Shown here in pieces: positions 1-64,000 of a stretch of DNA of 64,000 bases. A program made the translations under genes and the position numbers. The notes under the pieces are model-generated. The model was given only the letters and a program-made list of their open reading frames with translations. It did not search any database and was not told the origin of the DNA. The stretch covers positions 1,426,001-1,490,000 of the forward strand of contig NC_060111.1 in NCBI RefSeq assembly GCF_021155765.1. The letters are read 5' to 3'. The DNA comes from Diprion similis. Lineage: Eukaryota; Arthropoda; Insecta; Hymenoptera; Diprionidae. Positions within the stretch are counted from its first letter, which is position 1. Every line of letters starts with the position of its first letter.

Positions 1-853
1 GACCCTCTCTAGACTAACTGAACACCCAAAAACGGAAAGAGGACCTTGAAAGGAGCGTGAAACCATCAGCAGTGAAGCTACGAGAGAAATATTTCGCATT
101 TTTGCAGAACGTCTGCATTCGTTGCTCGCAGCTCATTCAGAGTGCGCGGGGATGATTTCTCTCACGTCAGTAGGTACGTCAATATGGGACTTACTTGATT
201 TTTGAGCGAAAAATCTTTTGTATCGAAATGGAGTTGTATGACGCTCTCTAGACTGATCAGACTCCCAGGATTGCAGGGAACACGATGTAAGGGCATGGGA
301 CCAACGGTATTGAAGTAACAACGACAATCTTCCGTTGTTCTGCTACAACGCTTGGTTCGTTGTTCGAAACGTATTGGGACTCCGTTCAATCGATTGATTT
401 GTAACAGTGACAACAGTATAGCGCCTCACATAAATTATTGAAGCTCTTTTCGAAGTCGTCGAAATTTTCACCAGAAATGCATGATGGTTGGCTTTGGATG
501 TTTTGTGGCCGGGACATTTTTTGTCTAGAAATCGACTTGTACAAACATTTATAGACTAATAAGACGCCCAGAAACTCGAAAAACCCATAACAAAAAGCGC
601 GGGCCCAGTAGCAGAAAACGACGATATAATTCTGCAGTTTATTGACTGTAACTTCTTTCGCGTTGCTCGCGGCATATTGGGACTGCGCTTGATCCGGTCC
701 TCTCGCAGAATTACGTCGGAATAGAGCCTCAAAGAATTTATTCCAGCACTTTCCAGTATTGTCGAAATTTTCGCCAAAAATCCAAAGGGGTAAGCCTTAC
801 TTTTTTGCTCATTTTCGGAGCCGAAAATTTTGCGTTTTGGAATCGATTTGTAT
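1..853. repeat. Degenerate left edge of the 312-bp satellite array
   Basis: Units beginning near 1, 240 and about 542 align with the main monomer but carry many substitutions, and the first is shortened to about 239 bp. They keep landmark words such as the CTCTAGA start, TTGCTCGCAGC and CGAAATTTTC. Divergence at the edge with a homogeneous interior is what unequal exchange predicts. The array may continue left of the window. Confidence 0.9.
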
Positions 854-3800
854 GACCATCTCTAGAGTAATTCGACCCTCAGGAACTCAGAAAACACAAT
901 GAAAATAGCGTCGGACCAACAGCAGAGAAATGCCGACGAAAATCTCCGGTTTTTCGGCTGTAACTTTTGATGCGTTGCTCGCAGCCTATTGGGACTGCGC
1001 TTAATCGATTTCTCTCGCAAAATTACGTCGGAACAGTGCCTTGCTAAATTCATTCCAGCACTTTTCAGAATCGTCGAAATTTTCGCCAAAAATCCAAAGG
1101 GGTAAGCCTTACTTTTTTGCTCATTTTCGGAGCCGAAAATTTGTGGTCTTGGAATCGATTTGTATGACCATTTCTAGAGTAAATCGACCCTCAGAAACTC
1201 AGAAAACACAATGAAAATAGCGTCGGACCAACAGCAGAGAAATGCCGACGAAAATCTCCGGTTTTTCGGCTGTAACTTTTGATGCGTTGCTCGCAGCCTA
1301 TTGGGACTGCGCTTAATCGATTTCTCTCGCAAAATTACGTCGGAATAGTGCCTTGCTAAATTCATTCCAGCACTTTTCAGAATCGTCGAAATTTTCGCCA
1401 AAAATCCAAAGGGGTAAGCCTTACTTTTTTGCTCATTTTCGGAGCCGAAAATTTGTGGTCTTGGAATCGATTTGTATGACCATTTCTAGAGTAAATCGAC
1501 CCTCAGGAACTCAGAAAACACAATGAAAATAGCGTCGGACCAACAGCAGAGAAATGCCGACGAAAATCTCCGGTTTTTCGGCTGTAACTTTTGATGCGTT
1601 GCTCGCAGCCTATTGGGACTGCGCTTAATCGATTTCTCTCGCAAAATTACGTCGAAATAGTGCCTTGCTAAATTCATTCCAGCACTTTTCAGAATCGTCG
1701 AAATTTTCGCCAAAAATCCAAAGGGGTAAGCCTTACTTTTTTGCTCATTTTCGGAGCCGAAAATTTGTGGTCTTGGAATCGATTTGTATGACCATTTCTA
1801 GAGTAAATCGACCCTCAGGAACTCAGAAAACACAATGAAAATAGCGTCGGACCAACAGCAGAGAAATGCCGACGAAAATCTCCGGTTTTTCGGCTGTAAC
1901 TTTTGATGCGTTGCTCGCAGCCTATTGGGACTGCGCTTAATCGATTTCTCTCGCAAAATTACGTCGGAATAGTGCCTTGCTAAATTCATTCCAGCACTTT
2001 TCAGAATCGTCGAAATTTTCGCCAAAAATCCAAAGGGGTAAGCCTTACTTTTTTGCTCATTTTCGGAGCCGAAAATTTGTGGTCTTGGAATCGATTTGTA
2101 TGACCATTTCTAGAGTGAATCGACCCTCAGGAACTCAGAAAACACAATGAGAATAGCGTCGGACCAACAGCAGAGAAATGCCGACGAAAATCTCCGGTTT
2201 TTCGGCTGTAACTATTGATGCGTTGCTCGCAGCCTATTGGGACTGCGCTTAATCGATTTCTCTCGCAAAATTACGTCGGAATAGTGCCTTGCTAAATTCA
2301 TTCCAGCACTTTTCAGAATCGTCGAAATTTTCGCCAAAAATCCAAAGGGGTAAGCCTTACTTTTTTGCTCATTTTCGGAGCCGAAAATTTGTGGTCTTGG
2401 AATCGATTTGTATGACCATTTCTAGAGTAAATCGACCCTCAGGAACTCAGAAAACACAATGAAAATAGCGTCGGACCAACAGCAGAGAAATGCCGACGAA
2501 AATCTCCGGTTTTTCGGCTGTAACTTTTGATGCGTTGCTCGCAGCCTATTGGGACTGCGCTTAATCGATTTCTCTCGCAAAATTACGTCGGAATAGTGCC
2601 TTGCTAAATTCATTCCAGCACTTTTCAGAATCGTCGAAATTTTCGCCAAAAATCCAAAGGGGTAAGCCTTACTTTTTTGCTCATTTTCGGAGCCGAAAAT
2701 TTGTGGTCTTGGAATCGATTTGTATGACCATTTCTAGAGTAAATCGACCCTCAGGAACTCAGAAAACACAATGAAAATAGCGTCGGACCAACAGCAGAGA
2801 AATGCCGACGAAAATCTCCGGTTTTTCGGCTGTAACTTTTGATGCGTTGCTCGCAGCCTATTGGGACTGCGCTTAATCGATTTCTCTCGCAAAATTACGT
2901 CGGAATAGTGCCTTGCTAAATTCATTCCAGCACTTTTCAGAATCGTCGAAATTTTCGCCAAAAATCCAAAGGGGTAAGCCTTACTTTTTTGCTCATTTTC
3001 GGAGCCGAAAATTTGTGGTCTTGGAATCGATTTGTATGACCATTTCTAGAGTAAATCGACCCTCAGGAACTCAGAAAACACAATGAAAATAGCGTCGGAC
3101 CAACAGCAGAGAAATGCCGACGAAAATCTCCGGTTTTTCGGCTGTAACTTTTGATGCGTTGCTCGCAGCCTATTGGGACTGCGCTTAATCGATTTCTCTC
3201 GCAAAATCACGTCGGAATAGTGCCTTGCTAAATTCATTCCAGCACTTTTCAGAATCGTCGAAATTTTCGCCAAAAATCCAAAGGGGTAAGCCTTACTTTT
3301 TTGCTCATTTTCGGAGCCGAAAATTTGTGGTCTTGGAATCGATTTGTATGACCATTTCTAGAGTAAATCGACCCTCAGGAACTCAGAAAACCTGATGAAA
3401 ATAGCGTCGGACCAACAGCAGAGAAATGCCGACGAAAATCTCCGGTTTTTCGGCTGTAACTTTTGATGCGTTGCTCGCAGCCTATTGGGACTGCGCTTAA
3501 TCGATTTCTCTCGCAAAATTACGTCGGAATAGTGCCTTGCTAAATTCATTCCAGCACTTTTCAGAATTGTCGAAATTTTCGCCAAAAATCCAAAGGGGTA
3601 AGCCTTACTTTTTTGCTCATTTTCGGAGCCGAAAATTTGTGGTCTTGGAATCGATTTGTATGACCATTTCTAGAGTAAATCGACCCTCAGGAACTCAGAA
3701 AACCTGATGAAAATAGCGTCGGACCAACAGCAGAGAAATGCCGACGAAAATCTCCGGTTTTTCGGCTGTAACTTTTGATGCGTTGCTCGCAGCCTATTGG

Positions 3801-6800
3801 GACTGCGCCTAATCGATTTCTCTCGCAAAATTACGTCGGAATAGTGCCTTGCTAAATTCATTCCAGCACTTTTCAGAATCGTCGAAATTTTCGCCAAAAA
3901 TCCAAAGGGGTAAGCCTTACTTTTTTGCTCATTTTCGGAGCCGAAAATTTGTGGTCTTGGAATCGATTTGTATGACCATTTCTAGAGTAAATCGACCCTC
4001 AGGAACTCAGAAAACACAATGAAAATAGCGTCGGACCAACAGCAGAGAAATGCCGACGAAAATCTCCGGTTTTTCGGCTGTAACTTTTGATGCGTTGCTC
4101 GCAGCCTATTGGGACTGCGCTTAATCGATTTCTCTCGCAAAATTACGTCGGAATAGTGCCTTGCTAAATTCATTCCAGCACTTTTCAGAATCGTCGAAAT
4201 TTTCGCCAAAAATCCAAAGGGGTAAGCCTTACTTTTTTGCTCATTTTCGGAGCCGAAAATTTGTGGTCTTGGAATCGATTTGTATGACCATTTCTAGAGT
4301 AAATCGACCCTCAGGAACTCAGAAAACACAATGAAAATAGCGTCGGACCAACAGCAGAGAAATGCCGACGAAAATCTCCGGTTTTTCGGCTGTAACTTTT
4401 GATGCGTTGCTCGCAGCCTATTGGGACTGCGCTTAATCGATTTCTCTCGCAAAATTACGTCGGAATAGTGCCTTGCTAAATTCATTCCAGCACTTTTCAG
4501 AATCGTCGAAATTTTCGCCAAAAATCCAAAGTGGTAAGCCTTACTTTTTTGCTCATTTTCGGAGCCGAAAATTTGTGGTCTTGAAATCGATTTGTATGAC
4601 CATTTCTAGAGTAAATCGACCCTCAGGAACTCAGAAAACCTGATGAAAATAGCGTCGGACCAACAGCAGAGAAATGCCGACGAAAATCTCCGGTTTTTCG
4701 GCTGTAACTTTTGATGCGTTGCTCGCAGCCTATTGGGACTGCGCTTAATCGATTTCTCTCGCAAAATTACGTCGGAATAGTGCCTTGCTAAATTCATTCC
4801 AGCACTTTTCAGAATCGTCGAAATTTTCGCCAAAAATCCAAAGGGGTAAGCCTTACTTTTTTGCTCATTTTCGGAGCCGAAAATTTGTGGTCTTGGAATC
4901 GATTTGTATGACCATTTCTAGAGTAAATCGACCCTCAGGAACTCAGAAAACCTGATGAAAATAGCGTCGGACCAACAGCAGAGAAATGCCGACGAAAATC
5001 TCCGGTTTTTCGGCTGTAACTTTTGATGCGTTGCTCGCAGCCTATTGGGACTGCGCTTAATCGATTTCTCTCGCAAAATTACGTCGGAATAGTGCCTTGC
5101 TAAATTCATTCCAGCACTTTTCAGAATCGTCGAAATTTTCGCCAAAAATCCAAAGGGGTAAGCCTTACTTTTTTGCTCATTTTCGGAGCCGAAAATTTGT
5201 GGTCTTGGAATCGATTTGTATGACCATTTCTAGAGTAAATCGACCCTCAGGAACTCAGAAAACCTGATGAAAATAGCGTCGGACCAACAGCAGAGAAATG
5301 CCGACGAAAATCTCCGGTTTTTCGGCTGTAACTTTTGATGCGTTGCTCGCAGCCTATTGGGACTGCGCTTAATCGATTTCTCTCGCAAAATTACGTCGGA
5401 ATAGTGCCTTGCTAAATTCATTCCAGCACTTTTCAGAATCGTCGAAATTTTCGCCAAAAATCCAAAGGGGTAAGCCTTACTTTTTTGCTCATTTTCGGAG
5501 CCGAAAATTTGTGGTCTTGGAATCGATTCGTATGACCATTTCTAGAGTAAATCGACCCTCAGGAACTCAGAAAACCTGATGAAAATAGCGTCGGACCAAC
5601 AGCAGAGAAATGCCGACGAAAATCTCCGGTTTTTCGGCTGTAACTTTTGATGCGTTGCTCGCAGCCTATTGGGACTGCGCTTAATCGATTTCTCTCGCAA
5701 AATTACGTCGGAATAGTGCCTTGCTAAATTCATTCCAGCACTTTTCAGAATCGTCGAAATTTTCGCCAAAAATCCAAAGGGGTAAGCCTTACTTTTTTGC
5801 TCATTTTCGGAGCCGAAAATTTGTGGTCTTGGAATCGATTTGTATGACCATTTCTAGAGTAAATCGACCCTCAGGAACTCAGAAAACACAATGAAAATAG
5901 CGTCGGACCAACAGCAGAGAAATGCCGACGAAAATCTCCGGTTTTTCGGCTGTAACTTTTGATGCGTTGCTCGCAGCCTATTGGGACTGCGCTTAATCGA
6001 TTTCTCTCGCAAAATTACGTCGGAATAGTGCCTTGCTAAATTCATTCCAGCACTTTTCAGAATCGTCGAAATTTTCGCCAAAAATCCAAAGGGGTAAGCC
6101 TTACTTTTTTGCTCATTTTCGGAGCCGAAAATTTGTGGTCTTGGAATCGATTTGTATGACCATTTCTAGAGTAAATCGACCCTCAGGAACTCAGAAAACC
6201 TGATGAAAATAGCGTCGGACCAACAGCAGAGAAATGCCGACGAAAATCTCCGGTTTTTCGGCTGTAACTTTTGATGCGTTGCTCGCAGCCTATTGGGACT
6301 GCGCTTAATCGATTTCTCTCGCAAAATTACGTCGGAATAGTGCCTTGCTAAATTCATTCCAGCACTTTTCAGAATCGTCGAAATTTTCGCCAAAAATCCA
6401 AAGGGGTAAGCCTTACTTTTTTGCTCATTTTCGGAGCCGAAAATTTGTGGTCTTGGAATCGATTTGTATGACCATTTCTAGAGTAAATCGACCCTCAGGA
6501 ACTCAGAAAACACAATGAAAATAGCGTCGGACCAACAGCAGAGAAATGCCGACGAAAATCTCCGGTTTTTCGGCTGTAACTTTTGATGCGTTGCTCGCAG
6601 CCTATTGGGACTGCGCTTAATCGATTTCTCTCGCAAAATTACGTCGGAATAGTGCCTTGCTAAATTCATTCCAGCACTTTTCAGAATCGTCGAAATTTTC
6701 GCCAAAAATCCAAAGGGGTAAGCCTTACTTTTTTGCTCATTTTCGGAGCCGAAAATTTGTGGTCTTGGAATCGATTTGTATGACCATTTCTAGAGTAAAT

Positions 6801-8085
6801 CGACCCTCAGGAACTCAGAAAACCTGATGAAAATAGCGTCGGACCAACAGCAGAGAAATGCCGACGAAAATCTCCGGTTTTTCGGCTGTAACTTTTGATG
6901 CGTTGCTCGCAGCCTATTGGGACTGCGCTTAATCGATTTCTCTCGCAAAATTACGTCGGAATAGTGCCTTGCTAAATTCATTCCAGCACTTTTCAGAATC
7001 GTCGAAATTTTCGCCAAAAATCCAAAGGGGTAAGCCTTACTTTTTTGCTCATTTTCGGAGCCGAAAATTTGTGGTCTTGGAATCGATTTGTATGACCATT
7101 TCTAGAGTAAATCGACCCTCAGGAACTCAGAAAACCTGATGAAAATAGCGTCGGACCAACAGCAGAGAAATGCCGACGAAAATCTCCGGTTTTTCGGCTG
7201 TAACTTTTGATGCGTTGCTCGCAGCCTATTGGGACTGCGCTTAATCGATTTCTCTCGCAAAATTACGTCGGAATAGTGCCTTGCTAAATTCATTCCAGCA
7301 CTTTTCAGAATCGTAGAAATTTTCGCCAAAAATCCAAAGGGGTAAGCCTTACTTTTTTGCTCATTTTCGGAGCCGAAAATTTGTGGTCTTGGAATCGATT
7401 TGTATGACCATTTCTAGAGTAAATCGACCCTCAGGAACTCAGAAAACACAATGAAAATAGCGTCGGACCAACAGCAGAGAAATGCCGACGAAAATCTCCG
7501 GTTTTTCGGCTGTAACTTTTGATGCGTTGCTCGCAGCCTATTGGGACTGCGCTTAATCGATTTCTCTCGCAAAATTACGTCGGAATAGTGCCTTGCTAAA
7601 TTCATTCCAGCACTTTTCAGAATCGTCGAAATTTTCGCCAAAAATCCAAAGGGGTAAGCCTTACTTTTTTGCTCATTTTCGGAGCCGAAAATTTGTGGTC
7701 TTGGAATCGATTTGTATGACCATTTCTAGAGTAAATCGACCCTCAGGAACTCAGAAAACACAATGAAAATAGCGTCGGACCAACAGCAGAGAAATGCCGA
7801 CGAAAATCTCCGGTTTTTCGGCTGTAACTTTTGATGCGTTGCTCGCAGCCTATTGGGACTGCGCTTAATCGATTTCTCTCGCAAAATTACGTCGGAATAG
7901 TGCCTTGCTAAATTCATTCCAGCACTTTTCAGAATCGTCGAAATTTTCGCCAAAAATCCAAAGGGGTAAGCCTTACTTTTTTGCTCATTTTCGGAGCCGA
8001 AAATTTGTGGTCTTGGAATCGATTTGTATGACCATTTCTAGAGTAAATCGACCCTCAGGAACTCAGAAAACCTGATGAAAATAGC

Positions 8086-8437
8086 GTTGGACCAACAGCA
8101 GAGAAATGCCGACGAAAATCTCCGGTTTTTCGGCTGTAACTTTTGATGCGTTGCTCGCAGCCTATTGGGACTGCGCTTAATCGATTTCTCTCGCAAAATT
8201 ACGTCGGAATAGTGCCTTGCTAAATTCATTCCAGCACTTTACAGAATTGTCGAAATTTTCGCCAAAAATCCAAAGGGGTAAGCCTTACTTTTTTGCTCAT
8301 TTTCGGAGCCGAAAATTTTGCGTCTTGGAATCGATTTGTATGACCATTTCTAGAGTAAATCGACCCTCAGGAACTCAGAAAACACATGGAAAAGAGCGTC
8401 GGATTAACAGCAGAGAAATGACGACGAAAATTCTTAG
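8086..8437. repeat. Variant satellite block, copy 1
   Basis: This stretch carries a linked set of rare variants: GCGTTGGACC, CACTTTACAGAATTGTCG, TTTTGCGTCTTGG and ACACATGGAAAAGAGCG. The same set recurs at 16822-17173, exactly 8736 bp (28 monomers) further on, so the two blocks share a recent common origin. Confidence 0.9.
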
Positions 8438-9597
8438 TTTTTCGGCTGTAACTTTTGATGCGTTGCTCGCAGCCTATTGGGACTGCGCTTAATCGATTTC
8501 TCTCGCAAAATTACGTCGGAATAGTGCCTTGCTAAATTCATTCCAGCACTTTTCAGAATCGTCGAAATTTTCGCCAAAAATCCAAAGGGGTAAGCCTTAC
8601 TTTTTTGCTCATTTTCGGAGCCGAAAATTTGTGGTCTTGGAATCGATTTGTATGACCATTTCTAGAGTAAATCGACCCTCAGGAACTCAGAAAACACAAT
8701 GAAAATAGCGTCGGACCAACAGCAGAGAAATGCCGACGAAAATCTCCGGTTTTTCGGCTGTAACTTTTGATGCGTTGCTCGCAGCCTATTGGGACTGCGC
8801 TTAATCGATTTCTCTCGCAAAATTACGTCGGAATAGTGCCTTGCTAAATTCATTCCAGCACTTTTCAGAATCGTCGAAATTTTCGCCAAAAATCCAAAGG
8901 GGTAAGCCTTACTTTTTTGCTCATTTTCGGAGCCGAAAATTTGTGGTCTTGGAATCGATTTGTATGACCATTTCTAGAGTAAATCGACCCTCAGGAACTC
9001 AGAAAACACAATGAAAATAGCGTCGGACCAACAGCAGAGAAATGCCGACGAAAATCTCCGGTTTTTCGGCTGTAACTTTTGATGCGTTGCTCGCAGCCTA
9101 TTGGGACTGCGCTTAATCGATTTCTCTCGCAAAATTACGTCGGAATAGTGCCTTGCTAAATTCATTCCAGCACTTTTCAGAATCGTCGAAATTTTCGCCA
9201 AAAATCCAAAGGGGTAAGCCTTACTTTTTTGCTCATTTTCGGAGCCGAAAATTTGTGGTCTTGGAATCGATTTGTATGACCATTTCTAGAGTAAATCGAC
9301 CCTCAGGAACTCAGAAAACCTGATGAAAATAGCGTCGGACCAACAGCAGAGAAATGCCGACGAAAATCTCCGGTTTTTCGGCTGTAACTTTTGATGCGTT
9401 GCTCGCAGCCTATTGGGACTGCGCTTAATCGATTTCTCTCGCAAAATTACGTCGGAATAGTGCCTTGCTAAATTCATTCCAGCACTTTTCAGAATCGTCG
9501 AAATTTTCGCCAAAAATCCAAAGGGGTAAGCCTTACTTTTTTGCTCATTTTCGGAGCCGAAAATTTGTGGTCTTGGAATCGATTTGTATGACCATTT

Positions 9598-11781
9598 CTA
9601 GAGTAAATCGACCCTCAGGAACTCAGAAAACCTGATGAAAATAGCGTCGGACCAACAGCAGAGAAATGCCGACGAAAATCTCCGGTTTTTCGGCTGTAAC
9701 TTTTGATGCGTTGCTCGCAGCCTATTGGGACTGCGCTTAATCGATTTCTCTCGCAAAATTACGTCGGAATAGTGCCTTGCTAAATTCATTCCAGCACTTT
9801 TCAGAATCGTCGAAATTTTCGCCAAAAATCCAAAGGGGTAAGCCTTACTTTTTTGCTCATTTTCGGAGCCGAAAATTTGTGGTCTTGGAATCGATTTGTA
9901 TGACCATTTCTAGAGTAAATCGACCCTCAGGAACTCAGAAAACCTGATGAAAATAGCGTCGGACCAACAGCAGAGAAATGCCGACGAAAATCTCCGGTTT
10001 TTCGGCTGTAACTTTTGATGCGTTGCTCGCAGCCTATTGGGACTGCGCTTAATCGATTTCTCTCGCAAAATTACGTCGGAATAGTGCCTTGCTAAATTCA
10101 TTCCAGCACTTTTCAGAATCGTCGAAATTTTCGCCAAAAATCCAAAGGGGTAAGCCTTACTTTTTTGCTCATTTTCGGAGCCGAAAATTTGTGGTCTTGG
10201 AATCGATTTGTATGACCATTTCTAGAGTAAATCGACCCTCAGGAACTCAGAAAACCTGATGAAAATAGCGTCGGACCAACAGCAGAGAAATGCCGACGAA
10301 AATCTCCAGTTTTTCGGCTGTAACTTTTGATGCGTTGCTCGCAGCCTATTGGGACTGCGCTTAATCGATTTCTCTCGCAAAATTACGTCGGAATAGTGCC
10401 TTGCTAAATTCATTCCAGCACTTTTCAGAATCGTCGAAATTTTCGCCAAAAATCCAAAGGGGTAAGCCTTACTTTTTTGCTCATTTTCGGAGCCGAAAAT
10501 TTGTGGTCTTGGAATCGATTTGTATGACCATTTCTAGAGTAAATCGACCCTCAGGAACTCAGAAAACCTGATGAAAATAGCGTCGGACCAACAGCAGAGA
10601 AATGCCGACGAAAATCTCCGGTTTTTCGGCTGTAACTTTTGATGCGTTGCTCGCAGCCTATTGGGACTGCGCTTAATCGATTTCTCTCGCAAAATTACGT
10701 CGGAATAGTGCCTTGCTAAATTCATTCCAGCACTTTTCAGAATCGTCGAAATTTTCGCCAAAAATCCAAAGGGGTAAGCCTTACTTTTTTGCTCATTTTC
10801 GGAGCCGAAAATTTGTGGTCTTGGAATCGATTTGTATGACCATTTCTAGAGTAAATCGACCCTCAGGAACTCAGAAAACACAATGAAAATAGCGTCGGAC
10901 CAACAGCAGAGAAATGCCGACGAAAATCTCCGGTTTTTCGGCTGTAACTTTTGATGCGTTGCTCGCAGCCTATTGGGACTGCGCTTAATCGATTTCTCTC
11001 GCAAAATTACGTCGGAATAGTGCCTTGCTAAATTCATTCCAGCACTTTTCAGAATCGTCGAAATTTTCGCCAAAAATCCAAAGGGGTAAGCCTTACTTTT
11101 TTGCTCATTTTCGGAGCCGAAAATTTGTGGTCTTGGAATCGATTTGTATGACCATTTCTAGAGTAAATCGACCCTCAGGAACTCAGAAAACCTGATGAAA
11201 ATAGCGTCGGACCAACAGCAGAGAAATGCCGACGAAAATCTCCGGTTTTTCGGCTGTAACTTTTGATGCGTTGCTCGCAGCCTATTGGGACTGCGCTTAA
11301 TCGATTTCTCTCGCAAAATTACGTCGGAATAGTGCCTTGCTAAATTCATTCCAGCACTTTTCAGAATCGTCGAAATTTTCGCCAAAAATCCAAAGGGGTA
11401 AGCCTTACTTTTTTGCTCATTTTCGGAGCCGAAAATTTGTGGTCTTGGAATCGATTTGTATGACCATTTCTAGAGTAAATCGACCCTCAGGAACTCAGAA
11501 AACACAATGAAAATAGCGTCGGACCAACAGCAGAGAAATGCCGACGAAAATCTCCGGTTTTTCGGCTGTAACTTCTGATGCGTTGCTCGCAGCCTATTGG
11601 GACTGCGCTTAATCGATTTCTCTCGCAAAATTACGTCGGAATAGTGCCTTGCTAAATTCATTCCAGCACTTTTCAGAATCGTCGAAATTTTCGCCAAAAA
11701 TCCAAAGGGGTAAGCCTTACTTTTTTGCTCATTTTCGGAGCCGAAAATTTGTGGTCTTGGAATCGATTTGTATGACCATTT
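9598..11781. repeat. Seven-monomer block duplicated at 12718-14901
   Basis: Seven consecutive monomers match in class order (R,R,R*,R,V,R,V) with those at 12718-14901, an offset of 3120 bp or 10 monomers. R* is a unit with the private change CTCCAG for CTCCGG (10222 and 13342 registers). The final V unit in both carries CTTCTGATG for CTTTTGATG (11470 and 14590 registers). This is a block amplification inside the array. Confidence 0.8.
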
Positions 11782-14700
11782 CTAGAGTAAATCGACCCTC
11801 AGGAACTCAGAAAACACAATGAAAATAGCGTCGGACCAACAGCAGAGAAATGCCGACGAAAATCTCCGGTTTTTCGGCTGTAACTTTTGATGCGTTGCTC
11901 GCAGCCTATTGGGACTGCGCTTAATCGATTTCTCTCGCAAAATTACGTCGGAATAGTGCCTTGCTAAATTCATTCCAGCACTTTTCAGAATCGTCGAAAT
12001 TTTCGCCAAAAATCCAAAGGGGTAAGCCTTACTTTTTTGCTCATTTTCGGAGCCGAAAATTTGTGGTCTTGGAATCGATTTGTATGACCATTTCTAGAGT
12101 AAATCGACCCTCAGGAACTCAGAAAACCTGATGAAAATAGCGTCGGACCAACAGCAGAGAAATGCCGACGAAAATCTCCGGTTTTTCGGCTGTAACTTTT
12201 GATGCGTTGCTCGCAGCCTATTGGGACTGCGCTTAATCGATTTCTCTCGCAAAATTACGTCGGAATAGTGCCTTGCTAAATTCATTCCAGCACTTTTCAG
12301 AATCGTCGAAATTTTCGCCAAAAATCCAAAGGGGTAAGCCTTACTTTTTTGCTCATTTTCGGAGCCGAAAATTTGTGGTCTTGGAATCGATTTGTATGAC
12401 CATTTCTAGAGTAAATCGACCCTCAGGAACTCAGAAAACACAATGAAAATAGCGTCGGACCAACAGCAGAGAAATGCCGACGAAAATCTCCGGTTTTTCG
12501 GCTGTAACTTTTGATGCGTTGCTCGCAGCCTATTGGGACTGCGCTTAATCGATTTCTCTCGCAAAATTACGTCGGAATAGTGCCTTGCTAAATTCATTCC
12601 AGCACTTTTCAGAATCGTCGAAATTTTCGCCAAAAATCCAAAGGGGTAAGCCTTACTTTTTTGCTCATTTTCGGAGCCGAAAATTTGTGGTCTTGGAATC
12701 GATTTGTATGACCATTTCTAGAGTAAATCGACCCTCAGGAACTCAGAAAACCTGATGAAAATAGCGTCGGACCAACAGCAGAGAAATGCCGACGAAAATC
12801 TCCGGTTTTTCGGCTGTAACTTTTGATGCGTTGCTCGCAGCCTATTGGGACTGCGCTTAATCGATTTCTCTCGCAAAATTACGTCGGAATAGTGCCTTGC
12901 TAAATTCATTCCAGCACTTTTCAGAATCGTCGAAATTTTCGCCAAAAATCCAAAGGGGTAAGCCTTACTTTTTTGCTCATTTTCGGAGCCGAAAATTTGT
13001 GGTCTTGGAATCGATTTGTATGACCATTTCTAGAGTAAATCGACCCTCAGGAACTCAGAAAACCTGATGAAAATAGCGTCGGACCAACAGCAGAGAAATG
13101 CCGACGAAAATCTCCGGTTTTTCGGCTGTAACTTTTGATGCGTTGCTCGCAGCCTATTGGGACTGCGCTTAATCGATTTCTCTCGCAAAATTACGTCGGA
13201 ATAGTGCCTTGCTAAATTCATTCCAGCACTTTTCAGAATCGTCGAAATTTTCGCCAAAAATCCAAAGGGGTAAGCCTTACTTTTTTGCTCATTTTCGGAG
13301 CCGAAAATTTGTGGTCTTGGAATCGATTTGTATGACCATTTCTAGAGTAAATCGACCCTCAGGAACTCAGAAAACCTGATGAAAATAGCGTCGGACCAAC
13401 AGCAGAGAAATGCCGACGAAAATCTCCAGTTTTTCGGCTGTAACTTTTGATGCGTTGCTCGCAGCCTATTGGGACTGCGCTTAATCGATTTCTCTCGCAA
13501 AATTACGTCGGAATAGTGCCTTGCTAAATTCATTCCAGCACTTTTCAGAATCGTCGAAATTTTCGCCAAAAATCCAAAGGGGTAAGCCTTACTTTTTTGC
13601 TCATTTTCGGAGCCGAAAATTTGTGGTCTTGGAATCGATTTGTATGACCATTTCTAGAGTAAATCGACCCTCAGGAACTCAGAAAACCTGATGAAAATAG
13701 CGTCGGACCAACAGCAGAGAAATGCCGACGAAAATCTCCGGTTTTTCGGCTGTAACTTTTGATGCGTTGCTCGCAGCCTATTGGGACTGCGCTTAATCGA
13801 TTTCTCTCGCAAAATTACGTCGGAATAGTGCCTTGCTAAATTCATTCCAGCACTTTTCAGAATCGTCGAAATTTTCGCCAAAAATCCAAAGGGGTAAGCC
13901 TTACTTTTTTGCTCATTTTCGGAGCCGAAAATTTGTGGTCTTGGAATCGATTTGTATGACCATTTCTAGAGTAAATCGACCCTCAGGAACTCAGAAAACA
14001 CAATGAAAATAGCGTCGGACCAACAGCAGAGAAATGCCGACGAAAATCTCCGGTTTTTCGGCTGTAACTTTTGATGCGTTGCTCGCAGCCTATTGGGACT
14101 GCGCTTAATCGATTTCTCTCGCAAAATTACGTCGGAATAGTGCCTTGCTAAATTCATTCCAGCACTTTTCAGAATCGTCGAAATTTTCGCCAAAAATCCA
14201 AAGGGGTAAGCCTTACTTTTTTGCTCATTTTCGGAGCCGAAAATTTGTGGTCTTGGAATCGATTTGTATGACCATTTCTAGAGTAAATCGACCCTCAGGA
14301 ACTCAGAAAACCTGATGAAAATAGCGTCGGACCAACAGCAGAGAAATGCCGACGAAAATCTCCGGTTTTTCGGCTGTAACTTTTGATGCGTTGCTCGCAG
14401 CCTATTGGGACTGCGCTTAATCGATTTCTCTCGCAAAATTACGTCGGAATAGTGCCTTGCTAAATTCATTCCAGCACTTTTCAGAATCGTCGAAATTTTC
14501 GCCAAAAATCCAAAGGGGTAAGCCTTACTTTTTTGCTCATTTTCGGAGCCGAAAATTTGTGGTCTTGGAATCGATTTGTATGACCATTTCTAGAGTAAAT
14601 CGACCCTCAGGAACTCAGAAAACACAATGAAAATAGCGTCGGACCAACAGCAGAGAAATGCCGACGAAAATCTCCGGTTTTTCGGCTGTAACTTCTGATG

Positions 14701-16821
14701 CGTTGCTCGCAGCCTATTGGGACTGCGCTTAATCGATTTCTCTCGCAAAATTACGTCGGAATAGTGCCTTGCTAAATTCATTCCAGCACTTTTCAGAATC
14801 GTCGAAATTTTCGCCAAAAATCCAAAGGGGTAAGCCTTACTTTTTTGCTCATTTTCGGAGCCGAAAATTTGTGGTCTTGGAATCGATTTGTATGACCATT
14901 TCTAGAGTAAATCGACCCTCAGGAACTCAGAAAACCTGATGAAAATAGCGTCGGACCAACAGCAGAGAAATGCCGACGAAAATCTCCGGTTTTTCGGCTG
15001 TAACTTCTGATGCGTTGCTCGCAGCCTATTGGGACTGCGCTTAATCGATTTCTCTCGCAAAATTACGTCGGAATAGTGCCTTGCTAAATTCATTCCAGCA
15101 CTTTTCAGAATCGTCGAAATTTTCGCCAAAAATCCAAAGGGGTAAGCCTTACTTTTTTGCTCATTTTCGGAGCCGAAAATTTGTGGTCTTGGAATCGATT
15201 TGTATGACCATTTCTAGAGTAAATCGACCCTCAGGAACTCAGAAAACACAATGAAAATAGCGTCGGACCAACAGCAGAGAAATGCCGACGAAAATCTCCG
15301 GTTTTTCGGCTGTAACTTTTGATGCGTTGCTCGCAGCCTATTGGGACTGCGCTTAATCGATTTCTCTCGCAAAATTACGTCGGAATAGTGCCTTGCTAAA
15401 TTCATTCCAGCACTTTTCAGAATCGTCGAAATTTTCGCCAAAAATCCAAAGGGGTAAGCCTTACTTTTTTGCTCATTTTCGGAGCCGAAAATTTGTGGTC
15501 TTGGAATCGATTTGTATGACCATTTCTAGAGTAAATCGACCCTCAGGAACTCAGAAAACCTGATGAAAATAGCGTCGGACCAACAGCAGAGAAATGCCGA
15601 CGAAAATCTCCGGTTTTTCGGCTGTAACTTTTGATGCGTTGCTCGCAGCCTATTGGGACTGCGCTTAATCGATTTCTCTCGCAAAATTACGTCGGAATAG
15701 TGCCTTGCTAAATTCATTCCAGCACTTTTCAGAATCGTCGAAATTTTCGCCAAAAATCCAAAGGGGTAAGCCTTACTTTTTTGCTCATTTTCGGAGCCGA
15801 AAATTTGTGGTCTTGGAATCGATTTGTATGACCATTTCTAGAGTAAATCGACCCTCAGGAACTCAGAAAACACAATGAAAATAGCGTCGGACCAACAGCA
15901 GAGAAATGCCGACGAAAATCTCCGGTTTTTCGGCTGTAACTTCTGATGCGTTGCTCGCAGCCTATTGGGACTGCGCTTAATCGATTTCTCTCGCAAAATT
16001 ACGTCGGAATAGTGCCTTGCTAAATTCATTCCAGCACTTTTCAGAATCGTCGAAATTTTCGCCAAAAATCCAAAGGGGTAAGCCTTACTTTTTTGCTCAT
16101 TTTCGGAGCCGAAAATTTGTGGTCTTGGAATCGATTTGTATGACCATTTCTAGAGTAAATCGACCCTCAGGAACTCAGAAAACACAATAAAAATAGCGTC
16201 GGACCAACAGCAGAGAAATGCCGACGAAAATCTCCGGTTTTTCGGCTGTAACTTTTGATGCGTTGCTCGCAGCCTATTGGGACTGCGCTTAATCGATTTC
16301 TCTCGCAAAATTACGTCGGAATAGTGCCTTGCTAAATTCATTCCAGCACTTTTCAGAATCGTCGAAATTTTCGCCAAAAATCCAAAGGGGTAAGCCTTAC
16401 TTTTTTGCTCATTTTCGGAGCCGAAAATTTGTGGTCTTGGAATCGATTTGTATGACCATTTCTAGAGTAAATCGACCCTCAGGAACTCAGAAAACACAAT
16501 GAAAATAGCGTCGGACCAACAGCAGAGAAATGCCGACGAAAATCTCCGGTTTTTCGGCTGTAACTTTTGATGCGTTGCTCGCAGCCTATTGGGACTGCGC
16601 TTAATCGATTTCTCTCGCAAAATTACGTCGGAATAGTGCCTTGCTAAATTCATTCCAGCACTTTTCAGAATCGTCGAAATTTTCGCCAAAAATCCAAAGG
16701 GGTAAGCCTTACTTTTTTGCTCATTTTCGGAGCCGAAAATTTGTGGTCTTGGAATCGATTTGTATGACCATTTCTAGAGTAAATCGACCCTCAGGAACTC
16801 AGAAAACCTGATGAAAATAGC

Positions 16822-17173
16822 GTTGGACCAACAGCAGAGAAATGCCGACGAAAATCTCCGGTTTTTCGGCTGTAACTTTTGATGCGTTGCTCGCAGCCTA
16901 TTGGGACTGCGCTTAATCGATTTCTCTCGCAAAATTACGTCGGAATAGTGCCTTGCTAAATTCATTCCAGCACTTTACAGAATTGTCGAAATTTTCGCCA
17001 AAAATCCAAAGGGGTAAGCCTTACTTTTTTGCTCATTTTCGGAGCCGAAAATTTTGCGTCTTGGAATCGATTTGTATGACCATTTCTAGAGTAAATCGAC
17101 CCTCAGGAACTCAGAAAACACATGGAAAAGAGCGTCGGATTAACAGCAGAGAAATGACGACGAAAATTCTTAG
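16822..17173. repeat. Variant satellite block, copy 2
   Basis: This is the second copy of the rare-variant pair of monomers found at 8086-8437. The offset is exactly 28 x 312 bp. It lies just inside the degenerate right edge. Confidence 0.9.
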
Positions 17174-17389
17174 TTTTTCGGCTGTAACTTTTGATGCGTT
17201 GCTCGCAGCCTATTGGGACTGCGCTTAATCGATTTCTCTCGCAAAATTACGTCGGAATAGTGCCTTGCTAAATTCATTCCAGCACTTTTCAGAATCGTCG
17301 AAATTTTCGCCAAAAATCCATAGGGGTAAGCCTTACTTTTTTGCTCATTTTCGGAGCCGAAAATTTGTGGTCTTGGAATCGATTTGTAT

Positions 17390-17790
17390 GACCATCTCCA
17401 GAGTAATTTGACCCCCAGGAACTCAGAAAACACATCGAAAAGAGCGTAGGATTAACAGCAGAGAAATGACGATGAAATTCTCCATTTTTTTTGCTGTCAC
17501 TCTCCAGCTGCTGCTCGCAGCGTAATGGGACTGTGCTTAATTGAGTTTTATCGCAAATCTACGTCGGAATAGCGCCTCAAAGAAATAATTGCAGCACTTT
17601 TCAAAACCCTAAAATTTTTAGCCAAAAACCCATTGGGCCTCAATCTCATGAGCAGAAACACATGCGTCTGAAAATCGCTTTTTACGTCCTGATCACGTCG
17701 CACGGGAACCCCATAACCGCGACAAACGCACACCAAACCGCGTAGGACTAACAGCTAAGAAGTAACGAAGAAAATTCAAAGAAGTCGCTT
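17390..17790. repeat. Degenerate right edge of the satellite array
   Basis: One divergent unit starts at 17390 and a second, much more decayed unit follows from about 17685. The second can still be aligned through the CGTAGGACTAACAGC segment at about 17740. Homology fades near 17790. Confidence 0.8.
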
Positions 17791-18545
17791 TTATCGCAGC
17801 TTCCACTCCTCATCGGCTGTTGACAATGATCCCGCATAATGCACAACCGTACTCTTTCCGCAAATACCCTCTGATATTTCCTGTGCAGAAAGGTATATAG
17901 AATTTTTACGAAATTCGAAATTGCGCCAGCCGGTGTCACCGATTTGGAACAGTAAAAACCCGAAATAGATATTCAGTGATTTTCATTTGATGCAGAACTG
18001 ATCTGCAACCTGAAAAACCACCCGCATTTATCTGCTGTCACACCTGATCGCAAGATGATAGGTTCATTGGTTTCACCAAATGTGAAGATTCAACCAGTGT
18101 CAGAACAAGCGATTTAAGTCAACGCATGGTGCGAGTATTTCTCTCTCATTGCAAAGCCAAACATGAATATGTCATCTTTATTCATCAATTACTTGCCCTC
18201 ATCTCATCCAAAATCCAAAATGAATGGAACCTAATAAACTGGGACCACGCTCATAACGATTTGCTTCAATTTTGCTATATCGAAACGAAACCGTTATCAT
18301 TGTTCTTCTATTATATAGCTCTATGATGTTGCTTGTAAACGTAATACAGATTTAAATAAATAGTTGCAGACAGTTCTCAACAAGTATATTTGGCATATAA
18401 TAAATTGATCTAAAAATTGTACAAGAATATAACATTATCGAAGTATGCATGGAGTCAGTTAGTTCCAATTTTTACCTGCTAAAATCATTGTGCGTTAATA
18501 AAAACGTTTTTTTTTCCAAGTTTAATAGTAATTAACACTTGTTGT
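17791..18545. other. Non-coding flank between satellite and kinase gene
   Basis: AT-rich single-copy DNA. I see no convincing exon. An ATTAAA on the minus strand at 18521-18526 could serve as a poly(A) signal for the kinase gene's possible last exon. Confidence 0.5.
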
Positions 18546-18731
18546 TTATTCAACCACAATTGGTGGCTGTCCAGTTGAATCTTTGGCTGTCGCATCCATA
18601 GACTTAGCACCAATATTTTGTACAGCGTTTTCCTGGTTCTTGAAAGCTGTTATCCCCGTTCTAGCCACCGCTGGAGGACTTCCGGTTGCAGCTAATCCCG
18701 ATCCACCCATGTTCACGCCTCCTCCGCTGAC
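18546..18731 (-). CDS. Possible alternative last exon of the TSSK gene
   Basis: A 61-codon open frame follows an AAAG acceptor at 18732. It reads VSGGGVNMGGSGLAATGSPP at the start and ends GQPPIVVE. Composition (Ala, Gly, Pro, Thr rich) looks coding. It joins in phase 0 to a candidate donor (AAG|GTGAAG) at 19022. An AATAAA overlaps its stop codon (18545-18550). It could instead be a separate small protein starting at the internal ATG at 18710 (54 residues). The acceptor is weak, so this is a candidate only. Confidence 0.4.
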   Translation of the reverse strand, partial: VSGGGVNMGGSGLAATGSPPAVARTGITAFKNQENAVQNIGAKSMDATAKDSTGQPPIVVE

Positions 18732-20982
18732 CTTTGGGCAAAAATATTGTCGTTATCGTGTACACGATATCGTAATCTACTTTTTCCGCGTCCCAAGAGT
18801 TTGTAAAAAAAGAATAAAATGCTTGAGTTTTTTATATTACAATAGTTTATTGATGAAACATTTGTTTTGCCCTTTTCCCACTAAGCCTCGTGTGATTTGG
18901 AAAGAAATAGAAAAGTATATGAAGAAAAATTCACCTCACACAATCTCTGTTCAATCTCATACGCATCATCGGGTTACGTGAAGGTTTTTAGATTGACGAA
19001 GGCTGAAAACTGATCCCTTCACCTTAAATATCACGGACGTCTGACGACTCGAGATTCCGTATAATTTACTATGAACGTCATGCTTCTCAGCCGTTAAAAA
19101 TTTCTCGTCAAAATCTGACCCCATCAACGGATTTCTTTCTAATGTCTCCGGAGAAACCTGAACGGCGACTTCCTGATTAACGGAACAAGTTGTAATCGAA
19201 TTTTTACGAGACCGTACCGAGGATAAATCAAGTTTTAGAGCTAATTCAGTTTCCTTTTGAATCGCTTCGATCAGTGACTGAAGTTTCTCAGGCACCGGAT
19301 GCCGCCTGAATACCAATTCGCTGATAAGATCTGGAATGTATGCAAATTCCGGGTCAATTTTTTGTGAGCATTTGGGCTTGACCTCGTCGGATAGCAGCGT
19401 CCTAAATTTTGGAATATTTTGCGACCGGTCGACAGCGATATGAAAACCGCATTCTTTTTCAGTCGACGGAACCGAACGAGAATCAGAAGGCCCGGCGATA
19501 ACCACGATCGACTTCCGGCTGCAAGTGAGATTTCGTTGGTCTTTTCGACCGGCGGATGAATCGGACGAAGACTGAGCTCCGGAGCCAAAAATCCGCCCCC
19601 AATATCTGAGAAAACTCGTTACAGCGGACCCGATTTTCCGGCCGATCTCGAAACGCGAGCGAGTGGATGCAGCGTGATTAACGTCGGGAAGTGAAAGCTC
19701 GCTATCACGGTTCAAGGACCTCGGCTTAACTGGTTTTGTTCTAATCACCTGGGGGTGGATCGGGGGCGCAGAGTGAACTAGCCTGCCGCCGAGAGATCCG
19801 GGCTTTTCTTTCCTCGTGCGGACCCATTCGTGTCCGAGGACCCGGTCGAGGGTGAGTCTGAGGGTGATGTCGGGCTCGAGGATGTGCCGGACGATGCTCT
19901 TGGCGAGGGCGGAGACGGTATCGCGAACGCGGGAACGGAAGACCCAGTTCCGAGACATCTGATCCTTGAGGAGCTTCCGGAGGTTCGCATCGTCGAACGG
20001 CATCGAGGCGTTCAGCATTATGAAGAGGATGATTCCGAGGGACCAGACATCGGCCAGTTTTGGGTTGTACGGCGTCCCAGAGACGACTTCCGGTGCCGCG
20101 TATGCCGCCGATCCGCAGTACGTCTGGCTCAGTACCCGACGTCCATCGTTGTCGGCGCAGAACCTGGCGAACCCGAAGTCCGCGAGCTTGACGTTGAATC
20201 GACGGGAGAGCAGGATGTTCTCGCACTTGAGGTCCCGGTGCGCGATGTTCTTCCCGTGGAGGTAGTGCAGCCCGGAGGCCATCTGCCGGAACCACAGCTT
20301 CGACTGCTGCTCCGGGACCACGCCGTTCCTTTTCACGAAGTCCAGGAGATCACCGTTGTCCGCGTACCTCATAAAGATGAAGACCCGAGGACCACGCTGC
20401 AGGATGCTGTGCACCTGGATTATGTGCGGGTTCTCAATCTTCGTCAAGATCTCCAACTCTCGCGGGAAGAATTTGTCCAGGAAATCACGTGGGGCCTTCT
20501 CCTTATCGAATATCTTGCACGCCAGCCGCATCTTCTTTGGACTCGTTCCGTCCACATAATCAGCCAAATGGACCGTAGCGTACGATCCCTGTAAATCATT
20601 CGATCAATCTTTATTCAGAGACTCAAATTTATCAAGTAAACAGTTCGAGTTTCAAAATAGAGATGCGAGTATGTAGGAATCCAGACAGAACAAGAATTGA
20701 AGTCGTAAAAAAGCCGGATAAAGAATGTCTTATGGACCATTCATTTTCTGACGTCTATGAAGCCTTAAGGACATTTTTGAAGATATCTTTCAGACGTCTT
20801 TTCTCGATTCGTAGACTCTATCCACACTTATATTTAATTCATAACAGATTGCGTTAAAAATAGTCAGAAAATGTTTGAAAATAAAGAAGTTTATTCACCT
20901 GTCCAATTTTTTTCCCGATTAGATAACCTCGCTGTTCAAGCGCGTTCACCTCCGAATTTCGGGGGCTGAGTCGCGTGGCCAT
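18546..20982 (-). CDS. TSSK-family serine/threonine protein kinase (spliced gene)
   Basis: The kinase domain is complete. Coding exon 1 (20982-20899) starts MATRLSPRNS and ends GYLIGKKIGQ. A 310-bp GT-AG intron (20898-20589) follows, and exon 2 starts at 20588 with GSYATV, so the glycine loop IGQGSYATV is formed across the junction. Visible landmarks are the beta-3 lysine K53 (ACKIF), catalytic HRDLKCEN at 145-152, DFG at 165-167 and APE at 193-195, so it should be an active kinase. The HRDLKCENILL and DFGFAR wording and the compact lobe are typical of testis-specific serine kinases, which phosphorylate sperm proteins late in spermatogenesis. About 290 or more residues follow the kinase domain, longer than in mammalian TSSKs. 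Two 3' ends are possible. Exon 2 can run to a stop at 18966 (568 residues, AATAAA at 18846-18851), or it can splice at 19022 to exon 18731-18546 (611 residues). Confidence 0.88.
18966..20588 (-). CDS. TSSK exon 2 (kinase domain and C-terminal tail)
   Basis: The acceptor TTTACAG lies directly before 20588. No methionine codon is needed, because the frame continues in phase 0 from exon 1. The exon encodes nearly all of the kinase domain and a Ser/Arg-rich tail, and reads to TGA at 18966-18968. A possible internal donor AAG|GTGAAG sits at 19023/19022, only 18 codons before that stop. Confidence 0.9.
   Translation of the reverse strand, partial: GSYATVHLADYVDGTSPKKMRLACKIFDKEKAPRDFLDKFFPRELEILTKIENPHIIQVHSILQRGPRVFIFMRYADNGDLLDFVKRNGVVPEQQSKLWFRQMASGLHYLHGKNIAHRDLKCENILLSRRFNVKLADFGFARFCADNDGRRVLSQTYCGSAAYAAPEVVSGTPYNPKLADVWSLGIILFIMLNASMPFDDANLRKLLKDQMSRNWVFRSRVRDTVSALAKSIVRHILEPDITLRLTLDRVLGHEWVRTRKEKPGSLGGRLVHSAPPIHPQVIRTKPVKPRSLNRDSELSLPDVNHAASTRSRFEIGRKIGSAVTSFLRYWGRIFGSGAQSSSDSSAGRKDQRNLTCSRKSIVVIAGPSDSRSVPSTEKECGFHIAVDRSQNIPKFRTLLSDEVKPKCSQKIDPEFAYIPDLISELVFRRHPVPEKLQSLIEAIQKETELALKLDLSSVRSRKNSITTCSVNQEVAVQVSPETLERNPLMGSDFDEKFLTAEKHDVHSKLYGISSRQTSVIFKVKGSVFSLRQSKNLHVTR
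20899..20982 (-). CDS. TSSK exon 1
   Basis: Twenty-eight codons run from ATG at 20982 to CAG|GTGAAT at 20899. It encodes the N-terminus up to the glycine-rich loop. The phase-0 join to exon 2 restores a canonical protein kinase loop, which fixes this start with high confidence. Confidence 0.88.
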
Positions 20983-21507
20983 GCCAAAGGCTCTTCATTG
21001 GAGGCGCCCTGACTCCTTTGGGAGGACAAAGTACTTTATCAAGCCTCTTTGGACCGTCTATTCGCATTTGTCGATCTTTTCATTATCACGATAACGTAAA
21101 GCAATCGTTTGAAGTGAAAGAAAAGCGCTTGAGACCAAGTGAATGTACCTCTTTTTCGGTGCCCTTCTTTTTGGTGAACAAATTTTAGAATCCAGGTCAT
21201 AGACCGAGGCGAAACACTTGCAGTATGGAAATGGGGTGGCCTACCTGGCCTGTCATTGAAGATTGTGCTGGAGGCAGGTGTAGAGATCACTGGAAATTTG
21301 GCATCAAGTCCAACTTGTACCTGGAGGAAAATTTGGCACAGAAAAATGCTTTTCTCATTCAACCGTGGCCATAATAAAACAAGAAACAATTGACCGGTGC
21401 CACGGCCTCCCCATCTGTCTATTTCTCACCTGGGGGTTTCGTTTTTCACAAATAATATACGTATAATGCCGAAATGTAACGTAGCGGAAAAAATTAAACA
21501 GCTTTCT
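20936..21507 (-). CDS. Possible spliced coding region overlapping TSSK exon 1 in another frame
   Basis: Three segments with GT-AG borders stay in one open frame: 21507-21430 (26 codons, ends KRNPQ), 21320-21245 (starts VQVGLDAKFPVIS) and 21057-20936 (ends PPKFGGERA, stop). Phases agree across both introns (109 and 187 bp). The last segment covers the TSSK start codon in a different frame. I do not recognise the protein. The same segments could instead be 5' untranslated exons of TSSK. The 5' end is open: the 21507 start assumes an acceptor, and further upstream exons are not identified. Confidence 0.35.
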
Positions 21508-21852
21508 CTGACGATCGCGGATTACTCATTACGTACGGTTTGGAGAGATATAATTTCAACGAGAGGAATACGGTTTGGATGAGATATAGATTTTTTTTTC
21601 ACTCGAGATCATATGATTTACTGGTTAATTTACGACCGCGAAAATATCGCTCTCCGTTGCCTGTGTCAACCGTCAAACACTCTTCATATCTTATTCAACT
21701 GTTGTTTGACAACCTTGTCCTCACGTACAGAGCGTTTCGCAATCTGACATTTAGCAACGTAGAAAAAATAAAAGGAAATGATTGTAGCTTTTCCGGTGTC
21801 GAAGGTCAGTAAATAAGCGGTATACTTCACTTTGTCATTTTATTTCAGTCTG

Positions 21853-22079
21853 TTATTTTGTCAACAAGTAAATGTTGCTGTTGCTGACTTCTTTGTTGAC
21901 AACTGGTGGCTGTTGATCCCAATCTAATGGTATTTTTCTCTTTTGCTTCGCTGTACAAATAATCTCTGAGGAGCCCCCTTCAAAGGGCCGCAAAGTCAGC
22001 ACGCAGTTGACGGTTTGTTTACTGACCTTTGACACCAAAAAATTTTTAACCGTTATTGGGTAAGGTCGTGAAATTCTAT
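21853..22079 (-). CDS. Possible last exon of an unidentified small gene
   Basis: A good acceptor (CTTTTATTGTAG) precedes 22079. The frame then stays open for 74 codons (starts RISRPYPITVKNF, ends NSNIYLLTK) to TAA at 21855-21853. A minus-strand AATAAA at 21839-21844 lies just downstream. No homologue is recognised and no upstream exon was found. It could be chance. Confidence 0.3.
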
Positions 22080-22583
22080 CTACAATAAAAGAAAATTCCC
22101 ACAACTGTGCACAAACCTTTAGATACCTATATCTATTTTTTTTCAACGAACAAGTTCATCTTAGAACAACAATTTTGAAGAAGATTAAAAATTGATACCT
22201 ATTTCAAATATATACTAGTGTCCACACCACCGAAAGCGGTAGAACATTTAGTCTATTCTTTTAGACATGGTACTCCCTGGAAGACTATTTCACGACAAGA
22301 AATTCGAATTTATCATACTTTGTTTTCGAATAATTTTACGCAAATGGTATTTATCTTGCGGAGCCATCAGTTAATAATGTGTTTTATGAATTTTCCTACA
22401 TTTCGCATGTGAGCTAGCTAACGTTACTTCAGTTAAATATTTATTACTTAAATCACGGCATATACTGAGCGATAAGATTCGTATAACGAGGCATGCAAAT
22501 CTCGGCTGCGAGTGTCTCCGCACGCTTGCGAAAGTCGAATGACGCCGACGAGTTCGCGGCAGTCACCCTTGTATGCCAAATTG

Positions 22584-22597
22584 CCGTCAGATGGCGC
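22584..22597 (+). promoter_or_regulatory. CTCF-like motif, copy 1
   Basis: CCGTCAGATGGCGC matches the core YAGRKGGCRS of the CTCF consensus perfectly, and 12 of 14 positions of CCASYAGRKGGCRS. It lies between the testis-type kinase and RpS25. Confidence 0.4.
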
Positions 22598-23027
22598 GTC
22601 AGGCGTAAATTTGAAGATTAACAATTGATACCTATTTCAAATATATACTAATTTCCATCTAATTTCCACACTGCCGAAATCGGTGAAACATTTAGTCTAT
22701 TTGTTTAGACGCGGTACTCCCTGGAAGACTATTTCACGACAAAAAATTCGAATTTATTATACTATGTTTTCGAATAATTTGACGCAAATGGTATTTATCT
22801 TGCGGAGCCATCAATTAATAATGTGTTTTATTTATTTTCCTACATTTCGCATGTGAGCTAGCTAACGTTACTTTAGTTAAATATTTCTTACTCAAATAAC
22901 GGCATATACTGAGCGATAAGATTCATATAACACGGCGTGCAAATCTCGGCTGCGAGTGTCTCCGCACGCTTGCGAAAGTCGAATGGAGCCGGCGAGTTCG
23001 CGGCGGTCACCCTTGTATGCCAGGTTG

Positions 23028-23041
23028 CCGTCAGATGGCGC
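23028..23041 (+). promoter_or_regulatory. CTCF-like motif, copy 2
   Basis: The same 14-base motif in the second copy of the tandem duplication, in the same orientation and 444 bp away. Confidence 0.4.
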
Positions 23042-23291
23042 GTCAGGCGTAAATTTGAAACTGCTCTTACACGATGTCACGCAATTGCTAACTGGAATAA
23101 TTCTAATTGACTATAAATAATAATTACCTCTACAAAATACCACAATTACTATAACTATCGTGGTTACTGCTTGTTTATTAATACCGCATCTGTTTATTTA
23201 TATTATACTTTTATTTTTGTGACACTGAAATTCGCAAATATTTTCAAGGTGGAATTTACTCAGAGTACAAATTAATTTGGGTTTTTCCTTA

Positions 23292-23297
23292 TTTATT
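23292..23297 (-). terminator. Poly(A) signal of RpS25
   Basis: AATAAA on the minus strand, 40 bases after the RpS25 stop codon. Confidence 0.7.
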
Positions 23298-23336
23298 ATT
23301 AAACCAAATTATACATGGTAAGGTGGAAACAGCAGC

Positions 23337-24610
23337 TTATGCAGCTGGGTCATCACCCTTGGTGGTCCGGGTGTAAATAAGTTGGGCATGGTGTTGAACG
23401 ACCTGCTTGATCAGTCCCTTCTGCTGAAGTTCGTTAAGCGCTCGCCTGGCCAGAGATCCACGGATCTTCAATCTTTCACTGACGATCGAGGGTGTGATCA
23501 GTTTGTACTGAGGCACTTCTTTCAGCAGTTTGTCGTATGTTCCTTTGTCGAACAAGACCTGGTTGTTCAACTTGTCGCGAACTTTTCCCTTGGACCACTT
23601 CTGCAATTACAAAAACACAAAAAAAAATGATGTCATTGTAACAGAACACATCGCTGATTTAAAGATTTTGTATGATTCAAGTTTTTCTCATCAGTCTCAT
23701 TAAATCAGTATTTTTGCCTTCATAGAATATCAGGCAATTGGTATGATCGTCATCTGAGATAATTGTTCTTGACAATGAACGATTTCAGAACTATTGTACA
23801 CAAGAAGTTATTGAAGTTCCTATTGTCCAAAAAGATGTAGGAAAAATGTGTAAAATGTCTGCGCTACATAGAATTTGAAACTATAATTTTGTTCTCGGCT
23901 TGCGTCATGTGTGATAACAAAGAATGACAAAATTGAACAGAATTTCGAACCTTCTTTTTAGCTTTACCACCAGATCCTCCCTCCTTCTTTTTCTGGGTCT
24001 TCTGGGGTTGCTTAGAAGACCCCTTCGTGTCCTTCTTAGGCGGCTGTAAAGTGAAATGTATAATATTAAATAACATCCACCATCGGAGTGTGACGGAGAG
24101 CGACAGAATCCTTCAGCGTTAGGCCATAGTTTGCCAACACTACGTCAGACTCATTAAATCAGTTTCAACCACCACAGTGTTTGTCTAGCAGTATAAAGTC
24201 TCATCATTCGTGAAGTAATCATGATTAAATCGCGTTGCTGAACGCATTCAGAGAGGTTAGGTTGTCGCGTTCTCTGTCAAATTCCAGCCGAAGCTTGAAG
24301 AGTGGTTAAATCAGATTTTTACAGCTTATTAATAATCTGATCATAGGATTTTGCCACGGGATACGAAAAACTGAGGTTTTTTAACACGATTCAAAAAGCG
24401 TACAGGTTTGTTGTGTACACCATGTGGCCGCGATAACGAGCCTCTAAGTTTGTGATCGATTAGCAAATATTTTCGCGAGTTTTTCGAGTCCGGCGGACCA
24501 AATAAAGCGGGACTAAATTAGAGAGGTTAAAATGGGGAATAATCGGAGCCCCTCAAGGCACTAAACTAGTAAAATAGCGCGGATCAGCGTGCGAAATTCT
24601 CACTCACCAT
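23337..24610 (-). CDS. Ribosomal protein eS25 (RpS25), complete three-exon gene
   Basis: Encodes the small-subunit ribosomal protein S25. Exon 1 contributes only the ATG (24610-24608), followed at once by the donor GTGAGT. Exon 2 (24043-23951) encodes [20 protein letters not shown] and the Gly/Lys linker. Exon 3 (23600-23337) encodes [13 protein letters not shown] through the winged-helix core and ends TKGDDPAA. The spliced protein is 119 residues, the usual family length, and both junctions are phase 0. The lysine-rich N-terminus and the RGSLARRAL helix are typical of eS25. A pyrimidine tract (minus strand 24640-24626) 16-30 bases before the ATG fits a 5' TOP start. Both introns (24607-24044 and 23950-23601) carry a box C/D snoRNA. 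Confidence 0.97.
23686..23759 (-). ncRNA. Box C/D snoRNA in RpS25 intron 2, U57/snR51-type guide
   Basis: A terminal stem TCTCA/TGAGA (23755-23759 with 23686-23690) encloses box C ATGACGA (23747-23753, one mismatch to RTGATGA) and box D CTGA (23691-23694). The guide ACTGATTTAATGAG, 1 nt from box D, pairs perfectly with a conserved segment near the 5' end of 18S rRNA. The fifth-nucleotide rule puts 2'-O-methylation on the A equivalent to human 18S A99, the site guided by human U57 and yeast snR51. Length (74 nt) and intronic position fit. Confidence 0.85.
24141..24211 (-). ncRNA. Box C/D snoRNA in RpS25 intron 1, same guide
   Basis: Perfect box C ATGATGA (24201-24207) and box D CTGA (24145-24148). 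Between them, directly before box D, is AACTGATTTAATGAGT, which pairs with the same 18S site as the copy in intron 2. The terminal stem is short (ACG/CGT). The two snoRNAs share only the guide and boxes, so they are diverged paralogues. Confidence 0.78.
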
Positions 24611-24625
24611 GATGGCTGACGACTC

Positions 24626-24640
24626 GGAAAGAAAAGGGAA
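24626..24640 (-). promoter_or_regulatory. Likely 5' TOP pyrimidine tract / RpS25 start region
   Basis: The minus strand reads TTCCCTTTTCTTTCC just upstream of the RpS25 ATG. Ribosomal protein mRNAs usually begin with C followed by such a tract, so transcription probably starts here. Confidence 0.55.
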
Positions 24641-25002
24641 ACTCAACTTCGTCCATTCTGGAAATCCGCGACCGCTGCGACATCTGGATTCTCGCTCATC
24701 GATTTCCGGCTTTTGTAGTCGTTTGATTTTCCATGATAACGATGTATAAATACGCCGAATTTATAAGACGGATAATTGAAACGAGGAACGAAGAAGAACG
24801 CAAGGCTTTTGTTTCATATTCCCGATTTACCCTCATATTACGACAGCTTTCAATCAGTCACTTAAATTCCCTTTTGAAATAAGTTCGATAGTATCGCACT
24901 GCGCTGGATTATCGCGTGTCGCAAGCAGCTGAGTTGTCAGATTGACACATCGAGTTTCATACCTACCACGATACTACTACAAGCAATCCTAGTATACTCT
25001 GT

Positions 25003-25134
25003 CTCTCTCACTCTGCGCTGTGATTGGCTGAGCTTAATGGTCGCTGAGCCAATCATGGCGCAGAACAAGATGACTCAGCCAATCACAGCGCAGAATGAGA
25101 AGACTCAGCCAATCACAGCGCAGAGCGAGAGAGA
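25003..25134. promoter_or_regulatory. CCAAT-box repeat cluster in divergent promoter
   Basis: A 30-bp unit containing the core CAGCCAATCA is repeated three times head to tail from about 25041 (CCAAT at 25049, 25079 and 25109). An inverted copy (ATTGG at 25023-25027) stands to its left. The outer arms form a roughly 30-bp inverted repeat (25003-25033 with 25104-25134). Four evenly spaced CCAAT boxes suggest an NF-Y-type site set between RpS25 (minus) and ZnT7 (plus). Confidence 0.6.
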
Positions 25135-25168
25135 CGGAGTAACTCGAATTTCCTCATCGAGTCACGCA

Positions 25169-25291
25169 ATGAGTGACAGCAAGAGCGGCAGGAGTGCCAG
25201 CGATCGAGTCAGCGGGCTTTCGAAGAAGCGTGTCGAGTCGAATAAGCGAACATGGCGCACTCGGTGGACCTGCCGCCGCCGGGATTCCTGA
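25169..25291 (+). CDS. Possible upstream ORF in the ZnT7 5' region
   Basis: A 40-codon frame starting MSDSKSGRSASDRVSGLSKK lies downstream of the CCAAT cluster and about 1 kb before the ZnT7 start. A second short frame (ATG at 25250) overlaps it. It could be a uORF in the first untranslated exon of ZnT7 or meaningless. I do not recognise it. Confidence 0.2.
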   Translation: MSDSKSGRSASDRVSGLSKKRVESNKRTWRTRWTCRRRDS

Positions 25292-26273
25292 TATTCTGAT
25301 GCCCCGAAGATGTCTTGCGACTCCGCACGCCTGAAGTAAACAAATCTTTCTCGCAACCGACGACTCAGCCGTTTCACCACATCTGTCAGCCTGGCAAGTA
25401 CGATCATAATTGGACGAAACACCGCGCATCGTCTCCCGGTTCTTAACCTTCTGTTTACGTGGACGACGTGTCGCTCGCCTATTTCAGCAAATATCTGATA
25501 GAAAAGAGGGAGCATCGACGATTTCCGTCATCCCAACGTCGATAGCTCGGTTTTATTGCACGCACGTAAAACTGCATCAAACATATTTGTGTTCGAATTT
25601 GAGACTGTCCAACGGCCAGCTGTACATCTGCCATAAGGTAGAATACCTATTTAAGCAAAAACATCAGAGATGTAACACAAAGCCGCAAAGTACAAAAACC
25701 ACATCACGATAAAAATACAAGAACAACTTAAGTATTGCCAGTTTCTGTCGTTACGTCAGGCAAGAACCCCAAGTGCCACGATCTTTAAGTTAGATCATTC
25801 CAAGATTTATGTACTTGGCAGGCACATTCGATTAGTATTTTTCATTTAAATGATCATACTTGTTAGTATTGTGTGTAATCCTGTATAATGTTGTCCCTAA
25901 GATAGGCTAATATCATCAAATAAAATTAACTGTATTTTTTGTGAACACAATCAATTTTGCAGCGGAATCACATGTTGATCATAGTTTGTATAATATTATT
26001 AACATATCGAATTTGGAAAGTTTTCTTCTTGCCGCTTCCAGCTGAGGTTTATATTTAATAGAATTGAGACCTAAAGGGATCAAGTCAATTGATCAGCTAG
26101 CCGAGAACATATTATCGTCCTTTCAGACAGTTACTATAAGTAAATTTATTCATATTTGATAAATGCATTACATGTTTAACATTGTGAATCTAAATTTTTG
26201 ATAGAATATCAATAACAGAATAAAAACTAGCAAAATTCCTCTTTTACCTGATACTAATTTTTCTCTCTTTCAG

Positions 26274-27348
26274 GTCGTTTGTACAATCGTCAAGGATGCT
26301 TCCCCTCTCGCACAAGGATTCTCGAGGGTTAGGTAGTCGAATCAAGGAGAAGGTCCTGAGTTGGAAGCGTCTGATATTCTCCGACAAGAACTCCCGGAAC
26401 TTGTTTCTCTTCCTGATACTGAACCTCTCGTTCGCCTTTGTCGAACTAACGTATGGAATATGGACCAACAGTCTGGGTCTGATATCGGACAGTTTTCACA
26501 TGTTCTTCGACTGCACAGGGCTAGTAGCAGGGCTTGCGGCGTCAGTTATAACCAAGTGGCGCGCCAACGATCGCTTCTCATACGGCTATGTGAGGGCCGA
26601 GGTCCTCGCAGGCTTTGTAAACGGTCTCTTCCTCCTCTTCATCGCCTTCTTCATAATGTCAGAGGCAGTGGAACGCGCCATTGAGCCCCCAGAAGTGAAG
26701 CACGAACGTCTCTTCGTCGTCTCCGTCCTCGGACTGCTCGTCAACCTCGTCGGCGTTTACGCCTTCCAACACGGCCACGGCCACAGCCACGGCGGAAGCC
26801 ACGGACATTCCCACGGGGACAGCCACGGGCACTCGCACAACCACGGTCACAGCCATGGCCATGACCACCACGACATAGAGATAGACGGAAACCTGGGCGG
26901 CGGTAATTCCCAGATAATGAAGGGAGTGTTCCTCCATATTCTGGCCGACACGCTAGGCTCCGTCGGGGTAATAATATCGGCTGTGCTGATGCAGATGTTC
27001 GGCTGGATGATAGCCGATCCGATCTGCTCGATGTTCATTGCGGTCCTCATAGCGCTCAGCGTTTTGTCGCTGATATCCGAATCCGTCACTATTCTGATGC
27101 AGAGACAGCCGGCAGCTCTTGATCACGTTCTTCCCCAATGCTATAACAAGATCACGCAGTTAGCCGGGGTCTACAGCGTTCAGGAACCTCACTTCTGGAC
27201 ACTGTGCTCAGACATTTACGTCGGATGTTTGAAACTGGAGGTCGCAAGAACCGTTGACCCAAAATACGTCGTCGCGCATACTCAGATGATATTCCAGGCT
27301 GCAGGCGTCAAGCAGCTCACCATTCAGCTCGACTATACGCCCATGTGA
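26274..27348 (+). CDS. Zinc transporter ZnT7 / SLC30A7 family
   Basis: Cation-diffusion-facilitator protein of 350 residues, coding in one exon (ATG at 26296). It moves zinc from the cytosol into the Golgi or early secretory pathway in exchange for protons. Six membrane segments are visible (about 36-56, 58-84, 99-121, 138-156, 209-233 and 237-261). The zinc-site pairs are H68/D72 (SFHMFFD) in helix 2 and H214/D218 (HILAD) in helix 5. A His/Gly/Ser-rich cytosolic loop (159-192) lies between helices 4 and 5. The start MLPLS and the end LDYTPM match the family, and length is close to mammalian ZnT7. A splice acceptor (CTCTCTTTCAG at 26273) opens the exon 22 bases before the ATG, so an upstream untranslated exon exists, probably near 25.1-25.4 kb. 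Confidence 0.96.
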
Positions 27349-28017
27349 TCGACGATCGATGGTAAAATTGGGGTAGGAAATGACAACGTTGATGATGATG
27401 GACTTTTCACAAATAATTGTAATTGGAGGTACGAGGATGCCCTTTTCGTCTGTGCCACCTGTAGCAAAAAGGCGAGAAACGTTGCCCTAGCTAAAAGCCT
27501 GTTTACTGCGTTCAATTTTTGCGGTTCTAACGCAGTAAAAAGACGCGGTTACGAACTCGGATTGCAAGTCGTTTAGCAATCAAAGAACAGAAAGTTGATG
27601 AAGAGTTTGTTGTTTTTTTTTGCTTTTTCTCGTACGTACCTCGATGAATAGAAATTCCTTGCTTTTGCATGAAGGAATTGATGGACAAACTCATGTGTTT
27701 TTTTTTTTTCCTTCATCACAATTTTCCTTGTCACAAATTACTTCAGGATCAATCTATTCCATTTCCAGTTCAAATTTGCAGTGAACTTAAGTCAGCATAG
27801 ATAATTATAATTCTTAGATCTTACCGTATGATTTAAAACGTTATTACCAAGTCCTGCGGGGAGACGATCGACATTAAAAATTGTAGCGAAATTAGACCAT
27901 GTATAATTTACTGTAATATTATTTAACCCTGTCGTCGGTCTTCGCATCGGGGCGCGAATATCGCAAAATCAATATATAATATTGTCGTTGAATATTTTTA
28001 CTTTTCTAAGAATATAT

Positions 28018-28050
28018 AAACATATATATATGTATATATATATATATGTA
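28018..28050. repeat. TA/TATG microsatellite
   Basis: Alternating TA tract with interspersed ATGTA. Confidence 0.8.
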
Positions 28051-28469
28051 TACAATCACGTGTATATTATATATACTGTGTACACTTAATAGGCAAAGAA
28101 TTTTACTTGAAACGCATCACGGTTGTAATACTGGAATCTTTTTTTCGTTCGATGGCCTAACACCTAATACTGTATTTGATATATTAAAAATGAAAGAAAA
28201 AAAGGTTGTTCTCAATATGATTGTGTATATGTATAACAGTATATAATAGGTAATTTAATTGTTATTATTATTTATCGTTGAACTTAGCACATGTGGTTAA
28301 ATAGTACACAATTAATATTGAAAAATATTTTGTTTCATTTTTCTTCAACGTAGTTAGGGAGTATCACAAAAGGCCGGTCAAAATTAAATTTACAGTTAAA
28401 AACAAACGCCTCATTAAAAATTTATCAAGTTAATAATATACAAGCTGTTTTTCGTTACTCCCTTGCCTA

Positions 28470-28502
<33 letters not shown>

Positions 28503-28513
28503 TTTTTTTTTTT
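28470..28513. repeat. (ATT)n microsatellite followed by T run
   Basis: About ten ATT units ending in a poly-T stretch. Confidence 0.9.
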
Positions 28514-29540
28514 AATTTCAATCCGCATTTATCACGCTTAGGACCAAAATTTAGGATAATTTGAATTGTGCTATTATCTTGACGTAATATTCTAAAAATT
28601 TCTACAGGAATAATGATATTGAATTTGTAATTTCAAGTGAAATAAATAATGTAAATTGTAATGAACGAATCGGTGCATGTAATATACAATAAATATATAA
28701 TCTACTTAAAAACTAATAGTTATATATACATATATCGCCGATAATTTTTTGTCAGCAAGTAATAGATAATTTTGGTTCAATATTACTGATAAATAAAGAA
28801 AATCAGAACATTCCATTGCATAATGCATTAATCACGATAAAATTTATACAGTTATGATTGAAATAGTGCGAATAGAAGAAAAATAAATAGATATGAAAAA
28901 TTTGACTCTGTGTAGACGAACGTAAATATATTGTAAATGCATATTCTATCTATAAATTATATATATTTATTATACGCAATTGGCCTCTGTAATGCAATAT
29001 GGTAATATTATTATAAAAATGGTGTAATATAAATTGTTAACCGAACAGCTCGTTGAGTTAGTTATACGTTGTAAAATAGAGAAGCAAATCGGGTACAACC
29101 ATGATTCTCTTATCGTTTTAATTCGAGGAAAATAGGGAAAGTAATATTACTGCGAATTAGTAAATGAAACAACGCGGTTCTTCAGTTCGTACCTGGGAAT
29201 AAATTCAACTCATAATTGGTATTTCCTGGATTTAATTTTTCACTGAAATGTTCCGTTTGAATTATAATCATTATTGTCATTGTCATTATATCATCATTGA
29301 TTAGTAAACAGGTTACTGTAATATTTGTATGTACGAAATGATAATGATATGATTATGATATATGTAATTTATATACCCGACGAAAGTGATGTAAATAATA
29401 GTGATCGAGATATAATAGAATTAGAAGAAAAAAAAATAAAAATAAATAAATAAATAAACGAACGATAATGAAAACACTTAATATGGAATTTTTAAATATG
29501 GATTTTACTTATTTCGTCCCATTCCCATTGAAAAATTTGT

Positions 29541-29560
29541 CAAGTCAAGTCAAGTCAAGT
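29541..29560. repeat. (CAAGT)4 minisatellite
   Basis: Four exact pentamer copies, followed by an A run. Confidence 0.85.
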
Positions 29561-30177
29561 TAAAAAAAAAAATAAAAATACATCCGATCAGTGGTTTAAA
29601 AAAAGTACGTATAATAATAATTAATGGATTTTTCAAACACGTATTACATTTATTTAGAGGATATGTGTATACATATATAAATACATAAATATTTTTCATA
29701 GTAAAATCGTTTTCAAGCTACGGTAAAATCGCGTAGTGGGAAAAGAACGATTTTCGTTCCGCGGTTCGCAGGATAATTTGTATATTTTATACTCTCTTTC
29801 ATCTCTCATTTCATAATTTCGTTTTTCTCCAAATCAGAAACTTTAATACCCATGTATCATGATTCAATTGTGTAAAATTCATGCGGAAACCACAATTTAG
29901 TATTTCCACAGATTATACAAAGCAGAAATATAGGCTGCATATTTGCAGACGGTGATTCGTCTGTTTACAAATTTATTTCAATTCTCTACTCCAATCTTCT
30001 TCATTATTGTTAAATTGATTTTTCGTTATTTTACTTTTTCCATTTTATTTACACATATATAATATATCTATAATAATACCTACGCGAAACTATAATATAA
30101 AAGTTAGAAAAAAATCTTCACAAAAAAATACAAATTGTCACGCGTATATAAGTAATTTTGCAAATCAATTATTATCA

Positions 30178-30196
30178 TTATTATTATTATTATTAT
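30178..30196. repeat. (ATT)n microsatellite
   Basis: Short imperfect ATT tract. Confidence 0.75.
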
Positions 30197-30373
30197 ATCG
30201 CGCTGTTTTAAATGATCGATTAATTATCTCGTCTCTGTCGCAAAGCTTTTATAATAATCGACTATTACGATACATCTTAAAATTATTATATATAATTAAT
30301 CATTATTGTGTGAAATTTAGTGCCACCCGAAAAATTTATCGTATTATGCCTTTGATTAATGCAATGATACTGT

Positions 30374-30374
<1 letters not shown>

Positions 30375-30411
<37 letters not shown>
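30375..30411. repeat. (ATA)n microsatellite
   Basis: About twelve uninterrupted trinucleotide units. Confidence 0.9.
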
Positions 30412-30413
<2 letters not shown>

Positions 30414-30572
30414 TATAATATACATATATCAATAAAGAATCTCAAATTCTATATTCTATGATACAATTATACAATATCGTTTGGCAGTCGATTTTGCAAA
30501 TCACTCGGTTATCGGTTCGTTTGTCATGTTTTGCATGATAGTAATAATAATAATTATATATAATTTTGTTTC

Positions 30573-30606
<34 letters not shown>
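30573..30606. repeat. (ATA)n microsatellite
   Basis: About eleven uninterrupted trinucleotide units. Confidence 0.9.
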
Positions 30607-30730
30607 CGTATCATTGTGTGATTATAATTTATACGCTATATTGTATGGGAAAGATCAGTTTATAAATTTATACAATAGCTTTTTTCTTTGAAGATAATTT
30701 TCATGTGTGAATATGTACGTATTACATACT

Positions 30731-30757
30731 TATAATAATAATAATAATAATAATAAT
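30731..30757. repeat. (ATA)n microsatellite
   Basis: About nine trinucleotide units. Confidence 0.85.
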
Positions 30758-32541
30758 CTGTATTACGTATCATATTTCATAAAATTTCTAAATTTCCAAC
30801 AATTTGATCAGCGATATCGCATGCATACTTATATATAATATATAATATGTAACCCAATCTCATGTACACCCACACTCATAAATATATCATATATGTATAT
30901 ATATAAATATATGATATATCTTGAGTTATATAATACATATATACTCAATTACTATCATACCGAGCTCAGCTGATCTAATATCTATCAAATATATTCCGAA
31001 AAATGTGATTAAAAAGTACATATATTATCATGAAATCAACAAATGCTTTATCGGCAAATTCATACTTTTATCATATTATAACACGGACAGCCTGTTTTTC
31101 GGAAATGATGAATAAAAACTAGTTTTTTTTTTTGCAAATTTTCGTTCAACGTCTAACATATACCGTATATAATACGTTAAACTACGTATATTATTATATA
31201 TACACGGATGACGAAATTAATTGCTGCATAAACTTTTTACAATTACTTTTTCTATCTGTGATATATAAAGTAGACTGAGATAGATAGATGTATAAATAAT
31301 CTTATGTGTATGTATATATAATATATATATATATTATGCAATCCCTTCGGCAAACGAAGATAAAGTTGTAACGATTACACTTCGAATCTTGTACGTATTT
31401 ATATTGTTTATTACAAATCGATTACAAACCTCTATTTTGCGTTGACCCGATTAAATAAGATATATACGACATTTTGTACGATAGATAAGAGATTAGGAAG
31501 GTAGGTATCTAAGAAAAGTTTTTGGGACAATAATAATCTTCATAATTGTAGAAAAAATCAAACGGCTCTCGATTAACAAATAGAAACAATGATCTTGCAG
31601 CATTTTTCAATTCATTAATTACTCGGCGAATAACGAAAAGTAATAAACAGCCTAATTAAGCCTGCGACGAATATATTTTCATAACAATTAATGTATCCCC
31701 GAAACTCGATTCTGAAACACGATCATCCTCTAGATTAATGAATTATGTTGTAGCCTCTATTTGGTACTAAATTTTATATCTATATTTTTATTTTATTTTG
31801 GCACGGTTATAGATAAAACTTAAATTACAAATTCGACGATTCGAGAATAAAACCGTCTCTACGTAGGTATAAATACAACAGTAATTGGAATATTAATTGG
31901 GTGTTGAAAATTGAAAAAAAATAAAATAAAATAAAATTCATTCGACTCGTTTAACAATATACCAATTTCTTTAAAAATTACTAAAATTTAAAAATTGTAG
32001 AAAAACTTGTATTCAACTTTGGAAAATTCGACGCAACGCTCGAAATGATGTACGATTAATATATATATATAATGTATAGACGTCACGTTAGTGGATAAAG
32101 AAAAAAGGATGGAGAAAAATGGCTTCCATCCCTTACTACGTGTATGTATATATATATATACATAATAAAACAGAAATAAAATTACGTATGCGAAATCGAT
32201 CGCGAGCATCGTATAATAAAATAAGAATAGCGCGTGACATCTTGAGAAAAATAAGAATAAGAATAAGAAGCAGAAAAAGGTAAAGAAAAATATATTTCTC
32301 AACATTTTTCTCGCTGATCCGAAAGTTCGTAGATATTTTACCCAGAGAACGGGGTCAAAAGCCACATCGATCTATATCCGTTCTAACAAAAACCTCAGGA
32401 TCATACATATATGTATAAACATATGTATGCTGTATATATATGTATATATAAATATACGACACCGCGTATAATATATAATATATTACGATCGGATAAAGGA
32501 TATAAACTTCCGAGCGTGAATCAAAGTCTCCTCCCCCCTCT

Positions 32542-32547
32542 TTTATT
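32542..32547 (-). terminator. Candidate poly(A) signal of the NLR gene
   Basis: AATAAA on the minus strand, about 200 bases after the stop codon at 32751. Confidence 0.5.
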
Positions 32548-32750
32548 ATTCCCGTTTCGAAATATAAGCAGAAATTGCGTCCCCTCAACCCTTGGAGAAC
32601 CGCACATCGATATTTTACGGTCCGTCGATTAGTCGGAGGTTTGCAATAATTTTTCGGTGTGCAAAAATCCATCCGGGATGGTCGGTGGATTTGCCGAAGG
32701 TGAGAAACCGGAGTGTCGAATTTGAATTATCCGAACCGCAGCCGACCATC

Positions 32751-33389
32751 TCACTTCTTTTTGTGCTTTCCGTTCTTCTGGACCTTCGATATCCGCAGTC
32801 TGCAATGGGCACCTCCGGTGTAAAGGACTTCAGCTCTTCCGGCGTCTTCGACGGCAGCGACGAGCGCTTTAACGGCCTTGACGTTTACGTCCTTGGCGCT
32901 GATCTCGAGTGAAGAACCGGGGAAACGATCCCTGAGGGTTTTTCCCAGGACGGCGGCCTGCGCCTCGGAAAGCTCGATGCCGTCGATGCAGAGCCAGGTA
33001 AGGGCTTGGAGGCTGCCGACGACGGTGCCGAGGAAGCTGTGTTCCACCTGGACCTTCTTGACGCTGTCGGTGACGATGAGACCGTTCATCTTGAGGAAGC
33101 TCAGCCCGCAGAGCTTCAGGTACTTCGATATGTGTCGCATCGTCCGGTCGCAATCCTCAAGCGTAACTCGCCAGAAGTTCATCCTGAGGGACTGGAGGCT
33201 CCGGAAGTTAGAAGACAAACAGCCGAAAAAGCTCGTCAGGATCTTGTCGTCGATGAATAAGAGCGAGCCGCTGCTGCCTCCGATCGTCGATTTATCTAGA
33301 GACAAATCAAGCTCGCTAAGCGCGGTGAAACCGCCCAGGAACGGCAGCAGCAGCGGCCCTCGCAAGGCGAGCCGGTCGTTCACTGTCAC
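32751..33389 (-). CDS. NLR exon 9 (last): C-terminal LRRs
   Basis: The exon opens after TTTCCCAG and encodes 212 residues, starting VTVNDRLALRGPLLLPFLGG. It contains repeated LxxLxL-type LRR segments (for example ALSELDLSL, SLQSLRMNFW) and ends in a basic tail KNGKHKKK. Stop TGA at 32751-32753. Phase 0 entry. Confidence 0.9.
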   Translation of the reverse strand: MTVNDRLALRGPLLLPFLGGFTALSELDLSLDKSTIGGSSGSLLFIDDKILTSFFGCLSSNFRSLQSLRMNFWRVTLEDCDRTMRHISKYLKLCGLSFLKMNGLIVTDSVKKVQVEHSFLGTVVGSLQALTWLCIDGIELSEAQAAVLGKTLRDRFPGSSLEISAKDVNVKAVKALVAAVEDAGRAEVLYTGGAHCRLRISKVQKNGKHKKK

Positions 33390-36300
33390 CTGGGAAATTT
33401 GAGGGTGTTAAACGGGGGTTGAAGGTGGAGGATGGAAGGACGTCTTGGCGGACTGATCGGGCCCAAAACTCACCTGGAAGCCTGCCAGTCTCAGGAAAAC
33501 TATCGCCGGACACGCAGGCGGTTCTGCAGCCCTTAAAAGTTCCGCTCCTGCGTCGTCCCGACGCCCCAACCTGGAGAGAGGTCCTTCGTGAACTGCCAGG
33601 TGAAGTCGGGCGTTGCATAAGCTCAGTTCCCGGACGCTTGTGCATCGTAGAAGCTCGGAAAATACCGTCAGGCTGTCGGATTCCTGGGGAAAAATTAATA
33701 CCAAGAGTATGAATGACGGATTTTTATCACGAGATTGATTCCTGAATTTTGTATTTATCGAATTGTTCAAACCGTGAGGAAAAACAGAAGCAATTATATT
33801 TACTGGAATTTTTTTAAATGCTCGGATGCATCAATTATTCATTTCGAATTGTTTGAAATTTTCTTAAAAATCCAGTAAATCCCTTCGATTTCATTTAACG
33901 AATTTGGCGATCATTTTAATTTGCCACAAGCATTGATCTGTAAGTTTTTTAAACAGATTCTTGTAGTTTAAGAATATGCTCAATGCACAAAAATTGGGGA
34001 ATTAACAGGGATGATAAAACCTGCAAGCTATGCCGAAAGATAATACTGCAGCAGTATCGTGCAGTGATTAATAAATCAAGTAAAAAAGTTGGAATATAGT
34101 GCGATTTTTAATAGGCTTTTAATTATTTAAAACTCATGATTAATTGATTCGTTAATTTAGTTGCTGAAAAGGTTAGGCGTTTGCACAGGGACTAGCTGTG
34201 AAATTTGTTCTCGTTTCTCTTCGCAAGTAGTTGGGTGTGTATACAGCTGCGTATGTATACAGGGTGTACATTGGCTTATTATATACCGTAGCTATATACA
34301 TGTATAACGTAAACGTAGCTATATTTGGTGTATAGAATTGAATTTTCAATCTCCGCATCGCGGGTATAATATATTCATCGAATAATTCTCGAAAAACTAA
34401 CAATGATTAATTATATTTATCCGCACCCTTCGGTGATGACTCTTCGTCGCGATATTGTACGAAGGTAAATTTTCGTGATGAAAAATAATGTTCAACACGC
34501 CTACGCAGCTTGCATGAAAATTCGTATACATAAGAGATAATATTCTCACGTCCTTAAAAACGTTAACACCCTCTCATTATACCGGTTAAATAACGATGTC
34601 GGCGATTTTAAACGCCTCGTTAACTCCTGCAGAGCTGGCCCACCCTGGTGGGCACATCCCTGTATAATATACCTTATACTGGAAGCTTGTATAAATTTCC
34701 CTCGCGAAATATTATACAGGGCTACACAACCCTGGTAGGTACGCGACTCTGCATTGCTCCTCGAGATAACTCACTATTAAGACGATGAAACATAACGGTT
34801 ATGGGATCCCTTCTCCCCGTCTCTGAGAGCTGGGCCTCTCGAAATTATATGGCCGTGTATGTATACACGAAAAAGTGAGAAAAGGAAAAAGTACAAGGTT
34901 CTTACGTAGTATGAAAAAAGTTTCGACGGGTACAAAAGGTGAAGAAAAACTTTGGGAGCTTTTGGCGAATAATGTATACGAATAAGTTTGATCAAGTTGA
35001 AATGCGTATAATCGACGCAATTATAACTTAGTCAGAAGCTTGAAACTCTGTGGTTCAAATTTCTTTTTTCACACATTTCGATTTTTATTCTACATGTAGC
35101 TTCGATTCAAACCGCGAGAAACTCGCTTACTTGTATATACTATATATAATGATTAATGATAGGAGGGTTGAGAGTGGATTTTCTTTCGTAAAGTCGGGTG
35201 AAAATTCGGGCAGAGATTTTTCCGTCTGCGGGGAAAAAACGCGAGAGGAGAAAAGCGGCTGCGGCTGTCCGAAACCCGGATAAGCTCGAAGCGTCGCGTC
35301 GCAAAAATATTCGAGCGAGGAATAATATGTCGTCGGGGTGTGTTCTTTCCTTTTTTAGACAAACACACGGACTCCTGATCCCGATTCTGGGCTCCTCTTA
35401 TACTCGAGGCAATTCCAGGTCTGTGATCCTCACCAGCTTTACCCACGAAACCAAACAATATGCTGCTGCTCAGACACCCATCATCAACACCACGGCGTTT
35501 GCCTCGTGTTTGCCGGCTAAATCATCCCCCTGCGGGTATACGGATACACGGGTTTTTAAGGAATACATATTCGGGCGATATAGACGCATCGATTCGGCCG
35601 GATCATTTTCACGAATCCGTCGTAAATCCCCGCGAAGAGAATATTCCACGCGGATTTTCAATACATTTTGAATTCGAGTAAAACCAGCGAAAGAAACGCG
35701 CGTCTTTTTCTGCCCGAGCTGCTGGTGTGATATTCGAATATTATGTTCAAGGGTGTAGCGTATCCTACATCCCCGAGTATTCTAGAACAGGGTTCGTGTC
35801 TTGGCTAACTGTCGGTATCTGTACCGGTTTTAGGAATCCATATCCACAACACTTCTCGTATTTTCAGCTGTCGGTAACTGTCGGTAATTGTGTTTGTGTA
35901 GGAATCTGTATTCAGACCTCTTCTTGTATTCAACTACTTTGAATTTTATCGATCAATGTAAATAATTAGTGATTGATTATTTAGTGATTATTATTTATTG
36001 AGCCAGAATCACCCGCAGAAAAATCGATTTATTAGGGATGGTCCACTCGCAATAATTTTACGTGCTGCAATTGAGCGTCGACCAGACGATTTATTACCGT
36101 CTACATGCAGCTTCGACGCGTTTGAAATCTCGGCGTTCGCTAACATTTCTAGCCAAATGGCTGCCTGCATTCTGTCCAGGAATGCGGGGGTGGGTATTAC
36201 GGGGGTGGCCTATTGTTTCGAGGATCGGTGCAGGTATTATACTAGGCAGCATCGAGGGGTGCAGATTGTGAGTAGGGTGCAGGTAAATCTCCCTTTGTTC

Positions 36301-39300
36301 GATGCTCGAATCCCACCGTCGCCGTGAATTGCGCGGCAGCTTGCAGTCGCGATTTATATACCAAAGGTGTATAAAAATTTCTAACAATTTCATTCGAGAA
36401 TTATTGTGTCTGTGTTATTCTTGTGCTGACCGTATTTTCTCCCTCCAAGTATTATACAAGTATTTTATATTACAGCTCTCTCTCTCTCTATACCCACGGG
36501 CCCGCTAAGTAACGCGTATTCTCATGCAAATTCGAGGGCCACCAGCCCCCAAAAACTCCGTCTCTCTACCTCTTCACCCCCTCCAAGCTGTGAAATTTAT
36601 TGCACGCAATATCACGGAAAAGGATACATTATTACAAAATAAAAAACTAGTTACCAACTCGCACCCAGCACATTATAGGTATACAAGTATAATATACTCG
36701 TTCAGCGATTGGAATATTTACTTATATATTTACTCAACGATTTATCGCTTCAATTTACCAGTGAAAAACGAAAAGAAAATACGATGTGAAAATAAAGTTC
36801 AATTTGGCTGTGTTTTAAAAAATTCACAAAAATCACGTGGTTCGATGCAAACGCGGTTCTTCGCTTTTTATTTCTTCTTCTTTTTTTTTTTTCTCCTTAG
36901 CGGTCTTACGAACAATTCCGCGTATAATCCAAGGGCTGGTAAACCCGGGGTACCTTAACGAGGTTCGTCTATTGCGAGGAGCTTAACCGTCGAGCCGTAG
37001 CTGCCGGGGGTTTGGATAACAGAATACCGGCTATTATTTCAGGAAGTTTCGAGGTGCTGAGGAGTTTGTCTCCGCTGTCTCGGCTACGCACGACGATGGT
37101 TTAAAGTGGATGAGGCGAGCAAATTTGGTGTACATGTGCATACACGGACACATTCATATATACAAGTGGTACATTGTTGTTTGCCTTGTATATGTGTGCC
37201 TATTATGTAACCATAGACGGTATGAGACGGGTAATTAGCAGGATACGAAACAATCGCTTCCTTCCGTTGATCGATAATTAATTACTGTTCATGCATACCG
37301 CATAGCGATGCTGGCGAATTTCGTCATTGTATAACAGAACTCGGTCATAATACCAAATCTTCAAAGACGCGAAGACATAGATTACACGTTTTGTAGAATT
37401 TCAAAACGCAGCAAGAAGATGATATAGTTATAGAAATCCATGCGCATTTTGGTTTGATAAATTTTTGATAATTCTGATGGTTTCAGATTTTTTCCGGAAT
37501 TCTATTCATATCTTCATCCCATAACTACTTGGATTTTATAAATTTTGAAACTCCATCGGATTCACCAAAATGTCGACATACTCACCCCCACACCACAATG
37601 GAATTGCGGTCACTCGACGCGAGACTAATTGATAAAAGATATCCTCGAGAAATCTAGAATGGGGTTTGTGTTTCGGCTAACTGTCGGTAACAGTGTCGGT
37701 GCAGGAATCTGCATCTAGAAATTTTCGCGTGGTGAATTAATAAAAGGGTAAATAAAGACTTACCTCTATTCTGAACGTCCATCCCTCCAGACTGAGTAAT
37801 TTCAGGGTTGAATTTCTAGCGAGTGCGTGGCAGAGCAGACGGGATGGATGATCGTCGAGGGCTAATCGGGGACTCGCCAGATCCAGGAGCTGGAGACAGG
37901 GGGCCTCGGTCAGGGCCAGAACCAGGGGCATCATGTCGGCGGGTCGTGAGGCCCCTGCGGCCCTTAGAGCGTCGAGATTTCGGGCCAGTCTAATGGTCTC
38001 GGCGAGACATCCGGCGTCGAGACTTCCCAGAAGACATTTGGACACGTTCAAGGACCGGAGTTTGCAGTTCGGCTCTCTGAAAGTGGAAGAAAAGCAGCAA
38101 CGAGTGAAAAAAAAAAAATTTCTCGTAATTTGGGACCTGGTAGTAATTAATAGCCACACGCAAAAAAAAAAAATTAGTGGAAATGTTATGGAAATTAGCT
38201 TGACCATGTGACTCGAGCTTGCAGTAAAATTTATTTTTGTATATATTGTTGAAGACGCGTTTTTTACAAATCGACTATTCAAACGGGCTTCCAGCTTTTA
38301 AGCGTTATTTACCAAACTCTGTTGCTGCTATCGCACTCGAAGGGATGAATGTCATTTGATGTTGAGGTATAATAATTCATACGCTCGTTGTTTCGCGCAA
38401 TCGACGACGAATTTCGATCAGCCCGCGGGGGTGGATAATTTTAGCCCGTTAATATCCTGACCCGGTGAGTTTACACGTTTTTTGAAAAAAATATTGCCTT
38501 ATCGGGTGGCGCATGCAATAACAACGCGACAGCAAGTTGTTTATCTTTTTTCGAATAATGTTTGTTCGTTAGGCAGTTTATATCTGGTACAACTACGCAT
38601 GGAAAAACTCGTCGAAAGCCCCTTTTGGAACAGCAAAACCGTGAAATACACGATCAATTGCTGTTATAACGCAATACGGGTATGAATTAATGGAAATCGA
38701 GGGTGCAAGCGTTCGCCATTGCTGATCTGTCAAAGCAGAGTCATCCGTGTATAATCCGCGTCAGCTTATCAGCGAGGGTCTTTTCAAGGGCTGTTTATAA
38801 TTATGAATTTCATTAGCGGAAATCAGGAAATTAAAAAATTTCCCAACAAATTGAAAAAAAAAAATTAGTGCTTTTCAAAGTGAAAAAAATCATATAAAAA
38901 ATTGCGGGGCACTCCCTCACCCTCTCTCGTGGAAAATAAAAGGAAAGGAAACATTTCTAAAGCTTCTTCAAGGAGAACTTTTCCTCACCCCCGTTTCGCA
39001 ATATTTCGTACACACGTATGACGTATTGACAGACATGATACCGCAGCACGGGGCTGCTTTCGAAGCCCCATCGATCACGGAAAAGGACGGAGGGCTGTGA
39101 TACGTGCGTTATAAGTGTCAGAGTTAACCAGACGCATCGCTCGCAAACCCATCAAATTGAATGAACAATAAAACAGCGGTTAGCCCCCGGGAAACAGGGG
39201 GTGGATTTCAAGGACCACAATTTTGCAGGCTTTCCTTGCTTCTTTGTTTCCACGATTTTCCATTCACTCCCCCCTTCGACTTTCCCTCTTTCCTTACATC

Positions 39301-42300
39301 CAATCACCGGTGGTGAAATTCTTCGATTATTACACCCTTGTAATTCTGTTCCAATTGTTATTTTCCACTCTGTTAAATTTTTTCTACCATTTTTTTCTTC
39401 CTTTACTATTACAGACTTGCCAAATCGTTGGAAGGAATCGCTCCGGACTTTATCACGAAGCTTGAAAGTGCGGTTGGAGTAAATGAGATGTTCAAGGAAA
39501 ATCGAACGTTTTTAAAAACTCACCCCTGCCTGTTGAAACTTGCACAACCGCAAACGCCTCGAGAAAGCGTTAAGGGGTAGGAAATGACGAAGCGTTGGCT
39601 AATGGATGCTCGACGGGCGTTTGGTAGTTAGGCACTCAATTCACTGAATGCTTTCAAGGAGTTCGGCCTGGGAACTTGGCAAAGGAGAGAAGGAGACTGA
39701 CTGCGGAGGGTGAAAACGCGAGAGAAAGGGTGGTCCCCCCATCGATTTAGGGAGATAATCGATTTACTACAATATAATTTACACGAACATGGAAATAAGA
39801 GGAAATTACGCAGGAAGTCCAACGACGCTTTTTTCAAGATTATTAATTCAATTATCACAGCGTCGACTAATGCAAATTTTTACCCCGTAAGAAAAAGTCA
39901 TTATTATTATTATTGTTATGATAACCTTCTGCCCTTAATGAATACTCGATTATCTTTCTTGACTTTATCTACAATTTTCTTCCTCCTCTTCACCACCTTC
40001 TTTTTACAAATGCAGAGCAAATAAGGGCGGAAATTAAAATCCAATCCCCCGTGAATTTATCAACAATGCTTTACTGATTTATAACAGGTTGAAATTTTCG
40101 AACCGTATTATTATGTAAAACTGTAAAAGTTCGTTGATCTGTTTGTAAAATATTTAATTAATACTTCATCGATTTTAATAAGCTAGAGCTTGCAAGGGGT
40201 GAGAATTATACACGATAATGATTGTGCTGTTCGTATACGAATAATATAAATTTCATCACACATGTAATAATTAGTTAATTAAAATTCCGTCACATTTTTC
40301 AGGAGACGCAACGGGGCGGAAATATTCGACTTATTTTTCGTCCCTTTTTTCTCTTACTTTCTGATCACCGGCTGAATATCGGCGGCACGTTTTATCAGGG
40401 GTGAGTTTTCTACAATCGTTCGTTAGGAATTGGGTTAAGAATGTTTGCCCCAGAGACGCTTCCTGCAGGTTTATTATACCGCCTGAGAGGAAGTCTTCAA
40501 GAGATCCAACGTTCCATAGAACCGCCATATATAAGGGGAGCACGAATGGTATCCATGAATTTATTAAAGTGAAAGAAGTAAAATTTTCCACCAAGAAAAA
40601 TGCGTGCAGAAATATTTCACGATCGATTCTTCAACTCTTTTAAAAAATTCTCTAATCGATGTGAATTTTACAACCCTTTGTTAAGTTGATAAAAAATAAA
40701 TCGATGGTCTAAAAGGAGACGAAGAATGATAGTGAAAATCGGAATTCTAACGATTTGCAATTTCTAAACTTTGTATTCTGGCCCTTATTCTTCAAATTCA
40801 ATAAATTAAATTTTCCGCTTCTTAAAAAATCCGATATTGTGGCCCGTCTGTGTTTTGATTTCTCTATACTTTGAACTCCACCCGAAAAACCTAAAAAAAA
40901 AAACACCTGAATGCTCACCTTATGGCGCTGAATATCTCGTGGAAACCGGTGCCTTGATGACTCGGAAGATCGCAGGTCGGCAGAGGATGAAGAAGGGGTA
41001 GTCGATGGCAGAGAACACTATCGCTGTTGCGTTTGCTACCGTTTTCCCTATCATTGGGCATAGGGACAGGCCCCAAGCCCAGCGGAAGTCGAGGAAGGGT
41101 GGCGGGCCTCGTCAGACTTCCGTAAACCGTCGGCGCTCCGCGAGGAAGCGACGAGTAGCACCGGTTCAGAGGCAGTGTTCCGAGGGTGCTGGAAGCGCAC
41201 CCGCTGCTCCCTGAGCCAGAACCGGAACCTGAGAAAAGGAATCACTGATCGTTAGAAGCCTGCAGGGGTCAGTTGCTACAAGAATGGCGAAAAAAATGTA
41301 TTTTCGATTAAACCGATAATTTTTTCCCGATTTATCGAGTATAATCGATTAATTTTTAGACCGAGTTAATCGACAGACTCAATTAGTTTTCCTCGTAAGC
41401 TGTTTTTGTTTTTTTTTCAATCCCATGAACGACGCCTTGCAATAACAATTTATGTGGTTACAGTATCGATTATTATGGTTGTCTTACTTACTAAGTATGT
41501 ACCTATTTGATATAATTAGTCAAAGACGAATGAACGTTTTTACCTGAAATTAAAAAATATTTTGAATAAATGTTTGAGAAGAACTTGGCAGCTTGGGGAT
41601 ATAATAATTTAATTAATGCTCGATGTGCGAATAACTCGTATTAATCATGAAACAAATGAGAATCATCGATTTCTGACGAACCAGCCTCTTCAAGTCCACG
41701 ACCTTTTTCTACCCTTGTAAAATGGCTGTGGATATACGGCATTAGCATACGAAAACGTGAGGTGGCACATTCACAAGACGTGTCAACTCGCTCCTCGGCC
41801 TCAATTTTCATCTGCAACAGCGATTGCAGTTCGTGCACGAAGTGAACAAGTCCTGAAAATGCGTTTCTTCGATCGCTTATACCGTTTATTCTTCCTCGCG
41901 TTCGTGTTAAGGTTATTGTAAAGTCACGTTTTACACCTCGAAAACGCGGTGAGCCAAAACTCTGATACCACTCAAGCGATCAGGATGAAACTTGGGCAAT
42001 TGATGCCTTAATTTGGCAAAAAGTGGAACGAAAAAAATTTTACAGATCGGTTATCACTCAACGAAATTGGGAAAATTTTCACAGATGCACCAAAAGGATC
42101 AATCTATCCGGGATGATGCCACTCGGCGTTGATGAAACACACACGTTGAGCCCAGTCTCATAAGATTTGATGGTAAAATGACGAAATGGCCGCTGATCTG
42201 GTTTTACGATTACAAAGAACACCGTCATCTCATTTTGGCGACATTTTTTACCGACGTTACACCCCCATAAACAGCATGCGTGTAATGTCGGTAAAAAATG

Positions 42301-45300
42301 TCGCCAAAATGAGATGACGGTGTTCTTTGTAATCGTAAAACCAGATCAGCTGCCATTTCGTCATTTTACCATCAAATCTTGTGAGACTGGGCTCAAAGTG
42401 TGTGTTTCATCAACGCCGAGTGGCATCATACCGGATAGTTTAATCCTGTTGGCGCAACTGTGAAAATTTTCTCAATTTCGCTGAGTGATAACCGATCTGT
42501 AAATTTTTTTTGAAAATTTTCAAAAAGTAAAACTTCGTTCCACTTTTTGCCAAATTAAGGCATCAATTGCCCAAGTTTCATCCTAATCACTTGAGTGGTG
42601 TAGGAGTATTGGCTCGCCGCGTTTTCGAGGTGTGCAACGCGACTTTATAAGCACCTAACCTAATTCTCACCCTTCCGAACTTAGGTATTTTGACGAAGTT
42701 TCACCTCGGCGTTGTTCGGCCTGCAATTTTCTTTCTCACGCCATGGAAAAATCGCGGAGACGTTGACGAATTCGCTTTCGCATTTCCCCCAAGAGAGGAA
42801 AGTTCCATTTCCACCTCTGCCAAGGCATCTAAATCGTTTTCTATTGGCAATTATCAGCCTTCGGAGAGACGGGTGCGATAATAGAAGAAGTAAATTGAAA
42901 ACGGGTGTCTAAAGTTCTCTTTCTTTATCCCGTCTCTGCTCAATACCCGACAGTTCCACAATACGTCTACGTCAAGTTTAAACCCCGAGGTGAGGCAATT
43001 GGTCTGAGTGGTTTCACAGTTCTAAGAAAATACCCACCGATAAAGTGCGCAACCGATGACAAACGTATTCAAACGATTTTCAAAATTAGCTAAAACAATT
43101 TCACGTTACGTGTCTAAACAATTACAGCTATCAACTAAAGGGGTTTAAATATTTTATCCCACAGCCGTAACATCCCTCCAAATTATTACGTAAATGGCAA
43201 AAAATTTCCACAATTGTCGAGTGTTACCCATTTTTGCAAATTATCTGCAGACGCTTTTATCCCAATTCTACGGCTTTTCGCAGTTTCACTGCAGGAACAT
43301 AGGTGACGAAATATGCAAAAACTCAATCTGCGTTTCACAAAAGATGAAAAAATCTACATAAAAAAAAAAAAAAAGCAAAATAGGGACTGTACAAGGGAAA
43401 AAGTATCTGTTAGGGTGGAAGATGATAAGAAGCGTAAAAAATGCAGAGAATAATAAAAAGTGGAGAAGAATAGGCGGGGGTGGGGGGGTGGAAACTATTG
43501 GTAAACTGTCGCCGCGAGGACTTTCACACCCGTAAAATAAGGGATAGCGTTATGCGGACAGGAAAGAGTCCTCGGCTCGTCGACGAGCTTTTTTTTCCCC
43601 TGTCGTAAATCGATTCGTCAACCCGTTTCAAAGCCGCGATGAGACGGATAGAAGCGGTTGTATTCCGAAGACGCTAAATCATTACAAGAAGACCTGACCT
43701 AACGTCGGGTATTTCTGATCGTCGGACCGCGTGCGATAAAAGTCCAAGCTGACAGGAAGACGGGTAGAAAACGCTGACGGATGAATCGGGGGGAGAAAAT
43801 GATGGGAGGAAAAAAAATCCTGGAAGGTCAGAGGGGTGAAAAACAAGACACCGAGGGATGAGTCGCGGAAAAAAACCTGCAGGCGCCGCCAATTATCGGA
43901 TCGCCTGCATCGTTTGGCGATAAATTTCAACCCAAATTGGATCCTTCGTGTATGTGTTTTTCTTTTTTTTTTTTATGTTTAATTTTCATTCGAAAAAAGT
44001 TCGAGTATCGGATTTTCGGAACGTCGCGTCGTCGGTTTCATTTCATGGACGAGAAATTATTATACCGATCGGTATAGCGAACGCTAAATAATACGATCTA
44101 GAAGTTATTTTCCTCCCCTGGTTTCTAGGTCGCGCAACCCTTGATTTATGGCTACCAATCAATTCGCCGGGAATAACAAGTGGACGACGGAAAAGTGTAT
44201 TAGAGAAACTTTTCGATGAGCAGAAAAACAAAATTGAACGTTATATATATTAGGGTGCTTCGTTTGAGACGACTATTTTTTTTTTTTTTCACTCCCGACC
44301 TAAAATTTTATCAAACATGTCGAAAGAAAAATTCCCTTTAAGTTACAGACCTCAAAATTAACATTATAAGTACTTTCTCTTGGCGTGAAAAGATTTACCA
44401 TCTAAAATTTTACGTCGGGAGTGAGAGAACAAAATAAAAAAAAAAAAAAAACGGTCATCTCAAACGAAGCACCCTAATAGTATATTTATATTTGTAAATA
44501 TTGTTAATATCACATTATCGCTTGAATGAACGTGTTGAAGTTATTTTCAACAAGTCGGATGTAATTAGTTCTTCCGGTTTGTCAGAGCCTCGACAAAGTC
44601 TCAATCTCCACTTTCACCCTTTCTGCAACCTACCCGAAGTTGAACTTGAATAACGAACAACATTACAGAGTATAACCAGAACAACGCGCAACGAGATTAC
44701 CGCAATCCCGAGTGCTTTTGGCGAACTCTCGTTCGTCTCTTAAGTGAATGAGACGGGGCGTGGTGAAGGTGGGTGAAATCGGGGGGAAACCGGGGCTGGA
44801 AGCGAAGGAAGCAGCTATCGCGTATAACCCATTACGGAGGGATGAGAACGGGGCTTGACACTGTTGATTAATACGTCGGATAATCGCGAGTTGCAAATCG
44901 GTGGAATTAAGCGGCTTCGGAGAATATACTCGCGGTTTGAAATCGGAATTTGTCGAGAATCCGCTCGCTGACACATCTCGCCTCTTATTCGCCAAATTAT
45001 TATTAATGTTGCTGGTACCTGACGCGTTGAAAAGCCGCCGAGAAATGCTGCACGCGGATTCTAAATCACCAATTTATTCCTTGGGTATGTATAAAGCAAA
45101 GCTAAGCTGTATCAGCCTGCGCACTTCTCCTCAACAATCATCCGTGGCGTCTTTTAACCAAATAGGCCTTCATCTTTATTCATATTAACCCTGTAATATA
45201 GCCTGTTTTACCGCAGGAGAAGGATCTTCAATTTTCCTGCATCATGTATACAGGATTTATACTATATATGTGTATAGGTATATACAGTGTAATAGGTAAT

Positions 45301-48300
45301 ACCTTCGTAATACATACTGGGAAAATGAGTTTCCTGAAATTTAAATAATCCTGTCAATACACCAAGCCTTGATTTTGCTTATTCGCGCTGTTAAGGAACC
45401 GGTAGAAGGGGTAGAAAATTTGTCAAATTTTACGATTATGCTGCAGATAGTTTTTCTTGAATGATCACAAAAGGTTCGTTAGCTCGAAATTTTTTTGTCA
45501 ATTTTTGCTCTGCAGATTAAGATCGTGATCGAATTTTTTTGAAAGAAGATTAAAAAATTTTTTTAACCTACATTGCGTTGGAAGATGTGATGAAAGACTT
45601 GAATCATTTTATCGTATAATGGAGTTCATTAAATTAATTACATTCAGCGCATCCCGTATATTTGAAACAGAAAAATTGACACGAGTTGTGCGAAAGATAT
45701 GGAAAAAAATCAAATTTTTTCAGGTACGGATATGTACTAAAAATGCGATACAGGGATGAATCACTCATCCTATAAACTCCGGCAAAAGATACGCAAACGT
45801 CAACCGTATCACGTGTGTATAGAAATGTTTACGCAGCTACTCGCGGAATCCAGGAAGCTAAAATTCGGGAATATATATACATATCCTCTATATCCTTGGC
45901 TATCTATGTCTCTCTTTCTCTTTTTCACTCGTTCAAAGCGTTTGAAAATAGGCTGTTTGCTGACACGCCGATATTCAAACGATATCTCTCGGCTTGCGTA
46001 TACAAGATAGCGAAATATCGAGAATCGTGGTTGTTAGGTATGTACAACACCGATATTGACACAGCATCTCAAACTCCGTCCGCACTTTAGGTATCAAAAC
46101 TTTATATCCACATTCAAACCCCTTTTTCCCTCTCTTTCTCTCTCTCTCTGTCTTTTTACTGACAACCGTATCGTTCGTTTTTCATCATTATTCATTTATT
46201 TATTTATCTTTTTTTTCTCTCTTTTATTGGTATCAATAATGTTGCCCATTACTTTCGTTCTCATCCCTTGGCAACGATCACCTCGTATCGGAAAATATTA
46301 GGATTATATTACATATCAGGCTGGGATCACGATACGTAAACAGGGAAATAAAAATTTCGAGCTTTTCTTTTCTTTACGACGGTCGATGGATAATTTCGAC
46401 GATAAAAAAAGACAGAAAAAATTAGGATCAAAAATAAAATTATAAACTTTACACCGCCCTGATTTTATATATATATATCAGATTCTCGATGACGTATCGA
46501 TTACTTATATCGTAAAATTTCTTCCTCCTCGAAATTGAAATAACATTTACTCACCCATGCTGATTCCCGAGCTGGACGGATCCTCGTTTTTGGCACCCCA
46601 ACTTCCGGCGAGGTTCAGGGCGAGGAGAGGCCGTTCCTTGAGGAGCTCAGCCACTGAGGCGAGTCCTTCGCGGCCACATCCTAGATGGGGCAAATGTAGG
46701 GCCTGGACCTGGACGCAGCTTCTCAGGGCCTCACATACCCTCGATACTTGTTCACCGGACAAATTCATGTCCAAGACTAAGCGAGCTAATTGCGGTGAGG
46801 CGTTGGCCAAGCCCCGACAGAGTGCGCTGACCACGCACTCGAGCCTGAATTGAAAGACGAAAAAAAAACTGTCAAACTCTCTCCTCATAGATTTCGAGTA
46901 AGCGTACGATTATCTTTTAAACCTTGCGTTAAGCGCCTACAGACAGGCAGCCGAAGCTACACATTGAACAAACGGCGATGCGAGATGTAGCTTCGGTTGC
47001 CTATCTGCAGGCGTTTAGCGATGAGTTTCACGGAAAACTCTCGGTTCACGACGTATAACGGCGTGTTATTAACGAGATGGAAGACCCAGGGGACTTTGAA
47101 AGTTTGACGATAGGTCGACGTATGTACGGTATGATGTCTATGATAAACTGGGTGATACAGATCGCAGCAAACGCATTTCGATAAGCGCCTGCAGACAGGC
47201 AATCGAAGCTACATATTGAACACGCAGCAATGCGGGATGTAGCTTCGGTTGCCTATCTGCAGGCGTTTAGCGATGAGTTTCACGGAAAACTCTCGGTTCA
47301 CAGCGTATAATGGCAAGGGTGTTATTAACGAGATGGAAGACCCAGGGGACTCTGAAAGTTTGACGGTAGGTTGACGTGTGTATGATGTCTATGATAAACC
47401 GGGTGATACGGATCACGGCAAACGCTTCGGATACATACGCAAGGTACTTATTACTCGAAAGTTTGAGCGACAAGTTATATGTTCAAAGTTACGTAAGCCT
47501 CTACTGTATATGGATACAGTTACTGTGCAAGCTGAAAATTTAACAATGCATGCACACGCTGCATATATGTATGCACCCTCGCCGTTACGTCGACTCGACA
47601 AACTTCTCCAGCACAATCTGCACTCTATACGCGTGTAGGAGCGCCGAGTATTGTGACCCTCGAGTTATCTGGGTTTCAGAATAGTCACAGGGTGTATACC
47701 TACTTCGGTATACGCTAGCGGAGTAATCAGGTTTAATTGAATATTCTTGACACCGTGCTGCGAAATTTGCCTCGTTTTGGTAGCAGATATTGTAATTGAA
47801 AAGGAAAGTTTCAGCTTCGAAACAAATCTCTGATTGCAGCTGTTTAATAATATCCACCGAGTTTATTATAACACAATTATAGTATATTTAAGAAGCGATT
47901 TTCGTTCCAGGGGGTCGGAAAATACGAATATTTAAATCGTTCTTATTTATAATGTAATCAGGATAGCATCAGCGAAAATGGAATTAAACCTTAAATGATT
48001 ACTGATCACAATTTTCCCGACTTTTAAAAGTGAAATTTTCATTTCTCGCGTACGATTACTACAGATACCGATACAACAATTTTCTTCACACGTATTAGTG
48101 TGGAGGAACGTTGAGTTCAACAAAAGGGAGTCACAACTCACCTGTCATGAGCCGATTCCTCCAGACAAGTGATGACGAGTTCGAAATCGTTGAGTCGATT
48201 TTTTCCGAGTACGCTCTTCAGGTGGCGAGCAAGCCGCTGAGCTTCGTCGACGGGAAACTCGTGTCCAAGAAGCGAGGTGATCCTGACCAATCTGACGCTC

Positions 48301-51300
48301 TCATTTGCGGCAAGGGCCTCAAAAAAGTCATCAAGAAACCTGGGATCCGAGCCTCTTTCAACCTGAAAAACAACCTCGAGAGCCTCGAGTGTGCAGGCCG
48401 AAGACTCGAGAATGCGGGCCCAACCCTCAAGCTCGATAGGAACAGTGTGGACGAGAGGGGCGACGCGAGGCTCGTTGGGAGCGGGCCCAAACCCGGGGCC
48501 AGCACCGACGAGCCTGCAGACGGCGGTGATGTTGCCGTCACTTGCGCCGGCCGATTTCAGGAGGGAGAAAACGGCGCGCGGTGGGACCTCGAGGGGGCAG
48601 AGCTGGTTCAGGATCAAGTGGGTCTTGGGGCCCAGCAGGCCCGCTAGGTGCCCGATTATACCGGTGGGAAGGCCTTCCAGCTCCCGGCGCAGGATGTTGG
48701 CGTACTGAGCAACCGAGGTGAGGTAATAGGCGGCCAGGAACTCGGCGACTGCCGCGTGAATCGGCGTGAAAAGCTCAGGCTTCCTGCGCTGACCGAAGGT
48801 CAGGCCCCGTGTGAGGAAACCCAGACGCGTCACTTCTAGCCCCCCACCTCGGGCCCGAAGCTCCGCCTCCGTGTAGCAGCAGCGCCCCTCGCGGAGCGCT
48901 CCCAAAGCCAGTCGACCGAAGTCTTCGAGCCGTTTTCTGCAGTGACCTGGTATTTCTTCGGTGTAGGATAGCGGCGGGTCCAGGCTTCGCTTTACGATGC
49001 ATTTCACCGCTGCTTGAACCAGGGCGCTACCCTCTTCTGGGAGGCTGCCTGAAAGGGTGAAGGAATTTTTAATTAGCCATGAGAAAGAAGGTGGAAAAAT
49101 AATCGACGAGGAGAAGGTCAGGTGGAGGATTTTTTTCTCTCAATTGTAAAGCGTGCTTTTCTGGGAAAATTGAAAAAATCGCATGTGAGGAATTCGTGGT
49201 TCGTTTTGTTTTTTATTACTTTGGGATTGGAAAATTGATCCTTTCATTTATGTCAAAATATGAGCCTAAAAAATAACTGTTTTTGTTGTGGTCTGTTTTT
49301 TTTTCTTCTCGTAATTTTCAACAACAGAAACGTATTTTATTTCTCACAATAGTTTCAATTCACATGCTACGAATATTTCTATACGTGAAATGAAGGCTTA
49401 TGCAATTATGGATCAAGTGATTTTAAACATTTTTAAACTAATCGCAGAAATTTTCAGCTATTTCAAGCAGTTTCAACATTAGTGCGTTTTCAGCTTCCGC
49501 AGTTGAAGGAGTTTCAAACGATTTCTAATCGGTGTTAAGTGATTTCAGGTGGTTTCAAACCAATTCAAAATTTTGGACAGTTAATTTCATCTAGCTTGCC
49601 TGAAAAGCGCGCTGTTCATTGGTTGCTTCGAGTTCAAACTAATCACCAAGCGATGAACTTCATGTACCATAAATATGCGATACTAACAATAATAACAATA
49701 ATAATGAATCCATCTCTCAACCTTCACTTTTCGCGTCGAACCCCCCCCCCCCCCCCCCCCCCCAAATATTTGTTCAATCTATTGTACAACATACCTGAGT
49801 CCTGGTAGAGCGAACACAGCATAACCCATCCAAGGGGATGTTGTCCAAGTTGTCGAACGGATTGCGGCTGGGCGTTAAGGACCTCAAGGAAGTCGCGTAC
49901 ACGATCGGCGATGTCGTTGTGGATGAAATAGGCTGCGCACAGTCTCTCGACGTGTGGCCACTCGAGACCAGCGAGGTTGACGCGCCTCTGAACGAGGGGC
50001 GAAAGTGCCCCAGAGTTCTTGGGCGAGCAGGTGACCAGGATGCGGGCATCGGGGAAGAGGCGACCCTCCAGAAGGTCAACCGCGTCGCTGAGGGAGGGCC
50101 GGCCTCCCACACACTCGTCGTACCCATCCAGGACGAAGAGGACGCGGTCCTCCATCAGGTGCAGCGTCCTCCACACCTGGGTAGCCGCGTCCCCCAGCCC
50201 CGAAGTCCGTGGCAGGAGCTCTCGCGACAGGTAACTCAGCACCGAACTCCCTCGCAGTTCTCGTAGCGGCACGATCAGCGCCAGCGCCGGTGATCCACCG
50301 TCGACCTGGGTCGCCCATTGGTGCAAGAGCCGCAGGCACAGCGTCGTTCGTCCGCTTCCTGGACCCCCTTCGATAGCCACTCGACGAGGCGCTTCCGACA
50401 CTGAGCCGTCACTGAGCTGAAATTCAGTGAGATTCATTGCTTGAGGTCCACTCTCGCCGTTAAAGCGCTTTGGAAAGCCTACTCGAGATGCATCTCGCCG
50501 ATTCGATTCATTTTGCGATATGTTGTAGGGCATGGAGGAATAGTGGATACGTATTTTTTTTCAAGTGCCAACTCGGTCGTTCAAGAGGTGAAAACCACCC
50601 GTAAATATCAAAGAAGTGCAGCTGCAGAGGGTTTCAAGAGTCCTGAAAAATTCGAACTTACTGTTTGACCTCAAGGATACTCGGGCTTTATTATATGGTG
50701 ATATTTCCATGCAGGGTTTACCTGATTCTGTGCAACCACGCGTATGGGGATTGCGTTACAAGTGCCCGCATCCGCACTGCAGATATTATATCACATATCT
50801 AGATAAACGTACATCAGTCACAGAGGCACGATTCACCCGGTACCGCAAATTTGGCTAAATTTAAATATTGAGCAGGGATGTACTCTCCCGAGAGAATGAC
50901 GCATGTAATATCATATGCATAGTAATACGCATAAGTATGTAAATAATACAACCCATTCCCAGTAGTACATTTCCATGTAAACCAAGCACCGTTGAATACA
51001 GTTTAGTTCTCCGTGTCCATTTATACTGTATATACATAATACGTCCAACCAGCCCAGGAATCTCTCCACCTTTGCATCAGATGCCTATTTGCATTCCATT
51101 GAAGCGACCAGTGCGGTGGCAGTTTGGAAGCATTAGTATAATTAGTGACAGTATGAACCGGTTGAGAATTGTGCCCGAGTTGGACACAAATTGAAAATAA
51201 TATTCCTCAGGTCAGGCGGTAGGTACCTACCTCTAGCACAAAGAGACAATTCGCATTGATCAACAAGGAAGTCACGGAACTCGAGAAAGATCGTTTCTCC

Positions 51301-54300
51301 TCGACCCGACTCCATTAGTGAAGCCGTGCATCAGAGCGAGGAAACTGCGCACACAGGTGATATCGGTAGTGATGAATACACGCTGCACACGCACACTAAG
51401 ATTCCGGAGGCGTTACTCGTCCTCGTAAAAATGTTGGCGTGCGGGTTTTCCGTTGCCAATTTATCATACTTTCGCTTGGTATCTTGGGCTGCGCGATAAC
51501 GCGTGTGTGGAAACGCCTTGCAGAGGGGTTTGTTTCGGAGAACAGAACCGGCTACCCGCTACTCAGAGGATTGAAGCTATAAACCGGCGGAAGTCTATTT
51601 CTTCCTTCCTTCTTTCCGTTATTCCTACTTCGTTCTTCCCCTCTTCCTGCGCCTCTATCTCTAACGCAATAAAATACATCCCGCGATACTCTCTGATCCG
51701 CTCCAGGTAGCCTCGTCTCATCTGTTTATCCACGGTTGAAGGATCCCGCGAATTCAACCCCGTTTCGACTTCTTCCACTGCCTGATTCCTCCCTCGAACC
51801 TTGATCGGTAAAAATCTAGGATCCCTTCGGCCGGGGACTTCTTCCGGTTGTATTTTATGCCAGTGAAAAGGGGCGTAATCGTTCAGTAGAAATCGTGCAA
51901 ATTATCCCCCCCCCCCTTTTTTTTTCTCATTCGCAAGTAAAATTAGTTCCAATTACTTTGGAGATGTAAATTTCCTGTTTTTTATCCTGGTCCCCTAATG
52001 TCGTCCCTTATTCCACCACGTCTTTCATAGTTCGGTTGAAACACTGTCGTGTGTGTGTGTGTGTGTGTATAACGCGTGAACATTTGCAGTTGCGAAAAGC
52101 CGTTCATAATGCAGCGGTAGACCGGGGAATTCCAATTATCTGTATAATCATAAAGTGAACAGCTGGAATGGCACACTGCCCAGTTTCCAGCGTCCTCCGT
52201 TTCCCCCAGGCACGGGCCAGCCCTAAACACACTGAAATTTCACGTGCGCACCCCATGTGCCTGGTTTCACAAAAAATATCTCTAATTGTTCCGTTGCAAC
52301 CTTCATGTTAAACGTCCTCCGTTTAAAGACCCTTCGATGCTTCTCGGAGGCTTTGGAAAGCCTACTCGAGATGCATCTCGCCGATTCGATTCATTTTGCG
52401 ATATGTTGTAGGGCATTGAAAAATACTGAACACGTATTTTTTTTCAAGTGCCAACTCGGTCGTTCAAAAGGTGAAAACCAACTTCGTTGCCTTTAAGGTC
52501 ATAGCTTAAGATTCCATAAGGAAGGCGTTAAAAGCGTGAGTAATTGTAATGCAAAGGTACAACAAGGGGAGGGGGGTGATTAATCAAAGCGTAAATAGAC
52601 TCACCCTAACGGGGGCAAAGATCTGGTCGATTTTTATATTCTCAAGGCGATGCTCTTGCTCGCTTTTGTGAATCAGCTGGAGGTGAGGCTGAAAATGAGC
52701 CGGACAAAGCGTGCCAAGAGGTAAAGGAGCCGCCCACGCCGGCAGGTGGGGTGGATCCCTGGTCCCCAATTCCCTGTAGAAGGTCTTCAAAAATCTGCAA
52801 CAATACCGTGAGAGAGGATCAGTCGATACTCGACCATCTTGAGCTACGTGGTCTTGTATATACATATACATATATCATCAGGAATAATACAGGTCTGCAA
52901 CTAACAAGCTAAACAGATTTTTTTACAGCGTAACTTGTAGATTTCTACTCTGTGAAACCGGGAAAAGTACTAGAAAAATTCCATCAAGTTAGGTTTTTTC
53001 ACCTTGAACTTGTGTTTGTAGTTTCATTTGTAATGAAACTTTAGTTTAACTCGAAATCTGGTATTTTATCTTTGGTTCTAAATATCCTCTGCAAAAGTGA
53101 TTTCTTACTTTCATTAAATATGCATTAGAGTGAGACTCGAGAATAAGTACAAATAGGGAAAGATAAAATGGAAAGCGGAAGTGAAATGTCAAAGAGAAGA
53201 AGAAGAGCCGGTTTCATATATCGTCCTTTTTCTTACGCAAAAACCTTGTATTTCACAAAACTACTGTAAATAATAAAGAGCAATGGAAGTCATTTTTGTA
53301 TTCAGCACACTCAAAAACATATCAATTACAAAAAACATCCCATACAGTTCAAACAACATACGTTTTTGCAGACCTGTTTAATCATTGAATATTTTTCTTC
53401 TTGCAATTATATTATCCCTCGCTTTAAGATTACTGCAATTAGTCACGATGCGACTGAATCAGGGATGCAAAGCCAATTCCAATCGATTTCATCACGAATT
53501 GAAATCTATTCCTCCCTCTGCCACGGCTGAGGTATTCTTGTAACCTTTGATCTGCGCGAGACTGGATTCGACAAATGTTGACTTGGTTGATCAGTCAAAC
53601 GAGATACCCACCCTGTACCTCAAGGCAACCGTGCTATGGGACTTTATACCGTAAACATGGTACAACAATGCCTTCTTCTGCGAGCAGCAGACGACAATGA
53701 ACGAAACTTTGTGGTGTTTTCTTTCTTTTTTTTTTTTTGATTCTTCTCTTTTCTCTTCACCTGCACTTCCACGTGTTATAACAAAGAGCTCTCGTATCGC
53801 GTTTTAAATCACGAATATAAATTTAGTTATGGTTTCTCCTTTGTTTTTTTTAATTCTATTTACTATTTTCTACTAATTTCAATTAATTATATGTATACAA
53901 TGAATTTTGAATCCTGGAGTTAATTAGCGGGAATGCGGGTCAAATTGCAGTCGAAGGGTGGAAACTATTACAATTGACAAACGGATGTGACCATTGGAGT
54001 CCAGTTTGCGAAATTTCGAGAGTTTAGTCAGAAAAGACCGAAACCAACTACTTTTTCTACTCCGTGGCTTCCGTTGATTTCCAAATAAAATAAAAATAAC
54101 TCGACTCTTTACTAACCTGAGCAATCTTCCAAGCGGATCTCTTTCCGGGGATGAAGGTCCTCCGACTCCTAGTCGACGGGACGACGCTCTGGCGCTCGAA
54201 ATGTAAGCCGTTGGAGCTGGGGGTGGACTGCATGGTGGACAACATATCGGACTTCCGCCTCCAGGTGTCGAGAGGGTGTAGCTTCGCTCCAATTCCTTAG

Positions 54301-54304
54301 ACAT
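32751..54304 (-). CDS. NACHT-LRR (NLR-type) receptor, nine coding exons, 1222 residues
   Basis: Nine exons bounded by GT-AG join in agreeing phases into 3669 bases of open frame (exons listed separately). Residues 1-126 are Pro/Gly/Ser-rich then basic, with no visible CARD, PYD or other death fold. A NACHT ATPase begins near 137: Walker A GGPGSGRTT (143-151), Walker B VLFVLDGYDE (D223-E227), sensor-1-like ILVTCSP, and HPLGWVMLCSLY before the winged-helix region. The segment FTPIHAAVAEFLAAYYL is the hallmark that precedes LRRs in animal NLRs. LRR-like helices and strands run from about 490 to 730 and from 836 to 1220, split by a Ser/Gly/Pro-rich exon. NLRs are cytosolic sensors that oligomerise on nucleotide binding, usually in immunity. 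The Walker A lysine is arginine here, so catalysis may differ. N-terminal exons could be missing. Confidence 0.9.
33474..33683 (-). CDS. NLR exon 8: LRR
   Basis: Exactly 70 codons between CCCCAG and CAG|GTGAGT. It contains SVRELSLCNARLHLAV and IVFLRLAGFQ. Phase 0 on both sides. The intron to exon 9 is only 84 bp (33390-33473). Confidence 0.9.
33684..37763. other. Intron 7 of the NLR gene
   Basis: No exon recognised. It holds a small inverted repeat at 34636-34740 (arms ending CCCTGTATAATAT and ATATTATACAGGG). A dispersed ~60-bp sequence containing GGCTAACTGTCGGTA occurs at 35790-35905 and again at 37660-37720. A GC-richer stretch at 35.2-35.7 kb has overlapping open frames without splice support. 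Confidence 0.6.
37764..38076 (-). CDS. NLR exon 7: LRR
   Basis: Starts after CCACTTTCAG with EPNCKLRSLNVSKCLLGSLD and ends RIE at GAG|GTAAGT. Two to three LRR units, including LQLLDLASPRL and TLKLLSLEGW. Phase 2 in, phase 0 out. Confidence 0.9.
38077..40918. other. Intron 6 of the NLR gene
   Basis: About 2.8 kb with no exon, repeat family or RNA gene that I can support. Confidence 0.6.
40919..41228 (-). CDS. NLR exon 6: Ser/Gly/Pro-rich linker
   Basis: Open for all 310 bases between CTTTTCTCAG and AAG|GTGAGC. It begins SGSGSGSSGCASSTLGTLPL and is rich in Pro, Leu, Arg and Ser, without LRR pattern. Phase 1 in and phase 2 out exactly bridge exons 5 and 7, which are not compatible with each other, so the exon is required for an open frame. 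Probably a disordered insertion between two LRR blocks. Confidence 0.82.
41641..41852 (-). CDS. Possible extra (cassette or terminal) exon within NLR intron 5
   Basis: After an ATTTTCAG acceptor (exon would start at 41852) a frame stays open for 70 codons, starting LVHFVHELQSLLQMKIEAEE and ending in TAA at 41641. Its entry phase fits exon 5. A weak donor (AAAAAG|GTCGTG) could also return it to exon 6 in phase. It has charged, helix-like composition and no LRR. It lies beside a foldback element, so it could equally be transposon-derived. Confidence 0.3.
41918..42650. mobile_element. Foldback (long inverted repeat) element
   Basis: Left arm 41918-42261 and right arm 42281-42650 are inverted copies separated by a 19-bp loop. 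Arms match from the ends (ACACCTCGAAAACGCGG) to the centre (TTTTTTACCGAC). About 340 bp per arm with modest divergence, one arm having a small insertion. No transposase seen. A transcript through it would form a long hairpin. Confidence 0.92.
44249..44478. mobile_element. 230-bp MITE with ATTAGGGTGCTTCGTTTGAG ends
   Basis: Terminal inverted repeats of about 27 bp (ATTAGGGTGCTTCGTTTGAG and its reverse complement), extended inward through T/A runs to CACTCCCGAC. No coding capacity. The flanks are TA-rich, so the target duplication cannot be set. Confidence 0.88.
46555..46844 (-). CDS. NLR exon 5: LRR
   Basis: Starts after TTCAATTCAG and ends ATGG|GTGAGT. Contains ARLVLDMNLSGEQVSRVCEA and VQALHLPHLG, which are ribonuclease-inhibitor-like LRRs with strand plus helix. 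Phase 2 in, phase 1 out. Confidence 0.92.
46845..48141. other. Intron 4 of the NLR gene
   Basis: Contains two tandem 252-bp units with hairpins (46931-47425). The rest is unremarkable. Confidence 0.65.
46931..47425. repeat. Two tandem 252-bp units, each with a 32-bp-stem hairpin
   Basis: Unit 1 starts at 46931 and unit 2 at 47183. Each opens with a stem-loop: arms 46931-46962/46985-47016 and 47183-47214/47237-47268, paired almost completely over 32 bp around a loop of about 22 bases. The outer arm includes GCAGACAGGC and GAAGCTACA. Units are about 90 percent alike by eye. Confidence 0.88.
48142..49048 (-). CDS. NLR exon 4: winged-helix/HD2-like region and first LRRs
   Basis: Starts after CCTTTCAG with SLPEEGSALVQAAVKCIVKR and ends GAC AG|GTGAG. 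Contains ELFTPIHAAVAEFLAAYYL, the conserved F-x-H-x-EFLAA pattern at the end of the NLR nucleotide-binding module, then leucine-rich segments such as TLEALEVVFQV and SVRLVRITSLLG. Phase 1 in, phase 2 out. Confidence 0.94.
49049..49794. other. Intron 3 of the NLR gene
   Basis: Short intron whose 5' part (minus sense) contains a 23-base G run (C run at 49741-49763 on the plus strand). Otherwise AT-rich. Confidence 0.7.
49741..49763. repeat. 23-nt homopolymer C tract
   Basis: Uninterrupted C on the plus strand, G in the sense of the NLR transcript, starting 31 bases downstream of the NACHT exon donor. Such a tract can form G-quadruplexes and is prone to sequencing and replication slippage. Confidence 0.95.
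49795..50416 (-). CDS. NLR exon 3: NACHT ATPase domain
   Basis: Starts after GAATTTCAG with LSDGSVSEAPRRVAIEGGPG and ends TCA G|GTATGT. Walker A is GGPGSGRTT with arginine in place of lysine, Walker B is VLFVLDGYDEC, and the sensor-1 strand reads ILVTCSP instead of the usual TSRP. The GxP-like HPLGWVMLCSLY follows. Phase 0 in, phase 1 out. It is the most GC-rich exon. Confidence 0.95.
50468..50598. repeat. 130-bp direct repeat, copy 1
   Basis: Nearly identical to 52351-52480, both starting CTTTGGAAAGCCTACTCGAG and ending GGTGAAAACCA. It lies about 50 bp upstream of the NACHT exon acceptor. Confidence 0.9.
52048..52069. repeat. (GT)n microsatellite
   Basis: About ten uninterrupted GT units. 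Confidence 0.9.
52351..52480. repeat. 130-bp direct repeat, copy 2
   Basis: Second copy of the 50468-50598 sequence, in the same orientation and the same intron. Differences cluster in one 15-bp stretch in the middle. Confidence 0.9.
52605..52794 (-). CDS. NLR exon 2: linker before NACHT
   Basis: Starts after TTGTTGCAG and encodes FLKTFYRELGTRDPPHLPAW through KSEQEHRLENIKIDQIFAPVR, ending AGG|GTGAGT. The final helix and IDQIF just before the NACHT are what NLRs have at the start of this module. Phase 2 in, phase 0 out. Confidence 0.88.
52795..54116. other. Intron 1 of the NLR gene
   Basis: AT-rich, with no repeat or exon recognised. Confidence 0.6.
54117..54304 (-). CDS. NLR exon 1 (first coding exon found)
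   Basis: Starts MSKELERSYTLSTPGGGSPI and is Pro/Gly/Ser-rich, ending CTC AG|GTTAGT. The phase matches exon 2 (Arg codon split 2+1). The ATG at 54304 is the only methionine start, but the frame stays open upstream. An acceptor-like TCTAAG lies a few bases inside, so further upstream coding exons cannot be excluded. Confidence 0.7.
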
Positions 54305-56437
54305 ATCACAAGAGAAAACGAAAATTAATATCCTACCTTCGTCAGGACTCGAGTTTTTTTTTTTTTTTTTTTTAATGAATTCGGGTCAAGTTAGTATGTC
54401 CGTTGGAATGAAGGGACAAATTTTACGTGCTTTTCTCCTATTTGTTACCTATTGTTGACGGTGAGCGTTTTTTTATTGTCCGAACAAACGAGACGAGGTA
54501 GAGGGGAAAAAAAAAACAAATAAATAAATGGAAGGAAGAAAATAATCCTCGAGGTAAAACGGAGCGAAGACTAATTGCCTGGGATTAGACCTCGTTGCTC
54601 TAACCGCGAGACCTGATGCTGACCACTCGTTATAATAAAAGAAAACTGCGGTGAGAGGAGAGCTCGAGAATTATTAACTGCCCTCGCTGAAAAGGATCCT
54701 ACAATGAGAACCATGCAGGAGCATAAAAGTCTTCTTGGAAATTGAGAGGAAATTATTTAGAAAACTGCACGAGCCACTTTGCCGTGTTGAAAATTGAGCG
54801 AATAATTTTTTTGTGTCGTTTTATTAGTAGATATCCTCGTGAATGCGAATGAAATGCTTGATAAGTGGAGATAATTCAGTGGTAGAGAAAAATTAATGGA
54901 ATAAATTGAGATTACGCGAGTGAATAGAACGGAGGATAAAAATCGAGGAACAATTCCGAGTGTTTAATAATTTCCGATAAAAGCTTTGTCTGATTAGTTT
55001 AATTAAACCGAGGGGTATCAAACAAAGACTGAAAGAAGAAAAAGAAGGAAAAATCGACGTTTCTCCGCCCTGAAGATCGTCCTATTTATTCACCGCGTTA
55101 TCCGTAATCCTGGGATCCTTCCCCAGGAATCGTGAATTTCTGCTACTACCAAACCGCCGGCTTGTGAAACCAGAGAGAAAGGAAGCTTCCGGTTATCGCG
55201 GAATAGGGTATATGTATACGGGAATAATCAAAGCCACGAAGGGGAAAAAGGAGCAAACTTGTAGGACGAAGGATACGGTTGAAAATTGCTAGAGGTTGGC
55301 TAAGGGAGCGGCTTTCCTGGCCGTTTTCTTTTCTTGTTTTGTTTCGCATAGTCCAATGATCCTGCAGAGCAAGGACTGCGGGAGATGAAACGTCGAGAGA
55401 TTTACGCAGTTAACAAGAAGAGCTTTTTTCGCGGAGGGTGAAGGTAATCGAGTAAAAGCATAGAGTGATTGAAAGATGGCGGTAATTAATCGGACTTTAT
55501 GAAGCTTCCGTTAAAGCCATTTCGCCATTTTCGAATCCTCAACAATCATAGTCGAACTCTGGAGTCCTTTACGGTCGAGTGAATAGGTGTACCAACGAGT
55601 TCGTCCTCGTTTTCTCTTCGCAAACTGCGTTTTTTTTTTTTTTTTTTTTCTTCTACTACCGATATGGATAACGAGGATGAGGACCAACTACTGGACTGGT
55701 TGGTTTTGCGTTTTGGGGTGGCTCGAGTGGTGGTTTGAAATATTAACCCGATTCGAAAGCCCGGGCAGCAGAAGAAAGAGCATTTTTCAATGTCCCAGGA
55801 AACGAATGGGGAGCGAAACATCGACGTCGGTGATGCGGAGGATCGCGAGGATCAGCTGTGGGAGAAATAATGAAACCTCCCCTCCCCCCACCCCAAAAAA
55901 AAAAAATTAGAAAACAAAGAAGGAGAGTAAAATAAAAGAAAAATAAACTAAACTAAAAAAAAAAGGAGAGTTGAAAAGCTCTTTCTTGTACGTACATACA
56001 TATATATCCTTGACAGGAAACGCACACGACTGTTAAAGTCCACCAATAACACGTTGCCGCTGAAACAATTCCGGGGAAAAACAACAAGACAGCTGTCGAA
56101 TAACTTTTCCCCCCTAATTCCGGTAAGTTTTTTCAACAGGACGTCGCGTCGTCCTTCGTCCTCCGTCTGGCGGGTGAATTCTTTAGAGGGTTCAACGATA
56201 AAGCTTACCAACCCCCGCAATCTGCAGGCAACAAGACTGTCCCTCAGGTTTAAAGCCCATGTCTCAGCTGACACGGGAGAAAAGTCTTTTAAAGGGGAGG
56301 ATTGGGGGTGAAAGCTGACGGAAAAGTTTCGTTCGGGGGGGTAAAAATCGTGATTTGTTTCGCAAGCTCTCGAGGCCGGCTGTTTATTAAGCTCACTTGT
56401 AAGCAGGCATGATATCTCGTGCGAGAGAAGAGAAGAC

Positions 56438-56442
<5 letters not shown>

Positions 56443-56478
<36 letters not shown>
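56443..56478. repeat. (GA)n microsatellite
   Basis: About 18 GA units; GAGA-factor-type sequence could lie here if this is the NLR promoter region. Confidence 0.9.
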
Positions 56479-56482
<4 letters not shown>

Positions 56483-57011
56483 TTGAGCCCTCTCGTGCTC
56501 ACTGAGTGCCCTCGGCGCTCTGCACCTTCGTCGGAATGATAAAAGAACGAAGGGAGGCCGCCCTCCACTCCTTTTTGAGTGGCAGTAGCCATTCTTTTCG
56601 GACTACAGAATCCTCACCTTTGTTACTTTTGCCCTTCTCCCCCACCCCCACCCCCCTCCCTGTGTGAGTAACACTTGACTCCAGCTACCGTGTTTTGCAG
56701 TAGCTCGCTCGATATTGCCTCGAGGGATGAAGAACCAAGGGATTAAAGTGGAAATCAGATTCTTGGAAAATCATCGTCGAGTTCGGTAAAATGTCTAAAC
56801 AAACAAGAGACGAAAAAAATAAATAAATAAATAAACAAAAATAATCATTGATCGAAGCCCATTTTTTACCGGAAGCTGCAGGCATTCGGTCATGACGAAT
56901 CCGCAAATTACTCGTATTTAAAGGGTTCAAAATTCTTATCTCATTTCTCAATTTTTCTCCCCTAGACGTTTCGCTTTTATTACAATATTATGTAAATGTT
57001 GTCGGTATCGT

Positions 57012-57043
57012 GATTATTATTATTATTATTATTATTATTATTG
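57012..57043. repeat. (ATT)n microsatellite
   Basis: About ten ATT units. Confidence 0.9.
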
Positions 57044-57246
57044 TTATTATCATTCGACGCACTGTATACTTTTTTTATGTCATGTATTATATATAGTCGC
57101 GTCAGGCGACTCTCTGCGGCGTTGTTCGACGAGCTGGCGCCCCGCAAAACTACCCCCAACCCTCCGCACATCTGCACAGACTTTTAAACGAAGGATCGAA
57201 CGATGGACATGGAGGGTTGTGTACGCGGCCGGTAATAGAGGAAGCG

Positions 57247-57466
57247 ATTTTTATCCCGGCACGAAGGGTTGAAGTTTGGGAATATCTATACTTTGACTCC
57301 CTAAAATTACTCCGATCTTTCTCCGCAGGGGTTGAAAATTGCGGAAATCGTATAAAACTCGGTGTTAAATGGGGGAAAAATTTGAAGAAAAAAAATATTT
57401 ATCTCGGCACGAAGGGTTGTGTGTTCGGGAATATCTACTTTGACTCCCTAAAATTATTCCGATCTT
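57247..57466. repeat. Local tandem duplication, ~146-bp spacing
   Basis: Two similar ~73-bp segments at about 57247-57320 and 57393-57466 share CGGCACGAAGGGTTG and CTTTGACTCCCTAAAATTA. Confidence 0.8.
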
Positions 57467-58935
57467 AAGTGAGGGAAAAATTTTGGGAAAAAAAAGATCG
57501 AGATTTAACGTTTTCTTTTTCTTTTTTTTGTGAAACCAGATTAGTTCTCTTAGTCTCAACTTTGATAAGATAGTTGCTCCGGAGTTTTGGGTTAACCGAC
57601 TTTTAGTCTGGTGGAAATTTCCCGGTTCTTCCCTAAACGGTCCGGAGATTAAAACCGGAAGTTCGAAACTGCAAAACGAGTCGGTGTATCGTCTCGAGTT
57701 TTGTTTCAAACTCCTATCAACGATATCCTCGGTCTACGCGGTGCTGAATATTCACGCGTTGAAAAAATTCTTCCCTCCACTAAAAATAAAAAACAAAAAA
57801 AAAAAAAAAAGATAAAAATGATGGAAAGAAAAAAATATAAAAGAAACTGCAGAAGGCAAAGAAGATAAAGAGAAAAGTAAAAACCGAGGCTGAACTCCAA
57901 GCACGTACGTTGTATCACTCGTTCGCCATTTTTCTCTTCTACTATAGATATACCTACGTTTGGGGGTTGCATTAAAACACAGGATAAATTTTTCGTTTTT
58001 CTTCATTTTCCAGGTAAAGTAAAAATATCCCCGCTTCACAACGTCAACGCGTTTTACATTTCTTCTTTTCTTTTTTCTATCTTACTTTTTTAGCCGGGAA
58101 AAAATTTTTCTCCCCTACTTATAAGCTTGTAGTTTTTTCTTTTCTTTTCTTTATTTTTTGTGGAACCGATTCAACCGTTTCCACTTCATTCTTCGCCGGT
58201 TATCGATGATCTCCGTTTCGTCAGGTGATGCAGGTATCGAATCTACTTGTCAATCCAATTCGCGATGGACTGTAATACGATTCGACCCAACGCAAAATGC
58301 ACACGGCAAGCTGATATTATATGCTGGAAAATAATACACCTGATGTACATACATACTACATACATAACACATGAGATGCTGTTTATTCGAGCCGTTGAGG
58401 TACAAACTATCGCATATCAGCTTCATTTCTACCCACACGGTTTCTCGTTTACTCGCTACCACCACGTTTGCTTTTTTTCCAAATTTCTTTTAGTTTTTTA
58501 ATTATAATTATTATTATTCATCAGCATTATTTCTTATCCCTCGATCTCTACGTCTTTTTACCCTTTGACTAATTTTTTTTTCATCTTTTTCCGCTGCTGC
58601 ATCGTCTCCTGTTACTCGATGTATACCTGCACCATGTAACCACGGCGGTGCAACATGCGTGCGATTTTTTTTTTTTTTTTTTAATTTGCTTCTCGATGAA
58701 TTTGATATTCAAGATCAGAGGACGCAGATTTAACTCATTTAACACCTTAACACTAGAGGAGAAAAAGTAAGTGACGATAAATTCCGGGATAATGAATCGT
58801 CGTTTTATTTGGGGTATTATTTTTTTTTTTTTTTGTTCTACTATTCAACAACATTTTTGTTGCAGTTGTTGCTCTAATTTTACAACCTATAACCTAATTT
58901 TTAGAAATTCCTCTTTCCTTAAGGAAGGAAAAAAT

Positions 58936-59046
58936 ATGGACACCGTTGAAACACCGAACCACCCAACGATCGAAGATCTCGAATGTCTCTTGCGGGATAT
59001 AAAACACTTGCAGCCTTGGCTTCGAGATCCCTCGAGAAATTATTGA
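58936..59046 (+). CDS. Possible small ORF with poly(A) signal
   Basis: A 36-codon frame starts MDTVETPNHPTIEDLECLLR and ends in TGA at 59046. An acceptor-like CTCTTTCCTTAAG precedes it, and AATAAA follows at 59101-59106, 55 bases after the stop. It could be a short last exon or chance. Not recognised. Confidence 0.25.
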   Translation: MDTVETPNHPTIEDLECLLRDIKHLQPWLRDPSRNY

Positions 59047-59818
59047 AGCATATCACATTGCAACGGTTATAAATTTATTCGCACATATAGGCGTGCCTGT
59101 AATAAAATGTGGCTAACATTTTTCGCTGAATTCATTTACATGTGTGGTATGGAAATGTATTTATATTTATATAACGCGTTATAATTATTATAAAATTTCA
59201 AAATTAATTTACTAGAATTTGAGCAAACAGATTTTTTTTTCTCCAGCATAAAAATGAGGACCAAAATAAAAAGAGAACAGTGAAAGGGGAGAAAATGTTT
59301 TTCGAATTAAGTTTTTCAAAAATAAAACTGCTCAATCAATTTAAGTGTTTCTTTTGGAAAATTCAAGAAACTTTGTCTTGTGTTTGAACGCGTATAAAAA
59401 AAAAAAAAAAAGTATATCTAAGTTGGACCTAAAAAATTCGGTAAAATTAAAGGAGAACGCGACGAAACGAAAAATAAAACGAAATGAGATAACAAACGCA
59501 GAACGAGTTTGAAAATTTTAATTAATTACTCCAAGATAACGAGACTAAGAATCGAAAAAAAGAATCCGTAAAATCGGTTCAGTGATGGAGATAAAGACCG
59601 AAAAGAACACGTGGGGAAAACGGAAAGCAACGAACCATTACGGTCTCTGTTCACTGCCGTGTCGCCGTAGATAAACACGTGTGTTTGTCCGAGATCCTTT
59701 GGTCCTTGAGTCCTAGCAACGGTCTTTGCACGGATGTTCGAAAACAGAACGTTTCACGATCGATCCGACGAGTTCGCACTGTGTGGGTACACCTTAGCAC
59801 ACATATATATGTATACGT

Positions 59819-60349
59819 TAGGGTGGGCCAGAAAAAATGACTTTTTTTCGTTAGCCAGCGTGAAAATATTATTTTAAAAAGAAGTCTATTTGCGGTTTTC
59901 CATTTCCCGTCAAAATGACGAAAGATTTTTTCATTTTGGAATGTTATTCTTCAACAACGGATTGGTGGATCGTAAAGAACGATACATACTTTTTTGTAAG
60001 AAATTGAACGATCTACAATAAAAGTCTCTTGCGATTTTTTCGTAAGTCTACTGGTTCAAAAGTTATTTAAGTTTAAAAATTGGTTATTTCTAATTTCACG
60101 ATTTTTTTCATTTCCATCATGAAATAATGGTTGAAAAATGAGACAAGTATAATATTTCTTAAAATTCCAAAGTAAAAGAAGAAATTTTCCTATATTATTC
60201 AAACCGGAAATGGAAAATCGCAGAAAGGCTTCTCTTGACATTAACATTAAAACCTCAAACTCTTACAGAATATTTTTCTGCGTCACTTTGAACGACATTT
60301 TCCCAGTAACTAAAGAAAAAAGAATAGACATTTCTTTTGGCTCACCCTA
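59819..60349. mobile_element. ~530-bp palindromic MITE-like element
   Basis: Ends TAGGGTGGGCCAGAAA... and its diverged inverse (...TTGGCTCACCCTA). Internal segments also pair, for example GCGGTTTTCCATTTCC near the left with GGAAATGGAAAATCGC near the right. The TAGGGTG ends are shared with the element at 44249. Confidence 0.75.
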
Positions 60350-60433
60350 GTATACATATACGTGGGTGTTGGGGACGAAGTTAGAAACGCTTAGGTACGT
60401 AATTTTCGCTTCCGAATCAGTATAGACGTAGGT

Positions 60434-60434
<1 letters not shown>

Positions 60435-60474
<40 letters not shown>
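60435..60474. repeat. (AT)n microsatellite
   Basis: CATA units running into a pure AT tract. Confidence 0.9.
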
Positions 60475-60479
<5 letters not shown>

Positions 60480-61854
60480 GCATGCACACATGGCCGAAAA
60501 ACTTTCCCGATCTTTAAGGAACGAGGACGCCGGGAAATCGCTGCGTCAATACCGGCCAAGTTTCAAGAATTTTCTCGACACGTTGTGAAAATTGCCTCGT
60601 CGAGGACAGAATTTCCGATCGCAAGGATTGCGGCTGTAATAAATAAAATATATTATAGTTTTCGGCCTACTTTGCGAATGTTCTTCGATTTTATTTTCTC
60701 GCCCAAATTTTCACCGCGATAGAGAAAAAGTTTTTTGGGGTGAAAAAGTTGTTTAAAAAATTTCATAAAATCTATTTAAAACCAAATCTGTATTTTCTCA
60801 ATAATTAACCACAGATTTTGGTAAATTATAAACGATTTTAATAATTATTTATGCATTCTTGTATGTACGTTGAAATTCCGAGTAAGATTTAAGCGTAATT
60901 CCTCAAAGTTAACAAATTTTCTCCACCGGTTTCCAAGAGCAATTATTATTCTGATTCCAGCAACGCAAATATACCGAGTAACTTTTCTCCAGATTTCGAG
61001 CTAATGAGATAAAATTATACAAACAATTCACGTATATATATATATTTATAAATTATATATCACAAACACGTATCGAATTCTCGGTACGAAATAAGCTCGA
61101 GAAGTTCAGTAGCTGAGCCGTAACGTTTTATTATATTTCATGAAGAAGTTTGTTAGGCTGAACGTCGACGAAAAGATATTTCTGGCAGTTAGGAAGACAA
61201 AAACAAAAAAAAAAAAAAAACAGAAAAAGAAGAAGAAGTTACCGGTCTACAGATAGAAAATAGAAAGCTGAAAAATGTGAAAAAAAAAATTGTTGATAGA
61301 AGTTCCAGAATAAAATTGATTCGCAAATTTTGTTCGACAAAAATGTAGTAAGAAAATTACAAAGACAGAAGGATAAGTGATTACAATAACGTGTAGCTAA
61401 GTATCATAGAAAAACTGAGAGCGAGAATATTCGACAGGCCAAAAATACGGCCGGATATAAATCAGTCGAGCTTGTCAATTTTTCGGGGGTAAAAAAGAAA
61501 ACTTTGGCCAACCCGTCGAATGAATTTTAACCCTGGTTTAGGCGAGCACGTAGATACGATGGAATACCCGACACGGGAAAACTCGAGGAACCCTTTTCCC
61601 CTTACCCTTTTGACCGGTATGCAGGGATTCATCCCTTTGAGACCCACAAGCACCGAAACGAGATGCCGAAAATTCTCTGACCCGGAGAGTTTGTGCCAAA
61701 CGTGGGCCTAATCGTATTTTTTTTTTTGTTTTTCTTTTTGACGATCCGTATCAGAGCCATTTTTTAGCGTCGGATAAAATAACTTTCTTTCTAATCGTAA
61801 GTAGAAAAAATTCTATCGTGAACACTTTTGCTTTGATTACTGCGAAAGAGATAT

Positions 61855-61942
61855 GAAAAATGGAACATGAAAAATGAAAAATGAAAAATGAGAAATGAAA
61901 AATGTATAATGAAAAACAAAAGATGAAAAATGAAAAATGATA
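61855..61942. repeat. (GAAAAAT)n minisatellite
   Basis: About ten imperfect heptamer copies. Confidence 0.85.
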
Positions 61943-62444
61943 CTCCGAGGGGGTTGAAAATTGAAGATATTTTACCTTCGATCCAAATCAAGTAAAAAGA
62001 AGGCCAAGACTTCAGTTCAGGCTTTCGCTGATGCGGGGTAAAAAGGGGAATTTTTTCTTTTTCTTTGTATGTTTGCTTTTTATATTTATTTCCTTCTCTT
62101 TTCCCCGCCCGCGCCCTCAAGGGCGGCGGTCTTTTAAATGGTCTGAAATACGGAGGATCATAACTCGCGGAGTATTCGAAACGCAATAACAGGGTATAGT
62201 AGACGGTGTGTACGCCGTTTTACGAGCTTAATTACTACAAATTGTAGACTCTTCGGCTCGGCGACGGACGCCTTTTGCCATTAGTGCCATTCGCGCTGCT
62301 CCTGCTGCTGCTACTGCTGCACGTTGCACTCGAGGGAAACAAAGCGCATTGCTTATTATAACTACAACCGAGGAAATAGCTTCTAGATTACATTTCTTCA
62401 GAACTCTAGACCTAAGTCCGCGAATATCGAGCCTCTGCAGATAT

Positions 62445-62811
62445 ACAGGGTGGGTAGAAAAAAAGAAAAGGAACCGATCTGAAACGCAAATAAAAAATCC
62501 AAAAGTATTAACCGATTTTCGAAAAATTTATGTTTCCTAAAAATTACAAGAACGAATCTTTCATTTCACGATCTTGAAAATTTCTAAAAATACTCACTCA
62601 TTCTTGACATACACGCTTTTGAAAAACACGTTTTGAAAAATTTGCTGGAATGGAAAAAAAAAAATTATTTCTAAAGAACGTTCAACTCAATTTCTTATAT
62701 TATATGATTAATTCTGAGATTTTATTAAGAAATTCGTCAACGCCTTCAGATTTTATTCACATTTCAAATTGGTCTTGTTCTTTTTTTTTCTTTTTTTTGG
62801 GCCCACCCTGT
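62445..62811. mobile_element. MITE-like element with ACAGGGTGGG ends
   Basis: ACAGGGTGGG at 62445-62454 faces CCCACCCTGT at 62802-62811, both bordered inward by A/T-run sequence. A further inverted end (CCCACCCTGTATAT at 63290-63303) matches the left end even better, so the element could span 62441-63303, or two overlapping insertions may exist. Confidence 0.6.
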
Positions 62812-63303
62812 TTATGTAGGAAGATATTTTCTTCTGTGCAGGAATTAAACGACTTTAGATTTCATTTCAGATATATCCGAAGTTTCTCCATCGCGATCTA
62901 AAGGCTATCTAAATTCTCGCGGGGTGCCGCCGCCCGCCCCTCGACTTCATCCCCTTTGCGCTTTGAACGTCGGGTGTACTCCTAGCTTTAGATGGATTCA
63001 ACTTTCCTTCAACTGTATTTCCGCATTCAATCAAGACGCTTCTCGATGCACTGTGGATGTTCAAAACCGCAATTTCGGAGGAGTTTAAACCTTGGAACTA
63101 ATTTTAGGGTGAAATCAGCTCTGAAGTGAAATCGGAAAATCAAGTCTTTTTCAACAATGATCGAGTTTGAAGAACGAAACTGAAGTTTGTCGAATTCGAG
63201 TTTGCTTACAGAATCTTTAACGAGCATAGAATAATGATAATTCGAAATAAAAATCACGTTTACCTTTATATTGTAACAAAAGTATCTTTCCCACCCTGTA
63301 TAT

Positions 63304-64000
63304 TCAAACAAGGGAATCTCAGGCATTGAGGATAAAAGTATGTCACAAAATTTATGATAAATGATTTCGGATATCCAATTGCATCAAAACGATCGTAAAT
63401 CTTTCGAGTGAATTTAAAAAACTTGACGTTGACTCCAATCACAGGTTTTCTGATCGCATTTTGTTTCACCGTTTCACCTTTCACCAAATTTTTTTTGTAT
63501 CTTCAAATATAAGGTTTATTCTAGTATTATTAGTTTATAAAAATATTATAATACTAATCAAAATATTTAGTATTATTCATTTATTAGATAAAAATAATTA
63601 ATAGTCTTCCTAAGAATATCAAAATCTTATTCTTATTATTCCTGATGTAATAGAAATCAATAATGTTTAAATTCAAAATTGTATTTTTGTTACATATATT
63701 AATATTGTATTAATTAATATGAATACCATTAAAAAATTTACTGTAATCAATGAAATAAATCACTAAACTTATTAAACTGGTTTGAAAAAAAAAACAAATA
63801 TAAAAAGAATTTTTTTTATCAAACCACCCCCAAAAAGCGAGTCTATTTCACCGCACGAAGGAAGGGAGGAAGGAAGACTGAGAGCTAATAGCTGTAACAA
63901 TTCGCGATCCTGTGTAAGGATGAGATCGAGAGGGTTGAATTAAGAAAATAATTCGAGTTCCTCGAGGGGCTTGAGGTGTTCGCGTGAATTGTAATCTCTC
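63304..64000. other. AT-rich end of window
   Basis: No feature supported. Confidence 0.5.

What the first reader, a model, noticed from the sequence alone, without database searches (positions are those of the whole stretch)
32751..54304. Complete NLR-type NACHT-LRR gene in an apparent insect genome
Nine exons with independent GT-AG borders join without a single phase conflict into 1222 residues carrying NACHT, winged-helix-like and LRR modules. Canonical NLRs are known to be absent from Drosophila and are generally regarded as rare or lost in insects. An intact, intron-rich one with no visible death-fold N-terminus would be an unusual intracellular sensor. GC-rich exons, large introns and no stop codons argue against a recent pseudogene.
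Basis: partly seen in the sequence, partly recalled or inferred. Interest (0 to 1): 0.85.

Follow-up and report, generated by a model that had tools for sequence, protein, structure and literature searches.

The report
Single-copy NOD-like receptor gene in insect
An insect chromosome carries one intact-looking gene for a NOD-like immune receptor, a type missing from fruit flies; similar genes are already listed for ants, so it is a useful example with odd nucleotide-binding residues and not a new kind of gene.

Summary
On the minus strand nine GT-AG exons join in phase into an open frame of 1222 residues, or 1239 with a second in-frame acceptor for exon 3. A simple gene finder trained on this genome's kinases recovers exons 3-9 at the same borders (exon 3 by its donor); exons 1 and 2 are weaker.

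The protein has a NACHT domain (Pfam 75 bits, cut-off 26.7). It aligns through the winged helix to NOD2-type structures, and its C-terminus to ribonuclease-inhibitor-type LRRs. No death fold was found. It is single copy in a 269-Mb insect genome. So it is an NLR.

The claim of rarity is half right: a 2025 paper's tree uses NLR or NLR-like sequences from six ant species, and the paper describes a CARD-less shrimp NLR that binds STING. STING is encoded here too.

Two catalytic residues depart from the aligned NLRs: Walker A lysine is arginine, sensor-1 arginine is serine. I read it as a CARD-less regulatory NLR, possibly weak at ATP hydrolysis. Function, expression and orthology are untested.

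The parts
54117..54304 (-). candidate exon 1 (first ATG at 54304; low-complexity Pro/Ser-rich N-terminus)
   Evidence: Open frame, donor CAG|GTTAGT; coding support weak
52605..52794 (-). candidate exon 2 (pre-NACHT region ending ..EHRLENIKIDQIFAPVR)
   Evidence: Acceptor TTGCAG, donor AGG|GTGAGT; donor recovered by the gene finder at its lowest penalty
49795..50416 (-). exon 3, NACHT: Walker A GGPGSGRTT (Arg codon CGA at 50350-50348), Walker B FVLDGYDE, sensor-1 region TCSP
   Evidence: Pfam NACHT 75.1 bits on the 1239-aa form, 72.2 on the first 334 aa of the 1222-aa form; donor recovered by the gene finder; residue positions
50417..50467 (-). optional 17-codon 5' extension of exon 3 (alternative in-frame acceptor at 50467)
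   Evidence: 1239-aa form; scores 31.7 against 27.2 bits to the best PDB match but the splice site looks poorer and touches a dispersed repeat
48142..49048 (-). exon 4, winged helix, HD2 (FTPIHAAVAEFLAAYYL) and start of the LRR region
   Evidence: Alignment to NOD2-type structure runs into this exon; gene finder
46555..46844 (-). exon 5, LRRs
   Evidence: Within the stretch matching ribonuclease inhibitor and NLRC4 LRRs; gene finder
40919..41228 (-). exon 6, Gly/Ser/Pro-rich insert inside the LRR array
   Evidence: Open frame, borders recovered by the gene finder; codon score weak
37764..38076 (-). exon 7, LRRs
33474..33683 (-). exon 8, LRRs
   Evidence: (dropped at the highest intron penalty)
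32751..33389 (-). exon 9, LRRs and stop codon
32542..32547 (-). AATAAA, possible poly(A) signal about 200 bases after the stop
   Evidence: Sequence read directly
50467..50597 (.). 131-bp dispersed repeat, copy 1, at the 3' end of intron 2
   Evidence: 14 matches in the genome at 71-100% identity, these two included, a lower bound
52350..52480 (.). 131-bp dispersed repeat, copy 2 (95% identical to copy 1), in intron 2

Best explanation
A functional-looking, single-copy, nine-exon insect gene for a NOD-like receptor without death-fold effector domain (low-complexity N-terminus, NACHT, winged helix/HD2, RI-type LRRs interrupted by a low-complexity insert). I think it works as a regulatory NLR in the manner of NLRC3/NLRX1 and of shrimp LvNLRC: the LRR arc binds a ligand or partner, the NACHT module holds a nucleotide and changes shape, and the protein releases or sequesters a signalling partner such as STING instead of nucleating a death-fold filament. 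Shown: gene structure, NACHT, NLR-type match through the winged helix to HD2, RI-type LRR similarity, single copy, a STING gene in the same genome, substituted Walker A lysine and sensor-1 arginine. Inferred: expression, ligand, partner, and reduced ATP hydrolysis.
For: Open 1222-aa frame with 8 of 8 GT-AG junctions in phase; exons 3-9 recovered by a gene finder with a far lower reversed-sequence null; NACHT 7.5e-21; best PDB matches NOD2-type, NLRC4, NLRP3, the first aligned to the HD2 'FLAAYYL' motif; LRR part to ribonuclease inhibitor 1.5e-5; the NACHT-to-HD2 part finds only this gene in the genome at E <= 1; no CARD or Death match on this contig; STING ligand-binding domain on C5; shrimp LvNLRC, also without CARD, binds poly(dA:dT) by its LRRs and STING by its NACHT domain (PMC12370184, passages).
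Against: No RNA evidence. Exon 1 and the start codon lack independent support, so an N-terminal domain could be missed. Codon usage alone does not settle the strand: the antisense frame in register scores the same over the whole gene. LRR motif counts are only modestly above shuffles (strict motif 10 against 5.2, reached by 163 of 5000 shuffles; loose motif 21 against 17.5, reached by 1034 of 5000, insert left out). STING interaction is analogy only. No insect orthologue could be compared with the tools at hand.
Confidence: 0.5

Rival explanations
1. A conventional activating NLR whose N-terminal effector exon was missed, assembling with a death-fold adaptor upon ligand binding.
For: The N-terminal exon is uncertain; pre-NACHT region and WH histidine align with NLR chains; Walker B intact.
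Against: CARD (2 matches) and Death (10 matches) searches of the whole genome place none on contig C7; PYD and DED were not searched; Walker A Lys to Arg and sensor-1 Arg to Ser are unexpected in an ATP-driven switch.
Confidence: 0.25
2. A decaying or non-expressed NLR relic, with the substituted catalytic residues as early signs of decay.
For: Substituted Walker A and sensor-1 residues; dispersed repeats in intron 2; no RNA evidence.
Against: No stop or frameshift in 1222 codons, all 8 introns GT-AG; model frame scores about 12 s.d. above base shuffles for host codon usage.
Confidence: 0.15
3. A different STAND NTPase with fortuitous LRR-like repeats (for example NPHP3-, TEP1- or NWD1-like).
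For: Weak NPHP3_N and AAA_22 matches.
Against: Both are under their Pfam cut-offs (17.6 of 24.8 and 15.4 of 27 bits) whereas NACHT is at 75.1 of 26.7; PDB matches of the NACHT exon at E <= 0.1 are 11 of 11 NLR chains, counting two unlabelled ones recalled as rabbit NOD2 and one labelled as an MBP fusion; C-terminus matches RI-type LRRs, and no WD40 or TPR was reported.
Confidence: 0.05
4. A gene gained by horizontal transfer from bacteria or a virus.
For: NACHT matches occur in bacteria: the family search rings in 11 of 14 control genomes, over the cut-off in 3.
Against: Eight introns; best PDB matches are animal NLRs; no relative confirmed in one scan of genome contigs (75 pattern matches, 0 confirmed) and one of viral contigs (2, 0 confirmed), scans that find close relatives only.
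Confidence: 0.03

Closest known systems
Shrimp LvNLRC (PMC12370184; section 6 and passages seen)
   Same: Arthropod, N-terminus of unknown function without CARD, central NACHT, C-terminal LRRs; placed with the NLRC subfamily by its authors
   Different: 1485 aa with a 349-aa N-terminal region; tested for ligand and STING binding, this one is not; sequence not available here to align
NLR or NLR-like sequences of ants (Acromyrmex, Trachymyrmex, Cyphomyrmex) listed in the Fig. 2 legend of PMC12370184
   Same: Insects; perhaps the same order as this genome (order inferred, not tested)
   Different: Only their use in a tree was seen; architecture and sequence not seen, orthology not tested
Vertebrate NOD2 and NLRC4 (PDB 5irm/5irl, recalled as rabbit NOD2; 3jbl/4kxf NLRC4)
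   Same: NACHT, winged helix, HD2 with the aligned His and FLAAYYL motif, RI-type LRRs
   Different: No CARD found here; Walker A Arg instead of Lys, sensor-1 Ser instead of Arg; low-complexity insert in the LRRs
NLRC3 and NLRX1
   Same: NLRs that act on antiviral signalling mainly through NACHT and LRRs (as discussed in PMC12370184, passages)
   Different: Orthology to either was not tested

Membership tests
NLR (NACHT-LRR) family | NACHT domain | tested here: met
   Pfam PF05729 75.1 bits, E 7.5e-21
NLR (NACHT-LRR) family | NACHT-associated winged helix and HD2 after the NACHT domain | tested here: met
   No Pfam match in exon 4; alignment to a NOD2-type structure runs to residue 461 of the 1239-aa form incl. 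IHAAVAEFLAAYYL
NLR (NACHT-LRR) family | C-terminal leucine-rich repeats | tested here: met
   phmmer with the exon-6 insert left out of the query: 16 sequences at E <= 1, best ribonuclease inhibitor 1.5e-5, NLRP4F 0.0011, NLRC4 0.013; a few carry non-LRR labels such as tubulin or kinase; no Pfam LRR over its cut-off; motif counts modest
NLR (NACHT-LRR) family | Walker A lysine of the P-loop | tested here: not met
   GGPGSGRTT, Arg where the aligned NOD2-type, NLRC4 and NLRP1 chains have Lys; the domain match is kept, so this bears on catalysis more than on kinship
NLR (NACHT-LRR) family | Walker B acidic motif | tested here: met
   FVLDGYDE at residue 220 of the 1222-aa form
NLR (NACHT-LRR) family | sensor-1 arginine (TSRP in the aligned NOD2-type chains) | tested here: not met
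   TCSP at 255-258 of the 1222-aa form
NLRC/NLRP subfamilies with effector | N-terminal CARD, PYD, BIR or Death domain | tested here: inconclusive
   None found in the N-terminus and no CARD or Death match on contig C7; PYD, BIR and DED not searched genome-wide; N-terminal exon uncertain
NLRC3/NLRX1-like regulatory NLR | binds STING and dampens its signalling | not testable with these tools
   STING gene present; binding needs experiment
NLRC (LvNLRC/ant) orthologue group | groups with these sequences in a tree | not tested
   No insect or crustacean protein collection on hand

The most novel reading that the evidence does not exclude
Insects of this lineage keep one NLR that has given up the canonical ATP switch (arginine P-loop, sensor-1 arginine lost) and acts as a nucleotide-locked, CARD-less scaffold that restrains STING signalling, a mode that none of the nine papers I opened (in passages or sections) describes for insects.
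Probability: 0.15. Interest if true: 0.65.

Novelty: new member of a known kind. Interest (0 to 1): 0.42.

Why it matters
A review still treats NLRs as absent from Drosophila and various arthropods (PMC7308585, passages), so the role of intracellular NLRs in insects is open. A single-copy, structurally clear gene in an insect that also has STING makes the question testable by knock-down. The substituted P-loop lysine, if shared by orthologues, would show whether an NLR can work without the usual ATP cycle.

Tried and rejected
Rejected: pseudogene (no stop in 1222 codons, host-like codon usage); other STAND family; recent bacterial or viral transfer (introns). The 312-bp satellite frames at the left end are periodicity, not genes. 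The other two NACHT hits of the genome are not NLRs: C4 reads like Cdc6/ORC (my reading of the translation), C5 is a NACHT-ankyrin frame.

My gene finder over-predicts at low intron penalties: the four paths have 19, 24, 19 and 24 exons and each holds a stop formed across a splice, since the split codon at junctions is not checked in that script nor; so only agreement at borders is used. Exon-3 start is unresolved: 50416 has the better-looking acceptor, 50467 the better match to NOD2-type chains (31.7 against 27.2 bits), while the match to NLRP1 is better with 50416 (E 0.0092 against 0.026). NCBIfam and PADLOC gave no useful match for the NLR exons: recD E 0.016 and EruA E 0.019, GajB E 0.0016 and mad8 E 0.046. 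Literature: ten searches with Hymenoptera, insect, arthropod, Apis or Acromyrmex combined with NACHT, NLR or NOD-like receptor terms. Nine papers were opened, in passages or sections, none whole; the other listed papers were seen as titles and abstract starts only, and the lists were cut (20 of 35; 20 of 119; 20 of 22). Among the nine none characterises an insect NLR gene, but the termite transcriptome paper PMC3712931 reports eight 'NLR-containing' sequences and one NACHT-WD40 protein, and PMC12370184 uses ant sequences. 'NACHT' in the two Apis papers opened is part of author names; PMC5770391 and PMC10403496 name only the KEGG pathway.

Full report
What was checked. The finding claims a nine-exon NACHT-LRR gene on the minus strand of 54304-32751. 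I read the sequence and rebuilt the gene. All eight introns are GT-AG, phases fit at every junction, and one stop codon ends the frame at 32751. Exon G+C is 0.53-0.62; seven introns have 0.355-0.452 and the 84-base last intron 0.548. An AATAAA lies about 200 bases after the stop.

Is it more than chance? I trained codon usage on 17 kinase segments of the same genome. The joined frame scores -0.005 bits per codon against -0.205 +/- 0.016 for base shuffles; the antisense frame in register scores the same -0.005, so codon usage alone does not settle the strand; that rests on splice sites and homology. Exons 1 and 6 do not score best in the model frame. A gene finder trained without the window's own kinase scores 320 bits on this strand, 100.7 on the other and 28.4 on the reversed sequence, and returns the donor of exon 3 and exons 4-9 with identical borders, with exon 3 opened at an ATG at 50533. 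At its lowest intron penalty it opens exon 3 at 50416 and adds the exon-2 donor; at its highest it drops exon 8. Exon 1 is not supported independently.

Two copies of a 131-bp dispersed repeat lie in intron 2 (14 matches in the genome, these two included). One ends at the 50467 acceptor, and the ATG at 50533 lies inside it, which makes both doubtful; yet the 17 residues that the 50467 acceptor would add raise the score to a NOD2-type chain from 27.2 to 31.7 bits. The choice is open.

What the protein is. Pfam gives NACHT at 75.1 bits (cut-off 26.7) and nothing else over a cut-off. Of 12 distinct PDB sequences at E <= 1, 11 are NLRs: NLRC4, NLRP3, NLRP4F and two chains labelled 'Uncharacterized protein' (5irm, 5irl), which I recall as rabbit NOD2; the twelfth is a shieldin chimera at E 0.74. 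The NOD2-type alignment runs from before the P-loop through the winged helix to the HD2 motif FLAAYYL. The NACHT exon alone matches 11 of 11 NLR chains at E <= 0.1. The C-terminal part, given without the exon-6 insert, matches ribonuclease inhibitor at 1.5e-5 and NLRP4F at 0.0011. Fourteen repeat starts picked by eye are spaced 27-44 residues apart except across the insert. Motif counts are modest evidence: with the insert left out, strict L..L.L 10 against 5.2 expected (163 of 5000 shuffles reach it), a looser motif 21 against 17.5 (1034 of 5000); with the insert, 12 against 5.7 (48) and 24 against 17.7 (322).

Odd residues. In the alignments the P-loop reads GGPGSGRTT where the NOD2-type, NLRC4 and NLRP1 chains have GKS, and the sensor-1 stretch reads TCSP where the NOD2-type chains have TSRP. 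Walker B (FVLDGYDE) and the winged-helix histidine (FTPIHAAVAEF) are kept. The names and roles of these motifs are recalled. The Arg codon is CGA at 50350-50348, two or more changes away from a lysine codon, so a single sequencing slip is not the cause. That such changes weaken ATP hydrolysis in P-loop enzymes is recalled, not tested here. The NACHT-ankyrin protein of the same genome keeps GKS.

Surroundings and genome. The window is C7:1426001-1490000 of a 269-Mb, 60-contig genome. The matches all lie on contigs numbered 1 to 14. The 103 matches to PF02949 odorant receptors make it an insect. A sawfly such as Diprion would fit size and number of large contigs; that is recall and untested. The NACHT-to-HD2 part finds only this gene in the genome. 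The NACHT family search found 3 places at E <= 0.001: this gene, a NACHT-ankyrin frame on C5 and a Cdc6-like frame on C4. At E <= 0.1 CARD has 2 matches and Death 10, none on C7. STING's ligand-binding domain is on C5 in four pieces, two of them over the cut-off.

Against the literature. PMC7308585 (passages) says that Drosophila and C. elegans lack NLRs and that various arthropods lack bona fide ones; PMC3308963 (passages) reports none known in ecdysozoans in 2012; PMC3712931 (passages) reports NLR-containing sequences in a termite transcriptome. PMC12370184 (section 6 and passages) describes a shrimp NLR with an N-terminus of unknown function, NACHT and LRRs, no CARD, which binds poly(dA:dT) by its LRRs and STING by its NACHT domain, and lists six ant species among the sources of NLR or NLR-like sequences in its tree. 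So insect NLR-like genes are already deposited, even if hardly discussed: among the nine papers opened from the searches named in Tried and rejected none characterises one.

Conclusion. This is a real NLR gene of an insect, a new member of a known kind. My mechanism (a CARD-less regulatory NLR, perhaps acting on STING, with a modified nucleotide switch) is inference by analogy, at about even odds; that it is an NLR I hold at above 0.9.

Noticed in passing
646-17577: Satellite array: 312-bp unit, 54.3 copies, 98% matches. Since 312 is a multiple of 3 it gives a ladder of 103-aa open frames, nearly all on the minus strand, with two listed on the plus strand (8181, 16917).
   Followed up: partly
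18966-20603: Single open frame of 545 aa with a protein kinase domain (1.6e-55); an upstream exon is not excluded.
   Followed up: no
26224-27348: Single open frame of 374 aa, cation efflux (zinc transporter) family with a His-rich loop.
   Followed up: no
50467-50597 and 52350-52480: 131-bp dispersed repeat, two copies in one intron 95% identical, 14 matches in the genome in all at 71-100%.
   Followed up: yes
L004:2-7786 (G000:C5:2594000-2603900): NACHT-ankyrin gene with an open frame of 2893 aa and many near-identical ankyrin repeats; no Pfam match was reported in the part before the NACHT, which looks to me like a nuclease-type domain (by eye, untested).
   Followed up: partly
L037-L040 (C5:3035402-3038360): STING ligand-binding domain in four exon pieces.
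   Followed up: no
22221-23059: Tandem duplication of a 444-bp unit, 1.9 copies, 92% matches.
   Followed up: no
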